DNA of 64,000 bases from an uncultured Spirochaetales bacterium (GCA_944388965.1 CALXKL010000004.1:124001-188000), one strand, 5' to 3'. Shown: positions 1 to 64,000, counted from the first letter of the stretch. Program-made: numbers and translations. Notes: generated by a model from the letters alone, not told the origin.

Positions 1-81
1 TCGTTCCTCGGTACCGACGAGGCCGAGGCGCTGATACGCATCGACGGCGCCGAGATCAGCGCACCCGTATCGTTCGCATGA
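1..81 (+). CDS. C-terminal end of an unidentified protein (partial)
   Basis: An open frame runs in from the left edge for 26 codons and stops at TGA 79-81. The visible residues include FLGTDEAEALIRIDGAEISA and end in PVSFA. Codon use is GC-rich like the neighbouring genes, so it is probably real coding sequence. Too little is visible to assign a family. The following NUDIX gene starts 43 bp later on the same strand, apparently with its own promoter. Confidence 0.5.
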   Translation, partial: SFLGTDEAEALIRIDGAEISAPVSFA

Positions 82-124
82 CGGGTCTGCCCTTTTCCAG
101 GCCGATCCGCTATCCTTGGCAGCC

Positions 125-523
125 ATGAAGACGATCAGAGTGAGCGCCGCGGTCATACACGACCATGGAATGGTCTACGCGACACGTCGCGGCAGGGGCG
201 AGTTCAAGGGCGGCTGGGAGTTCCCCGGCGGCAAGAGGGAGGAAGGCGAGGACGGAGAACAGACGGTCGTACGCGAGATCCGGGAGGAGCTCGGTGCACT
301 GGTCGAAGTGGAGAGGCTGCTCGGGACCGTGGAATGGCAGTACCCCGCATTCCTCCTCGTGATGGACTGCTACCTGTGCCACGTGAAGGACGGCAGTCTT
401 ACCCTTGGCGAGCACGACGAGGCCAGATGGCTCTCTCTGGAGGACATAGACAGCGTCGGCTGGCTTCCTGCCGACGTCCTGGCGGTGGATCTGGTGCGCA
501 AGCACTTCGCTTGGAAGCCGTGA
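125..523 (+). CDS. NUDIX hydrolase, MutT-like (8-oxo-dGTP diphosphatase type)
   Basis: A 132-residue single-domain protein with a full NUDIX box (G-x5-E-x7-REUxEExGU): the GGK...E...REIREELGA stretch at about residues 37-60. MutT-family enzymes hydrolyse oxidised dNTPs or other nucleoside diphosphate derivatives using Mg2+ held by the REUxEE glutamates. Length and the C-terminal ARWLSLEDI element fit the MutT/CTP pyrophosphohydrolase group, but the substrate cannot be read from sequence. I chose ATG 125 over the in-frame TTG at 116. A TATCCT -10-like box at 111-116 lies 8 nt before the ATG and no Shine-Dalgarno is visible, which suggests a leaderless transcript. Confidence 0.85.
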   Translation: MKTIRVSAAVIHDHGMVYATRRGRGEFKGGWEFPGGKREEGEDGEQTVVREIREELGALVEVERLLGTVEWQYPAFLLVMDCYLCHVKDGSLTLGEHDEARWLSLEDIDSVGWLPADVLAVDLVRKHFAWKP

Positions 524-579
524 ATCGGATCCAGCTTGACATGTAATCGGGAATCTCCCTTCCGACCGGCGCAAGAGGT

Positions 580-617
580 CGAAGAGCAAAAAGAGAGGAC
601 GGCACGTGGCCGTCCTC
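580..617 (-). terminator. Rho-independent terminator of the sugar ABC importer operon
   Basis: A perfect 9-bp stem (GAGGACGGC 595-603 with GCCGTCCTC 609-617, 5-nt loop). Read on the minus strand it is followed by a TCTTTTTGCTCTT tract. It lies directly downstream of the last permease gene. Confidence 0.85.
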
Positions 618-643
618 CCGTTTGCACTGCGATGCGCCTGTCC

Positions 644-1480
644 TCAACCCTTGAGGCCGCTGGAGGCGACTCCTTCGACGAAGTACTTCTGCAATGCAAG
701 GAACACGGCTATGACGGGGATCATGGTCACCACGCTGCCCGCCATGATCAGGCCGTATTCCGACGAATACTGTCCGATGAAGCTTCTCAGTCCCAGCTGG
801 ATCGTCTTGAGCTGGTCCCTCGTCAGGTAGATGTAGGGGCCGAGGAAGTCGTTCCAGGTGTTGACGAACGTGAAGATCGTCAGCGTGGACAGGGCCGGTT
901 TGGCAAGAGGCAGCATGATCCTGGCGTAGATGCCGTACTCGGTCATGCCGTCGATCCGGGCCGCCTCGCACAGCTCGGTCGGAACACCTTCGTAGAACTG
1001 CTTCATCATGAAGACGCCGAACGCGCTGAAGGCCTGCAGGATGATGATGGCCAGATGGGTGTTGTTGAGTCCCATGCTGCGCAGCATCATGAACTGCGGG
1101 ACCATGTAGGCCTGCCATGGCACGGCTATGGTCGCGATATAGCCCAGGAAGAGGGCGTTGCGCCCCTTGAAGCGGAGCTTGGAGAACGCATAGGCCGCGA
1201 ACGAACTGGTGAACAGCTGCAGCAGCGTCACGATTATCGTGAGCTTGACTGTGTTCAGGATGTACGTCAGAAGCGGAATCTGCGTCCATATCCTGCTGTA
1301 GTTGGCCCACTCGGGCTCGGCGGGTATCCACTGGATCGGGAACGTGAACACGTCCCTGTCCTGCTTGAGCGAGGCCGAGAGCATCCACAGGAACGGCAGC
1401 AGCATGATGGCGGCCGTTATGATGAGGAAGACGTAGAGAAGCACCTTCAAGACCTTCTGGCCTGTTGATTCGATCATCAT
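644..1480 (-). CDS. Carbohydrate ABC transporter permease (MalG/UgpE type)
   Basis: A 278-residue inner-membrane permease of the binding-protein-dependent sugar importer family. Hydrophobic segments are visible from residue ~13 (VLLYVFLIITAAIMLLPFLW) to the C-terminus. The EAA cytoplasmic loop that docks the ATPase reads EAARIDGMTEYGIYARIMLP. It is the third gene of SBP-permease-permease, 13 bp after the MalF-type gene, with GGAGG before the start. The importer encodes no ATPase here, so a shared MsmK/UgpC-type ATPase elsewhere is expected, as is common for CUT1 systems. The neighbouring GH88 and heparinase-type genes suggest uronate-containing oligosaccharide import (inference). Confidence 0.93.
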   Translation of the reverse strand: MMIESTGQKVLKVLLYVFLIITAAIMLLPFLWMLSASLKQDRDVFTFPIQWIPAEPEWANYSRIWTQIPLLTYILNTVKLTIIVTLLQLFTSSFAAYAFSKLRFKGRNALFLGYIATIAVPWQAYMVPQFMMLRSMGLNNTHLAIIILQAFSAFGVFMMKQFYEGVPTELCEAARIDGMTEYGIYARIMLPLAKPALSTLTIFTFVNTWNDFLGPYIYLTRDQLKTIQLGLRSFIGQYSSEYGLIMAGSVVTMIPVIAVFLALQKYFVEGVASSGLKG

Positions 1481-1493
1481 ATGACTACCCTCC

Positions 1494-2459
1494 TCAATCC
1501 TTGTCCAGCCTGAACTGGACGATCGTCACGACGAGCACGATGGCGAACAGGACCAGGGCCTCGGCGGATGCCACGCCCAGTCTCCAGTAGCGGAACGCGC
1601 TGTTGTAGATCTCGTACACGAGGACCGTGGTCGCCTCGCTGAGCGCACCGGATCCGGCGCCGGCCAGCATGTACACGATGTCGTATACCTTGAAGCACTG
1701 GATCGTGAGCATGATCAGGATGAAGAACGTGGTGTTCTTCAGCTGCGGCAGCGTGACGTACCAGAACTTCTGCCAGGTGTTGACGCCGTCGATCGACGCG
1801 GCCTCGTACAGCTCGCTGTTGATGCCCTGCAGTCCTGCAAGGTAGATGACCATGTAGTAGCCCATGTACTTCCACACGGAGAACAGCACGATGGTGAACA
1901 TGGCCCAGTCGTTGTCGGCGATCCAGCGCGGCGGGTTCTCCACGCCGAGCCTGATCAGAATCTCGTTCACCGGTCCCATGGACGGGTTGAACAGCATGTT
2001 CCACACCGCCGTGATGGCGACCAGGGACCCGACGTACGGGAAGAACGAGACGGTCCTGAAGAAGTTCCTTCCGCGGACCTTCTGGTTGAGGACTATCGCC
2101 AGGAACAGCGAGACGACCAGCGTCAGAGGCACGGTGCCTATCGTGTAGACGAACGTGTTCTTCAGCGACGCCAGGAACATCTCGTTCGTGAAGATGTATT
2201 TGAAGTTGTCGAGACCGGCCCAGGTCATCTCCGTGTTTCCGTTCCAGTTGAGGAACGCGAGGGCGAAGGCGAACACGATCGGCACGAGCGTGAACACCGC
2301 GAAGCCGATGAAGTTCGGAGCTATGAAGGAATAGGCCACGAGATTGCGGTTGACCTCAGCCCTTCTGGCTGCCTGGGATTTCTCGATTCTTATGCTTCTG
2401 TCAATGGGAAGTCCGTTCGCGGTGAACGCGGGACCTTCCTTCTCCTTTCTGCTGAACAT
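1494..2459 (-). CDS. Carbohydrate ABC transporter permease (MalF/UgpA type)
   Basis: A 321-residue permease partner. Residues 1-35 form a polar cytoplasmic N-terminus, followed by about six membrane helices, the first near AYSFIAPNFIGFAVFTLVPI. The EAA loop reads YEAASIDGVNTWQKFWYVTL. It sits between the solute-binding protein gene and the MalG-type gene. A 69-bp gap separates it from the binding protein and contains a strong stem-loop (2479-2513). It forms the heterodimeric channel with the next gene product. Confidence 0.93.
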   Translation of the reverse strand: MFSRKEKEGPAFTANGLPIDRSIRIEKSQAARRAEVNRNLVAYSFIAPNFIGFAVFTLVPIVFAFALAFLNWNGNTEMTWAGLDNFKYIFTNEMFLASLKNTFVYTIGTVPLTLVVSLFLAIVLNQKVRGRNFFRTVSFFPYVGSLVAITAVWNMLFNPSMGPVNEILIRLGVENPPRWIADNDWAMFTIVLFSVWKYMGYYMVIYLAGLQGINSELYEAASIDGVNTWQKFWYVTLPQLKNTTFFILIMLTIQCFKVYDIVYMLAGAGSGALSEATTVLVYEIYNSAFRYWRLGVASAEALVLFAIVLVVTIVQFRLDKD

Positions 2460-2478
2460 AATGAATCCCCTGAATGCA

Positions 2479-2513
2479 GATTCAGCCGCAACTGCGATGC
2501 GTGCGGCTGAATC
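2479..2513 (-). other. Intercistronic stem-loop between binding protein and permeases
   Basis: A perfect 12-bp inverted repeat (GATTCAGCCGCA 2479-2490 with TGCGGCTGAATC 2502-2513, 11-nt loop) fills the gap after the solute-binding protein stop. It has no T-tract. It is likely a 3'-end stabilising or partial-termination structure that keeps binding-protein mRNA more abundant than permease mRNA. Confidence 0.7.
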
Positions 2514-2528
2514 CCGAGTCTGTAGCGA

Positions 2529-3812
2529 TCAGTTGGCGAGGACTTCGTCCACCCTTCTGCCCATCTCGGCAAGGCCGTCATCGACGCTCATGTTGCCGGT
2601 CATGATCTGGTCATGGTACTCGTTGAGCACGACCTCGATCTCGGCGCTCTTGTCGTGCAGCGGCATCTCGAGATAGAGCTGTGCGACGTTGAGAGCCTCC
2701 TTGGACTGCTCGTCCTGGGGGAATCCGGGAGTGGCGGCGATGATGTCGTTGATCTCGTCGTTGGACAGCGCCGGGAAGTTGCCGGTTCCGGCAAGGACCT
2801 TGGCTCCCTCCTCACCGCAGACGAACTTCACGAAATCCCATGCGGCATCCTGCTTGTCGGTGCTGGAGGGGATGGCCAGGGCGGTGATCGTTCCAAGCGT
2901 GGTGCCGGGCTCGACTCCCTCTGCATGAGGATACTTCACGATGCCCCAGTTCTCGGCGTCGTTGGCACCGGCCTTGGTCTGTGCGATCAGCGTGGCGATG
3001 AACCAGGAACCCATGTTCTCCATGGCGACGGACTCGTTGTAGAAGACGCCGCTGTAGTGGATGTTGCTGGTCTTGAGCGTTGCGTAGTCCTGCACGACGC
3101 CGTCGGCCTGCTGGGCGAGAGCCATCTCGTAGTAGGGCTTGAGGTAGCTGTAGTCGCCGCCGTCGGTGATCTGGTGCTCGCCGTCGAGGATGCCGAACAG
3201 CTGGATGGCGCTTCTCCAGGTGTGGTAGTGGGCGCCGTAGACCTTGCTCGATCCGCTTCCGCTGGTCATCTGGCGTGCAAGTGCGTCATACTCCTCGAAA
3301 GTCATGTCGTTCGTCGGATAGGGCACGCCTGCCGCGTCGAAGAGGTCCTTGTTGTAGAACACGACCCAGAAGTCGCTCCTGAAGGGCAGCTCGTAGAAGC
3401 TGTCGCCGACGGAGACCTGCTCGACGATGCCGCCATAGGCGGAGGTGTCCAGTCCATCGGCCTGGGCGAGAGGAGCCAGGTCGACCAGGAGTCCGGCCTT
3501 GACCAGGTTGTTGTAGCCGGGGATGTCCTTGACCGCGACGACGTCGAACTCGGATCCGCCACCGGACAGCTGGATCTGGAGAGCCGTCTGGTAGTCTGCG
3601 CTTCCAAGGTCGATGACCTCGACGTTCACGTTCGGGTTGGCCGCCTCATATGCATTGATGAGAGCGTCGTAGTAAGGTGTGGTGGCATAGTCCCAGATGG
3701 CCCAGGTGAGGGTCGTGGTCCCATCCGCAGAAGTGTCCTCGCTGCCGCCTGCGGCGAAGACCGATGTCATCGCCATGAGGGCGACGAGAAGAGCGACAAG
3801 TGTCTTCTTCAT
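2529..3812 (-). CDS. Extracellular sugar-binding protein (ABC family 1)
   Basis: A 427-residue periplasmic solute-binding protein. It has a KK-type signal peptide (MKKTLVALLVALMAMTSVFA) followed by AGGSED. No lipobox Cys is present, a pattern familiar from spirochaetal binding proteins. The mature part has family-1 features: TTLTWAIWDYATTPYYDALI at the start, and NYxK-type domain-switch sequences. The start is supported by AAGGAGG 7 nt upstream. It is first in the importer operon and divergent from the histidine kinase gene, sharing a 216-bp control region. Substrate is inferred from the lyase/GH88 neighbours, not from the protein. Confidence 0.92.
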   Translation of the reverse strand: MKKTLVALLVALMAMTSVFAAGGSEDTSADGTTTLTWAIWDYATTPYYDALINAYEAANPNVNVEVIDLGSADYQTALQIQLSGGGSEFDVVAVKDIPGYNNLVKAGLLVDLAPLAQADGLDTSAYGGIVEQVSVGDSFYELPFRSDFWVVFYNKDLFDAAGVPYPTNDMTFEEYDALARQMTSGSGSSKVYGAHYHTWRSAIQLFGILDGEHQITDGGDYSYLKPYYEMALAQQADGVVQDYATLKTSNIHYSGVFYNESVAMENMGSWFIATLIAQTKAGANDAENWGIVKYPHAEGVEPGTTLGTITALAIPSSTDKQDAAWDFVKFVCGEEGAKVLAGTGNFPALSNDEINDIIAATPGFPQDEQSKEALNVAQLYLEMPLHDKSAEIEVVLNEYHDQIMTGNMSVDDGLAEMGRRVDEVLAN

Positions 3813-3826
3813 GATTTACCTCCTTG

Positions 3827-3971
3827 TGTAAAATCGCGATTGATGCATTGCGTATGGTCTCACCCTAAGGCCGTTTTCCGCACAGCGACATGTAAAATCC
3901 AAGCAAGAACATTGAAAATCCTACGTTTTCCCGCACCCGGCATGCACAATCTTACGATTGCATGAAAAATC
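3827..3971. promoter_or_regulatory. Divergent control region with direct repeats
   Basis: The stretch between the binding-protein gene and the kinase gene holds two near-identical direct repeats exactly 21 bp apart (ACATGTAAAATCC 3888-3900, ACATTGAAAATCC 3909-3921). Further TGTAAAATC/TGAAAAATC copies lie at 3827-3835 and 3963-3971. Same-face spacing in direct orientation suits an AraC-type regulator such as the YesN-like product encoded downstream (inference). Confidence 0.5.
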
Positions 3972-3992
3972 ATACACAGGAGACCATTTTCC

Positions 3993-4021
3993 TTGTCCTG
4001 CGATGATGAGCGCCCGATAAT
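3993..4021 (+). promoter_or_regulatory. Promoter of the histidine kinase operon (leaderless type)
   Basis: TTGTCC (3993-3998), 17-bp spacer, GATAAT (4016-4021), then only 7 nt before ATG 4029. No Shine-Dalgarno lies in between, so transcription would begin at or next to the start codon. Confidence 0.65.
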
Positions 4022-4028
4022 GTAGGTC

Positions 4029-5765
4029 ATGAAGGTGCTGCATTCCGTCAGGACAAGGATCATCGTCATATCCCTGGCCCTGCTTCTGCTGTTCATGATC
4101 GCATACACCGTCACGATCTGGACTCTGGCGGACAGCTATGCCCTGATGAACACAAGCCAGAACAACGCCTTCTCGCTGTCGCTGGTGTCGCAGGAGATAT
4201 CCGGCAACCTCGACGACGTCAGGGCCCTGGTGACCAGGGTTGCCATAGACAACGAGCTCAAAAGCGTCCTGGCATACCAGGATGCCGACAGTCTGGACGA
4301 CTACTACGACCCGTTCGAGAACATGATCAAGGCAAACCCCGCCTACTCCGTCATCGACCGCTTCATCGTCACGGACCGCACCTGCTCGCACTTCCTGCAG
4401 ACCGGCGGTGCGCAGCTGTCGTCCGGCCGGCCCCTGAGACAGGACTACTTCCTCGAGGAGATATCCCACGTGGATGACGAGTCCGGATTCAGCGGACTCT
4501 TCTTCTCGGACCTGGCCTACAGGGACTACCAGGTGATCGGATACCTGCGCCCCATAATCGACTACAACACGGGGCTGACCATAGGCTACGTGTACGCATC
4601 GGTCAGCATCGATGCGCTGCTCAGGCCGCTGTACTCGTATCAGGAGCTCAACGACGCCGAGGTCTACGTCGCCTTCCGCGACAGGAACTACATGGTATCC
4701 GGCTCGCAGCTAGAGAACGTGACGGACAGGCCCGTCCCCGGAGAGGGAGAGACCGTCTTCTCCAACGAGACCACCAGGGTCGCAAGGCTCGACGACGGCA
4801 GGTATATGCTCTCGACGGCGGAGGACGACAACCGCCTATCGCTGGACCTCGTCTTCGCCGCGCCTTCCCTGCTGGGTACGCAGGGCGCATCCCCCGCCAT
4901 GGTTCTCGCGATCGCCATCGGCGGCGTCGTGCTGCTGATAGCGACAATACTCTCGGTCTATCTGAACAAGGCGATATACCGGCCGGTCAGGCGCCTGGCG
5001 GACCGTATCGGGAGAATACAGCACAGCGACTTCTCGCAGGACGGCTCGATAGACACTCCTGACGAGTTCGGCATCATCGGCCGCGGAATCAACAGCCTGT
5101 CCGGAGAGGTCACCGCACTGATGGACCGCCGCGTCGAGGACGAGAGGCGCAAACTCGAGCTCGAGTACCGGATGCTCCAGAGCCAGATCAACCCCCATTT
5201 CCTGTACAACACGTTCAACTCGATAAAGTGGATGGCCACGATACAGGGAGCCGACGGCATCGGGGAGATGATCACATCCCTGTCACGGCTGATGAAGAAC
5301 ATCTCGAAGCGGGAGGCGAGCCTGGTGCCTCTGTCTGAGGAGCTCGGCTTCATAGACGACTATCTGGTGATCATGAAGTACCGCTACGGCAACACGATCA
5401 GCTACTACAGGAACGTCGACGACGGTGCCATGGACGTCATGATACCCCGCTTCACGCTCCAGCCTCTGGTGGAGAACGCGATCTTCCATGGCATAGAGCC
5501 GCGCGGCACCGGGGCGATAGCGATCATCGCGAAGTCCTTTGCCGACCATGTCACGATCATGGTCGCCGACAACGGTGTAGGATTCGAGCCCGGAGGGGAG
5601 AAGAGCAAGGGCGACGGCGTGTTCAAGAACATCGGCCTTGACAACATCAGGCAGCGGCTTGAATACACGTATGCACAATCGGTCTCGTTCGACATCCGCA
5701 GCACCCCGGGCCTTGGCACGAGCTGCATAATCCGGTTAGATAGAATGCAGGAGGAGGGACGATGA
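4029..5765 (+). CDS. Sensor histidine kinase, YesM/LytS type
   Basis: A 578-residue membrane kinase. TM1 is at about 11-31, an extracytoplasmic sensor region at ~35-290, TM2 at ~295-317 (LAIAIGGVVLLIATILSVYL), then a HAMP-like linker. The His_kinase motif QINPHFLYNTFNSIKWMA is near 385-402 with the phosphorylatable His. The HATPase has LVENAIFHGIEP and DNGVGF. Such kinases pair with AraC-type response regulators to control sugar importers. The stop overlaps the regulator's start by 4 nt (ATGA). Its position between an importer and polysaccharide-degrading genes suggests it senses an extracellular saccharide or a liganded binding protein (inference). Confidence 0.93.
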   Translation: MKVLHSVRTRIIVISLALLLLFMIAYTVTIWTLADSYALMNTSQNNAFSLSLVSQEISGNLDDVRALVTRVAIDNELKSVLAYQDADSLDDYYDPFENMIKANPAYSVIDRFIVTDRTCSHFLQTGGAQLSSGRPLRQDYFLEEISHVDDESGFSGLFFSDLAYRDYQVIGYLRPIIDYNTGLTIGYVYASVSIDALLRPLYSYQELNDAEVYVAFRDRNYMVSGSQLENVTDRPVPGEGETVFSNETTRVARLDDGRYMLSTAEDDNRLSLDLVFAAPSLLGTQGASPAMVLAIAIGGVVLLIATILSVYLNKAIYRPVRRLADRIGRIQHSDFSQDGSIDTPDEFGIIGRGINSLSGEVTALMDRRVEDERRKLELEYRMLQSQINPHFLYNTFNSIKWMATIQGADGIGEMITSLSRLMKNISKREASLVPLSEELGFIDDYLVIMKYRYGNTISYYRNVDDGAMDVMIPRFTLQPLVENAIFHGIEPRGTGAIAIIAKSFADHVTIMVADNGVGFEPGGEKSKGDGVFKNIGLDNIRQRLEYTYAQSVSFDIRSTPGLGTSCIIRLDRMQEEGR

Positions 5766-7366
5766 GCTACAGCGTCGTCATCGCGGACGATGAGCCTCTG
5801 GTGCTCATAGGGCTGCAGGACATGATCGACTGGCAGAAGGAGGGCTTCGAGATCGTCGCTCAGGCGCGCAACGGTGCACAGCTTGCCCAGGAGATCGAGA
5901 AGCACAGGCCGGACCTGGTCATCACCGACATAAGAATGCCCGTCAGAAGCGGCATGGAGGTGCTGGAGCAGATCCGCCGCCAGGACGAGCGGCTCCCGCT
6001 GTTCATCTTCCTCACCAGCTACGAGGAGTTCGACCTCATAAAGAAGGCCATGTCGCTGGAGGCCGTGGACTACATCGTCAAGCTCGAGCTGGACAGGAGC
6101 CAGCTGACCGACGCACTGGACAGGGCGAAGCGCAAGATCGTCGAGATCCGCGGCAAGGGCGACGAAGGCCACGTGATGAACGAACGCCAGTTCCTCCAGG
6201 AGCGCTATTTCATGCGCCAGCTCTTCTCCATAGACACCCACGACCTGAGCGCGGAGGATGTCGGACTCGACATGGACTACGACTGGTTCACCGTCGCCTA
6301 CATCACCCTGCCCGGCATACTGTCCTCCCAGAACAGGGACAAGGACGTCAACCTCTTCTACAGCGCATACCGCCTGATCGAATCCACGGTCGGCCGCTAC
6401 ACCACGTGCTACCTCACGCAGCTGGATCTGGGCCACATCGCGGCCATCCTGCCCTTCCGCGAAAACGCCAGGGCCGGCTACCGCAGCTACATCACCTCCG
6501 GCTTCAGGGCTGCCGTGGAAGACCTGAGGAACTACTTCTCGCTGGAGGCAGAGGTATACTGCGGTCCCCTGGTCAACAGCGTCTCGCTGCTGTCGGACTC
6601 CTTCTTCAAGGCCAAGCTTCTTGCCGGCGTCAAGCAGATGAAGGGCGAGGCGATAATGTTCTTCGACCACAGCCAGAACCGCGACGCCGAGGAGATCGTC
6701 GTCACTCTGGACAGCGAAGGCTTCACCAGGGCTTTCGGAGAACTCAACGCTGAGCTGCTCAGACAGTGCACGGACAATCTGGTCGGACAGATACGCGCCA
6801 CCTCGCTGTCGCGGGTGCACGCCATGGACCTTGCCAGCAGCATACTCTACATGGCGGTCAACCTGGTTCCGGATGCACAGGCCTGCCTCGATGAGATATT
6901 CCCGAGGCAGGAGAACATGTTCTCGTACCGCCGCCTGTACCAGGCGATGAACACAGAAGACGTGATCGCCTGGCTGGAGAGGCTGTGCGACGGCTTCGTG
7001 CGCATATTCAACGAGAGGAGACAGGACTACAGGATGCAGACCATCCAGAAGGTCCAGGCATACATCCAGGAGAACGTGTCGCGGCGTCTGACGCTCGGCG
7101 GCGTGGCCTCGATCTTCGGCTACAGCCAGAACTACCTGTCCTCGCTGTTCAGCCGCTACGCGTCGACCAGCTTCGTCGACTACGTCAACAACGCCAAGAT
7201 CGAGAAGGCGAAGAAGCTTCTGGCCGACCCGAACGCCATGGTCTACGAGGTGGCGCTGCAGCTGGGATTCGAGTCGCCATTCTACTTCTCGAAGGTGTTC
7301 AAGAAGGTCACGGGCATGAGCCCGACCACATATCAGAACAACATCAGCCCAAAAGGAGACAGATGA
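5762..7366 (+). CDS. AraC-family response regulator, YesN type
   Basis: A 534-residue regulator. The receiver domain (1-~125) carries the acidic pair ADDEP and the phospho-acceptor Asp in ITDIRMP near residue 56. A long middle region (~130-420) has no family I recognise. The C-terminal AraC double HTH (~430-530) ends in ...VALQLGFESPFYFSKVFKKV. It overlaps the kinase gene by 4 nt and the GH88 gene by 4 nt, so translation is coupled through the operon. It probably activates both divergent operons through the repeats at 3888-3921. Confidence 0.92.
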   Translation: MSYSVVIADDEPLVLIGLQDMIDWQKEGFEIVAQARNGAQLAQEIEKHRPDLVITDIRMPVRSGMEVLEQIRRQDERLPLFIFLTSYEEFDLIKKAMSLEAVDYIVKLELDRSQLTDALDRAKRKIVEIRGKGDEGHVMNERQFLQERYFMRQLFSIDTHDLSAEDVGLDMDYDWFTVAYITLPGILSSQNRDKDVNLFYSAYRLIESTVGRYTTCYLTQLDLGHIAAILPFRENARAGYRSYITSGFRAAVEDLRNYFSLEAEVYCGPLVNSVSLLSDSFFKAKLLAGVKQMKGEAIMFFDHSQNRDAEEIVVTLDSEGFTRAFGELNAELLRQCTDNLVGQIRATSLSRVHAMDLASSILYMAVNLVPDAQACLDEIFPRQENMFSYRRLYQAMNTEDVIAWLERLCDGFVRIFNERRQDYRMQTIQKVQAYIQENVSRRLTLGGVASIFGYSQNYLSSLFSRYASTSFVDYVNNAKIEKAKKLLADPNAMVYEVALQLGFESPFYFSKVFKKVTGMSPTTYQNNISPKGDR

Positions 7367-8526
7367 TGAGAGAGATCACGGAACTGGAGCGCAGAAAGGC
7401 TCTGGAGAACGCAGTGGCGATCGTCAGGAGGAACCTGCCGACCTACACCTACAAGTGCCAGGACGCCAACAGCGTCGACGGCATCTACAAGCCCATCGAC
7501 AACGTCGAATGGACCACGGGCTTCTGGCCAGGAGAGCTCTGGCTGAGCTATCTGGAGACGGGGGATGAGGTGTTCGCCCATGCCGCAGGGATCTTCGTGG
7601 AGAGCTTCCGCGACAGGATCAGGAACCACGTGATGGTCGACCATCACGACATGGGCTTCCTGTACTCGCCATCCTGCGTCGCCGCCTGGATGATCACGCG
7701 CAACGCCCATGCACGCGAGGCCGCGATCATGGCCGCCGACAACCTGATCGCCCGCTTCCATGAGAAGGGGCAGTTCCTCCAGGCCTGGGGCGAGATGGGG
7801 GCGCGCGACAACTACCGCTACATCATCGACTGCCTTCTCAACCTCCCCCTGCTCTACTGGGCCAGCGACGAGACGGGCGACCCGAAGTACCGCGACATCG
7901 CACTGCGCCATACGAAGACCTGCATATCCAACTCGTTCAGGGAGGACTGGTCGAGCTACCACACCTTCTTCATGGACCCCGAGACGGGAGCGCCGGTGAG
8001 GGGCGAGACATGCCAGGGCTACAAGGCCGACTCCTCATGGGCCCGCGGCCAGGCATGGGGCGTGTACGGACTTGCACTTGCCTACAGACACACCGGCGAG
8101 GAGAAGTACCTGGAGATGTTCGAACACGTGTCGAAGTACTTCATGGACAAGCTTCCCGAGGACATGATCCCCTACTGGGACCTCATATTCACGAGCGGAG
8201 ACGAGCCGCGCGACTCCTCGTCATCCGCCATCGTCGCATGCGGCTTCCTCGAGGCGGCCTCGTCCTACGAGAAGCTCGGACAGTACGAGAAGGCCCGCCA
8301 TTACAGAGGACTTGCCAAGCAGCTGATGAAGGCCCTCTACGACACCTGCATGGTCTCGCCTGAAGAAGAGGGCGTGAACGGACTTCTCAAACACGGTACA
8401 TACAGCAAGAAGAGCCCGTACAACACATGCACCCCCGCAGGCGTCGACGAATGCGTCAGCTGGGGCGACTACTACTGGATGGAGGCCCTCATGAGGCTCG
8501 AGGGCACATGGAAGAGCTGGTGGTGA
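7363..8526 (+). CDS. Unsaturated glucuronyl hydrolase, GH88 family
   Basis: A 387-residue cytoplasmic protein (no signal peptide) of the GH88 alpha6/alpha6-barrel family. These enzymes remove the 4,5-unsaturated uronic acid that polysaccharide lyases leave at the non-reducing end. Family landmarks are WTTGFWPGELWLSYLETGD near 45-65, HHDMGFLYSP near 94-103 and IIDCLLNLPLLYW near 154-166. The last two contain the two conserved Asp residues of the active site. The start is ATG 7363 or 7366. ATG 7363 overlaps the regulator stop, and AAAGGAG lies upstream. It is paired with a heparinase II/III-like lyase starting 2 nt after its stop, which supports glycosaminoglycan-type substrates. Confidence 0.92.
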   Translation: MMREITELERRKALENAVAIVRRNLPTYTYKCQDANSVDGIYKPIDNVEWTTGFWPGELWLSYLETGDEVFAHAAGIFVESFRDRIRNHVMVDHHDMGFLYSPSCVAAWMITRNAHAREAAIMAADNLIARFHEKGQFLQAWGEMGARDNYRYIIDCLLNLPLLYWASDETGDPKYRDIALRHTKTCISNSFREDWSSYHTFFMDPETGAPVRGETCQGYKADSSWARGQAWGVYGLALAYRHTGEEKYLEMFEHVSKYFMDKLPEDMIPYWDLIFTSGDEPRDSSSSAIVACGFLEAASSYEKLGQYEKARHYRGLAKQLMKALYDTCMVSPEEEGVNGLLKHGTYSKKSPYNTCTPAGVDECVSWGDYYWMEALMRLEGTWKSWW

Positions 8527-8527
8527 G

Positions 8528-10321
8528 ATGTCAGGACTGATAGAATCGACGCTGCTTCCCATGAGAAGCATCGCGTCCGTCGACTTCCACGAGTTCCACA
8601 TCTCGAACAGAGGCTTGTGGGACAATCTGCCGGAGGACATCGTCAAGGACGTCCTCCAGAAGGCCGACTCGGGTGACGTCATATCCGGCGCCTACCTTCC
8701 GTTGTCGCTGTTCAGGCTCTTCAGGAAGACCGGGGACCGCGTCTCCTTCGAGAAGGTCTACTTCGACAAGCGGCGGATCCTCGGCGACCTGGTCATCGCG
8801 GAGTGTATCGGAAACGACGGACGCTTCATCGAGAAGATCGAGGAGGCCGTCTGGGCGCTGCTTTCGGAGCCGGCATGGGTCATACATGCCCACAACAGCT
8901 ACATACGCGACACGGAACAGCTGGACGCCCCTCTTCTGGAGCGTCCCGTGCTCGACCTGTTCGCCTGCGAGACGGGAGAAATCCTTGCACTGACCAGATG
9001 CGTGCTCTCCGGCCGCCTGTCTCCGGTCATCGAGAAGGACATCGAGCATGCCCTGTACACGAGGATCGTCCTGCCATACATCAACGACAGCTTCTGGTGG
9101 ATGGGTGGATGCGGACCGCTGAACAACTGGTCGCCCTGGTGCACCCAGAACGTGCTGATCGCCGCGCTCTCCCTGGACAGGCTGGACGAGAGGGAGCGCT
9201 TCAAGGTCATCAGGCAGGCGACGACGACACTGGATTCGTTCATGGCCTCCTACGGAGACGACGGAGGCTGCGACGAAGGGGCCAGCTACTACCATGCGGC
9301 GGCCCTCGCCCTCTTCGGGGCGCTTGTGGTGCTGGAGAAGGCATGCGGCGTGCCGTTCGACGGGCTGTGGAACGACAGGAAGCTGAAGGCCATGGCCTAC
9401 TTCGTCGAGGCCGTGCATGTGGATGACGACATCTACCTGAACTACGCCGACTGCTCGCCCAAGGCGGGACGGCTCAAGGCCAGGGAATACCTGTTCGCGA
9501 AGATGACGGGTCTGGAGGACATGATGCACCATGCCGCACTGGACTACATGGCCACCGGCTGGAGAGAGGAGGACAACGACTACAACCTCTTCTACAAGCT
9601 CCTTGGTCTGGCCTGTCATGACGGAATCGAGCGCGAGGCGGCAAGGGACGTCTCCTTCCACAAGCCTGCATTCATGTACTTCGGCAAGACCCAGATGGGC
9701 ATATGGCGCCACGAGGGGATCACGTTCTCCATCAAGGGAGGATGCAACGGCGAGAGCCACAACCATAACGACGTGGGCTCTCTCATCCTGTATGATGGAG
9801 TGAAGCCGCTTCTGATCGACATCGGCGTGGAGACCTACACGAAGACGACGTTCTCGCCCATGCGCTACACGCTCAAGCCGATGCAGAGCGGCTACCACAA
9901 CCTGGTCAACTTCCCTCCGATCGAACAGAAGGACGGCGAGGACTTCAAGGCCGGCGATGTGCATATGGACGAAGGCGGAGCTCATCTGAACCTCACAGGG
10001 GCATACCCGTGCGACGACAGGCTGAAGCGTTATGAACGCAGCGTGTCTTTCGACTGGCCGCAGCGGACCATCTCCATCACGGAGGACTTCGAGTGCGGCG
10101 TCCCGGCGGTGCTCACGCTGGTGAGCCAGGAGAAGCCTTCGCCACAGTGCGGCAGGATCGTCTACGACAGCTTCACAATAGAGCTGGAAGGTCCGTCGGA
10201 AGCGACCGTGGAGCCGTTCCCCGTCACCGATGAGCGGCTGAGGAAGGCCTGGCCGGACATGCTCTACAGGACGCTCGTCGTCCTGGAAGGGAGCACGACA
10301 TGGAAGATACACGTGAAGTGA
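8528..10321 (+). CDS. Heparinase II/III-family polysaccharide lyase
   Basis: A 597-residue protein. The N-terminal ~380 residues look like the alpha-toroid of heparinase II/III lyases, with FWWMGGCGPLNNWSPWCTQN and CDEGASYYHAA. The C-terminal beta-sandwich begins around GGCNGESHNHNDVGSLILY and the DIGVETYTK segment, where family active-site His and Tyr residues usually lie. The family cleaves uronate linkages in heparan sulfate, alginate or related polymers by beta-elimination. No signal peptide is seen, so it would act on imported oligosaccharides together with GH88. The start lies 1 nt after the GH88 stop codon, indicating tight coupling. The exact polymer is not deducible. Confidence 0.85.
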   Translation: MSGLIESTLLPMRSIASVDFHEFHISNRGLWDNLPEDIVKDVLQKADSGDVISGAYLPLSLFRLFRKTGDRVSFEKVYFDKRRILGDLVIAECIGNDGRFIEKIEEAVWALLSEPAWVIHAHNSYIRDTEQLDAPLLERPVLDLFACETGEILALTRCVLSGRLSPVIEKDIEHALYTRIVLPYINDSFWWMGGCGPLNNWSPWCTQNVLIAALSLDRLDERERFKVIRQATTTLDSFMASYGDDGGCDEGASYYHAAALALFGALVVLEKACGVPFDGLWNDRKLKAMAYFVEAVHVDDDIYLNYADCSPKAGRLKAREYLFAKMTGLEDMMHHAALDYMATGWREEDNDYNLFYKLLGLACHDGIEREAARDVSFHKPAFMYFGKTQMGIWRHEGITFSIKGGCNGESHNHNDVGSLILYDGVKPLLIDIGVETYTKTTFSPMRYTLKPMQSGYHNLVNFPPIEQKDGEDFKAGDVHMDEGGAHLNLTGAYPCDDRLKRYERSVSFDWPQRTISITEDFECGVPAVLTLVSQEKPSPQCGRIVYDSFTIELEGPSEATVEPFPVTDERLRKAWPDMLYRTLVVLEGSTTWKIHVK

Positions 10322-10343
10322 GAGGAGAAAGGAGAACAGCGAA

Positions 10344-11120
10344 ATGAGAATCGAGATAGTCAGGAACGGAGAGGCGATCGCCTCCAGCGAACAGGAAAGG
10401 GAGACCTACCTGGTCTTCCAGCAGGAGTACCAGGAAGGCGACAGGATCGTCTTCACACCCGAAGGCAGCGGCTTCGTCACGCTCCAGTTCGATGCGGTGC
10501 TCGGCCGCTCGACGCTGTACAGCGACGGGAGCCCGTTCACAATGGACATCCCCTTCGGGCAGAAGCACGACTGCTACCAGGAGTCCGTGTTCAAGGGGGC
10601 GATGCACTTCCTGTGGGTCAGGAAGGCCTACGAGTGGGAGCACGGGTGCTACCGCAACCTTGCACTCAACCCCTACGACTGCCACGAGAACACGGCCCTC
10701 TTCCCTCATTCGAAGGCCAACATCGAGACCAGAGGCGAGTCCGTGTTCGCCTCTCGCAACGCGATCGACGGAATCGTGGCCTCCAACTGGCATGGACTGT
10801 GGCCCTGGTCCAGCTGGGGCATCAACAGGGATCCGCAGGCGAAGCTGACGCTGGAGTTCGGACGCAACGTGAAGACGGACAGGATCATCCTCTACACACG
10901 TGCCGACTTCCCGCACGACGCATGGTGGATCGAAGGTACATTCGCCTTCTCGGATGGAAGCGAGCTCGTGGTTAAGCTGGAGAAGAAGGACGGACCGCAG
11001 GAGTTCACCTTCCAGGAGAAGACCATCAGCTGGCTGACGCTGGACAGGCTGATCAAGGCGGACGACCCGTCCCCCTTCCCCGCCCTGATCCAGATCGAGG
11101 TCTACGGAAAGGACGCATGA
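10344..11120 (+). CDS. Discoidin (F5/8 type C)-like carbohydrate-binding protein
   Basis: A 258-residue protein without signal peptide or membrane segments. Residues ~115-255 read like a galactose-binding/discoidin fold: NAIDGIVASNWHGLWPWSSW, then LTLEFGRNVKTDRIILYTRA, then a final beta-strand QIEVYG. This is the usual 'substitution-marks-the-ligand-loop' pattern of CBM32-type domains. The N-terminal ~110 residues form an unassigned beta-rich part. It is the last gene of the kinase-lyase operon, 22 bp after the lyase, with GGAGAAAGGAGAACAGCG before the start. Similar domains often bind sugars. A catalytic role is not evident. Confidence 0.6.
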   Translation: MRIEIVRNGEAIASSEQERETYLVFQQEYQEGDRIVFTPEGSGFVTLQFDAVLGRSTLYSDGSPFTMDIPFGQKHDCYQESVFKGAMHFLWVRKAYEWEHGCYRNLALNPYDCHENTALFPHSKANIETRGESVFASRNAIDGIVASNWHGLWPWSSWGINRDPQAKLTLEFGRNVKTDRIILYTRADFPHDAWWIEGTFAFSDGSELVVKLEKKDGPQEFTFQEKTISWLTLDRLIKADDPSPFPALIQIEVYGKDA

Positions 11121-11127
11121 GGAGCTG

Positions 11128-11154
11128 CAGGAGACCGGTCCTTCCGGTCTCCTG
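11128..11154 (+). terminator. Hairpin at the end of the glycosaminoglycan operon
   Basis: A perfect 11-bp stem (CAGGAGACCGG / CCGGTCTCCTG, 5-nt loop) starts 7 nt after the stop of the discoidin-like gene. It has no T-run, so it may act as a weak terminator or 3' stabiliser. Confidence 0.55.
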
Positions 11155-11166
11155 CCGTCAAAGCCG

Positions 11167-11928
11167 ATGAGACGACTCATAGTCGGAGACATACATGCCC
11201 GCTACGAAGCGCTGAGGACAGTGCTCGAGATGGCCTCGTTCGATCCTGACGAGGACATCCTCTACAGTACCGGGGACCTGTGCGACAGGGGCAGGGAGCC
11301 GGTCGAGACGCTGGAGTTCCTCTCATCTCTGCCAGGCTTCCGCCCTGTTCTGGGCAACCACGACATCTGGCTTGAGCTGTTCCTCCTGACAGGGGAGGTC
11401 GACGTCGACTGGCTGTACAACGGGGGAGTCGATACAATCCGCCGTCTTTCTTCGGGTCTATCAAAGAGGAGAACGGAGGAACTCGGCCGCTGGCTGTCAT
11501 CATTCCCCGTCATAAGGCTTGAAGAAGACGACATCATAGTGCATGGCGGCCCCGGGCCATGCCGCAGCATGGCCGAGGTGGAGCGTCTGGCGGCGATGCG
11601 ACGTCCCTCCCCGTTCAGAATCGGCAATGCCGATGAAAGGAGCCTTTTCGGCATCTTATGGGACAGGGACTACCTCTTCAGCGCAATGGAGAGCGAGAGG
11701 TATGAGGTGCCTTCAAAATACATGAAGGTGCATTACGACCTCGTCCCACCGCTGGAGACGGAGAGGACCATCTGGAGCGGACACACGCAGCTGATAGGCA
11801 CGGCACGTCCGTTCATCGCGCCTTCATACCACCTGGTCGCAATCGACACCGGAGCCGGAAGCGGACTGGGAAAGCTCACGCTCATGGACATGGATACACG
11901 CCAGATGTGGCAAAGCGGCATCGGATAG
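11167..11928 (+). CDS. Metallophosphoesterase, serine/threonine phosphatase-like
   Basis: A 253-residue calcineurin-type phosphoesterase. Metal-binding motifs are in order: GDIHARYEAL (7-16), GDLCDRGREPVETLEFL (~37-53), GNHDIWL (~63-69), and later VHGGPG (~126) and SGHTQL. The family includes PrpA/PrpE phosphatases and ApaH diadenosine tetraphosphatase, and the substrate cannot be fixed. Its start follows the operon hairpin by 12 nt without a clear ribosome site, so it may be read through from the preceding operon. Confidence 0.85.
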   Translation: MRRLIVGDIHARYEALRTVLEMASFDPDEDILYSTGDLCDRGREPVETLEFLSSLPGFRPVLGNHDIWLELFLLTGEVDVDWLYNGGVDTIRRLSSGLSKRRTEELGRWLSSFPVIRLEEDDIIVHGGPGPCRSMAEVERLAAMRRPSPFRIGNADERSLFGILWDRDYLFSAMESERYEVPSKYMKVHYDLVPPLETERTIWSGHTQLIGTARPFIAPSYHLVAIDTGAGSGLGKLTLMDMDTRQMWQSGIG

Positions 11929-11954
11929 CCACCGGACATCGGCAGGATGCATGC

Positions 11955-13223
11955 TCATGGCCGGAGCGAAGTCAGAGGAAGGACGAACACACCATCCTCT
12001 CGCCTTAGTGGCGCAGGTGCAGTACCTGAGACGATTGCAAGGAATTCGGGTTTCCGTTCCAGTTTCGATGCTACTTTCAGCAGACTCCTGGCTGCACCGT
12101 CCACGACATTCTCGTAGCCGAGCTTGATCTCGACAAGGGCATAGCGGCCATCATCAAGGACGATGACGGCATCCACTTCATCATTGTCATAGTCCTGGTA
12201 ATGGTACAGCTGTCCACCCAGGGCCTGTGCATATATCCGCAGATCATGCTCAGCCAGACTCTCGAACAGAAAGCCCAGGAACCGCAGGTCCTTCAACAGG
12301 TTCTTCTCGTTCGCACCGACAACTGCAGCAGGAATCGAAGAATCGCAGAAATGGCGTTTTGCTCCGATCTTCAGGCGCGTACGTGACCTGAATGTCGGAG
12401 AATATGCCAGCTGATCGTCAAGAAGGAACATGTCATTCAGGATATCCAGATACCTTGTGACAGTCTCATCATCAAGGGGACGGCTGTTGATGGAAGCATC
12501 ACCAGCCAGAGTGGATACGGAACAGACCGTACTCTCGTTCCTGGCAAGCGAATACACGAACCTGCGGAACTTCTGCCTGTCGACTCTGGCGTTATCAGAC
12601 AACTTGTCCAGCTCACTCGTGTAGATCCTCTCCACATAGTCCTTCGGTATCAGAGAGGAATCCGGAACATCGAGGTTTCCAGGCCAGCCTCCTCTTATTA
12701 TGAAATGGATGATTTCGGCAAGGGACACTTTCCTCATGGTACCGGATACCCCTTCCCCCTCAAACAGTTCAGACAAGGACACCTGTGCAGAGGAGTCCCC
12801 GGTCTCGAACAGGGTCATGGTAGACATCCTCACTCTTGCGATTCTGCCTGCGCCACTATGTCTTATATCGTTTGCAGCCTTCTTCTGCGGAGGAACCGAC
12901 GAGCCGGTCAGCAGATACAGTCCCCGCTCCCCTCTTCTGGAATCGCATTCGGACCGTGTCATGTCCCAGACTTCCGGCATCAACTGCCATTCGTCGATGA
13001 GCCGTGGACTTTCCCCTGCGAAGACAAGGGACGAATCCAGTCTGGCAAGGGCCAGAGGATCAGGTTCCCCGGGACGTCTTGTGAAATAGAAGGCGCTTTT
13101 CGCCCTCTGTTCACACGTCATCGTCTTTCCTGTCCATTTCGGTCCTTCGAGAAGCACCGCTCCGAAAGTCTTGAGCAATACATCAAGTTTCGGATCTATC
13201 AGCCTGGCAAGATACCCGTTCAT
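11955..13223 (-). CDS. AAA ATPase with DUF4143 domain
   Basis: A 422-residue protein. The N-terminal AAA_14-type ATPase has Walker A GPKWTGKT (about residues 27-34) and a Walker B-like LIDEWQL. The C-terminal DUF4143 region contains FESLAEHDLRIYAQALGGQL and the EIKLGYE motif, which resembles a PD-(D/E)XK-like core. Such proteins are widespread in anaerobes and have no settled function. ATG 13223 is preferred over the upstream GTG (13241) because a TTGTCG-N17-TATTCT promoter ends 6 nt before it. The -35 lies inside the first of four 23-bp-spaced repeats, suggesting self-regulation. Confidence 0.85.
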   Translation of the reverse strand: MNGYLARLIDPKLDVLLKTFGAVLLEGPKWTGKTMTCEQRAKSAFYFTRRPGEPDPLALARLDSSLVFAGESPRLIDEWQLMPEVWDMTRSECDSRRGERGLYLLTGSSVPPQKKAANDIRHSGAGRIARVRMSTMTLFETGDSSAQVSLSELFEGEGVSGTMRKVSLAEIIHFIIRGGWPGNLDVPDSSLIPKDYVERIYTSELDKLSDNARVDRQKFRRFVYSLARNESTVCSVSTLAGDASINSRPLDDETVTRYLDILNDMFLLDDQLAYSPTFRSRTRLKIGAKRHFCDSSIPAAVVGANEKNLLKDLRFLGFLFESLAEHDLRIYAQALGGQLYHYQDYDNDEVDAVIVLDDGRYALVEIKLGYENVVDGAARSLLKVASKLERKPEFLAIVSGTAPAPLRREDGVFVLPLTSLRP

Positions 13224-13229
13224 GGATCC

Positions 13230-13258
13230 AGAATAGCACACCGGTCATAAACCGACAA
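13230..13258 (-). promoter_or_regulatory. Promoter of the DUF4143 ATPase gene
   Basis: On the minus strand: TTGTCG (13258-13253), a 17-bp spacer, TATTCT (13235-13230), then 6 nt to the ATG. The -35 hexamer is the core of repeat unit 1. No Shine-Dalgarno is visible. Confidence 0.6.
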
Positions 13259-13334
13259 TATTTGGAATATAAAACCGACAATATTTGAAACTATCAACCG
13301 ACAGGATTTGGGCACTTCAACCGACAGAATTTGG
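13250..13334. repeat. Four direct repeats with exact 23-bp period
   Basis: Units AACCGACANNATTTGR start at 13250, 13273, 13296 and 13319. Each has a 16-bp conserved core and a 7-bp variable spacer. Only the two middle bases and the final base vary. On the ATPase-coding strand each unit reads YCAAATNNTGTCGGTT. They end at the ATPase promoter, so they look like operators or iteron-like binding sites for the ATPase or a partner. Confidence 0.85.
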
Positions 13335-13393
13335 CATTTCGGGCCACTGCACAATCATATGGTGTTTTTCCTTGTAACGCCGCGTGGAAAGCC

Positions 13394-13799
13394 CTATAAA
13401 TTCATGAACTGTGCGGGGGTCATGATTCTAGGCGCCCTGATCCCAGATTCAAGAAAGTCCTCCTAATCGCCAGTCAGCAATATGTCCACATCGGCCTGAA
13501 TGGCAGCTCTTGGAATCGGACGGTCAAGACAATCTCTGATCAAGTCCTCCTTACTGTCCACGTCATCAGATACGGGAACAACATCAAGAACATGAAGCGC
13601 TGCGGCAAGAAAATCGGTCAAGCGCTTCGATTCTGGCAGGGAACTTACGGTAGAAAACTCTTTTCATCTCATCAATGTTCTGTTCGCAGACAACTGCATG
13701 ATGAGGAAACGAAACAGCTTTCACGTATGCCTTGAATGGAATGCTGTTCGAAAAGAGGGTGGCGGAGATAAGAATATTCGTGTCGACCAGGATCTTCAC
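13394..13799 (-). pseudogene. Degraded PIN-domain (VapC-like) toxin gene
   Basis: The intact first ~60 codons read MKILVDTNILISATLFSNSI, with the PIN Asp in VDTN. After FPARIEALDRF (about 13621) the frame breaks. PIN homology continues in another frame: DFLAAALHVLDVVP, then DCLDRPIPRAAIQADVDIL, then LLTGD. That frame has an in-frame TAG exactly where PIN proteins carry a residue after TGD. Past the TAG comes EDFLESGIRAPRIMTPAQFM and a stop at 13394-13396. Two lesions, a frameshift and a nonsense codon, mean the toxin is dead. Its start overlaps the antitoxin stop by 4 nt. Confidence 0.85.
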
Positions 13800-14065
13800 C
13801 TGGACTCATCCTCTTTTCTCATTTCCGAAATGAGATTGGCCACATCCTCGTCCGTTTCAAGTCCAGCTTTTCCTGATTCTCCTTTCATTTCCTGCTGAAG
13901 CACCTGCATGGCATATACTGCGGAATTTACGATACGGACCGTATTGCCATCCACAATGAACGACACCCTGTCGCCATTGGAAACTCCGAGAACGTTTCTC
14001 ACATCCTTCGGGATGGTAACCTGTCCTTTAGCCATCACTTTTGCATTATCAATGAAAACAGTCAT
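13796..14065 (-). CDS. AbrB/MazE-like antitoxin (SpoVT-AbrB domain)
   Basis: An 89-residue protein. The N-terminal swapped-hairpin AbrB domain includes KGQVTIPKDVRNVLGVSNGD (about residues 12-31). A flexible acidic C-terminus (ETDEDVANLISEMRKEDESR) is typical of the toxin-neutralising tail. It is the first gene of a toxin-antitoxin pair and overlaps the broken PIN toxin by 4 nt. ATG 14065 is chosen over the in-frame TTG at 14071, with GGAGG 10 nt upstream. Such antitoxins repress their own promoter, and a 7-bp inverted repeat upstream (14094-14111) is the likely operator. Confidence 0.85.
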   Translation of the reverse strand: MTVFIDNAKVMAKGQVTIPKDVRNVLGVSNGDRVSFIVDGNTVRIVNSAVYAMQVLQQEMKGESGKAGLETDEDVANLISEMRKEDESR

Positions 14066-14093
14066 CGGCAATCATCCTCCATCTCGCAGGAAA

Positions 14094-14111
14094 AGTAGGG
14101 ATAACCCTACT
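14094..14111. promoter_or_regulatory. Inverted-repeat operator of the toxin-antitoxin pair
   Basis: AGTAGGG-ATAA-CCCTACT, perfect 7-bp arms, lies 29 bp upstream of the antitoxin ATG next to a TATTCT-like -10 on the minus strand. It is probably bound by the AbrB-type antitoxin. Confidence 0.55.
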
Positions 14112-14149
14112 AATAGAATAGATAAAAACACCAAAAAGGCAAGAGCTTC

Positions 14150-14191
14150 GTTCAAACGTAAAACCTCCCCGGACGTTTCCATCCGAGGAGG
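14150..14191 (-). terminator. Terminator of the pyruvate:ferredoxin oxidoreductase gene
   Basis: A 10-bp stem (14164-14173 with 14182-14191, one G-U pair, 8-nt loop). Read on the minus strand it is followed by TTTTACGTTT. It lies 36 bp after the stop codon. Confidence 0.75.
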
Positions 14192-14226
14192 CTTAGGGTT
14201 TAGTCAAACCTCAGGCCGCGTACGGC

Positions 14227-17200
14227 TTAGAGGATCTCGCCCATGACCGCACCGGTCTTCTCGTAGAAGGCCAGGCGCTCCTTCGCATCCGCAGCCGCCT
14301 TTGCGAACAGCTCATCGGCATGCGCAGGATTGGTCTTGTACAGCGAGGAGTAGCGGACCTCGCCCTTGATGAAGTCGACATAGTCGGATGTTGCAGGCTT
14401 GGTCTCCCAAGTGAACTTCTTGCCCTGCTCTGCTTCAGGATTGAAGCGGTACAGCGGCCAGTATCCGGCCTCGACTGCCTTCTTCGCCTCGACCTGCGAG
14501 TATCTCATGTTGATACCGTGGTTGATGCATGGTGCGTAGCAGAAGACGATGGACGGTCCCTTGTAGGCGACAGCCTCCTGGAGGCACTTCTGGGCCTGCA
14601 GTCTGTTGTAGCCGAGGGCGCAGGAAGCGACATACACATAGCCGTAGCTCATGCACATGAAGCCCATGTTCTTCTTTCCAAGCTTCTTTCCGGAGTTGGC
14701 GAACTTCGCGACTGCGGAGATCGGCGTGGACTTGGAAGCCTGTCCACCGGTGTTGGAGTAGACCTCGGTATCGAGGACGAGGATCGTCACGTTCTTGCCG
14801 GAGGCCAGCACGTGGTCGACACCGCCGTATCCGATATCATAGGCCCATCCGTCACCGCCGATGATCAGGACGTTCTTCTCTGCGAAGTAGTCCTGCAGCT
14901 CGACGATCTTGTCCAGGAGAGCCTGGCTCTCTGCATCACAGGCCTTCTCCTTTGCAAGAACAGCCTGCAGCTCGTTCTGAGCCGTGATGGAGGCCTCGCT
15001 CATGTCATCCCACAGACCGTAGCACTTCTCGATGGCGGCCTTCAGCTCGGCAGAGCAGCCCTTCGCCATGAGAGCGTCGCACTTGGCCTTCAGCAGGCCC
15101 CTGTTGGAATCGATTGCAAGGCGCATTCCCAGACCGTACTCGGCGTTGTCCTCGAACAGGGAGTTGCCCCATGCCGGTCCACGTCCATCGGCCCTCTTGG
15201 TGTAGGGGATCGTGGGATAGGTTCCGGAGTAGATCGAGGAACATCCGGTCGCGTTGGCGATGACGGCCCTCTCTCCACAGATCTGGGACAGCATCTTGAC
15301 GTACGGGGTCTCGCCGCATCCGGCACAGGCGCCGCTGAACTCGAACAGAGGCTGCTTGAACTGCAGGCCCTTGACCGTGTTCATGTTCAGTCCGTCGAGG
15401 TTGTCGTAGGTCAGGCTCTCGAAGAACTCGGCGTTCTGGACCTCTCCAGCCGCCCTCTCCTTCTCGACGTCGACCATCTCGAGCGCCTTCTCCTTGGCAG
15501 GGCAGGCCTCGACACAGACTCCGCATCCCTGGCAGTCCTCTGTGTAGACCTGGATCTTGAACAGCAGATCCCTGTCGTTCTTCGTGTTGGACTTGATAGC
15601 CTTGAACGTCTCGGGAGCCTTCTCCATGTCGGCAGGTGTGATCTGCTTTGCCCTGATGGCGGCATGAGGACAGGACTGGACGCACTGGTTGCACTGGATA
15701 CACTTCGAGGAATCCCAATGCGGGACGAAGGCTGCGACGCCTCTCTTCTCCAGCTTTGCGGTTCCGGAAGGCAGCGTGCCGTCGAAGCTCATGCAGGAGA
15801 CGGGGATGTCGTTGCCCTTGAGGTGCATGATCGGCTCGATGTTGTGCTTTGCGAAGTCGGATGCATCGTCCGGGATGAGCTTCTTGGGCTCGAGGCTCTT
15901 GGTGATGGTCGCGGGGATCTTGACCTCGACGAGGGCCTCGCTGGCACCGTCGATTGCAGCCCAGTTCTTGTTGACGACGTCCTCGCCCTTCTTGAGGAAG
16001 GTCTTCTTGACGTACTTCTTGATCAGGTCGATCGCCTCATCCTCGGGAAGGACGCCGCAGATCTTGAAGAAGGCGGCCTGCATGACCGTGTTGATCCTCG
16101 TTCCAAGACCGGCCTTCTGTGCGATGGCCAGGGCGTTGATGTTGTAGAAGCGGATCTTCCTGTTGATGATGATCTCCTGGTCATGGCGAGGCAGGTGCTC
16201 GAAGACGACATCGGACGGGATGGCGCTGTTGAGCAGGAAGACGCCGCCCTCCTTCAGGGTGTCGAGCATCGCATAGCGGCCGATGTATGCCGGGTTGTGG
16301 CAGGCAACGAAGTCGGCATGGTCGATGAGCCAGGGCATGTCGAGGTTGCCCTCGCCGAACCTGAGGTGGCTGATCGTGATTCCGCCGGACTTCTTCGAGT
16401 CGTAGGCGAAGTATGCCTGCGCGTTCATGTTCGTGTTGTCGCCGATGATCTTGATGGAGTTCTTGTTTGCACCGACCGTACCATCGGAACCCAGACCGTA
16501 GAACATGCAGCTGACGACTCCCTTCGGGGTGACGTCGATGATGTCGTTGACGGGGATCGACTTGTGGGTGACATCGTCGTTGATGCCGACCGTGAAGCCA
16601 TGGAACGCATCCTTGCTGGCAAGGAAGTCATAGACGGCCTTGGCGTGGCTGGGGGTGAAGTCCTTGGAGGACAGGCCATAGCGTCCGCCGATGACCTTGA
16701 TTCCCGTGCGCCCCTGGTCGTTGAGAGCGGCCACGACGTCGAGGAAGAGAGGCTCGCCGAGGCTTCCCGGCTCCTTCGTCCTGTCCATGACGGCGATCCT
16801 CTTGACGGATGCGGGGATGGCGGAGACGAATGCACTGGCGGAGAACGGGCGATAGAGGCGCACCTTCAGGACACCGACCTTTCCACCATGCTGGTTGATG
16901 TAGTCGACGGCCCACTCGAAGGTGTCGGCACCAGAACCCATGACGACCACGACATCGGTGGCGTCGGCGGCTCCGACATAGTCGAAGAGGTGGTACTGCC
17001 TGCCGGTCAGCGCGGCGACCTTGTCCATGTACTTTTGGACGATCGCGGGCACTTCGTCATAGTACTTGTTGGAGGACTCGCGGCCCTGGAAGTAGACGTC
17101 CTCGTTCTGGCTGGCGACGTGGATCTGCGGCTTCTCAGGCTTCTGGGCCCTGTCGCGGAAGCGCTTGACCAGCTTCTCGTCCACGAGGGTGCGTATATCG

Positions 17201-17769
17201 TCATAGGAAATCTCCTCGACCTTCTGGTACTCGTGGCTGGTCCTGAATCCGTCGAAGAAGTTGAGGAACGGAACCTGTGCCTCGAGAGTGGACAGATGGG
17301 CGACGAGAGCCATGTCCATCGTCTCCTGGATGGAGGAGGCGCATGTCATCGCGAAGCCGGTCTGGCGGCATGCCATGACGTCGGAGTGGTCACCGAAGAT
17401 CGAAAGGGACTGTGCGGCGATCGAACGTGCGGAAACATGGAAGACACAGGGCAGCATCTCGCCTGCGATCTTGAACATGTTCGGGATCATCAGCAGAAGA
17501 CCCTGGGATGCCGTGAACGTGGTCGTCATGGCACCTGCCACGAGTGCACCGTGGACGGCGCCTGCGGCACCTGCCTCGCTCTGCATCTCCATCACGTCGA
17601 CCTGTCTGCCCCAGAGGTTCTCCCTACCCATGGAAGCCCACTGCTCAGAGTACTCTGCCATCGGGGAGGAGGGAGTGATGGGGTAGATGGCGGCCACATC
17701 GCTGAATGCATAAGCTATATGCGCAGCAGCGGTGTTGCCATCGATTGTCACATACTTTTTAGTAGCCAT
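14227..17769 (-). CDS. nifJ: Pyruvate:ferredoxin (flavodoxin) oxidoreductase
   Basis: A 1180-residue single-chain enzyme that converts pyruvate and CoA to acetyl-CoA, CO2 and reduced ferredoxin. Domains in order are the pyruvate-binding N-terminus (AYAFSDVAAIYPITPSSPMA), the gamma region, two [4Fe-4S] sites (CIQCNQCVQSCPHA and CQGCGVCVEACPAKEKALEM), and the TPP domain with CAGCGETPYVKML, ANATGCSSIYSG and GGDGWAYDIGYGG. Length matches the family. I place the start at ATG 17769 (MATKKYVTIDGN) because GGAG lies 8 nt upstream and homologues begin there; an upstream in-frame ATG at 17817 is less likely. It is monocistronic with its own promoter and terminator. The enzyme is central to anaerobic fermentation. 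The gene name does not imply nitrogen fixation. Confidence 0.97.
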   Translation of the reverse strand: MATKKYVTIDGNTAAAHIAYAFSDVAAIYPITPSSPMAEYSEQWASMGRENLWGRQVDVMEMQSEAGAAGAVHGALVAGAMTTTFTASQGLLLMIPNMFKIAGEMLPCVFHVSARSIAAQSLSIFGDHSDVMACRQTGFAMTCASSIQETMDMALVAHLSTLEAQVPFLNFFDGFRTSHEYQKVEEISYDDIRTLVDEKLVKRFRDRAQKPEKPQIHVASQNEDVYFQGRESSNKYYDEVPAIVQKYMDKVAALTGRQYHLFDYVGAADATDVVVVMGSGADTFEWAVDYINQHGGKVGVLKVRLYRPFSASAFVSAIPASVKRIAVMDRTKEPGSLGEPLFLDVVAALNDQGRTGIKVIGGRYGLSSKDFTPSHAKAVYDFLASKDAFHGFTVGINDDVTHKSIPVNDIIDVTPKGVVSCMFYGLGSDGTVGANKNSIKIIGDNTNMNAQAYFAYDSKKSGGITISHLRFGEGNLDMPWLIDHADFVACHNPAYIGRYAMLDTLKEGGVFLLNSAIPSDVVFEHLPRHDQEIIINRKIRFYNINALAIAQKAGLGTRINTVMQAAFFKICGVLPEDEAIDLIKKYVKKTFLKKGEDVVNKNWAAIDGASEALVEVKIPATITKSLEPKKLIPDDASDFAKHNIEPIMHLKGNDIPVSCMSFDGTLPSGTAKLEKRGVAAFVPHWDSSKCIQCNQCVQSCPHAAIRAKQITPADMEKAPETFKAIKSNTKNDRDLLFKIQVYTEDCQGCGVCVEACPAKEKALEMVDVEKERAAGEVQNAEFFESLTYDNLDGLNMNTVKGLQFKQPLFEFSGACAGCGETPYVKMLSQICGERAVIANATGCSSIYSGTYPTIPYTKRADGRGPAWGNSLFEDNAEYGLGMRLAIDSNRGLLKAKCDALMAKGCSAELKAAIEKCYGLWDDMSEASITAQNELQAVLAKEKACDAESQALLDKIVELQDYFAEKNVLIIGGDGWAYDIGYGGVDHVLASGKNVTILVLDTEVYSNTGGQASKSTPISAVAKFANSGKKLGKKNMGFMCMSYGYVYVASCALGYNRLQAQKCLQEAVAYKGPSIVFCYAPCINHGINMRYSQVEAKKAVEAGYWPLYRFNPEAEQGKKFTWETKPATSDYVDFIKGEVRYSSLYKTNPAHADELFAKAAADAKERLAFYEKTGAVMGEIL

Positions 17770-17836
17770 CGTTTTCTCCATACGCGTTTGGATTTCTTGT
17801 TTCGGCCGAAAAGCCATTTCATATAATAACCCCAGT

Positions 17837-17869
17837 ATTATATGCTTTCAAGATTCCAATAATGGAATC
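17837..17869 (-). promoter_or_regulatory. nifJ promoter with dyad at the -35 region
   Basis: A minus-strand TATAAT (17842-17837) is preceded by a perfect inverted repeat GATTCCA-ATAA-TGGAATC (17852-17869) lying over the -35 position. The position suggests a repressor or activator site. The regulator is unknown, and the sequence is not the Rex consensus. Confidence 0.5.
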
Positions 17870-17907
17870 CTGTTTCAAAAATGTGGAAAAGATGAGGAAG
17901 AACCGGC

Positions 17908-18432
17908 CTAGAACACCATGTCCGGATCGACGGTCCTGTCATACGCAAGGCGCTCTATGCCCTCCAGGACGACGATGCCGCAGTACTCGTATCCCGCATT
18001 GGACAGGGCATGCTGCATCCGCAGGTTCTCCTTTCCGGTGTTCACCCGAAGATAGCCGGAGCCGCACTCGAGACAATGCCGGTCGATCGAGGAGAACATC
18101 AGCCTCGACAGACCCCGCCCTGCATATGCGCTCGAGAACGATATGCGGCGGATGACGATGTAAGGTTCATCGCGGTGCCAGGCACCTCTTATGTCAGGGT
18201 ATGCCGGCTCTCCGTCCGGATCCAGACAGACGTATCCGGCCTCCTGTCCGTCGATCATCAGCAGATGGCCGATGCCCTTTGCGATGTCGGACCTGACATC
18301 GCAGATGGCGGGATAGCCGTCGCTCCACTGCACGAAGCCCTGGCTGCGCTGGAATGCCCTGCCCTCCTCGAGGATGCGCATGCATATCGCCTCGTCCTCA
18401 ACCCCCGCTCTCCTGAGATACGCATTTTCCAT
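17908..18432 (-). CDS. GNAT-family N-acetyltransferase
   Basis: A 174-residue acetyltransferase with GNAT landmarks. EDEAICMRILEEGRAFQRSQ is at the start. The core acetyl-CoA-binding strand-loop is IVIRRISFSSAYAGRGLSRL (about residues 92-111), containing the R/Q-x-x-G-x-G/A-like pyrophosphate loop AGRGLS. It ends with GYEYCGIVVLEG. The substrate is unknown. A TAGAGT -10 box ends 7 nt before ATG 18432 with no Shine-Dalgarno, so the message may be leaderless. It is divergent from the nitroreductase gene. Confidence 0.85.
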   Translation of the reverse strand: MENAYLRRAGVEDEAICMRILEEGRAFQRSQGFVQWSDGYPAICDVRSDIAKGIGHLLMIDGQEAGYVCLDPDGEPAYPDIRGAWHRDEPYIVIRRISFSSAYAGRGLSRLMFSSIDRHCLECGSGYLRVNTGKENLRMQHALSNAGYEYCGIVVLEGIERLAYDRTVDPDMVF

Positions 18433-18522
18433 GCATTCGACTCTAGCACTTCAATGTGCGGCAGTGGAAGAGAATAAATGAACAAGATAGAATCAAATGC
18501 AATGAAGTTGAAAGGAGCCGAC

Positions 18523-19296
18523 ATGTTTGACGATGTGATAATGAAGCGCAGAAGCTACCGTACATTCGACCCGCGCCCCGTGGAGAAGGACGTGGAGGAC
18601 AGGCTGTTGACGATGACGCTCAGGGCCCCCAGCGGAGGCAACATGCAGGTGTGGTCCATGATCAGGGTCACGGACCCGGCGAAGAAGGAGGTCCTTTCCA
18701 GGACATGCGACAACCAGGCATTCATCGCGAAGGCGCCTCTGGTGTATCTCTTCCTGGTGGACTGCCACAAATGGCTCGAATACTTCCGCTTCTCCGACAG
18801 CGAGGCCAAGACGGGAAAGCCGATGCGCAAGCCGGGCATCGGGGACTTCCACCTCGGGATGCAGGATGCGATGGCGGCTGCGCAGACGTGCGTCCTCGCG
18901 GCGGAGGCGCTTGGTCTGCGCTCATGCTACATCGGAGACATCATCGAGAACTACGAGACGGTCAGGGACACGTTCCATCTGCCGACATACGCGGTCCCGG
19001 CATGTCTGCTGGTGCTGGGCTATCCGAAGGAGGAGATAAGGGCGCCCCTCCTGCCCCGGCCCGAGAACGATGACTTCTACTTCACGGACGACTACCCGGA
19101 ACTGACCAAGGAACGCCTGGGCGCAATGTACCGCAACCAGGAGGAGTTCAGCCGCGAGAGAAAGACCCTTCCGCTTGACAACACGGGCACATACGCCGAC
19201 GGCTACTACAACAGGAAGTACACCTCAGACTTCATGAAGGAGATGAACAGGAGCACGAAGATCTTCCTCGCACCCTGGTTCGACGACGGTCAGTAA
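18523..19296 (+). CDS. Nitroreductase-family flavoprotein
   Basis: A 257-residue FMN-dependent NAD(P)H oxidoreductase. The FMN-binding N-terminus is MKRRSYRTFDPRPVEKD, then APSGGNMQVW (here RAPSGGNMQVWSMIRV). GLRSCYIGDI and PACLLVLGYPKEE match the nfsA/frp-like fold. Physiological substrates of the family vary (nitro compounds, quinones, flavins). ATG 18523 is preferred over an upstream ATG at 18478, since AAAGGAG lies 7 nt before it. The 3' end overlaps the convergent glutamate dehydrogenase gene by 7 nt. Confidence 0.87.
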   Translation: MFDDVIMKRRSYRTFDPRPVEKDVEDRLLTMTLRAPSGGNMQVWSMIRVTDPAKKEVLSRTCDNQAFIAKAPLVYLFLVDCHKWLEYFRFSDSEAKTGKPMRKPGIGDFHLGMQDAMAAAQTCVLAAEALGLRSCYIGDIIENYETVRDTFHLPTYAVPACLLVLGYPKEEIRAPLLPRPENDDFYFTDDYPELTKERLGAMYRNQEEFSRERKTLPLDNTGTYADGYYNRKYTSDFMKEMNRSTKIFLAPWFDDGQ

Positions 19297-20627
19297 CCCT
19301 GCTGGCACATCGCGTCGGCGACCTTGCGGAAGCCGGCGATGTTCGCGCCCTTGACGTAGTTCAGGTATCCGTCATCCTCGAGTCCGTCCTTGACGCAGGC
19401 TTCATGGATCCGGTTCATTATGTGCTTCAGTCTGGCATCGACCTCCTCGCGGGTCCAGTACAGGTGCTGGGCGTTCTGGCTCATCTCCAGGCCGGACACC
19501 GCTACGCCTCCGGCGTTGGCGGCCTTGCCGGGAGCCAGGCTGACGCGCTTGTCGATCAGATACGAGGCGGCATCTGCACACACACCCATGTTCGACGTCT
19601 CGACGACGTATCGGCATCCGTTCGACACCAGGGACTTCGCATCCTCGAGCGAGAGCTCGTTCTGGATCGCACAGGGGAATGCCATGTCCACAGGCACCTC
19701 CCAGGGCTTTCTGCCCGGGACGAACTGCGCCTTGAAGCGGTCGGCATACGGTTTGACGACATCGTTGTTGCTCGCCCTGAGCTGCAGCATGAAGGCGGCC
19801 TTCTCCGGCGTGCTTATGCCATCCTCGTCCAGGATGTATCCATCGGGTCCGGAGATGGTGACGACCTTGGCACCAAGTTCCGTCGCCTTCAGGACGGCGC
19901 CCCATGCCACGTTGCCGAATCCGGATATCGCGATCCTCTTGCCCTTTATGGAATCCCCGGCATGGGAGAGCATCTCGGAGGCGAAGTACATGGTTCCGAA
20001 GCCCGTTGCCTCCGGCCGTACCAGCGAACCGCCCCAGCCCAGGCCCTTGCCTGTGAGCACTCCGGTGTTCTCTCCTCTTATCCTCTTGTACTGGCCATAC
20101 AGATAGCCTATCTCGCGTGCTCCAACGCCGATGTCGCCGGCAGGCACGTCGGTGTCGGGACCGAGGTATTTCTGCAGCTCGGTCATGAATGAGCGGCAGA
20201 AGCGCAGTATCTCGGCATCGCTTCTGCCTCTTGTGGAGAAGTCGCTTCCCCCCTTGCCTCCTCCCATCGGGAGGCTGGTGAGAGCATTCTTGAATATCTG
20301 TTCGAAGCCGAGGAACTTCAGAGAGCCCAGAGTGACCGAGGAATGGAAGCGCAGTCCGCCCTTGTAGGGACCGAGCGCGTTGTTGAACTGGACCCTGTAG
20401 CCCCTGTTGACCTGTATGTCGCCGTTGTCGTCCTCCCATTCCACCTTGAACGAGACGACGCGGTCCGGTTCCGTGATTCGCTCGAGTATCCTGTTGTGGA
20501 CATACTGTGGGTTGTCGTTCACCACGTCGATGACGTTCTCGACGACCTCTCTTACCGCCTGGATGAACTCATCCTGGGCAGGGTTCCTTCTCTGAAGATC
20601 CGCCATGAAGCTGTCGACATCGTACAT
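19290..20627 (-). CDS. gdhA: Glutamate dehydrogenase (NADP-type, hexameric)
   Basis: A 445-residue enzyme that interconverts 2-oxoglutarate plus ammonia and glutamate. Family signatures are PYKGGLRFHSSVTLGSLKFL with the substrate-binding region, LPMGGGKGGSDF with the catalytic Lys, and a Rossmann segment ISGFGNVAWGAV. Length equals the bacterial NADP-dependent class. The start ATG 20627 has AAGGAG 11 nt upstream. An open frame extends further upstream through AT-rich sequence but looks non-coding. A TTGACA-N17-TTAAGC promoter lies at 20680-20652. It links carbon flow to ammonia assimilation. Confidence 0.97.
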   Translation of the reverse strand: MYDVDSFMADLQRRNPAQDEFIQAVREVVENVIDVVNDNPQYVHNRILERITEPDRVVSFKVEWEDDNGDIQVNRGYRVQFNNALGPYKGGLRFHSSVTLGSLKFLGFEQIFKNALTSLPMGGGKGGSDFSTRGRSDAEILRFCRSFMTELQKYLGPDTDVPAGDIGVGAREIGYLYGQYKRIRGENTGVLTGKGLGWGGSLVRPEATGFGTMYFASEMLSHAGDSIKGKRIAISGFGNVAWGAVLKATELGAKVVTISGPDGYILDEDGISTPEKAAFMLQLRASNNDVVKPYADRFKAQFVPGRKPWEVPVDMAFPCAIQNELSLEDAKSLVSNGCRYVVETSNMGVCADAASYLIDKRVSLAPGKAANAGGVAVSGLEMSQNAQHLYWTREEVDARLKHIMNRIHEACVKDGLEDDGYLNYVKGANIAGFRKVADAMCQQGY

Positions 20628-20651
20628 ACTCAACATCTCCTTGCACTGAAA

Positions 20652-20680
20652 GCTTAAGTCCCGTTTCAAGAAGCTGTCAA
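20652..20680 (-). promoter_or_regulatory. Probable gdhA promoter
   Basis: Minus strand: consensus TTGACA (20680-20675), a 17-bp spacer, then TTAAGC (20657-20652), 24 nt before the gdhA start. The -35 is perfect and the -10 weak. Confidence 0.5.
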
Positions 20681-20920
20681 CACAAATTGAGGCAATACTA
20701 AAGAAATAAAATGAAAACATCATGATTACAGCAAAATACATAGCTGAATTTGATGATATACAACAAATGAAAGAGCCAATAAAGGTGAATGGCTCTTCCA
20801 TAGATGACGCTTCTGCATCAAACTCATAAAAGTCAAATTCCTTAGGCGAATTCAGCCTCTGACACACGGTTTCACATTAGGCGGACAAAGCAGGCGTTCA
20901 TCTTCTTTGGAGAAAGGAAA
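20681..20920. other. AT-rich non-coding gap between gdhA and the MFS gene
   Basis: No gene was seen. The stretch is much AT-richer than its surroundings. It contains an imperfect hairpin AAGAGCCA...TGGCTCTT (about 20770-20796) with no T-run on either strand. A reading frame continuous with gdhA crosses it, but its composition and residue content (runs of aromatic and Ile codons) do not look coding. Confidence 0.5.
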
Positions 20921-20959
20921 GGGGGCCATGACGAAAGAACATCTTTCTTCACAGCCCCC
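20921..20959 (-). terminator. Terminator of the MFS/TrpA-like operon
   Basis: A long hairpin (GGGGGC...GCCCCC ends with a mostly paired GAAGAAAGA/TCTTTC interior) follows the MFS gene by about 43 bp on the minus strand. It runs into TTTCCTTTCTCC. It marks the downstream end of the 17-gene cluster. Confidence 0.75.
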
Positions 20960-21002
20960 AGCATCACAATTGGCGGAAATGGGGTTTTTCAGCTCAATGG
21001 AA

Positions 21003-22241
21003 TCACATTTCGACTTCCTTGGCGGACATCCTCTGGGCATAGAGAATGAGGAAGAGAATCAAAAGTATCACAGCCGAATACAGCAACCAGGCGACACGAT
21101 AGGTCCCCATGACATCGAAGACCAGTCCGGAGAACGGAACCCCCAGAGCCATACCTACGAAATACATGACCTGCTCGTTGCTGTAGATGATGCCATATTC
21201 CTTGTCACCCATCAGGCGGTTGATGACCGTAGGATACACACCGGTCTGGATTCCTGCACACAGGCCCATGATGACAGCATATGCCAGGGCCATCGGGGCT
21301 GAAGAGATGAAGAGAAGGACAATCTCGGCAATGAAGAACATCAGGAATATTATTATGTTCGTCCGACGGAATCCCGCCTTCTCATATACAAGACCAAGCC
21401 CTATCTTTCCTATGGTGTCGAAGAACATTATCGTCGAGTATGCTATCGATGCGAAGTCGGAGGAGAATCCGATATCGCACAGATATGCGATGACATGATT
21501 CTGAGTCCCCATGAACACGAATCCGGTAAGGAACATCGCGATGCCGACACACCAGAACGTCCTGGTCCTGAGCGCCTGGTTCCGCGTTATGCCACGCTCA
21601 GAAACAGGCGTGTCCCCGGATGCGGTCTCTTTTGCGCCGAACTGGCTCTGCCCCACATCGGAAGGATATACCTTGATCAGGAAGATCACCGGAATGAACA
21701 CCAGAACCATATAGATGAAGGCAATGATCCTGAAGGCGTTGTTCCAGCTCGAGTTCTCTATGATGCTGTTCGCAAGAGGAACCACGAACATCGCCGATAT
21801 CCCGGATCCGGCGAACGCGATGCTTGTCGCAAGCGCCCTTCTCTCGAGGAACCAGTTCGCCATGAGCATGGCGATGGGAACGGAGTTCAGAAAACCGGAG
21901 AAGATTCCGTTCAGAGCGGAGAACAGATAGAAGTGCCATACCTCGCTTACAAGCGAGTAGCAGAATATGGCGATCGTCGTCATCACTGCACCGGCATACA
22001 GCAGGAGCTTGAAGCTGTACTTTCTGAACCACTTGCCGATGAACGGAAGCATTACCATCGTCATGATGTGGCTGAACGTCGAGTAGAACGAGAAAGCCGC
22101 CCTCGATATGTCCAGAGACTCGCACATCGGAATCAGGAAGACGCTCATCGAATAGTTCGGGATGCCGAGGCCAAGCCGGAGCATCACGCATCCGGCTACG
22201 ACGACCCACCCATAGAAGAATCCGCTTCTCTTCGTCTGCAT
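21003..22241 (-). CDS. MFS transporter, OFA (oxalate/formate antiporter)-like
   Basis: A 412-residue 12-helix major facilitator. The N-terminus FFYGWVVVAGCVMLRLGLG and the later GIFSGFLNSVPIAMLMANWF and GLCAGIQTGVYPTVINRLMG resemble the oxalate:formate/monocarboxylate (OFA) subfamily. A hydrophilic central loop (~195-215) separates the halves. It is the last gene of the TrpA-like operon, 10 bp after the preceding stop. In this context it may export an acid end product or import an acidic substrate of the pathway (inference). Confidence 0.87.
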   Translation of the reverse strand: MQTKRSGFFYGWVVVAGCVMLRLGLGIPNYSMSVFLIPMCESLDISRAAFSFYSTFSHIMTMVMLPFIGKWFRKYSFKLLLYAGAVMTTIAIFCYSLVSEVWHFYLFSALNGIFSGFLNSVPIAMLMANWFLERRALATSIAFAGSGISAMFVVPLANSIIENSSWNNAFRIIAFIYMVLVFIPVIFLIKVYPSDVGQSQFGAKETASGDTPVSERGITRNQALRTRTFWCVGIAMFLTGFVFMGTQNHVIAYLCDIGFSSDFASIAYSTIMFFDTIGKIGLGLVYEKAGFRRTNIIIFLMFFIAEIVLLFISSAPMALAYAVIMGLCAGIQTGVYPTVINRLMGDKEYGIIYSNEQVMYFVGMALGVPFSGLVFDVMGTYRVAWLLYSAVILLILFLILYAQRMSAKEVEM

Positions 22242-22251
22242 ACAAACCGAC

Positions 22252-22983
22252 CTATTTCACGGCACAGGCCTGAAGTTCCGCTAGCTTGGCCTTGAAGGCG
22301 GCCTCGTCATCCCAGAGCCTCATCAGGACATTACCGACGATGACACCGTCAGCCCCACCTTCCTTCGCGGCTTCAAGGTCTGCAGCACTCTTCATGTCGG
22401 CAATTGCGAAGATCGGAGCCGTGACACCCTGGCAACGGATGTAGTCTATCCTCTGTTTCCAGGTTTCGAAACCTCGGTTCGGCGCCTCGGTCTTCCGTCT
22501 GGTGCGCAAAGTCACTATGTTGTTGAGACCCTTGACCCGGTCTATGTGATCCTGAGGCATGTAATAGCCGATGCCTTCGACGGTGTATAGGCCATGCGAC
22601 CTCATATAGGCCGTATATGCATCCCGATCGTCATTGCCGGCAAGCCGGACGGAATACATTCCAAGCTCATTGCAGAAATCCGTGAACCTCTCGATTCCGA
22701 TCTCGTCGATCACGTCCTTGTATACGACTATGCTCAGCTGAATGTCTGGATATCGCTTCCTGAGCTGTCTGAACGCGTCCATGTAGTAGTCATAAGACGG
22801 ATGGGCAGCAAGTGCATCCGCCATGCATTTCTTGATGAAGTCGGTCTCTCCATACGGATCATGCGAGGGCATGTCGATCTGGAAACTGTCTGCACCTCCT
22901 GCAATATACTTCTCGACCATGTCCATGGACCTGTCGACCGTAGGACATGCCAAACTGATGTAGTAAATCACTCTGAAAGACAT
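22252..22983 (-). CDS. TrpA-like TIM-barrel protein (paralogue 1)
   Basis: A 243-residue protein resembling the tryptophan synthase alpha chain. The N-terminus is VIYYISLACPTVDRSMDMVE and the C-terminal phosphate loop is GGADGVIVGNVLMRLWDDEA. The TrpA catalytic Glu segment (LELGIPF) is replaced by FQIDMPSHDPYGETDFIKK, so Gln stands where Glu49 would be and the Asp60 region is changed. No trpB or other tryptophan genes are nearby. The start ATG 22983 has AAAGGAGGAGG directly upstream. It is one of three consecutive paralogues (22.2-24.5 kb). A phosphorylated-substrate lyase or aldolase is plausible, but the reaction is unknown. Confidence 0.8.
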   Translation of the reverse strand: MSFRVIYYISLACPTVDRSMDMVEKYIAGGADSFQIDMPSHDPYGETDFIKKCMADALAAHPSYDYYMDAFRQLRKRYPDIQLSIVVYKDVIDEIGIERFTDFCNELGMYSVRLAGNDDRDAYTAYMRSHGLYTVEGIGYYMPQDHIDRVKGLNNIVTLRTRRKTEAPNRGFETWKQRIDYIRCQGVTAPIFAIADMKSAADLEAAKEGGADGVIVGNVLMRLWDDEAAFKAKLAELQACAVK

Positions 22984-23000
22984 TTTTCCTCCTCCTTTTT

Positions 23001-23738
23001 TCATTCGACTATCGTGCTCTGCATCTCGGCAAGCAGCTTCCACAAAGCCGGTTCATCGTTCCAGAGATTCATCAGGACGTTGCCGACATAGACACCATCT
23101 GCACCACCTTCGCGCGCAACGACCAGATCATCTGCAGTCTTCATATCCGCCGTGGCGAATATGCGTGCCGTGACACCCTTGTCCCGAACGTACGCAATAC
23201 GGTCCTTCCAAGTCTCCAGACCACGATTGGGTGCCTCGGTCTTGCGCCGGGTCCTCATATGGATGATTCCCGTCGCCGTCCTGCACCTCTCGATGTCCTC
23301 TTCAGGCATGAAATAGTTGATGGTATCGGATACGGGCAGACCTCTCTCCTTCAGGCACTCGACGTAATCAGGAAACACCTCTGTACCTGCGATACGCACC
23401 GTGAAGGCATCGATCTCCTTGCAGAAATCCGCAAACTTCTCCTTTCCGATTTTCGCCACTACATCAGGGTAGACGACGACATGAATCTCAAGATCCTTAT
23501 GCTTATCGCGTATCGAGCGGATCTGATCCATATAGTAGTCATAGTTGCCGTTGTAGTCGGCGATGCATTTGGACATCATCGCCTTGACCATGTCCGTCTC
23601 TCCATATGGGTCCGCAGAGGGCATGTCGATCTGGATGCCACGAACTGCGGCATTGGCGACATACTGGTCCACCTTCTCGAGAGTCCGGTCGATCGTCGGA
23701 CATGCTAAAGTGAAATAATAGACGGGATAGAACTTCAT
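23001..23738 (-). CDS. TrpA-like TIM-barrel protein (paralogue 2)
   Basis: A 245-residue TrpA-fold protein. It is highly similar to paralogue 1: YYFTLACPTIDRTLEKVDQY, IQIDMPSADPYGETDMVKAM, RTRRKTEAPNRGLETWKDRI and GADGVYVGNVLMNLWNDEP. As in paralogue 1, the catalytic Glu of TrpA is Gln and the ADGP loop is YGET. ATG 23738 follows CTGGAGGTATT. It lies 17 bp upstream of paralogue 1 and 27 bp downstream of paralogue 3. Close sequence and tandem position show recent duplication, perhaps with heteromer formation or substrate diversification. Confidence 0.8.
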   Translation of the reverse strand: MKFYPVYYFTLACPTIDRTLEKVDQYVANAAVRGIQIDMPSADPYGETDMVKAMMSKCIADYNGNYDYYMDQIRSIRDKHKDLEIHVVVYPDVVAKIGKEKFADFCKEIDAFTVRIAGTEVFPDYVECLKERGLPVSDTINYFMPEEDIERCRTATGIIHMRTRRKTEAPNRGLETWKDRIAYVRDKGVTARIFATADMKTADDLVVAREGGADGVYVGNVLMNLWNDEPALWKLLAEMQSTIVE

Positions 23739-23765
23739 AATACCTCCAGTTCATTCATATTCGGT

Positions 23766-24512
23766 TCATTCCTTCCCAAAGCCGCCCTGCCCTCCGGCAC
23801 AGGCGACAAGAGAATCGAAAAACGGCCATAGCCGGGCCTCGTCATCCCAGAGATTCATCAGGGCATTGCCGATTATTGCGCCATCGGCCCCGGCATCGAT
23901 CACCTCCTGAAGCTTCTGTACTGACGATATGCCCTCCACCGCCAGAATCCTTCCTGTCACTCCTGCATTGCGGATGTATCTGATCTTGTCGGCGAAGGAT
24001 ACGCATCCATGAGGCATGACCTCTGCATGCTTCTTGTAATTCAGGTTGAATGTCCCTGCTGGAATACCGGCAGCACAGCGCAGGGATTCGTCAGACAGGT
24101 ATCTGTCTATTCTCCCGATGACGGCGATGCCGCTTTTCCTCAGAAAGTTCTCCAGATCGGGATCTCCTCCGGCGATCATGACAGTGTGGATACACGTCGC
24201 GAAGATGAAATCCACGAAATTCTCACGACCTATGGAATCAACGACATCAGGATACACGACCAGATTCGTATCAATCTGGGGATGCGCATGGCAGAAACCT
24301 GCCATAGCATCCATATAGACGCGGTAATCAGGCTCCTGTGCAAGGGCTTCCTGCATGAAGCCCTTGACAAGAGGGGTCTCGAATACAGGATTCCTGGATG
24401 GCATATCGAACTGTACAGACTTCATCCCATGATCGACATAAGCCTGCGCGTGTGCGACTGAGTTTTTCACGTCCGGAGAACAGAATGTGATATAGAACAC
24501 TATCGAAAATGC
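23766..24512 (-). CDS. TrpA-like TIM-barrel protein (paralogue 3)
   Basis: A 248-residue TrpA-fold protein, the most divergent of the tandem three: VFYITFCSPDVKNSVAHAQA, VQFDMPSRNPVFETPLVKGF and GADGAIIGNALMNLWDDEAR. The RTRRKTEAPNRG segment of the other two is changed to NLNYKKHAEVMPHGCVSF. Gln again replaces the TrpA catalytic Glu. It is the first gene of the TrpA-like/MFS transcription unit. ATG 24512 has AAAGGAG 8 nt upstream, and a strong TTGACA-N17-TATCCT promoter lies just before it. Confidence 0.78.
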   Translation of the reverse strand, partial: AFSIVFYITFCSPDVKNSVAHAQAYVDHGMKSVQFDMPSRNPVFETPLVKGFMQEALAQEPDYRVYMDAMAGFCHAHPQIDTNLVVYPDVVDSIGRENFVDFIFATCIHTVMIAGGDPDLENFLRKSGIAVIGRIDRYLSDESLRCAAGIPAGTFNLNYKKHAEVMPHGCVSFADKIRYIRNAGVTGRILAVEGISSVQKLQEVIDAGADGAIIGNALMNLWDDEARLWPFFDSLVACAGGQGGFGKE

Positions 24513-24536
24513 CATCTCGGAACTCCTTTCAAAAAC

Positions 24537-24565
24537 AGGATAAATGCGAGATGGCATATTGTCAA
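24537..24565 (-). promoter_or_regulatory. Promoter of the three-TrpA-like/MFS operon
   Basis: Minus strand: TTGACA (24565-24560), exactly 17 bp, TATCCT (24542-24537). An ATATTG-A-CAATAT dyad overlaps the -35. Upstream (24566-24654) is an extreme AT tract with the palindrome TTTTATAATTATAAAA (24581-24596), resembling an UP element or nucleoid-protein site. Confidence 0.7.
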
Positions 24566-24654
24566 TATTTTATATTTTATTTTTATAATTATAAAATTTA
24601 CGAACTTTAGATTTTGTATTGTTTACAAAAATCCTGTAGTATTTTTTCTAAAAC

Positions 24655-25803
24655 CTACCTGAACATCTCCCTCGCTTTCATCATTCGCTGAACAATATCG
24701 ACACCGAACGGGCATCTGCTTTCACATGCATGGCAGGCAATGCATTCATCTGCATTGTGTTCCAGTGCATGATAATGCTCTTTCAACGTAGCCATCGGCG
24801 TATCATCCAGGCACGCCATATCAAGATATTTGTTGACCTGGGCGATATCGATATGGGCACTGCATGGCAGGCAGTGATTGCAATAGACGCACCTTCCGTT
24901 CATGGAGAACTTCGGAGCCTTCGAGAATATGAACGAATAATCCTTCTCGCCGTCATCCAGGCTCTCATAGGACAGGCAATCCGCAACCTGTTCCACGCTC
25001 TGCATGCCAAGCAGGACACTTGCGACGCCCGGTCTGGTCAATGCGTAATGTATGCATTGCGGAACGGTCAGCGCCGCTCCAAACGGAGAAGTCCTGGCAT
25101 CGAGAAGAGCTCCAGCCGCCAGTGTCTTCATGACAGTGATTCCGATTCCGTTCGCCTCGCAGTACGAGTACAGCTCCTCTCTTACGGAGTTGACACCGGC
25201 GACTTCGATATCGTTGAAGAATTCGCTGTCAAGCTTCTTCGGACGAGGCGCATTCTCATCCATCACGTCGTATGCGGGGTTTATGCTGAAGAGCATCATG
25301 TCTATCACTCCGCTCTTTGCCGCCCTCAGCGCCTGGACCGGATTATGACTGCTTATTCCAAGGCTCCTTATCACGCCGAGCTCCTTGAGCTTGAGCGCGT
25401 ATTCAAGTATCGGACCATCAAAGATTCTGTCGTAATCCTGCGGATTGTCGATCAGATGGATGATTCCGATGTCGACATAGTCCGTCTGGAACCTGTCAAG
25501 AAAATCCTTGAAGAAGAACCTGACCTCGTCCATGTCCATTGTCCTGCCGTATTGTCCATCCTTCCATACCGATCGCAGATGACCCTGGATGTACATTCTG
25601 TCACGACGCCCTTTGAGAGCAGTCCCCAGATTCGACCTCACATCCGGATTGGACATGAAACAATCCAGAATGTTGACGCCTCCATCCATCGCAGCGGATA
25701 CGACATCATTCACAAGCGAGGCTGGCTTTCCCTCAAGATACTCGCCTCCCAGTCCGATCTCGGACACCTTGAATCCGGTTCTTCCAAGTACATTGTATTT
25801 CAT
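24655..25803 (-). CDS. AKR-fold protein with C-terminal 2[4Fe-4S] ferredoxin domain (1)
   Basis: A 382-residue protein. The aldo/keto reductase-type barrel (1-~275) starts MKYNVLGRTGFKVSEIGLGG. The ferredoxin-like tail has CVYCNHCLPCSAHIDIAQV and CIACHACESRCPFGVDI. Of the AKR tetrad, Asp (ILDCF) and His (GIIHLID) are kept. The Lys position reads IQGH, and the Tyr five residues after the Asp is Asn, so ordinary AKR chemistry is doubtful. It is paired with a paralogue 24 bp upstream and preceded by GGAGG. The iron-sulfur tail suggests electron transfer in the pathway (inference). Confidence 0.82.
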   Translation of the reverse strand: MKYNVLGRTGFKVSEIGLGGEYLEGKPASLVNDVVSAAMDGGVNILDCFMSNPDVRSNLGTALKGRRDRMYIQGHLRSVWKDGQYGRTMDMDEVRFFFKDFLDRFQTDYVDIGIIHLIDNPQDYDRIFDGPILEYALKLKELGVIRSLGISSHNPVQALRAAKSGVIDMMLFSINPAYDVMDENAPRPKKLDSEFFNDIEVAGVNSVREELYSYCEANGIGITVMKTLAAGALLDARTSPFGAALTVPQCIHYALTRPGVASVLLGMQSVEQVADCLSYESLDDGEKDYSFIFSKAPKFSMNGRCVYCNHCLPCSAHIDIAQVNKYLDMACLDDTPMATLKEHYHALEHNADECIACHACESRCPFGVDIVQRMMKAREMFR

Positions 25804-25827
25804 TGCAATATCCTCCTTTTCTTCTCT

Positions 25828-26973
25828 TCACAAGCCGAAGGTCTGTGCAGCCAGCCTCATGTTCTTCATGACGGGAACGGAGAACGGGCATCTCTTTTCA
25901 CAAGCACCGCATCCAATGCAGTCGCCAGCATGCGCATCAAGCGCTGCGTAATGCCCCCGCTCGGTCTCCGCCGCTCCATTCTGGGCAATGGTCAGATTCA
26001 GCAGTTTGGTGACCATGGCTACATCGATGTGTTTTGGACAGGGGGCACAATGGCCGCAGTATAGACATCTTCCACTCCAGTCGATTCGCGGGAAATCGGC
26101 AAAGGCCACCGCATAATCCCTGTCAGCCTCCGCTGCCGTCTCATAGGCCAGACAGGCATCAAGCTCCTCTCTGCTCCTCGCCCCGGCCATAATGCATGAC
26201 ACCGCAGGCCGCGTAAGGGCGTAGTGAATGCACTGAACAGGGGTCAGGGTCCTGTCGACCGGCGATTTGCGCACATCAAGCAGAGAGCCACCGGCGAACG
26301 TCTTCATCACGGTGATTCCGACACCGAGCTGGAGACATTCCTCATACAGGCCCTGTCTGGACGGGTCAAGGCAGAGGGCCGAGCCCTCATAGCTGCTCCT
26401 TTCGGCCATCGCATATATGTCGACAGATGAAGGCATGAGGTCATAGCACGGGTTTATGCTGAACATGAGGACCTCCACGCCCTGATGTACCAGCTGTCTG
26501 GCCACATCCGGGTTATGACTGCTTATTCCGAAAGCTCGGATCAGACCTTCTTCGCGGCATCTGAGGGCATAGTCCACAACTCCGTTGTCGATCAGCTGCC
26601 TCCATGTCTCCATCGAGTCGACATAATGGATCATTCCCACATCGACAAAGCCAAGACGTGAATTGTCCAGCATGAGTTCAAACGACTTCCTGACATCGTC
26701 GAGTCCACGGACGACAACATACTGGCCATCCCTCCATGCCGTGCAGAAATGTGCCTGGACAACAAGCTTCTCCCGCCGGCCACGCAGATAGGCGCCAATC
26801 CTGGCATGTATGTCGGGATCAGGTGTGTACATGTCCATGCAGTTGATGCCGTTTCCGATCGCATAATCGAGGAAAGCATCCGTCTCGTCTTGCGTCAAAC
26901 CATGGAAAGCGGCACATCCAAGTGCAATCTCGCTGACCAGGATTCCGCTTTTTCCCAGCTTTCTATAATTCAT
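25828..26973 (-). CDS. AKR-fold protein with C-terminal 2[4Fe-4S] ferredoxin domain (2)
   Basis: A 381-residue paralogue of the following gene: barrel MNYRKLGKSGILVSEIALGC, tail CLYCGHCAPCPKHIDVAMV and CIGCGACEKRCPFSVPVM. As in its partner, the AKR Asp (CMDMY) and His (GMIHYVD) are present, while the catalytic Lys position reads VQAH and the Tyr is not at its usual spacing. GGAGAGGATTTC precedes the ATG. It lies 138 bp downstream of the PocR-AraC regulator gene and is probably controlled by it. Confidence 0.82.
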   Translation of the reverse strand: MNYRKLGKSGILVSEIALGCAAFHGLTQDETDAFLDYAIGNGINCMDMYTPDPDIHARIGAYLRGRREKLVVQAHFCTAWRDGQYVVVRGLDDVRKSFELMLDNSRLGFVDVGMIHYVDSMETWRQLIDNGVVDYALRCREEGLIRAFGISSHNPDVARQLVHQGVEVLMFSINPCYDLMPSSVDIYAMAERSSYEGSALCLDPSRQGLYEECLQLGVGITVMKTFAGGSLLDVRKSPVDRTLTPVQCIHYALTRPAVSCIMAGARSREELDACLAYETAAEADRDYAVAFADFPRIDWSGRCLYCGHCAPCPKHIDVAMVTKLLNLTIAQNGAAETERGHYAALDAHAGDCIGCGACEKRCPFSVPVMKNMRLAAQTFGL

Positions 26974-27111
26974 GAAATCCTCTCCGGAACATCACAACGG
27001 GCAGACCATGAAGGGACAGCATTCCCGTGGATGACATATCATGACGACATCCTGGCAAGATAGACAGCGTATCGAACACTGCTTTAAGTGGGCTCCTGTA
27101 TCGGATGACGT

Positions 27112-28299
27112 CTATTTCTTCTTTCTATATTTCTTCATGGATGCCGCCTGGCTCTCTTTTCTGAAATCAAGCGGATTGACACCTGTGAAAGACTTGAAGA
27201 CCTGTGTGAAATAGCTCTGTCCGTTGAATCCGCACTGCTCTGCGATCTTGCATACATCACAGTCCGTATTGGACAGCATCTCCTTGCCCTTCTCCACGCG
27301 TATGAAGTTCACGTATTGCGTAAAGGTATAGCCGAGGCTCGAATTGAGTATGTTTCCCAGATGGCTCTGGCTGACCTGACAGTATTTTGCCGCCTGCTCA
27401 AGCGATATCTTCTCGCTGTAATGGGCCATGATGAAATTGTGCAGACGCCGGATGACTATGCTCTCCTTGGGGCTCGACTTGTCGTTATTGCTGGTAAGCG
27501 AGGACATGAGATCCACGACATGGATCAGATAGTCGACGAAATCATCCTCCTCCTTGAGCGTCTTGATCTGTGAATGGAACTTGTTCATCTCATGAAAGAC
27601 GGAAGGAAGATCGGCATTCGACTTGATAGTGCTGCGGGCAATCAGCAGGGATATCTCCTCGACTCGCTTGCGCACTTCGCTGGCATCATCACCAGTGACG
27701 GAGAAGAGGTTCGCCACCAGGTCTGGTATCGACGAGACGACCTGGTCGTCAAGACCGTTCGAGACCATCTTCAGAATCTGCTTCTCGAGCTTCAGGTTGT
27801 AATGCGAATAACCTTCTATTATCGGCCTGAAGCTGACACTGGGCAGCACATCGACGGACAGGTCGGTCGATGTGGAATAGCTGCTCGTGTTATACAGAAG
27901 GACTATCTCTCTGAGAAGATTCTGCAGAGTGTTGTACTGAGTCACGCTCAACAACGGCACGCCAGGCGATGCGACAAGGCCGCTGTACGAAAGCTGGACC
28001 GGGCCGAAGATGATATACCCGATCGGAACGGATCTGGTGTAGAAGTCGATGTTGATGAACGACAGCCCTTTCGAACAGACATACTGGTTGCACCCGAGAC
28101 CAAGGCCGGAGGTGTTGATGTACCGCAGATGGGAGTTCTGGCATTCGCCCACCGACACATCACATCCTTGGCAGGAGAACGAGAGAGCCTTGGTCACATC
28201 TTCAGGCTTGTCCAGGTCATAGACCCTGTAGTCTATACCGAAAAGCTGTTTGATGAGCTCGCCATATTTCTTGAGTGCCGCAAACTCTATGTTCGTCAT
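27112..28299 (-). CDS. AraC-family regulator with PocR sensory domain
   Basis: A 395-residue transcription factor. Residues ~8-180 match the PocR ligand-binding domain, with the Cys-rich signature CQGCDVSVGECQNSHLRYIN and later LGCNQYVCSKGLSFINIDFY, then GYIIFGPVQLS. A helical linker spans ~180-280, and a C-terminal AraC double HTH (~290-385) ends FNGQSYFTQVFKSFTGVNPL. PocR controls propanediol use in enterobacteria, and other members are thought to bind small organic ligands. It sits in the middle of the catabolic cluster and likely controls both flanking units. The TTGACA-N18-AATAAT promoter is at 28474-28445. Confidence 0.88.
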   Translation of the reverse strand: MTNIEFAALKKYGELIKQLFGIDYRVYDLDKPEDVTKALSFSCQGCDVSVGECQNSHLRYINTSGLGLGCNQYVCSKGLSFINIDFYTRSVPIGYIIFGPVQLSYSGLVASPGVPLLSVTQYNTLQNLLREIVLLYNTSSYSTSTDLSVDVLPSVSFRPIIEGYSHYNLKLEKQILKMVSNGLDDQVVSSIPDLVANLFSVTGDDASEVRKRVEEISLLIARSTIKSNADLPSVFHEMNKFHSQIKTLKEEDDFVDYLIHVVDLMSSLTSNNDKSSPKESIVIRRLHNFIMAHYSEKISLEQAAKYCQVSQSHLGNILNSSLGYTFTQYVNFIRVEKGKEMLSNTDCDVCKIAEQCGFNGQSYFTQVFKSFTGVNPLDFRKESQAASMKKYRKKK

Positions 28300-28444
28300 T
28301 CAATCCCCCCCCATCGTGATTCTCGTCGATGACAGGACCTCTCCCCGGCTTCAGACCGGAGCAGGAATGCGTAAGGGACGATTGCATTCCATCGGCTTCT
28401 TATAGATTTCGACAAGACTTCCATCAATCTGCATTCTACTATCG

Positions 28445-28474
28445 ATTATTTGAAAAATGAAGCGGACTTGTCAA
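28445..28474 (-). promoter_or_regulatory. Promoter of the PocR-AraC regulator gene
   Basis: Minus strand: TTGACA (28474-28469), an 18-bp spacer, AATAAT (28450-28445), with a TAGAAT a few bases further. It leaves a leader of about 140 nt before ATG 28299 in which I saw no known riboswitch. Confidence 0.5.
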
Positions 28475-28523
28475 ACTCTGCCATCAGATAGTGACAACAG
28501 GCAAACGGTCGCCAGGAGAAACC

Positions 28524-28551
28524 GCCGCTGCAGGAGTTCTCCCGCAGCGGC
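28524..28551 (-). terminator. Terminator after the importer/ADH operon
   Basis: A GC-rich hairpin GCCGCTGC...GCAGCGGC with an inner GGAG/CTCC pairing, 16 bp past the Fe-ADH stop. Short T-containing sequence follows on both strands. It separates the BMP-to-ADH operon from the regulator unit. Confidence 0.65.
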
Positions 28552-28566
28552 ATTCGTTTTCACTGA

Positions 28567-29784
28567 TCAATAAGACGCTTCGTAGATTTCCTCGATTGCC
28601 TCCTTTGTAAGCGGCTTGTAGCATCCGGCAAGGTAGCCAAGCTTCTTGCACACCTGCTCGGTGAACATGGCAAGCTTGTCATGCTCGATTCCAAGGTCGC
28701 GGATCCTGGTCTTGAGCTTGAGATCCTTCCAGAAGAAGTCCTTCACAGCCTGTATCGTCTCCTTTGCGAACTCGAGATCGCTCTTCCCCTCCTTGCTCAG
28801 CCCAAACACGTTCTGTCCGAGATCGACGAATCTATACAGCTTCGTCTCATCCCTGATGACCCATTCCATCCATCTCGGGGTGATGATGGCAAGGCCTTCA
28901 CCGTGTGTCGTATCGTTGTACGACGTAAGCTCATGCTCAAGGGCATGGACACTCCAGTTGACCTGATTGCCTTTCACGATATAGCCGTTGTTTCCCCATG
29001 ATGCACAGTACATCAGGTTCGCTCTGGCCTCGTAGTTGTCGGGCTCCCTCATCGCGATCGGAGCATACTTTATGACCGTCTTCATGAGAGCTTCGGCAAC
29101 ACGCGCCTGCATATATGCAGTCGTGACATTGGAGAAATAGGACTCGAAGATGTGGCTCAGGATGTCCGCACTTCCGGCAGCGGTCTGGAACTCGCTGACC
29201 GAATATGTGTACTCGGGGTTCTCGAAGGTCACCTTCGGTCTGACCTCGGGACCATGGAGTCCTCTCTTGATCGCAGGGGTTACCGTGTCATTGGTCCAGT
29301 TGCAGCCAGTGGCCATCTCGGTTCCGGTTGCGGCAAGCGTGAGGACCGTCAGGACGGGAAGAACCGGCGTATCGACGGCGGCACCCTTGCTGTTGAGCTC
29401 TGTGGACAGATCCCAGATGTCTCCATCATATGAATATCCGACGGCGATTCCTTTGGCCTCGTCGATGACACTTCCACCACCGACGGCAAGGACGACGTTG
29501 ACCTTGTTCTCCCTGGCGAATTCGATTCCCTTCCTGAGGTGGGAGACCTTAGGATTGGCGGATACACCAGAATATTCGAACCACTTCAGACCTGCGTCAT
29601 CCATGATCTTCGTCACCTTGTCCCACAGCCCCATCTTCCTGATGCTGCCACCACCGGTGACGAGAAGGACACGCGGCTCCTGCCCGTCCTTGCCGCCCCA
29701 TTTCTTCAGGGAGTCGGCCAGTTCATCGAGACAGTTCCTTCCGAACACGATCTTGGTAGGTACCCAAATCCAGAAATCTTTCAT
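28567..29784 (-). CDS. Iron-containing alcohol dehydrogenase (butanol dehydrogenase-like)
   Basis: A 405-residue group III ADH. The NAD(P) loop is LAVGGGSVIDEAKGIAVGYS (~95-114). The metal ligands fit the family pattern: Asp and His in GSADILSHIFESYF, His in SVHALEHELTSYNDTTHGEG. The N-terminus FWIWVPTKIVFGRNCLDELA is typical of NADPH-dependent BDH/YqhD-like enzymes that reduce aldehydes. It is the last gene of the long importer operon, 30 bp after a TrpA-like gene, with CAAGGAGGAAAGAA before the ATG. It would reduce an aldehyde produced by the pathway (inference). Confidence 0.92.
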   Translation of the reverse strand: MKDFWIWVPTKIVFGRNCLDELADSLKKWGGKDGQEPRVLLVTGGGSIRKMGLWDKVTKIMDDAGLKWFEYSGVSANPKVSHLRKGIEFARENKVNVVLAVGGGSVIDEAKGIAVGYSYDGDIWDLSTELNSKGAAVDTPVLPVLTVLTLAATGTEMATGCNWTNDTVTPAIKRGLHGPEVRPKVTFENPEYTYSVSEFQTAAGSADILSHIFESYFSNVTTAYMQARVAEALMKTVIKYAPIAMREPDNYEARANLMYCASWGNNGYIVKGNQVNWSVHALEHELTSYNDTTHGEGLAIITPRWMEWVIRDETKLYRFVDLGQNVFGLSKEGKSDLEFAKETIQAVKDFFWKDLKLKTRIRDLGIEHDKLAMFTEQVCKKLGYLAGCYKPLTKEAIEEIYEASY

Positions 29785-29814
29785 TTCTTTCCTCCTTGAA
29801 CGATTTCAATCTTT

Positions 29815-30543
29815 TCAATTCAGCTGCCTTGCGGCCTCTGCAAATTCACTTATCGTACGATGAAGTTCCTGCGGCCTGTCGTACAGAGCGATGATGGAAG
29901 AACCGAGGAAGAAGCCATCAGCCCCCGCCCTCATGACCCTGACGGCATCTTCAGGAGTGGCGATCCCTCCTCCACAATAGAGCGGACTGGAAATCCCCTG
30001 CCTCCGCAGATATGGAATCAGCTTCTCCACGGAGTCCGCCTCCGGGTTCAGATTCTGCCCTGCTCTCGGAAACGCCTGGCAGTAGACGAAGCCTCTTGTC
30101 CTTCTCGCCTGTTCGATTCTCCATGGTATGAGGTCATACGTCACAAGTCCGGCCAGATGGATATCCCGCATCTCCAGCTCACCTATGATCTCCTCGTCGG
30201 TAAGGTTGGCGGAATTCACATCGTGGATCCCACAGCAGTTCATCGCATCTGCGAACACCGTCGTACCGATTGCCTTGAGGACCTCGTCATACAGGAGCAC
30301 CGTCACCGGCACATCCGGCATGGCCTTGGCGATACATATCACAGCCTCCATGTGTTCGTTGTAATCAGGACATGCGGCATATGCCTGCTTCATGATCTCG
30401 TTGAGAAAAGGCTTTTCCCTGTTGTTCTCCAGGGGAATGCTGATCTCCAGCATGTTGCATCCTGCATCCACATAACGCCTTGCGGTCTCTATGCTCTTGT
30501 CTATAGAAGGGTAGCCGCTTGTCAGATATCCTATGATCTTCAT
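29815..30543 (-). CDS. TrpA-like TIM-barrel protein (paralogue 4)
   Basis: A 242-residue protein closer to genuine tryptophan synthase alpha chain than the other three: IIGYLTSGYPSIDKSIETAR, MLEISIPLENN with the catalytic Glu retained, and GADGFFLGSSIIALYDRP matching the phosphate loop. The Asp60 region (ADGP in TrpA) is NREKPFL. TrpA performs a retro-aldol cleavage releasing glyceraldehyde 3-phosphate, so an analogous C-C cleavage of a phosphorylated pathway intermediate is a reasonable guess. ATG 30543 has GGAGAAACAAG upstream and overlaps the BtpA gene stop by 4 nt. Confidence 0.82.
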   Translation of the reverse strand: MKIIGYLTSGYPSIDKSIETARRYVDAGCNMLEISIPLENNREKPFLNEIMKQAYAACPDYNEHMEAVICIAKAMPDVPVTVLLYDEVLKAIGTTVFADAMNCCGIHDVNSANLTDEEIIGELEMRDIHLAGLVTYDLIPWRIEQARRTRGFVYCQAFPRAGQNLNPEADSVEKLIPYLRRQGISSPLYCGGGIATPEDAVRVMRAGADGFFLGSSIIALYDRPQELHRTISEFAEAARQLN

Positions 30544-31364
30544 CTTGTTTCTCCTGAAAGCTTCTTCCAATCCGAGACGGCCAGCATGAAGTCTCTCGCC
30601 TTCATCTCGTCGACGGGATTCATCAGATTTCCGTCCTTCTTGAGAGCTGACCCCACTATGCATCCATCGCATGCCTCGTAATGGTCCGCAAGGTTCTTCA
30701 CGGTGACCCCGCTTCCGGCAACGACCGGGATGGACACCGCCGTCCTGACTCTGACGAAATCGCTGATCTGTGCGGAGACGCCTGTCTGCGCACCAGTGAC
30801 GATGAGAGCGTCGGCCCTGCTTGATACGGCCCACCTGGCGGAATCCTCAAGCGTTATCTCCCTCACCAGCGGAAACGAATGCTTGACCTGTATGTCGGCG
30901 AAAATCTTCACATCATCTGCGCCGATGCGCTTTCGGTACATCGCGGCACGGGCGCCGTTTGGAAGGACGATCCCCCTTGCAGACACCCTGACATCGACCA
31001 TGTAGGACAGGCGGACAAACGAGGCACCGACTATAGAGGCGATGGCAATCGCCGCAATCTGGTCTCCACAGGCGTCTATACCGACCGGAATCGATACCGA
31101 ATCCATGACTCGGGAGCACACATAGGTCAGAGCGGCGATCCGCTGCGCGTCCATCGCATCATCGGTCAATGGACCATCGTTCTGGTTCTCTACGACAAGA
31201 GCATCAAAACCGGTCCGTTCCAGCACCTGCGCATCGGCAACGGCTCTGTCAACAATCTCCTGCATGGAGAAGCGGTCGTCATAGCTTCCAGGCAGAGGAA
31301 GCGTGTGCACCATTCCTATTGTCATGCGTCTGCCGCTGATCATTTCCTGTACAAGGTCTATCAT
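30540..31364 (-). CDS. BtpA/SgcQ-family TIM-barrel protein
   Basis: A 274-residue protein with the BtpA hallmark IGMVHTLPLPGSYDDRFSMQ at 16-35 and DALVVENQNDGPL following it. The phosphate-type end is GSGVTVKNLADHYE then GCIVGSALKKDG. The family is annotated as 'photosystem I assembly BtpA' in cyanobacteria and SgcQ in an E. coli sugar operon. Its enzymatic role is unsettled, and the fold suggests a phosphate-dependent isomerase or lyase. It directly follows the kinase stop codon (GGAGCGAG then TAG-ATG) and overlaps the TrpA-like gene by 4 nt, so the three act together. Confidence 0.87.
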   Translation of the reverse strand: MIDLVQEMISGRRMTIGMVHTLPLPGSYDDRFSMQEIVDRAVADAQVLERTGFDALVVENQNDGPLTDDAMDAQRIAALTYVCSRVMDSVSIPVGIDACGDQIAAIAIASIVGASFVRLSYMVDVRVSARGIVLPNGARAAMYRKRIGADDVKIFADIQVKHSFPLVREITLEDSARWAVSSRADALIVTGAQTGVSAQISDFVRVRTAVSIPVVAGSGVTVKNLADHYEACDGCIVGSALKKDGNLMNPVDEMKARDFMLAVSDWKKLSGETR

Positions 31365-32345
31365 CTACTCGCTCCTCGCATCGCTTCTTCTCGCATTCCG
31401 TTCCAACATCTGCTCCAGATCCGGAAGATTGGATGTTGGCCCGCGTCCTTCAAGAACGAAGGACGACAGTGTGCTGCCATACTGGGCACACAGGCCAAGG
31501 GACTTTCCACGGCTGTATCCATACATGAAACCGGCAACGAAGGCATCGCCGCATCCGACGGAATCCACCTTGTGATGTTCGCAGTGCGTGATGGGTACCA
31601 CTTCGCAGCGGATCCTGCCTTCGGCATCGAGACTCTGGACAAGACTCCCCTTGCATCCGAGCGTCGTAACCACGACCTCCGCCTTGCCGGAATAAAGGTA
31701 GTCGGTCATCTTCCCGAGTCCCAGGAGGGAACACAGATGCTTCGCCTCGGACTCATTGGTGAATATGATCTTCGCCTTCGGCAGAATCGCCTCGCACAGC
31801 TCTTTTGGGAGAAGCGCCGGATCGTTCTTGTACGAGAAGGCGAAATCCAGGCCCATTTCATCCAGAATCTGGAGAATCCTGTACGAATACTGCGGATTAC
31901 CCATGACCATGAGCATCATCTTCGAATCCGAAAAGCTCTCCTCATCCACTTCTATCGGTGTGTCATACAGGGAGCTGTGGTCGCTGTCCTCGCCGAATCG
32001 ATAGATTATGGTCGCATGGTTCTGGTTGCGGTCCTGAAGGAGAATGCATCTGTTGTATGAACGGGTCTTCGGTGCGATGATGTGGTCCTTCGGCAGATCG
32101 TATTCATCGAGAATCTCATACAGCCTGTCCCTGGCATCAGGATCGGACCATCTCAGGACCGGCTTGACCCGGCAGCCGAGCTTCGTGAGAGCGTAGAACA
32201 CATTGAACACACATCCGCCATACAGGATCTCATCGCCAAACGGGTTCGTGGCAGTCGAAGTCTTTCCTATGGCAGGAAAGTCGTCAAATCTCAGTATCAT
32301 GTTGGTGGTGCAGTTTCCTACGGTCACGAAATCGAACTTCTCCAT
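31365..32345 (-). CDS. PfkB-family carbohydrate/nucleoside kinase
   Basis: A 326-residue ribokinase-fold kinase. N-terminal VTVGNCTTNMILRFDDFPAI and GGCVFNVFYALTKLG lie at the sugar-binding side. The C-terminal signature is DSVGCGDAFVAGFMYG, where the usual GAGD anion hole is GCGD and the Asp base is kept. It would phosphorylate a pentose, nucleoside or related sugar alcohol. ATG 32345 is chosen over the upstream GTG (32354) because GAGGAG lies 8 nt before it. Upstream is a pair of isochorismatase-like genes, downstream BtpA. Confidence 0.88.
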   Translation of the reverse strand: MEKFDFVTVGNCTTNMILRFDDFPAIGKTSTATNPFGDEILYGGCVFNVFYALTKLGCRVKPVLRWSDPDARDRLYEILDEYDLPKDHIIAPKTRSYNRCILLQDRNQNHATIIYRFGEDSDHSSLYDTPIEVDEESFSDSKMMLMVMGNPQYSYRILQILDEMGLDFAFSYKNDPALLPKELCEAILPKAKIIFTNESEAKHLCSLLGLGKMTDYLYSGKAEVVVTTLGCKGSLVQSLDAEGRIRCEVVPITHCEHHKVDSVGCGDAFVAGFMYGYSRGKSLGLCAQYGSTLSSFVLEGRGPTSNLPDLEQMLERNARRSDARSE

Positions 32346-32357
32346 ATGCTCCACTCC

Positions 32358-32945
32358 TCAGAACTCTCCGCTGTCCAGTCTTCTGATCACTTCCGCAGAA
32401 TCGATCACCTTGGCGAAATACCTGTTGATCTCATTCAGGTGGAAGGCCTTTATCTCCTCGTTGTTCGTGCTGGTCAAATCGCTGATCATAAACGTCTTGA
32501 AGTTGTGGCTCACGGAATCGATCGCCGTCTGACGACAGCAGACATTCGTCTTGATGCCGCTCACGAGCACGTTCTCCACCCCTGCCTGCTGGAGAATTCC
32601 GATCAGAGGAGTGTTGAGAAACGCGCTGTACGAGAACTTCCTGAGGATGACATCCCCGTCCATGATGTGGATCCGGTCGTCCAGGTCCTGGCTGCTCTTG
32701 TCATGCCTGATCACTCTACCGTCAAGCTCTGGAAGTACCGACTTCGCCGATGCCGTGACACCGGAGGAGTTGTGGTATTTCGTCCAGACATGGATGATGA
32801 GTACACCCTTCTCCCTGAACAGGTCGATGCACTCGACGGTCCTGTCCATCATCTCTCCTGCAGTCGGGTAGTAGTTGTCTCCGCCTGGCATGGTCAGAGC
32901 CTTCTGGAGATCGACGCTTATCAATGCTGTCTTGTAAACCTTCAT
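32358..32945 (-). CDS. Isochorismatase-like cysteine hydrolase (1)
   Basis: A 195-residue member of the isochorismatase-like (nicotinamidase-related) hydrolase superfamily. The catalytic triad is in place: Asp in ISVDLQKAL (~11), Lys in LRKFSYSAFLNTPL (~110), Cys in IKTNVCCRQTAIDSV (~145). Members hydrolyse amides such as nicotinamide, ureidoacrylate or N-carbamoyl compounds. It is the second of two adjacent paralogues, separated by 3 bp. The substrate is unknown, but an imported amide-bearing compound or its breakdown product fits. Confidence 0.87.
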   Translation of the reverse strand: MKVYKTALISVDLQKALTMPGGDNYYPTAGEMMDRTVECIDLFREKGVLIIHVWTKYHNSSGVTASAKSVLPELDGRVIRHDKSSQDLDDRIHIMDGDVILRKFSYSAFLNTPLIGILQQAGVENVLVSGIKTNVCCRQTAIDSVSHNFKTFMISDLTSTNNEEIKAFHLNEINRYFAKVIDSAEVIRRLDSGEF

Positions 32946-32948
32946 GAT

Positions 32949-33539
32949 TCAGAACTCTCCATTGTCAAGTCTTCTGAGGACTTCCTGCGAGTCGATGACC
33001 TTCGCGAAGTACCTGTTGATCTCATCAAGGTGGAACGCCTTCGTCTTCTCGTCGTTCGTACTTGTCATGTCGCTGACCATGAACGTCTTGAAGTTGTGGC
33101 TTACGGAGTCGATCGCCGTCTGACGGCAGCAGACGTTGGTCTTGATGCCGCATACCAGGACATTCTCGACACCTGCCTGCTGGAGCTTCTCCAGAAGCGG
33201 CGTGTTCCAGAACGCGCTGTAGGTGAACTTGCGGATGATCCAGTCCTCATCCTTTACGGTGAGCCTGTCATCAAGCTCCCGCCCCCACTCCGGATGAGGA
33301 ACCATCCGGCCTGCAAGCTCCGGATTCAGCTTCGGCCCATTGGAACACAGCCCCGAGGACAGATGGGGCATTGACCAGATGTAGACTATCTGCACCCCTC
33401 TGTCGCGGAACTCGTTGATCCTGCGAGCGACCCTGTCAATCATCTCCGTTGCGGTGGGATAGTAGTTTCCACCGCCCTCGACAGTAAGATTCTTCTGCAG
33501 ATCGACACAGATCAGTGCCGTTTTCCTATCCATCTTCAT
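32949..33539 (-). CDS. Isochorismatase-like cysteine hydrolase (2)
   Basis: A 196-residue paralogue of the following gene with the same Asp-Lys-Cys triad (CVDLQKNL, IRKFTYSAFWNTPL, IKTNVCCRQTAIDSV). The C-terminal halves are almost the same, and the differences lie around residues 45-95, which frame the active site. This suggests duplication with altered substrate range, or an oligomer of two chains. AGGAGAG precedes the ATG. It follows the NupQ-like permease gene by 18 bp. Confidence 0.87.
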   Translation of the reverse strand: MKMDRKTALICVDLQKNLTVEGGGNYYPTATEMIDRVARRINEFRDRGVQIVYIWSMPHLSSGLCSNGPKLNPELAGRMVPHPEWGRELDDRLTVKDEDWIIRKFTYSAFWNTPLLEKLQQAGVENVLVCGIKTNVCCRQTAIDSVSHNFKTFMVSDMTSTNDEKTKAFHLDEINRYFAKVIDSQEVLRRLDNGEF

Positions 33540-33557
33540 ACCTTTCTCTCTCCTTGC

Positions 33558-34487
33558 TTATGCCTCTCTGAAGATTCTCATCGTGTTCTTCATGCTCACG
33601 GGAATCTCCGTGATCAGGAAGACGATAATGATCGTGATATACGGAATCACCTTGAACAGCTCGGTCGTGTTCACATCGACGTACTTCGATAGACAGACCT
33701 GAAGTGCGTTGGAGAATCCGAACAGCAGCCCGAACAAACAAGCCTGGATGGGCCTCTTCTTTCCGCAGTTGATTGCAGACAGACAGATCAGGCCTCTGGC
33801 TGAAGCGATGTTCAGATTGAACATTCCCGTCAGCTCGACCGAGAGGTTCATGCCAGCCATCGCACAAGTACAGGCGGATATTGCCAGAGCGACCCACTTG
33901 AGGAAGTTCGTGTTGATTCCGACCGCCTCCGCAGCACCCTTGTTCTCTCCAGTCACCTGGATGTAGACCCCGAACTTCGTCTTGTAGAAGACGAATGTCA
34001 GGAAGATGATTATGAAGAACGTCAGGTATGTCAGCCTGGTCTGGTTGTTGAAGATATCGCTGATGAACGGGATGCTCCTGAGAATGGGGACGTCCACCTT
34101 CATCGAGGCCAGATCGATGATGTCCAATGCCGAGAGGAATCCTCTGCTGGGGAAGAACACGGACAGCAGGAACGGAGGAATCGCGCTGATTATCATGTTC
34201 AGCGAAAGACCTACTATCGTCGCATTCGCCTTGAGCTTGATCACAAACAGACCGAAGACCGCATTGAGAACAAGACACCAGATGAATGATGAGCAGATTC
34301 CAGCGAAGATGCTTCCGGAGATGACCGTGAACACGATCGAGGAGAAGGCTCCGACATTGATTCCCGCTTCAAGTGCGAAGTTCATCGTTCCGGCTTTCTG
34401 GACGAACACTCCACCGATACAGCACAGAAGCAGAGGTGTGGACATCTGGACTGTGTAATATAGAAGACTGACTATGAAATCGTACAT
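33558..34487 (-). CDS. ABC transporter permease, BMP/nucleoside-type (NupQ-like)
   Basis: A 309-residue membrane protein with about eight to nine hydrophobic segments. PLLLCCIGGVFVQKAGTMNF near the N-terminus and GFSNALQVCLSKY near the C-terminus are typical of YufQ/NupQ permeases of nucleoside importers. It pairs with the NupP-like permease 12 bp upstream, GGAGG preceding the ATG. The partner ATPase and BMP binding protein are in the same operon. Confidence 0.9.
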   Translation of the reverse strand: MYDFIVSLLYYTVQMSTPLLLCCIGGVFVQKAGTMNFALEAGINVGAFSSIVFTVISGSIFAGICSSFIWCLVLNAVFGLFVIKLKANATIVGLSLNMIISAIPPFLLSVFFPSRGFLSALDIIDLASMKVDVPILRSIPFISDIFNNQTRLTYLTFFIIIFLTFVFYKTKFGVYIQVTGENKGAAEAVGINTNFLKWVALAISACTCAMAGMNLSVELTGMFNLNIASARGLICLSAINCGKKRPIQACLFGLLFGFSNALQVCLSKYVDVNTTELFKVIPYITIIIVFLITEIPVSMKNTMRIFREA

Positions 34488-34499
34488 CAGATGACCTCC

Positions 34500-35597
34500 T
34501 TATGCCTCGACCGTCTGGACCGCGTCTGCAGATCCCCTCTGGGCGACCTTTTTCACGAAAGCCGGGGACAGATACTGGATCGAGAAGAACAGAATCAGGA
34601 CACCCTGGATGATGTTCAGCAGATCAAGCGGGAGTCCTATCTTGGACTGCAACGCGATGCTGCCATATCTGAATGCTCCGAACACGATCGCTATGATCAG
34701 GATGGCGATCGGATTCTGACGGGAAAGCACACAGATGTAGTAGCCCTGCCAGCCAAGTCCTGGATTGGTGCTGAACTCCGGCGTGAACTGCTTGTTGACA
34801 CCAAGCATCTCCGTACCGCCGGCAAGACCGGCGATTGCGCCGCTGATGAGGAACATGATGAAGATCTTCTTCTTGACCCTCATTCCCGCAGCCTCGGAGA
34901 ACTCCAGCTGACGCCCGATCGCATTGATCTCATAGCCGAACTTCGTCTTGCTCTGGATGAACCAGATGATGACTATGATCGCTATGGCCAGGAATATGGC
35001 CCAGGTCACCCTGTAGCTCGGGTTGAACTTCTGGATGACGGCGGATGACATGATCATCTCGGTGGAATCGTATGTCGCAGATCCCTGGAAGTGGCACTTG
35101 ACGAGATAGGTCGTGAAGTACGTGGCTGCATAGTTGAGCATGATCGTCGTGACGACCTCGTTGATTCCCAGATACGCCTTCATAGCCGCCGGGATACAGG
35201 CATACAACGATCCGAAGAACACGCCGCAGAGCAAAGCCAGAGGGATTATCACGTATGACGGCAGATTAAGCTCCGCGATTCCGAAGTAGCCGCCTCCGAT
35301 CAGAGCGGTCGCCATGGCCCCGATATACAGCTGCCCTTCGACTCCGATGTTCCAGATTCCGGACTTGAATGCGAACGCCGTGGCGACTCCGGTCATGATG
35401 AGCGGCGTCGCGAATCCAAGGGACTGCATTATTCCGCCAAAGCTTCCAAAGCCTTCCGCAAAGATCTGGAAATAGACATCGAGCGGATTGTATCCGGCCA
35501 TGAGCGCGAAGAACGCACCGACGAGGAAGGCCAGGAACAGCGGGATGACCACGTTTATAGTCGAACTTATGTTTTCATATTTCTTCTTGCTATCCAT
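34500..35597 (-). CDS. ABC transporter permease, BMP/nucleoside-type (NupP-like)
   Basis: A 365-residue membrane protein: PLFLAFLVGAFFALMAGYNP, GVATAFAFKSGIWNIGVEGQ (a hallmark of YufP/NupP permeases) and YLGINEVVTTIMLNYAATYF. ATG 35597 is chosen because GAGGAGAAGGGT lies directly upstream. An in-frame ATG at 35615 would overlap the ATPase stop. Together with NupQ it forms the translocation channel. Confidence 0.9.
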   Translation of the reverse strand: MDSKKKYENISSTINVVIPLFLAFLVGAFFALMAGYNPLDVYFQIFAEGFGSFGGIMQSLGFATPLIMTGVATAFAFKSGIWNIGVEGQLYIGAMATALIGGGYFGIAELNLPSYVIIPLALLCGVFFGSLYACIPAAMKAYLGINEVVTTIMLNYAATYFTTYLVKCHFQGSATYDSTEMIMSSAVIQKFNPSYRVTWAIFLAIAIIVIIWFIQSKTKFGYEINAIGRQLEFSEAAGMRVKKKIFIMFLISGAIAGLAGGTEMLGVNKQFTPEFSTNPGLGWQGYYICVLSRQNPIAILIIAIVFGAFRYGSIALQSKIGLPLDLLNIIQGVLILFFSIQYLSPAFVKKVAQRGSADAVQTVEA

Positions 35598-35607
35598 ACC
35601 CTTCTCC

Positions 35608-37170
35608 TCATGCATCCTTCTTCATGCGCTTGGCACCCGACATGTACAGGCCAAGCTCCTCGAAGGAGACCTCATCGGATACGAACTCTCCGACGATCTC
35701 CCCTTCATACATGACAAGGAGTCTGTCGGTAAGCCCCTTCACCTCCGTCAGCTCGGAGGAGATGAGCAGAATCGCCTTGCCCTTGTCCCTGAAGCGGATG
35801 ATCTCGTCATGGATATACTCGGTGGCGCCCACATCGATACCCCTCGTAGGCTGCGCCATGAGCAGGACGGAGGGATCGTGGCTGAACTCCCTGGCTATGA
35901 TGACCTTCTGTGCGTTTCCACCGCTAAGCGCCTCCACGGGAGGGTCCGCACTGTCGGAAAGCCTTATGTCATACTCCTCCACGAGCTTCTCCTTGTTCTT
36001 TCTTATCTCGGCATAGTCCATGAGGCCGCTATGGCAGAACCGCTTGTCTCCGTGATATCCGGATATCAGGTTAAAGCTCACCGAAAGCGGTAGGCAGACA
36101 CCTTGACGGTATCTATCCTCGGGAACGATTCCGATGCCTTCTGCACGCAGCTCATCAGGCCACATGCCAAGGACCTCCTTGCCTTTCACCTTCACGCTTC
36201 CGCCGCTGTTCTTCATGAGTCCGGACAGAAGATACATGAGTTCTGTCTGGCCGTTACCCTCGATTCCTGCGATTCCGACGACCTCGTTGTCATGTATCTG
36301 GAACGAGACATCGTTGACTACGGCCTTGCCATAGGAGTCCTTTGCAGACAGATGGCTTACATCGAGAACGACCTCCTTGCCGACCGGCTTGGGGCTCTTT
36401 GCCGCAACCAGCTGGACCGGACGGCCGACCATCATGTTGGCAAGGGTCTCCGGAGTGGCGCTGTCATCATTCTTCACCGTCCCGACGAGATGGCCTCTGC
36501 GCATGACCGAAATGGTATCGGCACACTGTTTGACCTCGTTCAGCTTGTGCGTGATTATGATGACTGTCTTGCCCATCTTCTTGAGCTCCGCGATCTTCTC
36601 GATCAGCTCCTCGATTTCCTGCGGGATCAGAACGGCGGTGGGTTCGTCAAGAATCAGGACCTTTACATCACGATAGAGCATCTTGAGTATCTCGACGCGC
36701 TGTTTGGCGCCGATCGACAGATCCTTGACTTTTGCTCCCGGGTCAAGGTTGAAGTTGTATCTCTGTATCAGCTGACGTACAGCCTCTTTTTCCTTCTTGT
36801 TGTTGATAACGGGAAGAGTGACCTTCTTTCCGAAGATGCTGACCTCCCTGCTCATCTCGAGACCCAGGATGATGTTCTCATACACGGTGAGGCTCGGTGA
36901 GAGCTTGAAATGCTGATGGACCATGCCCATTCCGCACTTGATGGCATCAAGCGACGAATCGAACGTCACCGGTTTGCCATCGAACAGGATTTCTCCGCTG
37001 GTAGGCTTAAGTGTGCCGTAGAGCATGTTCATCAGAGTGCTCTTGCCTGCACCGTTCTCGCCGATGATCGCCCGGATCTCCCCCTCTTCAACCTTGAGGC
37101 AGACATCCTTGTTTGCGGTGAAATCGCCGTATTTCTTCGTCAGATTCCTTGTTTCGATGATTGTTGACAT
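35608..37170 (-). CDS. ABC transporter ATPase, BMP/nucleoside-type, two NBDs
   Basis: A 520-residue duplicated ATPase. NBD1 has Walker A GENGAGKSTLMN (~36-47), signature LSIGAKQRVEIL and Walker B VLILDEPTAVL. NBD2 has the degenerate Walker A GIEGNGQTEL, the signature LSGGNAQKVIIARE and the Walker B-equivalent LLMAQPTRGID. This asymmetry is standard for the YufO/RbsA-type family. It energises uptake through the two permeases. GGAGAGGATGTCGTCTA precedes the ATG. A stem-loop separates it from the binding-protein gene upstream. Confidence 0.93.
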   Translation of the reverse strand: MSTIIETRNLTKKYGDFTANKDVCLKVEEGEIRAIIGENGAGKSTLMNMLYGTLKPTSGEILFDGKPVTFDSSLDAIKCGMGMVHQHFKLSPSLTVYENIILGLEMSREVSIFGKKVTLPVINNKKEKEAVRQLIQRYNFNLDPGAKVKDLSIGAKQRVEILKMLYRDVKVLILDEPTAVLIPQEIEELIEKIAELKKMGKTVIIITHKLNEVKQCADTISVMRRGHLVGTVKNDDSATPETLANMMVGRPVQLVAAKSPKPVGKEVVLDVSHLSAKDSYGKAVVNDVSFQIHDNEVVGIAGIEGNGQTELMYLLSGLMKNSGGSVKVKGKEVLGMWPDELRAEGIGIVPEDRYRQGVCLPLSVSFNLISGYHGDKRFCHSGLMDYAEIRKNKEKLVEEYDIRLSDSADPPVEALSGGNAQKVIIAREFSHDPSVLLMAQPTRGIDVGATEYIHDEIIRFRDKGKAILLISSELTEVKGLTDRLLVMYEGEIVGEFVSDEVSFEELGLYMSGAKRMKKDA

Positions 37171-37213
37171 TAGACGACATCCTCTCCTGAATCCGACCTG
37201 CCCGGCAGAATCT

Positions 37214-37243
37214 CCGGCAAGGAGAATTCATTCTCCCTGCCGG
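37214..37243 (-). other. Intercistronic stem-loop between BMP protein and ATPase genes
   Basis: A 13-bp stem with one G-U pair (CCGGCAAGGAGAA / TTCTCCCTGCCGG) and a TTCA loop, without a T-run. It sits in the 98-bp gap after the binding-protein stop. It is the same kind of structure, in the same place, as at 2479-2513 in the sugar importer. It probably protects or partially terminates the binding-protein transcript. Confidence 0.7.
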
Positions 37244-37268
37244 AAGCCGTATCAGGCCTCTGCAAACG

Positions 37269-38429
37269 TCATTCCGGGCGACCTGCCTTTACCCATTCGG
37301 TATAGTCGACACCTGGATGTGCAGCCTGCCAGTCGTCAAACATCACACGGTTCTCTGTGAAGTAGTTATAGACTATGAAATCTCCGTTCTCGATCTTCTC
37401 GACATACTCATCTATCGTCGCCTTGATGCGGTCGAAGTTCTCATGATTCTCGACATACTGCTCTATCGTGGACATGTCGGTGATTCCGACGACTCCCGTC
37501 TCGAGACCCCAGTAGTACTCGTCCAGACCATTGAGGGTTCCCTCCTGCCATGCCTCGATCATCTCCACGACCATGTATGTCGTGTTGTGCAGGCCGGAAG
37601 TGATCATCGTTCCAGGCTGGAGATCGTCCTGATTGATATCGACACCGATTGCATATGCATCGTTGAGGGCACAGGCGGAATAGACAGACAGTGATCCTGT
37701 TCCGATATTGGCCCAGATGACCTCTACGTTCTGGTTCTTGATCAGGTTCTCCGCAATCGTCTGGTTCAACGCCGTGTTCGTCTTGTGTCCGCTGGTATCG
37801 GAGATGTAAACGGCGTCGGGATTGAACTCCTGGATGGCCTGCTGATATGCGGAATCCGTCCTTGCGTTGTTGATCGACTGGCCTGCAGCCATGACCGCGA
37901 CCGTACAGCCGGGTTTTGCCTTGGAGGCTATGACCTCGTTGCCGTCTGTGGCGAAGAGAATCGAAGCCATTGCGCACAGGAAGGCCCTCTCATGCAATGC
38001 GGTGTAAGGTTCGATGAGATTCTCGAGCGTACCGGGACCGGGAAGAGACTTGCCGAGAACGACGAACTTGGTGTTCGGATAATCCGGCGCAGCAGCCTTG
38101 ACGAAGTCTATGATCGTCCAGTCGAGACAGATTATCAGGCCATAGCCTTCACTCGCCAGCTGTCTGATGAAGGTATCAGCCTCGGCGACGGCGGCAGCCT
38201 CTACAAGAACGCCGTCGATACCGTATTTCTCGACCATCATGTCGAAGCCTACCTTTGCACCATCGTTATAACCCTGATCACCCAGACCTCCCTGCTGGAG
38301 GATGATGGCGACATTGTTTGCATTAAGGTTCGCTTCTGCACTTGCCGCAGTGCTCTCGCTACCTCCTGCGGCAAAGGCGAAAGTCATGGTTGCAATAAGC
38401 GTGACTGAAACCAATAACCATTTCTTCAT
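37269..38429 (-). CDS. BMP-family (PnrA-like) ABC substrate-binding protein
   Basis: A 386-residue periplasmic binding protein. The signal peptide is MKKWLLVSVTLIATMTFAFA followed by AGGSES, with no lipobox Cys. The mature protein has BMP landmarks: GGLGDQGYNDGAKVGFDMM, LIICLDWTIIDFVKAAAPDY, HERAFLCAMASI and GVDINQDD. Spirochaetal PnrA/TmpC and related proteins bind purine nucleosides; other members bind different small molecules. ATG 38429 is chosen (AAAGGAGAAAGAAGAC upstream) over an ATG 29 codons earlier. It is the first gene of the ten-gene importer/catabolic operon. Confidence 0.93.
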   Translation of the reverse strand: MKKWLLVSVTLIATMTFAFAAGGSESTAASAEANLNANNVAIILQQGGLGDQGYNDGAKVGFDMMVEKYGIDGVLVEAAAVAEADTFIRQLASEGYGLIICLDWTIIDFVKAAAPDYPNTKFVVLGKSLPGPGTLENLIEPYTALHERAFLCAMASILFATDGNEVIASKAKPGCTVAVMAAGQSINNARTDSAYQQAIQEFNPDAVYISDTSGHKTNTALNQTIAENLIKNQNVEVIWANIGTGSLSVYSACALNDAYAIGVDINQDDLQPGTMITSGLHNTTYMVVEMIEAWQEGTLNGLDEYYWGLETGVVGITDMSTIEQYVENHENFDRIKATIDEYVEKIENGDFIVYNYFTENRVMFDDWQAAHPGVDYTEWVKAGRPE

Positions 38430-38507
38430 GTCTTCTTTCTCCTTTTTGTCGTTTTCCTCTTTTTGTTGTTTTCTTGTTTTCTTCCACTCTGATAAGCAGG
38501 TTGATTC

Positions 38508-38537
38508 ATTGTTCACATGGTTTTTTCAATTTGTCAA
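38508..38537 (-). promoter_or_regulatory. Candidate promoter of the BMP importer operon
   Basis: Minus strand: TTGACA (38537-38532), 18 bp, AACAAT (38513-38508), about 80 nt before the BMP start. The -10 is imperfect, so the call is tentative. Confidence 0.4.
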
Positions 38538-39049
38538 ACTGAATTTTGATAATTTTTCTCTCTTTCTAGAAAATTACACAGAAAATTATTTACAACAACC
38601 CAGATAGTTATAAGAATATCACTGGAAGTATGTTTCATTTTTACAACTTTACAAAAATATGATTGTGCGATTTTTAATAAGACACATCGGGTAACTCCCG
38701 CCCGCCAAAAGATTTCACCAATGTAAAACGCAAGGGCAGACCGAGAGTACATCCGCCCGCTCCATAGAGGAAGCACACAAGGATAGTACGGGGCCGATTG
38801 CACTTCCACATAGACCATGAAAGGAGGAAAACGGCAGGAGAAGAGCTCACCGCATAGACAGAACGCATCATTCCATCCAATGTAAAAATCAATCCGCTTC
38901 CGGACTTGGCCATGTTTCCACTTCCATAGTTGGCATCGAATTCTGTGCTTTCAGACATGCAAATCCGACTTTTGGACAACATGCACATCCACCACCAAAC
39001 AACAAGGATTCTCCTTCATCACCAGTGCATCCCGGACCGCCGTCTGTGG
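38538..39049. other. Non-coding gap between divergent BMP operon and PEP/pyruvate-binding gene
   Basis: This is about 0.5 kb with no convincing gene. 38540-38680 is strongly AT-rich. 38690-38900 has normal composition and contains an AAAGGAGG (38820-38827) with no start codon at a usable distance. I saw no riboswitch, tRNA or repeat. The right end carries the TATCAT -10 box of the next gene. Confidence 0.45.
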
Positions 39050-39061
39050 TATCATGTGGGC

Positions 39062-42004
39062 ATGTACAACCTCGACCAGACATGGATACCGTTCTCGTCA
39101 CTGATGCTCAGGCACATATACAATGTCCTCTTGGTATGCTCCGACTACGACAGGTTCATGCTGGAGGAGGATGGTCGCGTCGAGGAGGAACTGTACAAGG
39201 AGTACATGGAGCTGGGCCTGTCCACCCCACCAAAGATAACCCACACCTCCAGCACCGACGAGGCCATGGACCTCATCGGACGGCTGTCATTCGACCTGGT
39301 CATCACAATGATAGATTTCCATTCGGGCAAGGTCGAGGCCTTCGCCAGGAAGGTCAAGTCGCTCAGGGCGGACATGCCGGTTATCGTCCTGGCCCCCTCA
39401 CCGGACCACAGGAGGATGAAGGCGCTCAAGGAGGAATCCTGCGACGCCATCGACCAGATCTTCTACTGGCAGGGGGATGCGACGCTGTTCCTGGCCATGG
39501 TCAAGCTCATAGAGGACTCGCTCAACCTGGACCACGACACCTCCGTCGCCGATGTCCAGGTAATCGTCCTGATAGAGGACTCGATACACTTCATCTCCTC
39601 GTACCTTCCCGTGATGTACACCAGCCTGATCAAGCAGACGAGGCTGAGCATTCTGGAGGCCCTCAACGAATGGGGCAAGACGCTGAGGATGAGGGGCAGA
39701 CCAAAGATAGTCCTGGCCCGCAGCGGCGAGCAGGCTCTGGAATACTACAGGAAGTACAGGCGCAACATCCTGGGCATCATAACCGACGTAAACTTCCCCT
39801 ACGAAGGACAGAGGGAGGGCTCGGGACTGAGACTCGCACGTCAGCTCAGGGACGACGACCCCGACCTGCCGATCCTCATACAGAGCACAGACATCTCGAA
39901 CGCAGGGGACGCCGCGGCCCTGAAGGCCGACTTCATCTGGAAGAACTCCCCCAACCTGCTCTCGTCGCTCGAGGATCACTTCATACGCTGCTACAACTTC
40001 GGCCCGTTCGACTTCATCGACCCGGCAAGCGGAGAGAAGATACTCTCTGCACGCACCATGAAGGAGGTGCAGAACGCCATAAGGTCGATCCCCGCGGCGA
40101 GCCTGCTGTACCACTCGAGGCGCAACGACTTCTCCCGCTGGCTAAGGGCGCAGAGCATGTACCAGCTGGCGTCCATCATCGAGGGCATCAACGTCAGCGA
40201 CGACGGAGGGGCGGAGGAGCTCAGGAGCCGACTATACAATGCGATCAGGGAGTACCGCATCCAGAGGACAAGAGGAGCCATCGCACAGTTCAGTCCCGAC
40301 AGCTACGACGACACGTCGTTCTTCTCGCGTATCGGCTCGGGGTCCCTTGGAGGCAAGGGGCGCGGGCTGGCCTTCATCGCCGCCGAGATGATGGCGGCCA
40401 GGGTGCAGTCCGAGTTCCCCTCCATCTATCTGTCCATACCCAAGACCGTCGTCGTGTCGACCCGGATGTACGACGAATTCCTCTCGATGCATGGATTCGA
40501 CATCTCGTCATTGACGCGCATGGACGATGCCGGGATTCTCCAGCTGTTCCTCTCAAAAGACATCCCTCCATACCTCGAACAGTGTCTCAGGGAGTTCCTG
40601 AAGGTCGTGGTGCAGCCGCTCTCCGTGCGTTCCTCCTCGCTTCTCGAGGACAGCCACAGCGAACCCTTCGCAGGCGTATACCAGACCTGCATGATAACAA
40701 ACGCAGGCAGCGACGAGGAACGTCTCAGGGAGCTGTCGGATGCGATAAGGACGGTCTGGGCGTCCGTGTTCTTCTCCCGGGCGAGGGAATACCTGAAGAT
40801 GACGGAGCACATGGTGGAGGAGGAGAAGATGGCCGTCATCCTCCAGCAGGTCACGGGCTCGAGGCACGGCAGATACTACTACCCAAACGTCTCCGGCGTC
40901 GCCAGGAGCCTGAACTACTACCCCGTCAGCGGCCAGAGGAGCGAGGACGGCGTGGCCATGGTCTCGTTCGGCTTCGGCAAGAGCGTGGTGGACGATGGCG
41001 CCTCCTTCCGCTTCTGCCCCGCCAAGCCGAAGAAGCCGTCTGACGACCTCAACGGCAACGCCGCAGGCCAGGACCGCTTCTACGCCCTGGACATGGAGAC
41101 TCCGTTCGATCCGAGGAGCAACATCGACAACCTCGTCCTCCTTCCGATGAGCGAGGCCGAGAAATACCCAAGGAGTCTGAAGTACATAGCCTCGACGCTC
41201 GACATGACGACGTATACGCTCAGCGAATCGTCTTCGGCCGAGGGGCAGAAGATCATAACGTTCAACGGAATGCTCAAGTACGACATGTTCCCCCTTGCCC
41301 AGGTCATCGACCGCATACTCAAGCTCGGCTCGAAGAGCATGAACACCCCCGTGGAGATCGAGATCGCCGTCAACACGGAGCGCAGCGGCGAGAAGAAGCC
41401 CGACTTCTCCATCCTCCAGATCAGGCCGATTGCATCCGCCTATACGGAAAGCGACGTGGAGGTGGACGAGCACGAGGCCGCCACCTCGATAGTCTACTCG
41501 ACCTCGGTGATGGGCAACGGCATCGTGGAGGGCATTCGCGACATCGTCGCCATAAGGCCCGAGACGTTCAAGGCGAGCGAGATGAGCGAGATGGCCGCGG
41601 AGCTCGCCGGGTTCAACGCCTCGCTGGAGGACAGGGAATACGTCCTCATAGTGGCGGGACGCCTGGGTTCGACGGACCGCTGGCTCGGCATTCCATGTGC
41701 CTGGTCCGACATCTCGCACGCAAGGGTGATCGTCGAGACGGGACTGCCGGACATGCAGGTCGAACCCAGCCAGGGCACGCACTTCTTCCAGAACATGACC
41801 AGTCTGGGCTGCCTGTACCTGACGGTGAACCCCGTCTTCGGACAGGGTCGGCTGGACTTCGGCAGACTTGAGGACCTCGATCTCGTCGCCCAGAGCGGGC
41901 ACTTCTCCCACTACAGGGCGGCCGAGGATCTGGAGATAAAGGCGAACGGCCTTGCCAGACAGGCCGTGATAAGGACAAGGGAGGAGATTGTCAGATGGGA
42001 TTGA
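39062..42004 (+). CDS. Tandem receiver-like / PEP-pyruvate-binding domain protein
   Basis: A 980-residue protein. There are two receiver-like domains: about 20-145 (degenerate) and 165-315, with VLIEDS and a possible phospho-Asp in GIITDVN near 238. A PEP synthase/PPDK-type ATP-grasp part follows: GSLGGKGRGLAFIAAEMM near 429, SVRSSSLLEDSHSEPFAGVY near 521, VTGSRHGRYYYPNVSG. The C-terminal block has GRLGSTDRWLGIPCAWSD near 866 and EPSQGTHFFQNMTSLG. It lacks the phosphohistidine and PEP-cleaving TIM-barrel domains, so it cannot be a full PEP synthase. The start is ATG 39062, with TATCAT 6 nt upstream and no Shine-Dalgarno. It overlaps the next gene by 10 nt. Confidence 0.8.
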   Translation: MYNLDQTWIPFSSLMLRHIYNVLLVCSDYDRFMLEEDGRVEEELYKEYMELGLSTPPKITHTSSTDEAMDLIGRLSFDLVITMIDFHSGKVEAFARKVKSLRADMPVIVLAPSPDHRRMKALKEESCDAIDQIFYWQGDATLFLAMVKLIEDSLNLDHDTSVADVQVIVLIEDSIHFISSYLPVMYTSLIKQTRLSILEALNEWGKTLRMRGRPKIVLARSGEQALEYYRKYRRNILGIITDVNFPYEGQREGSGLRLARQLRDDDPDLPILIQSTDISNAGDAAALKADFIWKNSPNLLSSLEDHFIRCYNFGPFDFIDPASGEKILSARTMKEVQNAIRSIPAASLLYHSRRNDFSRWLRAQSMYQLASIIEGINVSDDGGAEELRSRLYNAIREYRIQRTRGAIAQFSPDSYDDTSFFSRIGSGSLGGKGRGLAFIAAEMMAARVQSEFPSIYLSIPKTVVVSTRMYDEFLSMHGFDISSLTRMDDAGILQLFLSKDIPPYLEQCLREFLKVVVQPLSVRSSSLLEDSHSEPFAGVYQTCMITNAGSDEERLRELSDAIRTVWASVFFSRAREYLKMTEHMVEEEKMAVILQQVTGSRHGRYYYPNVSGVARSLNYYPVSGQRSEDGVAMVSFGFGKSVVDDGASFRFCPAKPKKPSDDLNGNAAGQDRFYALDMETPFDPRSNIDNLVLLPMSEAEKYPRSLKYIASTLDMTTYTLSESSSAEGQKIITFNGMLKYDMFPLAQVIDRILKLGSKSMNTPVEIEIAVNTERSGEKKPDFSILQIRPIASAYTESDVEVDEHEAATSIVYSTSVMGNGIVEGIRDIVAIRPETFKASEMSEMAAELAGFNASLEDREYVLIVAGRLGSTDRWLGIPCAWSDISHARVIVETGLPDMQVEPSQGTHFFQNMTSLGCLYLTVNPVFGQGRLDFGRLEDLDLVAQSGHFSHYRAAEDLEIKANGLARQAVIRTREEIVRWD

Positions 42005-43179
42005 CGACATACTACACGCCCACGCGCGTGACATTCGGACCCGGCGCGGAGGACCAGGTGGCGGAGAGACTGAAGGCCGAAGGGGCGGAAAAGGTGCTCG
42101 TCCACTACGGCTCGGCCAGAATAGAGAGGTCGGGTTTCCTTGCCGGTATCCTGTCGAGGCTTGACGAGGCGGGAATCGCACATGTCGAGCTTTCAGGAGT
42201 CGTGCCGAACCCCAGACTGTCGCTTGTCAGGAAGGGCATCGAGGTGTGCAGGAGGGAGGGCGTCGACTTCATCCTCGCCATAGGAGGCGGATCTGTCATC
42301 GACAGCTCGAAGGCCATCGGCTACGGCGCTGCATATGAAGGGGACGTATGGGATTTCTACAGCAGGAAGGCGGTACCGCAGAAGACAGTACCTGTGGGCT
42401 GCATCCTCACCATGGCCGCAGCAGGAAGCGAGATGAGCGACTCGTCCGTCATCACGAACGACGAAAGCGGAGAGAAGAGAGGCTGCAACAGCTACGTGTG
42501 CCGGCTGCGTTTCGCCCTCATGGACCCCACGCTCACCTGCACGCTGCCGCCCTACCAGACAGGCTGCGCCGTCGTCGACATAATGATGCACACCATCGAG
42601 CGCTACTTCACCGGCGGACAGTCCATGCACTTCACCGACCAGATGGCCTATGCCCTGCTCAGAAGCGTCATGGAGGCCGGCCTCAAGGCACTCAAGACGC
42701 CGGACGACTACCAGGCAAGGGCCACGATCATGTGGGCCTCGTCCCTTTCCCACAACGGTCTGATGGCCGTGGGCAACGACACGAGGGGCGACTGGGCCTG
42801 CCACCAGATCGAGCATGAGCTATCCGGAATGTTCGACGTCGCGCACGGCGCGGGACTTGCCGTGGTGTTCCCCGCCTGGCTGAAGTACAACATATCCGAC
42901 GCATCGGAGCGCATAGCGGCTCTGGGCTACAACGTCTTCGGCGTAAAGAGGACCCGTAGCGAGAAGGAGGATGCAAGGACCACTATCGCGGCGGTGGAGA
43001 AGTTCTTCAGGCGAATGGGCATGCCGACCAGACTGACCAAGCTGCTCGGAGTGAGGATAACCGACCAGACGATCGACACCCTTGCCGACAACTGCACATT
43101 CCACGGACAGCGCACGGTCGGGCTCATGAACCCTCTGGACGGGGAGGCCATCAAACTGATCTACAGGCTTGCAAGATGA
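41995..43179 (+). CDS. Iron-containing alcohol dehydrogenase
   Basis: A 394-residue group III ADH. It has the FILAIGGGSVIDSSKAIGYG cofactor loop (~91-110), and metal ligands in CAVVDIMMHTIERYF and CHQIEHELSGMFDVAHGAG. It belongs to the same BDH-like class as the gene at 28.6 kb but is clearly distinct, and would reduce or oxidise short aldehydes or alcohols with NAD(P)H. Its start lies inside the end of the receiver/PEP-pyruvate-binding gene (10-nt overlap). That suggests translational coupling and a shared role, perhaps tying alcohol formation to a pyruvate/PEP-dependent switch (inference). Confidence 0.92.
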   Translation: MGLTTYYTPTRVTFGPGAEDQVAERLKAEGAEKVLVHYGSARIERSGFLAGILSRLDEAGIAHVELSGVVPNPRLSLVRKGIEVCRREGVDFILAIGGGSVIDSSKAIGYGAAYEGDVWDFYSRKAVPQKTVPVGCILTMAAAGSEMSDSSVITNDESGEKRGCNSYVCRLRFALMDPTLTCTLPPYQTGCAVVDIMMHTIERYFTGGQSMHFTDQMAYALLRSVMEAGLKALKTPDDYQARATIMWASSLSHNGLMAVGNDTRGDWACHQIEHELSGMFDVAHGAGLAVVFPAWLKYNISDASERIAALGYNVFGVKRTRSEKEDARTTIAAVEKFFRRMGMPTRLTKLLGVRITDQTIDTLADNCTFHGQRTVGLMNPLDGEAIKLIYRLAR

Positions 43180-43206
43180 AATGACGGGAGGTTCGCTCCT
43201 TTCGGG

Positions 43207-43902
43207 TCACCCTTCAACCCTGGAGACGAACCAGTCCCAAAGGGCATCACGGGGAGGCGGTGCGACGATCGTCAGCCTCTCTTTTCGCACGGGATGGGTG
43301 AACTCAATGCGCCTTGCATGAAGGCAGATGCCGCCATCCGGGTTGCTCCTGGGGAAGCCGTACTTCAGGTCGCCCTTTATGTGAAGGCCGATCGCCTTGA
43401 GCTGCGCCCTTATCTGGTGATGGCGTCCGGTGTACAGCTCGATGCCCAGCAGATGGTAGCGCTCGGATGAGGCCAGAAGAGTGTACTTCAGCACGGCCTT
43501 CTTCGACCCCTTCACCTCCTTCATGTACGCAGTCGACTTGTTGGCCTGGCTGTCGCGCACGATATAGTGCGTGAGTGTGTCCGAATCCTTCGGAGGGAGC
43601 CGGTCCACTATCGCCCAGTAGGTCTTGGACACGTCATCGGTGCGGAACGCATCGTTCAGCCTGACCAGCGCCTTCTCAGTGCGTGCATAGACCATGACCC
43701 CGCTGGTGGGACGGTCCAGGCGATGGGGGATGCCGAGATACACGTTGCCCGGCTTCGAGTATTTACTCTTCAGGTATGCCTTGACGGCATCGGCAAGCGT
43801 CCGGTCTCCCGTTTCGTCGCCCTGGCTGAGCTCGCCGCACATCTTGTCGACGACGATCAGGTGGTTGTCCTCATACAGTATCCTGTCCTCGATCGGCGAC
43901 AT
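43207..43902 (-). CDS. RluA-family pseudouridine synthase
   Basis: A 231-residue enzyme that isomerises uridine to pseudouridine in rRNA or tRNA. The catalytic motif is HRLDRPTSGVMVYARTEKAL with the nucleophile Asp, preceded by YEDNHLIVVDKMCGELSQGD and followed by HHQIRAQLKAIG. There is no N-terminal S4 domain, so it is the short RluA/TruC-type form. ATG 43902 overlaps the parC TGA by one base (TGATG), with GGAGAAGGGA upstream. A GTG at 43905 is the alternative. It is the last gene of the parE-parC operon. The target nucleotide is unknown. Confidence 0.9.
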   Translation of the reverse strand: MSPIEDRILYEDNHLIVVDKMCGELSQGDETGDRTLADAVKAYLKSKYSKPGNVYLGIPHRLDRPTSGVMVYARTEKALVRLNDAFRTDDVSKTYWAIVDRLPPKDSDTLTHYIVRDSQANKSTAYMKEVKGSKKAVLKYTLLASSERYHLLGIELYTGRHHQIRAQLKAIGLHIKGDLKYGFPRSNPDGGICLHARRIEFTHPVRKERLTIVAPPPRDALWDWFVSRVEG

Positions 43903-45884
43903 CACCTTCCCTTCTCCCCGTCATCGAGACCGTCGAAGAGCGTCGGTTCCACGTCGCCCTCCTTCGTCTGGCGCAGCGTCAGTCCGGCAAGGGCCTTCGT
44001 TATGATCTTGTAGCCGACGGACTGCGGAGACTTCCTGACGGCGAAGTCGGAGAAGCGGAACGTCTCCTCCAGGACCCTGTAGCCCATGCCGGGCTTGTAC
44101 TTGGCCGTTATGATCGCCGCGGGGAAAGTGGCCAGCTTGACCAGCTTGTAGTTGCCCTTGGGCAGGATGGAGTAAAGCCTGTTTGTGGTGAACGAGCTGA
44201 TCGTGAAGCGGTTGATGAAGTAGAAGCGGCTCTCCTTCTCCTTGTAGATCGCGGTGAACACGACCTTCGACAGCTCCTCCTTGTCGGCCAGACAGTAGTA
44301 GTAGAGCCCTTCCGTTCCGATGAACTCCTTCTCGCTGACGTTCGTCACGCGGTAGGCGCCGTCCTTCCTCAGGTAGAACACCTTGTCGTAAGGAGAGACC
44401 TTCATGAGAACCTCGCCCGTCTTGACGTTGGTGCCCATGTAGCCGGTGGACTCGTCGTACCTCAGCTCCAGGTTGCGCACCGCGACGCTCTTGACGTCCA
44501 GTGCCTGGAAGGATCCTATCTCGCTGCGCCTCGCCCAGCGCTGTGCGTCGAGCCCGGCCTTGATGTCCTCCAGGAACGATACGGCGTACTCGGTGATGTT
44601 CGCCAGATTGCGGTCCACCTGGGCGATCGCGGCATCGATCTCCTCGATGTCCCTGCGGTTCTTCTCGATGTCGAAAAGCGAGATCCTCCTGATGGGGATC
44701 TTAAGAAGCCTGTCGATGTCCTCGTCGTCGATCGGCCTGTACAGCTCGTCCTTGAACGGCGCGAAGCCGGTGACGACGGCCTTGTTCACATCCTCGGCCG
44801 TCTTCTTGTTCTCGATCCTCTTGTAGATGCGCTCCTCGATGAAGATGCGCTCCAGAGTGCGGGCGTGCAGCCTGTCCTCCAGATGGCGGCGCTCCACATG
44901 CAGCTCGGCGGTGAGCACGTCCACAAGATGCCTGGCATGGTAGGACACCATCTCGCTGATCGGCATCACGCGTGGCAGCTCGTCGACGATCACGATCGGG
45001 TTGACCGATATCCTGTTCTCGCACTTTGTGTATGCATACAGGGCGTCGACGATGTCCTTGGTGTAGGTGTTCCTCTGCAGGGCGATCTCGATGTTGGCCT
45101 TGTCGGTGGTGTAGTCGGTGACCTTGGCGATATGAAGCTTGCCCTTCTTGTCCGCCTCCTCGATCGAGGCGATCATCTGCTCGGAGGTCACTCCGTATGG
45201 AAGCTCGGTGATGACGATCTTCTTGGGATCCGACAGGTCAAGACGCGCCCTCACGGTGACGAAGCCGCAGCCGTCCTCGTAGCCGGACACGTCCACGATG
45301 CCGCCTGTGGGGAAGTCGGGGTAGAGCGTCACATTCTCCCCTCTGAGGGCGGCCTCCTGCGCATCCAGCACCTCGATGAAGTTGTGGGGCAGGATGTCGG
45401 TCTTCATGCCGACGGCGATGCCGCTTGCACCCTGGATCACGACCACGGGAATCTTGGCGGGGAAGACGACGGGCTCCTTGTTGCGTCCGTCGTAGGAGTC
45501 CACGTACTGCGTGATCTCGGGCGAGTAGAGGACCTTCTTGGCCAACGGAAGGAGCCGGCACTCGATGTAACGTCCGGCCGCGGCGCCGTCTCCGGTTAGC
45601 TCGTTGCCGAAGTTGCCCTGGTGGTCGATGAACAGGTCGTCGTTGGCAAGGTTGACCAGCGCGTCGTTGATCGAGGCGTCCCCGTGCGGGTGGTACTTCA
45701 TGCACTGTCCGACAACGTTGGCCACCTTGTGGAACTTGCCGTCGTCCATCTCGATCAGGGTGTGGATGATCCTCCTCTGCACCGGCTTGAGCCCATCCTC
45801 GAGCTCGGGGATCGCCCTGTCGCGTATGACGTACGAGGCGTACTCGATGAAGTTCTTCTCGAAGATACCGCTTGCGTGTGCCAT
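43902..45884 (-). CDS. parC: DNA topoisomerase IV subunit A
   Basis: A 660-residue type IIA topoisomerase A chain. N-terminal breakage-reunion domain: YASYVIRDRAIPELEDGLKP, VGQCMKYHPHGDASI, and GRYIECRL carrying the active-site Tyr. The C-terminal part is shorter than in GyrA and has no recognisable GyrA box, favouring ParC. The start immediately follows the parE stop (one-base overlap at 45884). With ParE it decatenates daughter chromosomes. The gene for RluA-type synthase is coupled downstream. Confidence 0.93.
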   Translation of the reverse strand: MAHASGIFEKNFIEYASYVIRDRAIPELEDGLKPVQRRIIHTLIEMDDGKFHKVANVVGQCMKYHPHGDASINDALVNLANDDLFIDHQGNFGNELTGDGAAAGRYIECRLLPLAKKVLYSPEITQYVDSYDGRNKEPVVFPAKIPVVVIQGASGIAVGMKTDILPHNFIEVLDAQEAALRGENVTLYPDFPTGGIVDVSGYEDGCGFVTVRARLDLSDPKKIVITELPYGVTSEQMIASIEEADKKGKLHIAKVTDYTTDKANIEIALQRNTYTKDIVDALYAYTKCENRISVNPIVIVDELPRVMPISEMVSYHARHLVDVLTAELHVERRHLEDRLHARTLERIFIEERIYKRIENKKTAEDVNKAVVTGFAPFKDELYRPIDDEDIDRLLKIPIRRISLFDIEKNRRDIEEIDAAIAQVDRNLANITEYAVSFLEDIKAGLDAQRWARRSEIGSFQALDVKSVAVRNLELRYDESTGYMGTNVKTGEVLMKVSPYDKVFYLRKDGAYRVTNVSEKEFIGTEGLYYYCLADKEELSKVVFTAIYKEKESRFYFINRFTISSFTTNRLYSILPKGNYKLVKLATFPAAIITAKYKPGMGYRVLEETFRFSDFAVRKSPQSVGYKIITKALAGLTLRQTKEGDVEPTLFDGLDDGEKGR

Positions 45885-47689
45885 CAGACCAGATTCTCCA
45901 TGATGTATTCCCTGCGCTCAGGAGTGTTGCTGCCCATGTAGAACTGCATCTTCCTCCTCACCTCGCTGGCGCTGTCGATCGTGACGGGGACGAGCTTGAT
46001 GTCGTCGCCGATGAACTGTCCGAACTCCTTGGGGTCTATCTCGCCAAGACCCTTGAAGCGCGTGACCTCAGGGTTCTTCATCTGTGCCATCGTGGCATCC
46101 CTCTCCTTCTCGCTGTAGCAGTATGTGACCACCTGCTTGTTGCGCACCCTGAACAGCGGAGTCTCCAGGATGTACAGGCGGCCGGAGGTGACGATCTCGT
46201 CGAAGAACGTCAGGAAGAAGGTCATCAGCAGATTGCGGATATGATAGCCGTCGGTGTCGGCATCGGTGGCGATGACGACCTTCGAGTAGCGAAGGTTGTC
46301 GAAGTCGTTGTTCTCGAGTCCCAGGGCCACCATGATGTTGTACAGCTCCTCGTTCTCGTAGATCGCCTTGCGGGTCTTTCCGAAGACGTTGTACGGCTTG
46401 CCCCTGAGACTGAACACGGCCTGCGTGTCGACGTTGCGCGTCTTGGTGATCGTGCCGCTGGCGCTGTCCCCCTCCGTAAGGAAGATCATGCTGGAGAGGG
46501 CTTCGTTCTCCCTGCTCTTGGGATAGCTGTTGAGGTGGTACTTGCAGTCGCGCAGCTTGGGGATGTTGATCGACACCTTCTTGGCCATCTCCCTGGCGCC
46601 GTTGCGCACCGCGCTCTCCTCCTTGTGGATCCTCTCGTTGGTCGTGATCTTGTTCAGCAGGCTGGCGGCCGTCTCCTGGTTCTTCATCAGGGCGTCCACC
46701 ACCGCCTCCTTGACCTCATTGACGATCCAGGTGCGCACCTCGGTGTTGCCCAGCTTGTTCTTCGTCTGGCTCTCGAAGATGGGGTTCTGTATCTTCACCG
46801 AGACCGCGCCGGCTATGCCATCCCTGATCTCCGGGGCGTTCCAGTTCTTCTTGAAGAACTCGTTGACACCCTTGAGCACCCCCTCCTTGAATGCGGCCAG
46901 ATGCGTGCCGCCGTCGCTGGTGTGCTGCCCGTTGACATACGAGAAGTACGACTCCCCATAACTCGAGGTGTGTGTCAGGGCGAACTCCAGCTGGCGTCCC
47001 TTGTAGTGGATGATCGGGTACAGCATCTCGTTTCCCACATCCTTGCCCAGCAGGTCCAGCAGACCATGCTGGCTCCTGATCACCTTGCGGTTGTACTCTA
47101 TCGTCAGCCCGGTGTTCAGGTAGGCGTAGTTCCACAGCCTCTCCTGGATGAAGTCGTCGTTGAACGAATAGTCGGGGAATATTCCGGGATCGGGGGTGAA
47201 CGATATGAGCGTGCCGTTGGGCTCGCTCGTCTGCCCCTTCTTCGTCCTCCCCTTCTGTATGCCCTTCTCGAACGATGCACTGGCCATCTCGCCGTCACGG
47301 TAGCTGGTGACGGTGAAGGTCGACGAGAGGGCGTTGACGGCCTTGGTTCCGACTCCGTTGAGTCCGACGGAGAACTGGAAGGCCTCGCTGTCGTACTTGG
47401 CTCCCGTGTTGATGACGGAGACGCATTCGACGATCTTGCCCAGCGGAATGCCTCTGCCGTAGTCCCTGACGGTGACGACGTTGTCCAGCACCGTGACGTC
47501 TATGCGGCTGCCGGCGCCCATGATGAACTCGTCTATGCTGTTGTCGATGACTTCCTTGAGCAGTATGTAGATGCCGTCATCCACATGGCTTCCGTTGCCA
47601 AGCCGTCCGATGTACATGCCTGGACGCAGCCGGATATGCTCAAGAGAGGAGAGCGACTTTATGTTTGACTCGTCATATGTGTTGGCCAT
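45884..47689 (-). CDS. parE: DNA topoisomerase IV subunit B
   Basis: A 601-residue B subunit. GHKL ATPase: EVIDNSIDEFIMGAG, DYGRGIPLG, VGLNGVGTKAVNAL. TOPRIM: LTEGDSASG and DADTDGYHIRNLL. The end is RFKGLGEIDPKEFGQFIG. ATG 47689 is chosen because a near-perfect TTGACC-N17-TATAAT promoter ends just 7 nt before it and no ribosome site exists. An upstream in-frame start would lie inside or before this promoter. First gene of parE-parC-rluA. Confidence 0.95.
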   Translation of the reverse strand: MANTYDESNIKSLSSLEHIRLRPGMYIGRLGNGSHVDDGIYILLKEVIDNSIDEFIMGAGSRIDVTVLDNVVTVRDYGRGIPLGKIVECVSVINTGAKYDSEAFQFSVGLNGVGTKAVNALSSTFTVTSYRDGEMASASFEKGIQKGRTKKGQTSEPNGTLISFTPDPGIFPDYSFNDDFIQERLWNYAYLNTGLTIEYNRKVIRSQHGLLDLLGKDVGNEMLYPIIHYKGRQLEFALTHTSSYGESYFSYVNGQHTSDGGTHLAAFKEGVLKGVNEFFKKNWNAPEIRDGIAGAVSVKIQNPIFESQTKNKLGNTEVRTWIVNEVKEAVVDALMKNQETAASLLNKITTNERIHKEESAVRNGAREMAKKVSINIPKLRDCKYHLNSYPKSRENEALSSMIFLTEGDSASGTITKTRNVDTQAVFSLRGKPYNVFGKTRKAIYENEELYNIMVALGLENNDFDNLRYSKVVIATDADTDGYHIRNLLMTFFLTFFDEIVTSGRLYILETPLFRVRNKQVVTYCYSEKERDATMAQMKNPEVTRFKGLGEIDPKEFGQFIGDDIKLVPVTIDSASEVRRKMQFYMGSNTPERREYIMENLV

Positions 47690-47696
47690 GCAAAGC

Positions 47697-47725
47697 ATTA
47701 TAAACTCGGCAAGGTGCAAGGTCAA
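47697..47725 (-). promoter_or_regulatory. Leaderless-type promoter of parE-parC
   Basis: Minus strand: TTGACC (47725-47720), exactly 17 bp, TATAAT (47702-47697), then 7 nt to ATG 47689. This is the clearest of the leaderless promoters in the window. Confidence 0.8.
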
Positions 47726-47793
47726 AGGGGTGGAAACTTTTTGCAGACAACGAGTTACAGTCATGGTCGCACATCGGGATGGAACATGGGCTA

Positions 47794-47822
47794 TTGACAG
47801 CCCAGGCCTTTTCGCCTATCAT
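47794..47822 (+). promoter_or_regulatory. Promoter of the tRNA cluster
   Basis: TTGACA (47794-47799), 17-bp spacer, TATCAT (47817-47822), 40 bp before the first tRNA. Consensus -35 and good -10. Confidence 0.8.
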
Positions 47823-47862
47823 CTGCTTTCTGTCTGGAAGGAAACTGGACAGAGATGTAGAT

Positions 47863-47947
47863 GGAGAGATGTCCGAGCGGTCGAAGGAGGCGGTCTTGAA
47901 AACCGTTGAGGCGCAAGTCTCCGGGGGTTCGAATCCCTCTCTCTCCG
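47863..47947 (+). tRNA. tRNA-Ser (TGA anticodon)
   Basis: 85 nt. Acceptor GGAGAGA pairs with TCTCTCC (47940-47946) and G is the discriminator. It has a TGA anticodon in the CTTGAAAA loop, a long class II variable arm and GGTTCGAATCC in the T arm. CCA is not encoded. First of four tRNAs. Confidence 0.95.
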
Positions 47948-47963
47948 TTCAGCGACACTCCTT

Positions 47964-48053
47964 GGAGAGGTGCGAGAGAGGCCGAATCGGGCTCCCTGCT
48001 AAGGAGTTGACCTGGCAAACCCGGGTCCGGGGGTTCGAATCCCCCCCTCTCCG
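47964..48053 (+). tRNA. tRNA-Ser (GCT anticodon)
   Basis: 90 nt. Acceptor GGAGAGG pairs with CCTCTCC, discriminator G. GCT anticodon in the CTGCTAA loop, long variable arm, TTCGAAT T loop. CCA is not encoded. Confidence 0.95.
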
Positions 48054-48058
48054 TAGTT

Positions 48059-48132
48059 GAGACCATAGCTCAGCTGGATAGAGCATCAGTTTGCGGAACT
48101 GAGGGTCGGAGGTTCGAATCCTCTTGGTCTCG
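48059..48132 (+). tRNA. tRNA-Arg (GCG anticodon)
   Basis: 74 nt class I tRNA. Acceptor GAGACCA/TGGTCTC, D arm GCTCAGCTGGATAGAGC with the A20 typical of Arg tRNAs, anticodon stem TCAGT/ACTGA with loop TTGCGGA, so the anticodon is GCG. Bacteria usually read CGN with an inosine-modified ACG tRNA, so GCG here is unusual. Confidence 0.9.
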
Positions 48133-48171
48133 TCTGCAGGACTCGCCGCGCTGCGGGTCCTGTCTCATGTC

Positions 48172-48259
48172 GGAGAGATGTCCGAGTGGTCGAAGGAGAC
48201 GGACTCGAAATCCGTTGTAGTACCTGGTATTACCGAGGGTTCGAATCCCTCTCTCTCCG
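48172..48259 (+). tRNA. tRNA-Ser (CGA anticodon)
   Basis: 88 nt. Acceptor GGAGAGA/TCTCTCC, discriminator G, CGA anticodon in the CTCGAAA loop, long variable arm. A CCTTTTTC run just after the gene may terminate the cluster. Confidence 0.95.
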
Positions 48260-48312
48260 CCTTTTTCATTCCCCCTGCAATCGTCACATCGACACACGCA
48301 AGACACGACACG

Positions 48313-49668
48313 TCACTTCGCCCTGACCTCCCTGAGGAACGAGACGAAGAAGAACGCGCTCACGACGAATGTCAGCACGTCGCTGATGCTCTGGGCGAAC
48401 AGCACGCCCCCAAGTCCGATGACCATGGGAAGTACGACAACCGTCGGAATGAAGAAAATTCCCTGGCGGCACAGGGCGAGGAAGGTAGCCTTGGCGAACT
48501 TGCCCGTTCCCTGGAGCGCCATGTTCGTCGTCACGTTCAGTCCCGATAGAGGAAGCGCAAGACACTGGGCCCTCAGGGCCAGCATCCCCATTGCCGTCAC
48601 CTGTGGATCGTTTTCGACAAAGCTCCTGACCAGCGGTTCGGCGAAGATGAAGCACAGTGCCGACAGAGCCGCGATGAGAAGGGTTCCGACGACGCATGTG
48701 AAACGCGTGGCATCGTAGACTCTCCTGAACTTCCCGGCTCCCCAGTTGAAGCCGCACACCGGCTGGAAGCCCTGCCCGAATCCAAGCAATGCGGAGAACA
48801 GGAAGAACGTCACCCTGGACGTGATCGACATGGCGGCAAGGGCCGCATCGCCGAATGCCCCTGCACTGACGTTGAGCGCCACGGAAGCCAGCGATGCCAG
48901 GCCCTGTCTGGACAGGGACGGCAGTCCCATCTTGACGATGTCGACATAGGTCGAGACCTTCAATGACACCTTGGACAGCCGTAACCTCACACTGCTCTTG
49001 CCCATCAGGAAGAACGCCAGAAGGATGAAGAAGCTCACAAGCTGGCTTAGGGACGTCGCGATGGCGGCGCCCGCGGTCCCCAGACCCAGGGTGAAGATGA
49101 AGACCGGGTCGAGGATGATGTTAAGTACGCCGCCGGTGGTTATGCCCACCATGGCGAAGGCCGCCTTGCCTTCGCTCCTGAGGAGGTTGTTCATCACGAA
49201 CGAGGCGCACATGAACGGACAGCCCAGGAAGATGTACTGCGCATAGGCCTGGGCATATGGCAACACCGTCTCGGTCGCACCCAGCAGTCTCATCAGGGGC
49301 CGGTTGAACGCCACGCCGAAGACCGCCAGCAGGAGGCCCAGCGCAATGGACAGGAAGAAGCCCGTGCTCGCCGTAGCACACGCCCTGTCGTCCTCCTTCG
49401 CGCCCAGCTGCCGGGCCATGATGACCCCCGAGCCCATTCCTATCGTGAAGCCGACCGCCTGTATGATGGCCATGACCGAGAACACGACGCCGACGGCTCC
49501 GGCTGCGCTCGTGCCGAGCTTGGACACGAACCAGGTGTCGGCCATGTTGTAAATCGACGAGACCAGCATCGATATGATCGTCGGGATGGCAAGGGACACG
49601 ACCAGTTTCGACACCGGCGTCTCCGTCATCCTCCTGTAGTGTTCAAGTCTTCTCTCCTCTTCGTCCAT
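48313..49668 (-). CDS. MATE-family multidrug/Na+ efflux transporter
   Basis: A 451-residue, 12-helix MATE exporter: LVVSLAIPTIISMLVSSIYN, VSKLGTSAAGAVGVVFSVMA, and in the second half GQGFQPVCGFNWGAGKFRRV. It would expel cationic drugs or metabolites with Na+ or H+ entry. ATG 49668 is chosen over an upstream in-frame ATG (49713) because TTGTTC-N17-TAGAAT ends 8 nt before it without a ribosome site. It is divergent from the peroxiredoxin gene, and the two promoters share the same -35 bases. Confidence 0.92.
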   Translation of the reverse strand: MDEEERRLEHYRRMTETPVSKLVVSLAIPTIISMLVSSIYNMADTWFVSKLGTSAAGAVGVVFSVMAIIQAVGFTIGMGSGVIMARQLGAKEDDRACATASTGFFLSIALGLLLAVFGVAFNRPLMRLLGATETVLPYAQAYAQYIFLGCPFMCASFVMNNLLRSEGKAAFAMVGITTGGVLNIILDPVFIFTLGLGTAGAAIATSLSQLVSFFILLAFFLMGKSSVRLRLSKVSLKVSTYVDIVKMGLPSLSRQGLASLASVALNVSAGAFGDAALAAMSITSRVTFFLFSALLGFGQGFQPVCGFNWGAGKFRRVYDATRFTCVVGTLLIAALSALCFIFAEPLVRSFVENDPQVTAMGMLALRAQCLALPLSGLNVTTNMALQGTGKFAKATFLALCRQGIFFIPTVVVLPMVIGLGGVLFAQSISDVLTFVVSAFFFVSFLREVRAK

Positions 49669-49676
49669 ACAGGAGG

Positions 49677-49726
49677 ATTCTAAACCCGTCATCCGCTTGG
49701 AACAAGAAGCCATGTGGAGCTAGAAT
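49677..49726. promoter_or_regulatory. Overlapping divergent promoters, MATE / peroxiredoxin
   Basis: Plus strand: TTGGAA (49697-49702), 18 bp, TAGAAT (49721-49726), leading to the peroxiredoxin gene. Minus strand: TTGTTC (49705-49700), 17 bp, TAGAAT (49682-49677), leading to MATE. The -35 hexamers overlap by 3 bp, so the polymerases should compete. Confidence 0.65.
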
Positions 49727-49750
49727 GTCGATGAAAGGAGGACATCGCCC

Positions 49751-50218
49751 ATGCTCGAGACAGGACAGATGGCACCGGATTTCACCCTTCCGGACCAGGA
49801 CGGACAGCCGTTCACCCTATCATCACTCAGAGGAGGCTACGTCGTGCTCTACTTCTACCCGAAGGACAACACGTCGGGCTGCACGAAGGAGGCATGCTCG
49901 CTCAACGGCGAGCTGGACGCCTTCAGCGGACTCGGAGCCCGCGTCGTCGGCGTCAGCGCGGACGGCTCGGAGAGCCACCAGAGGTTCATCGCCAGGTATT
50001 CCCTGGGCTTCACGCTGCTATCCGACGACGACCACGAGGTCATGAAGGCCTATGGAGCATACGGAGAGAAGACGATGTACGGAAAGAAGACCGTCGGAGT
50101 CATCCGCTCCACCTTCCTCATCGACCCGGAAGGCAGAATCGCCAGGATATGGAGGAAAGTGAACACCGCAACCCATGGCCAGGATGTCAGGGCGGCGCTT
50201 GAGGCTCTGGAATCCTGA
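49751..50218 (+). CDS. bcp: Peroxiredoxin, BCP (thioredoxin-dependent thiol peroxidase) type
   Basis: A 155-residue cytoplasmic peroxidase. The N-terminus is DFTLPDQDGQPFTLSSLRGG. The active site is YFYPKDNTSGCTKEACSLNG, with the peroxidatic Cys in SGCT and a second Cys five residues on, typical of BCP. It reduces H2O2 and organic peroxides using thioredoxin. AAAGGAGG lies 9 nt before the ATG, and the promoter overlaps that of the MATE gene. It protects an anaerobe during oxygen exposure. Confidence 0.93.
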   Translation: MLETGQMAPDFTLPDQDGQPFTLSSLRGGYVVLYFYPKDNTSGCTKEACSLNGELDAFSGLGARVVGVSADGSESHQRFIARYSLGFTLLSDDDHEVMKAYGAYGEKTMYGKKTVGVIRSTFLIDPEGRIARIWRKVNTATHGQDVRAALEALES

Positions 50219-50286
50219 CATTCCGGTGCAAGAATCAGGCCGGCACGTGGAACGCATGATGCGTCATCGATGGTAGAATCGATGGC

Positions 50287-51087
50287 ATGAAAGACGCGCA
50301 GCACATCATCCGGTTCCTTGCCTCGCGATTCGCCAGGCTCGACCACTGCTCGGCCCTCGCCATATCCGGTTCGAAGACCAGTCCCGTCAACGACGACATG
50401 TCGGACTGGGACCTCTACATCTACAGCACCAGACGCATCACGCCCGACGAGAGAAAGGCGGTGCTCGAGGACATGTTCGACTCCATCAGGGTGGACATGT
50501 CGTTCTTCGAGGAGGGGGACGAGGCGGTCAGGGACGGCATCGCGTTCGACCTGATGTACCGCGACACGTCCTTCGTGGAGGAGCAGATCGACAGGGTCTG
50601 GCGGCGCCACTGCACATCGCTTGGCTACACGACGTGCTTCCTGTACAACCTGAAGACATCGCGCTTCATATTCGACAAGGCGGGCCTGGCCGGCCTTGTG
50701 GCCGAACTTGACGGGCCATACCCCGACGAGCTGGCACAAAGGATAATCGATGACAATGCGCGCATGACCTCCGGCGACGGCGAAGCCACCTGGATGAAGC
50801 AGATATCATGGGCGGAGAGAAGAGGCGACATCGTCAGCCGCAACCATCGTCTGGCGGCGCTCATGGCCTCCTACTTCGACATGCTGTTCGCCTTCAACAG
50901 GGTCCTGCATCCGGGCGAGAAGAAGCTGATGAAGTACGCCCATCTGCTGTGCCACAGGCTTCCCGAGGACTTCGACGAGGACATCGACAGGGTCTACCGC
51001 ACGATGTACGAGGGCGATCTGACGGGTGCGCTGACCACGCTCCTGGGACACCTGTACGACATGATCGGAATCACATCGCGTACTTGA
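50287..51087 (+). CDS. Nucleotidyltransferase-fold protein (DUF4037-like)
   Basis: A 266-residue protein. The nucleotidyltransferase signature G-S-x(n)-SDxD is in AISGSKTSPVNDDMSDWDLY (about 25-44), and a further acidic strand DSIRVDMSFF is near 75-80. The C-terminal part is helical (e.g. LAALMASYFDMLFAFNRVLH). Related proteins transfer NMP groups to small molecules or proteins, as do aminoglycoside-type nucleotidyltransferases. The target is unknown. TAGAAT ends 7 nt before the ATG and no ribosome site is present. The 3' end overlaps the convergent TSUP gene by 17 nt. Confidence 0.7.
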   Translation: MKDAQHIIRFLASRFARLDHCSALAISGSKTSPVNDDMSDWDLYIYSTRRITPDERKAVLEDMFDSIRVDMSFFEEGDEAVRDGIAFDLMYRDTSFVEEQIDRVWRRHCTSLGYTTCFLYNLKTSRFIFDKAGLAGLVAELDGPYPDELAQRIIDDNARMTSGDGEATWMKQISWAERRGDIVSRNHRLAALMASYFDMLFAFNRVLHPGEKKLMKYAHLLCHRLPEDFDEDIDRVYRTMYEGDLTGALTTLLGHLYDMIGITSRT

Positions 51088-51850
51088 AGCAGTTGTAGAC
51101 GCTGATCGCGGTTATCAGGACGAGCATCCACATGAACATCACATCGATCCTGTGCTCGTCGAGCCTTCTGGACAGCATGCGGCCGATGGAGGCGCCCACG
51201 ACGGCGCAGGCCATCATCATCACCAGCAGCAGAGGTTCGAACGCCGGCACGTCCCCCATGACCAGGTTCGAGATCAGACTGACGGTCTGGGAGAAGAAGA
51301 TGATGTACAGCGAGTTGAGGGCGCAGGTCTTTGTGTCCATGCTGAAGAAATAGGACAGGACCATTATGTTGATCGGGCCGCCGCCTATTCCCAGGAACGA
51401 GCTCATCAGCCCCAGGAACAGCCCCGCTGCGGTCGAGAAGAACGCGTTGCGGATGTCCAGCTGCCGGATCCTGGCCTTGTACATGACATAGAAGAACACA
51501 GCCACGGTCAGGATGACCATGATGATGTTCTGCACCAGCGACACCCTGCCCTGGTCCGGGAAGTACGACACAAGATAGGAGAAGACCGCCTTGCCGGCAA
51601 GTCCGCCGAATGCGGCGCCGAGAGCCAGGAACGTCCCCCTGCGGTCTATCTTCACATCTCCGCCACGGCTCCTGAGAAGGGAGACTATGGTCATGGTCAG
51701 GACCGTGGTGCCGGACAGGAAGCTGATCTGCGAGGAGTCCAGACCGCTGATGGCGTCCATCACCGGCTTGATGATGACTCCTCCCCCGATTCCGCTCAGG
51801 GAGCCAAGGACCGTTGCGAAAAGCACTGTCACGGCGATGATGAACTGCAT
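51071..51850 (-). CDS. Sulfite exporter TauE/SafE (TSUP)-family permease
   Basis: A 259-residue membrane protein with about eight helices. The family repeat is seen as TVLGSLSGIGGGVIIKPVMD near the N-terminus and LMSSFLGIGGGPINIMVLSY in the second half. TSUP proteins move sulfite, sulfonates or other organic anions. It is third in a rubredoxin-ferredoxin-TSUP operon (10-bp gap). The link to redox genes suggests transport of a sulfur or small organic anion, but the substrate is unknown. Confidence 0.9.
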   Translation of the reverse strand: MQFIIAVTVLFATVLGSLSGIGGGVIIKPVMDAISGLDSSQISFLSGTTVLTMTIVSLLRSRGGDVKIDRRGTFLALGAAFGGLAGKAVFSYLVSYFPDQGRVSLVQNIIMVILTVAVFFYVMYKARIRQLDIRNAFFSTAAGLFLGLMSSFLGIGGGPINIMVLSYFFSMDTKTCALNSLYIIFFSQTVSLISNLVMGDVPAFEPLLLVMMMACAVVGASIGRMLSRRLDEHRIDVMFMWMLVLITAISVYNCFKYAM

Positions 51851-51860
51851 TCTGACCTCC

Positions 51861-52355
51861 CTATCTCCTTCGTTCGAGCAGCGACACGAGTCGGCGGGCG
51901 CTCTCGACGGGGAACGATACAGGAGGATTCTCGACCAGCGACCTCAAAAGGTCAATGGCCCCATCCGACTGCGGAAGCATGAACCCCGCCTCGCGGACGA
52001 GATCCTCCGCCGAGATCCGGCTGGAGCGGGCGATCGCCAACGCAAGCCTTCTCAAGCCTTCCCTATCCCCGCTTTCGCCGACGGCTTCGGCGATGGCCTC
52101 CTGTCTCGCCCTGGAGGCGGCGAGATCCATGAGCGACGAGACGACGTCCTCATCCTTTTCCTGCTGGCGCGGATACTTCACCGGCACGAGGCTGATGGCA
52201 CCGCTGGGGCATGCATCGGCGCACTGCCCGCATCCGATGCATCTGTCGACGTCTATGACGCTGTCCTCCGTGTCGCTGGCCCCGGTGGGGCATACATACA
52301 GGCAGAGACAGTCCTTCGTGCACAGTCTCAGATTCCTGACGGCCTTCCTCTCCAT
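51861..52355 (-). CDS. 4Fe-4S ferredoxin-domain protein
   Basis: A 164-residue protein. The N-terminal ferredoxin-like domain has CTKDCLCLYVCPTGA (first cluster, unusual spacing C-x3-C-x-C-x3-CP) and CIGCGQCADACPSGAI (canonical C-x2-C-x2-C-x3-CP). It is followed by a ~95-residue charged helical C-terminus with no family I recognise. ATG 52355 is chosen because AGGAGGT lies 8 nt before it. An upstream in-frame region overlaps the rubredoxin gene and is non-coding. It is an electron carrier or partner of the upstream rubredoxin-type protein. Confidence 0.82.
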   Translation of the reverse strand: MERKAVRNLRLCTKDCLCLYVCPTGASDTEDSVIDVDRCIGCGQCADACPSGAISLVPVKYPRQQEKDEDVVSSLMDLAASRARQEAIAEAVGESGDREGLRRLALAIARSSRISAEDLVREAGFMLPQSDGAIDLLRSLVENPPVSFPVESARRLVSLLERRR

Positions 52356-52369
52356 ATCGCAATACCTCC

Positions 52370-53002
52370 TCAGGAGACGCTGTCGAACTTCCAGCCTGGG
52401 ACCTTGCATACCGGACACATGCCGGGAGCATCGTCCCCGATGTGGATGAAGCCGCATACGCTGCACACCCACACCTGCCTGCCTTCGAGCATAGCCTCAC
52501 CCTCTCTGCCGTAGCGGGAAAGGAGGCTGGAGACGATCCTGGAGACCTTCTCCGCCCACAGCCTTGCCCTCAGGGCTCCTCTGTCTCCACGCTCCTGTGC
52601 ACTTTCGAGTGCGGCTGGGAAACGCTGTGCAAGATCCTCGGCCACAAGGGTCTGGAGCATGCCGAGGTCCGCCTCCTCACCATCGCAAATCGACGAGAAG
52701 TACGACGAGATCTCGCCATACAGGCGCTCCTCTTCTCCCTGGTACTGCTTGCCGCTGCCTCTTGCAAGGTTGGAGAAGACGATCGAGAGAATCGCAGGCG
52801 TCAGCTTCGTCATGGTCGCGACACCGGACACGTGACGCTCAAAGGAGCCGGCAAGTCCGGTTCCGGATTCCTCCTGGGGGTCGAACATCGCCTTCTCGGC
52901 ACCGCATCCTGGACAGGTCCAGTCGTCCGGAAGACTGTCGAACGGGACGCCTTCCGCCTCTTCGTCATACACGTATCCGCAGATGGAGCATATGTACTTC
53001 AT
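52370..53002 (-). CDS. Two-rubredoxin-domain protein
   Basis: A 210-residue protein. The N-terminal rubredoxin has [14 protein letters not shown] and [12 protein letters not shown] helical middle (~60-165) includes [20 protein letters not shown]. The C-terminal rubredoxin-like zinc/iron ribbon has [20 protein letters not shown]. The architecture recalls rubrerythrin-like proteins, but the di-iron EXXH motifs are not clear, so I do not call it rubrerythrin. AAAGGAGG precedes the ATG. It is first of the operon with ferredoxin and TSUP genes and probably serves in electron transfer or oxygen defence. Confidence 0.82.
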
Positions 53003-53085
53003 CCGGAATCCTCCTTTCCAACAGTCTAGCATGACGATTCATGTCGCAGTTGGAGAAACACACCCCCTGAATGTCACAAAATGGA

Positions 53086-53121
53086 GGAAGCCGTGCAGGA
53101 GATCCACTCCCGACGGCTTCC
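53086..53121 (-). terminator. Terminator of the small membrane-protein gene
   Basis: A 9-bp stem GGAAGCCGT / ACGGCTTCC with inner partial pairing. Read on the minus strand it lies 24 bp after the stop codon and is followed by TCCATTTTG. Confidence 0.55.
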
Positions 53122-53144
53122 CGGACATCGCGATGATGATGATG

Positions 53145-53564
53145 TCAGAACGCGTCCTTCGACACCCTGAACACGCATGCAAGCACGAGCAGATGCGTGA
53201 CCAGGTCCTCGATCCATCCGATCCACTCGTCTCCGTTCACGCCCTTCAGCCCGTCGACGAAATCCGTCATGACGATCGTGAGCACCCATACGACGAGAAT
53301 CGCGACCATGCTCCATTTCACATACTTCGCGTTGATCCCCTTCAGGAAAGAGGGGACGATGAGCAGGACGCCGCACAGCAGGAGCAGGATGCCCAGGAGT
53401 ATCTCGAGCACCTCGTTGTCCAGCACGTCGAACAGTCCGTTGCTCGTATCTCCCATCAGCCCCTGAATGCCGATGCAGATGAACAGGAGACCGACCAGCA
53501 CCCTGAGCACGATATCGCCGCTGAGCTTCGTGTCCTTGACAAGCGTCTTTGAAGTCTTTGCCAT
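53145..53564 (-). CDS. Small four-helix membrane protein, unknown
   Basis: A 139-residue protein with four likely membrane helices: DIVLRVLVGLLFICIGIQGL, VLEILLGILLLLCGVLLIVP, KWSMVAILVVWVLTIVMTDF and the segment around HLLVLACVF. A short basic N-terminus (MAKTSKTLVKDTK) precedes them. I do not recognise a family. ATG 53564 has GGAGGTGTGTA upstream and a TAGAAT about 25 bp before it. A longer frame extends upstream through pth on the opposite strand, but that part is a shadow. It is divergent from pth. Confidence 0.75.
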   Translation of the reverse strand: MAKTSKTLVKDTKLSGDIVLRVLVGLLFICIGIQGLMGDTSNGLFDVLDNEVLEILLGILLLLCGVLLIVPSFLKGINAKYVKWSMVAILVVWVLTIVMTDFVDGLKGVNGDEWIGWIEDLVTHLLVLACVFRVSKDAF

Positions 53565-53649
53565 TACACACCTCCGATTGATACCCGGGATTCTACCACA
53601 GATGGGCAGGGGATGGAAAGAAAGACGCACTTCGGCTAGGCTGTCCGAC

Positions 53650-54174
53650 ATGACCAGAATGGTGGTGTTCCTTGGCAACCCGGGCAGACAGTACGAGAGG
53701 ACGAGACACAATGCGGGATACCTGCTGTGCTCCAGGATGTACCCGGATGCGTCGTTCAGCGTGAAGTTCCACAGCGCATACGCGAAGGAGGACGGGCTGG
53801 TCATCCTCAAACCGCTGACGCTGATGAACCTGTCCGGAACGGCCGTCAGCGAGGCGGCCTGCTTCCTGCGCATCAAGGCAGACGAGATCCTGGTCGTCCA
53901 CGACGACCTCGAGCTTCCTCTCGGAGAGGCCAGGCTCCAGAAGGGCGGAGGGATGAAGGGGCACAACGGACTGCGCAGCATCAGACAGCGACTTGGAGAT
54001 GACGGATTCCACAGGCTGCGCATAGGCATAGGCCGGCCGGTCCATGGAGACGTGGCGAACCACGTCCTCTCCCCCTTCTCCGAAGACGAGATGTCGACAC
54101 TCTCCGCACTGTTCGACGTCCTTTGCGCCAGAGACGTCCTGCACGCAGGCGACGGGCTGGTCGTGAGAATCTGA
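53650..54174 (+). CDS. pth: Peptidyl-tRNA hydrolase
   Basis: A 174-residue enzyme that releases peptides from drop-off peptidyl-tRNAs. Family landmarks are VVFLGNPGRQYERTRHNAGY with the catalytic His, ILKPLTLMNLSGTAV, VVHDDLELPLGEARLQKGGG and GHNGLRSI. Slightly shorter than the E. coli enzyme. The start is ATG 53650. A TAGGCT box ends 7 nt before it and no ribosome site is seen, so it may be leaderless. Confidence 0.95.
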   Translation: MTRMVVFLGNPGRQYERTRHNAGYLLCSRMYPDASFSVKFHSAYAKEDGLVILKPLTLMNLSGTAVSEAACFLRIKADEILVVHDDLELPLGEARLQKGGGMKGHNGLRSIRQRLGDDGFHRLRIGIGRPVHGDVANHVLSPFSEDEMSTLSALFDVLCARDVLHAGDGLVVRI

Positions 54175-54276
54175 GCCGGAGGCCCATATCCCCCGATTTT
54201 TCCCACTAAACGTCTTTTTTCTGCTACTATTGGGAATAGACCCACAACGAAACAGACGAAAGGAGGGGGTTGTCCG

Positions 54277-57200
54277 ATGACGGAACGGGACTTCAGGGTT
54301 GCACGCACCACGAGGGAGCGTCTCGGTCTAACGAGACCGCTGTTCGTTACTTCAGGAAACCTGCAGACGCTATATGACGACGCCAATGGCGTCAGTTATG
54401 CATACAACAAGGCCGTCAAGGAGCAGGGAGAGGCCGATTCCTCCTACCTGTCCGCCGGAAAGCTGCACGCCACCGCCGTGCTGCACATGCTCTACCAGAG
54501 CGTCCTCGACACGTATCTGAGGGAGAACAACCCGGACATGTTCACCCGCATACTGCCGATAATCGAGACGCAGGAGCCGCTCAGGGGCGTGCTGTCGTTC
54601 TTCGACCGCGAACTGCCATCGCCGCTGCTTGTCCAGCAACTGGTCGACAGGACCTATTACGACCTGGAGGTGCTCCGGTCGTTCTTCATCCACCAGGTGC
54701 TGGTAAACAACCCTGCGCTGATGAGTGCGGCAGGAGCGCTCGTGGAACCCCAGGGCCTCGTGTTCCCCAAGGAGGCGGGGGCGCTGCAGAGCCTGATCGG
54801 ATCCTACACTCGCACCATAGACGGAAAGATAGGGCACAGCGACGAGGACGACATCTTCGACTTCCTCACGAAGCCTGCAAGACTGTATCCCAACAGTCTA
54901 ACCGAGCAGATACAGTACATTCTGCGCGAATGGGCGGATCTGCTGTCCGACGACCTGAAGCTTCTGCTCCAGTCGGGACTCGACTTCATCCACCAGGAGG
55001 AGAAGGACCACGGCGGATTTGGAAACGGCGCAGGCGCACCGATGGAGGTCCCCGACTACTCCGGGCTCGACAACGAGTACGAGGCCTTCTCCAGCGACCT
55101 GGACTGGATGCCGCGTGTCGTCATGATCGCCAAGTGCACGCTCGTGTGGCTCGACCAGCTGAGCAAGTGGTACCACAGGGAGATACGCACTCTGGACCAG
55201 ATTCCTGATGAAGAGCTGGACAAGCTCGCCGAGAGAGGGTTCACGGCCCTCTGGCTCATAGGGCTCTGGGAGCGCTCCGATGCGTCGAAGCGGATCAAGG
55301 TCATGTGCGGCAATCCGGATGCCGAAGCCTCCGCCTATTCCCTCAGGAACTACGAAATCGCACACAACATCGGCGGCTGGCCCGCATTGGAGAACCTGAG
55401 GGACCGCTGCGCAAGACGCGGCATAAGGCTCGCCTCCGACATGGTGCCCAACCATACGGGACTGGACAGCGACTGGATGTACCAGCATCCGGAGTACTTC
55501 ATGAGCCAGGACTACTCGCCCTTCCCCTCATACACGTTCAACGGACCGGACCTGTCCACCAACCCGGACGTCGAGATCAAGCTCGAGGACCACTACTATG
55601 ACAGGAGCGATGCGGCAGTCACCTTCCGCCGCGTCGACAGGAGGACAGGCGAGACCCGCTATGTCTTCCACGGCAACGACGGCACGTCGATGCCCTGGAA
55701 CGACACCGCACAGCTGGACTACCTCAATCCCGTGACCCGAGAGGCCGTCATCCAGGAGATCCTGCACGTTGCCAGGAACTTCCACATAATCCGCTTCGAT
55801 GCGGCGATGACGCTTGCCAAGCGCCACATCCAGAGGCTCTGGTACCCCAAGCCCGGAAACGGAGGAGACATCGCCGGCAGGTTCATGTACGCCCTCAGCG
55901 ACGAGGAGTTCAACAGGAGGATTCCTCAGGAGTTCTGGAGGGAGGTGGTCGACCGCATTGCGAACGAGGTTCCGGACACGCTGCTTCTCGCAGAGGCCTT
56001 CTGGATGATGGAGGGCTATTTCGTCCGCACACTGGGCATGCACCGCGTCTACAACTCGGCCTTCATGAACATGCTCAAGAACCAGGAGAACCAGAAGTAC
56101 CGCATGGCGATCAAGAACACCCTGGTCTTCGAACCCGAGATCCTCAAGCGCTATGTGAACTTCATGAACAACCCCGACGAGGAGACCGCGATCGCACAGT
56201 TCGGCGACGGCAACCGCTACTTCTCCATCTGCACCATACTCGCCACGCTGCCCGGCCTGCCGATGTTCGGCCATGGCCAGATAGAGGGCCTTAAGGAGAA
56301 GTACGGCATGGAGTACAGGCGGGCATACTGGGACGAGAAGCCGAACCAGTGGATGATCGACGAGCACTACAGGAGGATATTCCCCCTGCTCAGAAGGCGC
56401 TACCTCTTCAGCGGCGTCGAGCATTTCAACATCTACGACGCATGGGACAACGGCACATGCCGCGAATCCGTCTTCGCATACGTCAACGGACATGGAAGCG
56501 AGAGGACGCTGGTCATCGTCAACAACCAGTATGAAAGGGTCAGCGCGAACATAAGGATGAGCTGTCCCAAGCTGAAGAAGGACGGGCAGGAGAAGGAGAC
56601 CGTTTGCATTTCCATAGCGGAGAACCTCGGACTCCATTTCGGCGGCCGACACTACATGATCTGGGAGAACTTCTCCACGGGGCTGACCTACCTGATGCCG
56701 TCTATCAGGCTTTATGAGGAGGGCTACAACTTCACCATAGACGGATACGACAGCAGGGTGCTGTGGAACATCCGCGAGGTCGAGGACTTCGACGGCTCAT
56801 ACGAGAAGCTGTACGGATTCCTCGGAGACGGCGGCGTGAAGAACATCAACGTCGCTGTCATGCTGCTGCGCCTCAAGCCAGTATACAAGGAGCTGGAGAG
56901 CTTCAGGAGCGACCAGTTCTTCTCCCTCGTCGACGACCTGCTGTTCGTGGACGACAACGCCCTGAGCGAAAGGAAGCTGCTTCTTCTCATAGCGGAGACG
57001 TACACCAGGCTCAACGCAGTCGCGGAGACGTTCGACGAGGCGCTCGTCGAGGCCCTTCCCCAGATGCCGGCCGATATCGATCCGGGCAGGATGGTGGCCC
57101 AGGTGCGCGCCCTAAACAGGGCGGTCCACAAGAGCGGCACCGGAGTGTTCGCATCGTTTGCAAGACTCACGCCCGAGCTCTCGCTGGTGATCGCCGCGGC

Positions 57201-57651
57201 CATAGTCCTCAAACCGTTCATCGACGAGGAGCATGACAGCGTCAAGGACGCCATGAGGGCGGCAGACAGGCTGCTTCTCCACCACTTCTTCGAGGCCAGG
57301 AAGGATGAGCTGCACCTCGGCGACGAGGACATGCACCAGCTGATGCACATGACGGCCTTCTTCTCGGTCGCGGGCTACAGGATGGAAAGCCTGGTGAACA
57401 GGAAGCCCGAGAAGATCCTCGCCGCCCTGCTGGAGGACGAGGACGTCAGGATAGCCACGAAGTGCAACGAATACCAGGGCGTCACCTGGTACAACAAGGA
57501 GATGATGCAGCTGATGATAGTCCTGTCGGCGCTTTCGGTGGAGGTGATGCTCCCCTCGAAGGGCAGATTCAACAGCGACAGATACATAGCACGCCTTCTC
57601 AAAAAGGAGGAGGAATCGCAGTACAGGCTCGACAGGCTTCTGGAGGACTGA
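54277..57651 (+). CDS. Large GH13 (alpha-amylase superfamily) enzyme
   Basis: A 1124-residue cytoplasmic protein. The N-terminal ~300 residues are unassigned. The GH13 barrel (~300-720) has region I DMVPNHTG near 388, region II IIRFDAAMTLAKRH with the nucleophile Asp near 506, region III LLLAEAFWMM with the acid/base Glu near 571, and region IV FMNNPDEETA near 630. In region IV the usual NHD is NPD: the stabilising Asp is kept but the His is lost. A C-terminal ~400 residues are unassigned. Hydrolase or transferase activity on alpha-glucans is likely. AAAGGAGGGGG precedes the ATG. It may act in glycogen or maltodextrin turnover. Confidence 0.85.
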   Translation: MTERDFRVARTTRERLGLTRPLFVTSGNLQTLYDDANGVSYAYNKAVKEQGEADSSYLSAGKLHATAVLHMLYQSVLDTYLRENNPDMFTRILPIIETQEPLRGVLSFFDRELPSPLLVQQLVDRTYYDLEVLRSFFIHQVLVNNPALMSAAGALVEPQGLVFPKEAGALQSLIGSYTRTIDGKIGHSDEDDIFDFLTKPARLYPNSLTEQIQYILREWADLLSDDLKLLLQSGLDFIHQEEKDHGGFGNGAGAPMEVPDYSGLDNEYEAFSSDLDWMPRVVMIAKCTLVWLDQLSKWYHREIRTLDQIPDEELDKLAERGFTALWLIGLWERSDASKRIKVMCGNPDAEASAYSLRNYEIAHNIGGWPALENLRDRCARRGIRLASDMVPNHTGLDSDWMYQHPEYFMSQDYSPFPSYTFNGPDLSTNPDVEIKLEDHYYDRSDAAVTFRRVDRRTGETRYVFHGNDGTSMPWNDTAQLDYLNPVTREAVIQEILHVARNFHIIRFDAAMTLAKRHIQRLWYPKPGNGGDIAGRFMYALSDEEFNRRIPQEFWREVVDRIANEVPDTLLLAEAFWMMEGYFVRTLGMHRVYNSAFMNMLKNQENQKYRMAIKNTLVFEPEILKRYVNFMNNPDEETAIAQFGDGNRYFSICTILATLPGLPMFGHGQIEGLKEKYGMEYRRAYWDEKPNQWMIDEHYRRIFPLLRRRYLFSGVEHFNIYDAWDNGTCRESVFAYVNGHGSERTLVIVNNQYERVSANIRMSCPKLKKDGQEKETVCISIAENLGLHFGGRHYMIWENFSTGLTYLMPSIRLYEEGYNFTIDGYDSRVLWNIREVEDFDGSYEKLYGFLGDGGVKNINVAVMLLRLKPVYKELESFRSDQFFSLVDDLLFVDDNALSERKLLLLIAETYTRLNAVAETFDEALVEALPQMPADIDPGRMVAQVRALNRAVHKSGTGVFASFARLTPELSLVIAAAIVLKPFIDEEHDSVKDAMRAADRLLLHHFFEARKDELHLGDEDMHQLMHMTAFFSVAGYRMESLVNRKPEKILAALLEDEDVRIATKCNEYQGVTWYNKEMMQLMIVLSALSVEVMLPSKGRFNSDRYIARLLKKEEESQYRLDRLLED

Positions 57652-57667
57652 AGGGCCTCGAGGACGG

Positions 57668-57702
57668 ACAGGGCGCCGCGAGGGACTACAAAGGCGCCCT
57701 GT
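57668..57702 (+). terminator. Hairpin after the GH13 gene
   Basis: A perfect 10-bp stem ACAGGGCGCC / GGCGCCCTGT with a 15-nt loop, followed by TTC. It is immediately followed by the TATAAT of the next unit. It probably works as terminator or attenuator. Confidence 0.6.
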
Positions 57703-57709
57703 TTCACGA

Positions 57710-57715
57710 TATAAT
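57710..57715 (+). promoter_or_regulatory. -10 box for the membrane-protein operon
   Basis: TATAAT at 57710-57715, just after the hairpin. A -35 at 17 bp spacing would be TACAAA, a poor match, so activation may be needed. Confidence 0.45.
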
Positions 57716-57740
57716 TGCGCAGACAGGAGGGAAAGCAGGC

Positions 57741-57761
57741 ATGGCCTGCGAAGCGTTATGA
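57741..57761 (+). CDS. Six-codon upstream ORF (MACEAL) coupled to the symporter-like gene
   Basis: ATG GCC TGC GAA GCG TTA TGA, preceded by AGGAGGG 9 nt upstream. Its stop overlaps the start of the next gene as ATGA (57758-57761). The only good ribosome site in the leader serves this mini-ORF, so translation of the membrane protein probably depends on termination-reinitiation here. Confidence 0.5.
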   Translation: MACEAL

Positions 57762-59002
57762 AAACCTGGATCACATATCTGACTTCTCTGCTGCTGGGTC
57801 TTGCAACCGCACTGCTGCTGGGCGATGCCGCCTGGAGCCTTCCGCTGTTCGGGACACTGTACACGCTCGCCATCAACACGGGCACGCTTCTGGCACTGGC
57901 AATGGTCGTCGTCAGCACCACCAGCGCGTTCGCATCGCTCAGAAAGGACGGACTGGGGTCCAGAACGGCGGGCATATCGCTTGCATGGACGCTCGTGACG
58001 GCGCTTGCCCTTCCCCTGATGACGGGGCTCGTATGTGCCGCATTCCCGGTCGTGTTCCCCGTCTCCACCACTGCTGGAAGCGGCAGCGTTGCGCCGTCAT
58101 ACGTATCATCGGTGTTCGCCAACGCATGGCAGCTCACGACATCCGGAGATCCCACGGTATACCTCTCCGCAGCCGACAGCTTCCTGGTGCCCGTGGTCCT
58201 GCTGGCGCTTGTCATGGGATGGGCGCTGAAGCCCGATGCGGACATAATCAAGCCCGCATACATCACGATGAACTCGCTTTCCGAGGTGATGTACAGGATA
58301 GCCAGGGCGACCTCGTATTTCGGATACTTCCTGGTGTTCCTCTCCTCATGCTACATGTTCAGTGTGACGTATCAGGAGAAGACGTTCTTCGTGGACGGGA
58401 CGTTCTCGGCGCTTCTGGTCGCAGTCCCGCTCTGCCTATCACTGGTCGTCCTGCCTGTGCTGTTCGAGATCTTCACCAAAGGAAAGGGCAATCCTTATAA
58501 GACGCTCTACAGAAATCTTGCCTGCCAGATCGCAGCACTGACCAGCGGCAACTACATCTTCTCGATGCCGTTCACAATGGCAGGCGCCAGGTACAACGAC
58601 GGGGTCCAGAAGAGGATCTCCTCATCGGCATCCTCGCTCTTCTACCTCTTCACCAGAGGAGGAAGCGCAGCCGTCGCCACATTCTCCATCATCGCGCTGA
58701 TCGCAAGCGTCACAGGTGCCGCAGTGGATATTCCGACAAGCCTGCTGATCGCACTCGCCTGTGCGCTGATGTCGTTCGTGGCAAGCCTGTCTTCTGGATT
58801 CGAGATCATGTTCATCACGATCGCCGCGATGAAGCTGATGGGCATCGACCTGTTCTCCGCGGAGGTCACGATGCTGGGTCTCCTGCCGCTGCTGTCCGGA
58901 CTCGGGACGATGGTCGACACACAGATCGCCCTGCTCGGTTCGACGATAGTCGCAAGAAGGATCGGCGTCGACGTCTGTCCTTCGTACAAGGACATCATGT
59001 GA
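57758..59002 (+). CDS. Dicarboxylate/amino-acid symporter (SDF)-like membrane protein
   Basis: A 414-residue protein with about eight to ten membrane segments. The second half has features like the sodium:dicarboxylate symporter fold: Ser-rich re-entrant region LTSGNYIFSMPFTMAGARYN with SSSASSLFYLFTRGGSAAVA, and a final helix before GTMVDTQIALLGSTIVARRI. The classical NMDGT motif is absent, so this is a divergent member and its substrate is open. Translation probably starts by coupling to the MACEAL mini-ORF. Its stop overlaps the GTG start of the next gene by 4 nt. Confidence 0.65.
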   Translation: MKTWITYLTSLLLGLATALLLGDAAWSLPLFGTLYTLAINTGTLLALAMVVVSTTSAFASLRKDGLGSRTAGISLAWTLVTALALPLMTGLVCAAFPVVFPVSTTAGSGSVAPSYVSSVFANAWQLTTSGDPTVYLSAADSFLVPVVLLALVMGWALKPDADIIKPAYITMNSLSEVMYRIARATSYFGYFLVFLSSCYMFSVTYQEKTFFVDGTFSALLVAVPLCLSLVVLPVLFEIFTKGKGNPYKTLYRNLACQIAALTSGNYIFSMPFTMAGARYNDGVQKRISSSASSLFYLFTRGGSAAVATFSIIALIASVTGAAVDIPTSLLIALACALMSFVASLSSGFEIMFITIAAMKLMGIDLFSAEVTMLGLLPLLSGLGTMVDTQIALLGSTIVARRIGVDVCPSYKDIM

Positions 59003-59754
59003 ACGCGACAAGAGCCTCCCGCCTGATATCGACGATACAGATCCTCGTATCGTCGATTCTCACTCTGATGATCGTCATCGGGATATTCCTCACCTACAAG
59101 GCAGGAAGGCAGTATGTGCCTGGCATGCTGATGGAGATATATCCCGAGATGACCATAATCCTGGGCACGCTGATTCCTGTACTCATCCTCAGGATAAAGC
59201 ACCGCTCGCAGGTGGCCGAGGGGTATCTTCTTCCCCTGTTCCTCCTCCTTCTCTCGCTCCAGACCACGCGTATGCTGCCTTCGATCCTCGACTATTCGGG
59301 CATGGACATAATCTCGTACTCGAAGGTCGCCATAATGGAGCGCTTCTTCTTCATGGCAAGCTATGCCGTGCTGCTCTTCGCCTCGATACAGAACATGAAG
59401 AACGTGAGCACGGCCAGGACCGGAGTGAACATCGTCTTCTCTCTGATCGCGGTATTCGTCGTGGCATACATCATCCCGACATCGTCCGTCGACGGCCTGG
59501 ACAACGTCCACGACATCGTCTTCGACATGCTGGTGCTGCTCATACTGCTCAGCGGTGTGGCAACCTATCTGGTGAGCTTCATATCGGACAGGGAGTCGTA
59601 CCACATGAAGAGATTCTTCACCTTCCTCTTCATATCACTCGGCGACTATCTGATCATGATCGGCAACGGCAGCTTCTCTCTGTCCCTGTCCGGCACCATC
59701 CTCTTCGTAATAGGTGCCATCATGCTCTCGATCGTCAGCCCGAAGGGCTACTGA
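58999..59754 (+). CDS. Seven- to eight-helix membrane protein, unknown
   Basis: A 251-residue hydrophobic protein: helices near LVSSILTLMIVIGIFLTY, IILGTLIPVLILRI, GYLLPLFLLLLSL, FFMASYAVLLFASI, GVNIVFSLIAVFVVAYII, MLVLLILLSGVATYLV, FFTFLFISLGDYLIMIG and TILFVIGAIMLSIV. No family recognised. The likely start is GTG 58999, overlapping the preceding stop (GTGA), so it is translated with the symporter-like gene and may be its partner. Confidence 0.75.
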   Translation: MNATRASRLISTIQILVSSILTLMIVIGIFLTYKAGRQYVPGMLMEIYPEMTIILGTLIPVLILRIKHRSQVAEGYLLPLFLLLLSLQTTRMLPSILDYSGMDIISYSKVAIMERFFFMASYAVLLFASIQNMKNVSTARTGVNIVFSLIAVFVVAYIIPTSSVDGLDNVHDIVFDMLVLLILLSGVATYLVSFISDRESYHMKRFFTFLFISLGDYLIMIGNGSFSLSLSGTILFVIGAIMLSIVSPKGY

Positions 59755-59761
59755 CGACAAA

Positions 59762-59779
59762 GGGGAGCCGAAGCTCCCC
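59762..59779. terminator. Bidirectional terminator
   Basis: GGGGAGC-CGAA-GCTCCCC. On the plus strand it is followed by AATTTT, closing the membrane-protein operon. On the minus strand the loop is the stable TTCG and TTTG follows, closing the defence-type operon that ends at 59800. Confidence 0.8.
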
Positions 59780-59799
59780 AATTTTCCATGGTTAAAGAC

Positions 59800-61890
59800 T
59801 CACCCTAGATACCCTCTGCTACGTGCCCGATCAAGAATCTCCACAATTCTTTTGCATTGGCGATCTGTCGGGAATTTACCTTGGGCCATACCTAACGCAA
59901 CATTTATCAAGCTCTTCTCGTCTGGAGAAAGCTCATGTTCCTGATTATCCCATTCGACAAGCCTCCTGAATCCAACAACTCCATATCTCCCAACCTCCAG
60001 CATGGCATCGTCGGTCTTGCGCTCCCGAAGTTCTCTACGAGCAGAGTCGTGCGCAGATTTCACATTTGCTATAGTATCCAACTCCGCAAGGAAATCCCGA
60101 TCCAACGCAATAGGAACTTCCTTGAACTTGCTCCAGCACTTCTCCCTTTTTGCCCATTCTGTAACATTAATTACATCTCTGTCAGGGCTTGTTAGATAAG
60201 CAAAAGCGACTTCGACAATTGATGCAAGCTGCGATGCAACAGCATCAGACACCTTCTGATTTCGCCAGATGATATCAAAGTCGATGCTTAATGCTTTGTA
60301 TTCCTGATTTGTTTTCAATTCGTAGAAAAGTCTTGAAAGAGTGTATTCGACGACATTTGCTTTGTACTCGAATTTTCTAGATCCAGCATATTCATGCGCA
60401 CACTTGAATAATAACTGTACGGCTATAACATTCCGGAAGAATTCATCATTAAAATACGCGTTTGACGAATCCCACTTCGAGACGGCATAATCCATGAATT
60501 TATTGAATGATTTCTCCCCTCCTAAGCTGGCATACTCAGGATGAAGATTCATTACATTCACTAAGATGCCAAGCTGAGTCTTTGTCAATAGCTGAGACTT
60601 TGGATTAAAATCAAGAAACTTATTTTTGTCAGCCTTCTTGGTCATCTTATATGTCTCTTGCTGATACTGCCCTCTGGTCCTCTCATAATACCAGAATGTT
60701 CCATATGCCTTTCCTGGCTGAGCAGGAGCAACCAATCGTCTGGAAATCGCCTCAAGGCGTAAATGTAGTGGATGGTTAGACCACATATCCGTATTTTTCA
60801 CGGCATTCTGAGAGTTTGTATATTGCGAAATCAGGGGAATCAATTTCTGAGCCTTCTCTTCATCAGAAACAACCGACAGTTTCATCTGGACGACAATCTT
60901 ATCAATCTTTTCATCCACCTTGTCCTTCTTATCTTTTAACAAACAAGTGGCCAAAGCGGCAGTCGTTTGACCGCCATTTACAATCTGGAAGTCCTTAATT
61001 GATGTGATATACCCAATGCCGCTGGAATTTATTTTTGTCTCGATAGACTCAGCTGTTCCCGCAATGCCATTGTTATATGTAAAGAAGTTGTCTGGCTCTT
61101 TAAGAATTGTCCTCCGAATACCGGCATTCACCTTACCTCGGAGTTGCAAGAACGATCGAACATTTCCCTCCAGCAACTTGCCTCCGTAAGTATTATAGAT
61201 TTCGGCAAGTGTTCTGCCTGGAATGGTACATAAATAGGCTGTGTAGTCATCTGTCTTGTTGGCGAGAATGCAGGGCAGCCCTTTACCATCTGGAGTATAT
61301 CGTGTCATGTCAATTGTGATGGACTCACGACCTTTCTCCGAATTCGCAATCCGCGCAATATGTGTAATATCCCAAATATAATGCTCCACCTTGCGCCCAT
61401 TGACCACTGAGATGTCCAAATCACTCACCGACAATGCAATGGCTCTATCAGTGATGAAATAGATTTTGAAACTGTCATATTGCGAGTAATCAGTTTTTAT
61501 GGAAGACGCGAGCTGATACCCACCAGAGCTCTCCTCTCCCGTATCGAGAATGTAATCGACATTTTCGAGATACCCCTCTGCTCGCTTATAGAACTTCATA
61601 ATGTCTGTTGTCGTAAGAGGCAAGTCTGAACCAGACAGATAGTCCTCAACAAACAAAACAAGAGAAGAAGACAAATCGTCAACACAATATCCATCAATCT
61701 GCAGAACTCTCCTGTTTCGTCCTACACCTTCATAATGCAAATACTGTATATCTTCCTGGATCTCACCTGCGGCCAGCATCTGTTCGGACACATAGTTCAC
61801 AAACGCTTCCCTCTCAGAAATTTTGTCAAGCATTGCCTCTGATTGAAGCTGTAGTATCAGATTGCTTTTAAACTCCTCTATACTATCCAT
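59800..61890 (-). CDS. AIPR-domain protein (abortive infection phage resistance)
   Basis: A 696-residue protein. The AIPR hallmark QIVNGGQTTAALATCLLKDK is near residue 310, with upstream YITDRAIALSVSDLDIS and VRSFLQLRGKVNAGIRRTI, and later ISQYTNSQNAVKNTD. The name comes from phage-abortive infection studies, and members occur in restriction and defence operons. Its molecular activity is not established. It is the last gene of the operon, 20 bp after the DUF4420 gene. AT-rich codon use contrasts with the chromosome to the left and indicates transfer. Confidence 0.87.
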   Translation of the reverse strand: MDSIEEFKSNLILQLQSEAMLDKISEREAFVNYVSEQMLAAGEIQEDIQYLHYEGVGRNRRVLQIDGYCVDDLSSSLVLFVEDYLSGSDLPLTTTDIMKFYKRAEGYLENVDYILDTGEESSGGYQLASSIKTDYSQYDSFKIYFITDRAIALSVSDLDISVVNGRKVEHYIWDITHIARIANSEKGRESITIDMTRYTPDGKGLPCILANKTDDYTAYLCTIPGRTLAEIYNTYGGKLLEGNVRSFLQLRGKVNAGIRRTILKEPDNFFTYNNGIAGTAESIETKINSSGIGYITSIKDFQIVNGGQTTAALATCLLKDKKDKVDEKIDKIVVQMKLSVVSDEEKAQKLIPLISQYTNSQNAVKNTDMWSNHPLHLRLEAISRRLVAPAQPGKAYGTFWYYERTRGQYQQETYKMTKKADKNKFLDFNPKSQLLTKTQLGILVNVMNLHPEYASLGGEKSFNKFMDYAVSKWDSSNAYFNDEFFRNVIAVQLLFKCAHEYAGSRKFEYKANVVEYTLSRLFYELKTNQEYKALSIDFDIIWRNQKVSDAVASQLASIVEVAFAYLTSPDRDVINVTEWAKREKCWSKFKEVPIALDRDFLAELDTIANVKSAHDSARRELRERKTDDAMLEVGRYGVVGFRRLVEWDNQEHELSPDEKSLINVALGMAQGKFPTDRQCKRIVEILDRARSRGYLG

Positions 61891-61910
61891 TGACCTGTCC
61901 TCTTTACCTT

Positions 61911-62840
61911 TTACGCTCTATTCAATGCGACAAGACTCAACTCATATTCTGCTTCTACTATGGAAATCGGTACCGAGCTTCTACGCAACACTGGGGAAGA
62001 CTTATCTATAGCATACAGAACAATCGAAGACTGTCTGACCACATACCCCCCAGATTCGTATTCCGGACGAGCGAAATATCCTGCATCAGCAAGTCGTGAT
62101 TCAAAAATATATCGATCTTGACCTTCAAGACTGAAATAAATCGAATCAATAAGGCGTTTAAGAGTTATTGCTCTAGCGTCAGCAGGTATAGTCATATCAA
62201 TAAAGACAACAACAAGAACACCTTTATCAAAAACGGAACTATCAAGCTGTTCCAAAGAAGAAATCTTGACGGAATTCTTTCCTGTCGGCACAGATTTCAC
62301 CTCATACCATACATCATCAAACTGAAAATCCTGATCTGCTCCAATTGGTCCTTTCCAAGATGCCACAGCCTTGGATTTACCATATTTCGGAGTTAAAACA
62401 TCTCTCATTACTAAAAGCTCTGCGATAAGACCTCGGGCTTCATTTATTGAGAGCAGTCCATCCCTATGACTTCTCATCAGCTTTTGCCATTGACCATACC
62501 TGTCTGCTATGGCATCAAATGGCTTCTTATAGTTTGCAGGCTCTTTCATAAAAGTGACCATGTTCTCAGCAAAGCTACAGAAAATCGCATGATACATTTC
62601 ATCCTGCAAATCAAACGCAAGCACCCAATCCCCACTTGCTTGTCGCTTGTTAATAAACACAGTCATGACTTCTGTGCTCGTCAATCTTGGTGCAAGCTCC
62701 AAAGGAAAATCTTCCTGAATTAGAAAAAGAAGTGAATCTTGATTCCTTTCGTTCTTTCCTAGGTAAATCTCAATAGGAATTGAACTATCTACAAGCCTAT
62801 ATCTGTTGAACTCTAAGCTGACGAGTCTGTTCTCAGTCAT
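61911..62840 (-). CDS. PD-(D/E)XK motif protein (DUF4420)
   Basis: A 309-residue protein. The nuclease-like core is GADQDFQFDDVWYEVKSV (about residues 178-195), giving the D...ExK pattern of the PD-(D/E)XK fold. LINEARGLIAELLVMRDVL-type helix sequences lie before it (visible as SINEARGLIAELLVMRDVL). It probably supplies the DNA-cutting activity of the neighbouring Z1/AIPR system. ATG 62840 (MTENRLVSLEFNRY) overlaps the Z1 gene by 8 nt, showing coupling. An upstream in-frame ATG is unlikely since it lies deeper in Z1. Confidence 0.85.
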   Translation of the reverse strand: MTENRLVSLEFNRYRLVDSSIPIEIYLGKNERNQDSLLFLIQEDFPLELAPRLTSTEVMTVFINKRQASGDWVLAFDLQDEMYHAIFCSFAENMVTFMKEPANYKKPFDAIADRYGQWQKLMRSHRDGLLSINEARGLIAELLVMRDVLTPKYGKSKAVASWKGPIGADQDFQFDDVWYEVKSVPTGKNSVKISSLEQLDSSVFDKGVLVVVFIDMTIPADARAITLKRLIDSIYFSLEGQDRYIFESRLADAGYFARPEYESGGYVVRQSSIVLYAIDKSSPVLRRSSVPISIVEAEYELSLVALNRA

Positions 62841-64000
62841 TGATATCACCTGTTTCAACAAAGTCGCCATCACTTGCCTCAAGAATCTGCTTCCTCTTGA
62901 TTTCGTTCATCCTGTATTTTATCTTCACTTGGCTATCACCAACCTTGCAGGGAAAACCAATACCAAGAGCAATGAATGGATGAAGCTGCGACTTTTCAAC
63001 TTGGGCAATCTTTCTAAGATAACTGCTTTTTGCCTCTTCGCTCTTATCTGCATTCTCCGGAGTATCTTCCTTGCCAAGCGTAAACTCAATGGGATAAATC
63101 ACTAGTATCGGATTCCGAATTACACCAGGTGCAAACAAATCTGCCTGCCCGATAGCCTTCCCTGTTTTCTCATATTTCCTAGTTTTGATTTCATTGAACT
63201 GGTCCTGTGAAAGTCCTTGCGCATAGGTTTCCGTATCACCGACCCTGCTGCTTCTCCCCAAAACGACCATGGTGTTATTCCCTGTTATTCTGAACCCACG
63301 CTGATTACTGGAGACAGGCACCCCGCAAAAATTCATCGAAGGGTTACCTTTACCAGAGGAGATGGATACATCCCAATTGGCAAACATCTGAGATTTCTTA
63401 ATGAACGTGCATAATTCCCCTTTGCCAATGAAATTATATTCGTTTGACAACTCAACTGGATACTCTTTAATGAAATCAATTATCAGTGATGCAGGAACAT
63501 TCCTAATCATGTGACCTTTTGATCTGATCCCACTTACTTCATTATCGAACCATTCATTCTCAGCTAAACATTTTGTGATGAAATCTGAGACGTGCTCCCT
63601 AATTTGATTATTCTTATCATCGTCATCTCTGATATACGGAGTTTCTATAACTTTTCCTGAAAACGTTATGGATCTTTCTACGACCCCGGTATTTTTCATT
63701 TTATTGAGAGCAGTGACATACAATGACTTCGAATCGCTTCGCACCCACAATCCAAAGTCAATTGGACTTCGCCCCATCTCCGACATTATACCAAGGTCCT
63801 CTTTCAGCTCCTTTGTAGCAAGGGTTATTTCCCGATACCATGATCTTGCAGCATCTCCCATCCATATCTGACACAAGTCAGAATAATGATTTCTGTATCC
63901 GAACCATCGACCCATCTGCATCATGGTGTCATACATTTTAGAATTTCTGTAATAGTAACTGACGCACAATCCTTCAAGGGTCAGGCCTCTAGACAAACTG
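62833..64000 (-). CDS. Z1-domain (superfamily II helicase-like) protein, C-terminal part
   Basis: The last ~389 residues of a larger protein cut by the window edge. The visible start SLSRGLTLEGLCVSYYYRNS followed by YDTMMQMGRWFGYRNHYSDL is the Z1 hallmark and resembles helicase motif VI with the arginine finger. The rest (~100-387) is an accessory region with LVIYPIEFTL near the C-terminus. Z1 proteins were described in restriction-modification-like operons with MORC/Hsp90-type ATPases, DNA methylases and nucleases, so these genes are expected just beyond 64 kb. AT-rich like its operon partners. Confidence 0.88.
   Translation of the reverse strand, partial: SLSRGLTLEGLCVSYYYRNSKMYDTMMQMGRWFGYRNHYSDLCQIWMGDAARSWYREITLATKELKEDLGIMSEMGRSPIDFGLWVRSDSKSLYVTALNKMKNTGVVERSITFSGKVIETPYIRDDDDKNNQIREHVSDFITKCLAENEWFDNEVSGIRSKGHMIRNVPASLIIDFIKEYPVELSNEYNFIGKGELCTFIKKSQMFANWDVSISSGKGNPSMNFCGVPVSSNQRGFRITGNNTMVVLGRSSRVGDTETYAQGLSQDQFNEIKTRKYEKTGKAIGQADLFAPGVIRNPILVIYPIEFTLGKEDTPENADKSEEAKSSYLRKIAQVEKSQLHPFIALGIGFPCKVGDSQVKIKYRMNEIKRKQILEASDGDFVETGDIND

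Follow-up and report, generated by a model that had tools for sequence, protein, structure and literature searches.

The window (the whole stretch of 64,000 nucleotides that was analyzed), from a gut spirochaete, has a minus-strand tandem of three complete open reading frames, each preceded by a good ribosome-binding site, which encode TrpA-like proteins with a glutamine in place of the catalytic glutamate (Q-type), i.e., T1 (22252-22983; 243 aa; ATG at 22983 behind AGGAGGAGG), T2 (23001-23738; 245 aa), and T3 (23766-24515; 249 aa). The identity to T1 is 51% for T2 and 34% for T3, and all three proteins contain the motifs QxDMPS..P..E(T) and GADG...GN.LM.LW, as described in the first-pass annotation. 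With the Pfam profile Trp_syntA they score 54.8, 30.0, and 41.6 bits, respectively (gathering threshold, 27), and with the NCBI trpA equivalog 45.7, 22.1, and 41.6 bits, all far below the cutoff of 102.35. A fourth TrpA-like gene of the window, T4 (29815-30543, minus strand; 242 aa; Pfam, 74 bits), overlaps the end of the BtpA gene, has kept the glutamate (E-type), and had been overlooked in the annotation; with 60.4 bits, it is also below the equivalog cutoff. AlphaFold (AF2) models of T1 (pLDDT, 93.6; 232 residues aligned to Salmonella TrpA 1ubs_A with 2.4 Å rmsd; Z of 26.1, tied among the top matches) and T4 (pLDDT, 94.3; Z of 28.1 to 2ekc_A) adopt the TrpA-type TIM barrel. A promoter-like site, TTGACA-17-TATCCT, is located just upstream of T3 (24565-24537), and a scan of positions 20900 to 28700 for promoters gave no excess over shuffles.

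The other genes of the cluster share the minus-strand orientation. An MFS transporter (21003-22241; Pfam MFS_1, 116 bits) starts 10 nt after T1, and the tandem is preceded by two aldo/keto reductases (AKRs) with a 4Fe-4S C terminus that lack the catalytic Tyr and Lys, AKR1 (24655-25803) and AKR2 (25828-26973). In all five aligned AKRs of such clusters (AKR1, AKR2, L057:5103-6251, L061:6510-7658, and L065:11385-11776), the Asp and His of the tetrad Asp-Tyr-Lys-His are kept, the Tyr is absent, and the Lys is replaced by His; judged by these residues, the Fe-S AKR-like proteins are probably not ordinary reductases. Further upstream are an AraC-family regulator (27112-28299; Pfam HTH_18, 63.8 bits), an iron-type alcohol dehydrogenase (Fe-ADH) related to YqhD/lactaldehyde reductase (28567-29784; NCBIfam NF011717, 232 bits, below the cutoff of 645), T4, a BtpA/SgcQ-family protein (30540-31364; Pfam BtpA, 228.7 bits; TIGR00259, 211.1 bits, above the cutoff of 153.4), and a PfkB-family sugar/nucleoside kinase (31365-32354; Pfam PfkB, 95 bits; no NCBIfam equivalog cutoff reached). 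Two isochorismatase-fold hydrolases follow (32358-32945, with conserved Asp, Lys, and Cys; 32949-33539, Pfam, 130 bits, and RutB-like with 65.7 bits, below the cutoff), then an ABC importer (33558-37170) with permeases at 33558-34487 and 34500-35615 and an ATPase at 35608-37170, whose family assignment is based on a reading of the translation and on synteny among the clusters, and finally a BMP-family substrate-binding lipoprotein (37269-38516) matching Lbp (7x0r_A), 4pev_A, and TmpC (2fqw_A). Beside the cluster, on the plus strand, a 1,024-aa open reading frame (38930-42004) has response-regulator-like and PEP-synthase/pyruvate-phosphate-dikinase-like regions by eye, and an Fe-ADH-like frame (41995-43179) comes after it.

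Active-site and phosphate-site residues

Residues were counted in TrpA numbering for 17 E-type proteins, 14 TrpA controls, and 14 Q-type proteins, the last of these from the window and from seven other genomes. Q35 of T1 is equivalent to Glu49 of TrpA, D37 to Gly51, and E46 to Asp60. Alignments to Salmonella TrpA with HMMER and MAFFT place the Gln at Glu49, and the overlay of the confident T1 model on TrpA supports this placement, so that the central claim of the first-pass annotation, three adjacent TrpA-like genes with Gln for the catalytic Glu, is borne out by the gene calls, the alignments, and the fold model. Since Gln49 is invariant in the Q-type (14/14), while Glu49 is invariant in the E-type (17/17, including T4) and the TrpA controls (14/14), the exchange is not due to chance. 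At position 51, all 14 Q-type proteins have Asp and all TrpA controls have Gly, while the E-type has Asp, Ser, or Ala. Position 60 is Glu in every Q-type protein, Glu (nine) or Asp (five) in the TrpA controls, and Glu or Asp in the E-type, and both acids (49 and 60) are kept in nearly all E-type members. The second catalytic acid is thus retained in the Q-type as Glu60, a point that the annotation had missed, and Asp51 and Glu60 are the likely candidates for the catalytic acids in place of Glu49. A loss of Asp60 as a special trait of the Q-type was considered and dropped, Glu60 being common in spirochaete TrpA.

The phosphate site of TrpA, which we take from TrpA structures to consist of Gly184, Gly213, Gly234, and Ser235, is altered in the Q-type. 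Gly234 is kept and position 235 is Asn (11/14) or Ser (3/14), but Gly211 is lost in 14/14 proteins, Gly213 is kept in only 8/14 (Asp or Glu in 6/14, with Asp in T1 and T2), and position 184 is Glu in T1 to T3. Tyr175 is lost as well. Going by the alignment, only half of the TrpA phosphate site is retained. The previous statement that the phosphate loop is kept consequently applies to the GADG...GN.LM.LW motif, Gly234, and Asn/Ser235, not to Gly211 and often not to Gly213, and the proposed binding of a phosphorylated ligand is weakened accordingly; it is uncertain for T1 and T2 because only half of the site remains.

Phylogeny, distribution, and cluster types

In a maximum-likelihood tree of 49 proteins, in which T4, Escherichia coli TrpA, L101, and group X carry a long-branch warning, the Q-type forms a single clade (support, 100/100), which answers the earlier question of whether these proteins belong together. 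Q- and E-type proteins are joined and stand apart from TrpA as well as from group X, which is likewise TrpA-like (support, 100/99); the E-type may be paraphyletic to the Q-type. Because each of the paralogues T1 to T3 has a counterpart in the Oscillospiraceae contig L061 and in a second spirochaete (L039/L060), the triplication either predates the separation of these lineages or was transferred as a unit. Group X has kept Glu49 (L053:14734-15504, plus strand; L043:3571-4353, minus strand). Its genes come from related spirochaetes, in which true trpBA is present as well, and adjoin genes for an FGGY-like kinase and an RbsABC-like sugar importer.

A scan of the contigs of 84,980 species, seeded with six Q-type proteins, revealed seven Q-type loci, three from spirochaetes and four from Clostridia, and one further Q-type spirochaete, G447, came from a phylum sample. 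A combined profile, with which members reached 219 to 348 bits and ordinary TrpA-like matches of these genomes only 60 to 80 bits, matched 12 of the 397 genomes of the Lachnospiraceae sample and 2 of 394 genomes from the order to which G499 belongs (query genomes counted); in a phylum sample of 398 genomes, it matched the query genome alone. This rare and patchy occurrence suggests horizontal spread. In the plasmid collection, TrpA matches were only ordinary or weak, and the Proteus match (H3) lies in an apparently normal trp operon.

Three cluster types can be distinguished, with E-type, BtpA, and Fe-ADH as the recurring core. Type 2, with the Q-type, has the order [GntR]-Q-E-FeADH-BMP-ABC-PermA-PermB-isochorismatase-PfkB-BtpA, which is conserved across Spirochaetota and Clostridia; exactly one Q gene lies directly upstream of one E gene in five simple clusters, and the window and its near relatives represent an expanded version, in which AKR genes and an MFS transporter accompany three Q genes. 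Type 1, which lacks the Q-type, reads GntR-BMP-ABC-PermA-PermB-isochorismatase-PfkB-nucleoside phosphorylase-BtpA-FeADH-E and was found in 11 genomes, i.e., one spirochaete, nine Lachnospiraceae, and G920. In type 3, importer and kinase are replaced by a mannose-type phosphotransferase system (PTS) followed by BtpA-E-FeADH (L100), or the PTS occurs with E, two ADP-ribosylglycohydrolases, and Fe-ADH but no BtpA (L101), so that BtpA is not universal. The two ADP-ribosylglycohydrolase-family genes of L101 (7901-9966, minus strand), located between the PTS, the E-type gene, and the Fe-ADH gene, perhaps encode enzymes that hydrolyze a phosphorylated N-glycoside. Altogether, the E-type occurs without the Q-type in 13 loci (11 phosphorylase and 2 PTS clusters), and an Fe-ADH, a candidate reductase of the product aldehyde, is present in every complete cluster read. 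The E. coli sgc operon, in which a BtpA-family protein (SgcQ) and a ribulose-phosphate-type barrel occur with a PTS, resembles the PTS version in L100; to our knowledge, it contains neither a TrpA-like protein nor an Fe-ADH.

The data agree in part with the expectation that the Q clade is always found with AKR and BtpA genes. BtpA is present in 7/9 Q genomes, and the two Q contigs without it are fragments of 5.8 and 8.2 kb. The cluster AKR subfamily (counted at an identity of at least 65%) occurs in only 5/9, which weakens the case for a constant association of the Q-type with an Fe-S AKR; in the type 2 clusters L057 and L065, the AKR gene directly follows BtpA. Another pattern concerns the nucleoside phosphorylase, which is absent from the cluster of the window: its subfamily is present in 11/11 type 1 genomes (56 to 100% identity) versus 0/9 Q genomes, which have ordinary phosphorylases only (25 to 38% identity), elsewhere in the genome. 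Q-type and cluster phosphorylase are mutually exclusive in the available data, i.e., 20 genomes whose shared ancestry within each type amounts to few independent events. The phosphorylase subfamily (L091:12912-13685, minus strand; orthologues in L041, L092-L099, and L102) scores 161 to 168 bits with TIGR01718 (cutoff, 280). The uracil-recognizing Gln/Arg stretch FYGQHEPER of uridine phosphorylase (3qpb) corresponds to FYSCMHDSKF in this subfamily, and its base is, due to this change, probably not uracil.

A possible catabolic pathway and its alternatives

Our preferred reading, put forward tentatively and with a likelihood slightly below one half, is that T1 to T3 belong to a re-purposed branch of the TrpA fold in a catabolic pathway, in which the Q-type would perform a front-end step and stand in for the phosphorylase. 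The reactions, the substrate class, and the order of the steps that we infer are as follows. A substrate would be taken up by the BMP-type (nucleoside-type) ABC importer, phosphorylated by the PfkB kinase, and rearranged by BtpA, which from its place in the cluster might be guessed to be an aldose/ketose isomerase or epimerase; the E-type T4 would then cleave a C-C bond of the sugar phosphate, and of the two products, triose phosphate and a short aldehyde, the Fe-ADH would reduce the aldehyde. The replacement of importer and kinase by a PTS in L100, where BtpA-E-FeADH stay, suggests that the core is supplied with a sugar that is already phosphorylated and fits the proposed roles of BtpA in rearranging and of the E-type in splitting a sugar phosphate and of the Fe-ADH in reducing the aldehyde. 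TrpA is a retro-aldolase with Glu49 and Asp60 as the catalytic residues (PMC11574760, PMC12930369), and T4 could still catalyze a TrpA-like retro-aldol reaction because Glu49 and an acid at position 60 are kept; alternatively within the pathway, the E-type could be an isomerase. Since the Q-type occurs where the phosphorylase is missing, the entry step, or help with it, may be attributed to the Q-type, which would act, sometimes together with the Fe-S AKR-like proteins, in a substrate-specific manner on a compound that the phosphorylase does not handle. That the Fe-S AKR subfamily adjoins the Q-type in only some clusters counts against the pathway. A nucleoside-like substrate is pointed to by the BMP-type importer, the RutB-like hydrolase, and the uridine-phosphorylase-like enzyme of type 1. 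In a more specific version, which we consider unlikely, the Q-type would be a new class of enzymes that, together with the Fe-S proteins, would open a glycosidic or C-C bond of an unusual nucleoside-like compound that phosphorylases cannot attack, with Asp51/Glu60 as a relocated acid instead of Glu49, and would pass a sugar phosphate to the TrpA-derived aldolase. Pseudouridine catabolism via the PfkB kinase was considered as well and found to be unsupported, as it needs neither an aldolase nor an Fe-ADH.

Related pathways have been described in other organisms, e.g., the non-carboxylating pentose bisphosphate pathway of haloarchaea, which proceeds through guanosine phosphorylase, ribose-1-phosphate (R1P) kinase, isomerase, aldolase, and glycolaldehyde reductase (PMC9700705). 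The sister clusters resemble its overall logic in their uridine-phosphorylase-like enzyme, PfkB kinase, alcohol dehydrogenase, and two barrels that are candidates for the isomerase and the aldolase. In contrast to the haloarchaeal pathway, neither a ribulose bisphosphate phosphatase nor a FucA-type aldolase was seen in the cluster, an isochorismatase-fold hydrolase is added, and the window has Q-type and AKR genes and no phosphorylase. Ribose-1,5-bisphosphate (R15P) isomerase (TIGR00511) did not exceed the cutoff in any of 22 genomes, which makes BtpA a candidate for this kind of step; the R1P kinase equivalog NF053626 (cutoff, 330) gave 26.4 bits for the PfkB protein of the window and 65.1 bits for that of L091. 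The disposal of 5-deoxyribose by drdK-drdI-drdA (kinase, isomerase, and aldolase; PMC6079011) and that of fucose and rhamnose likewise combine a kinase, a rearranging enzyme, and a C-C-cleaving enzyme, with an iron alcohol dehydrogenase in the case of fucose. By analogy, the proposed pathway may follow the scheme of kinase, isomerase, aldolase, and alcohol dehydrogenase by which fucose and 5-deoxyribose are disposed of. In contrast to these systems, only the FucO-like Fe-ADH family matches, and the aldolase would derive from TrpA instead of belonging to class II.

A TrpA-derived family outside tryptophan synthesis that is tied to an uptake-to-alcohol cluster does not appear in the searched papers. 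The search of open-licence papers for BtpA/SgcQ in connection with nucleoside or TrpA-like pathways returned no description of the cluster and no tested activity on record for any core enzyme. Should the E-type prove to be a new aldolase family and the Q-type a re-purposed catalytic barrel, "tryptophan synthase alpha" annotations in gut bacteria would be misnamed and BtpA would gain a testable place in a pathway. TrpA is among the best-studied enzymes, and the natural Glu-to-Gln swap at its key residue would then be a model of how a barrel changes its reaction.

Two other readings are improbable to a similar degree. All TrpA-like proteins of the locus might be variants of one isomerase or epimerase acting on related sugar phosphates, with the cleavage enzyme elsewhere in the genome. 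They share the fold of a barrel superfamily that also includes ribulose-phosphate 3-epimerase and HisA-type enzymes, Asp51 and Glu60 could form an acid/base pair, and three Q copies could handle stereoisomers. However, no cytosolic enzymes other than BtpA and the E-type are evident in L100 between uptake and Fe-ADH, the Fe-ADH needs a source of aldehyde, and half of the TrpA phosphate site is missing in T1 and T2. It is equally doubtful that the Q-type proteins are catalytically dead partners or regulatory subunits of the E-type, in which Gln49 would mark the lost catalysis. Heteromers are known in other paired barrels, and both the Q-E gene pairs of the five simple clusters and the loss of Glu49, Gly211, Tyr175, and often Gly213 would be in line with such a role. 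Yet an obligate Q-E complex is less likely because the E-type does without the Q-type in 13 sister loci and T1 to T3 do not adjoin T4, but sit with the AKR genes at a distance of 5 kb. Moreover, the diverged Q paralogues have kept Gln49, Asp51, Glu60, Tyr102, and the Trp at 241 without exception, which exceeds the need of a scaffold.

That T1 to T3 are genuine tryptophan synthase alpha subunits or indole-glycerol-phosphate (IGP) lyases feeding a lone TrpB is highly improbable, even though their Trp_syntA similarity is significant and a lone trpB exists in the genome, since Glu49 is Gln throughout the clade and even E49D alone abolishes TrpA activity (PMC12930369), the scores are far under the trpA equivalog cutoff, no trpC as a source of IGP was found in the 97%-complete genome, and genomes G496 to G498 hold a separate ordinary TrpA-like match besides the Q/E genes. 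Gln49 rules out TrpA's own Glu49 chemistry in the Q-type; the initial view allowed for a different reaction or for a complex, and either may apply. T1 and T4 share with TrpA (TIGR00262) and the BX1/IGL paralogues a complete TIM barrel, the acid at position 60, Tyr102, and, with Gly234, the C-terminal half of the phosphate site; the Q-type differs from TrpA in Gln49, Asp51, the losses at Gly211, Tyr175, and often Gly213, Asn235, its separate clade, and the lack of a TrpB partner in the cluster and of trpC in the genome. The earlier observation that trpB is not located nearby holds, and neither a further trpA-like gene nor trpC was found in the genome of the window. This sole clear trpB, on another contig (L005:1411-2703, minus strand; contig C7; 572.7 bits to TIGR00263), probably serves indole salvage.
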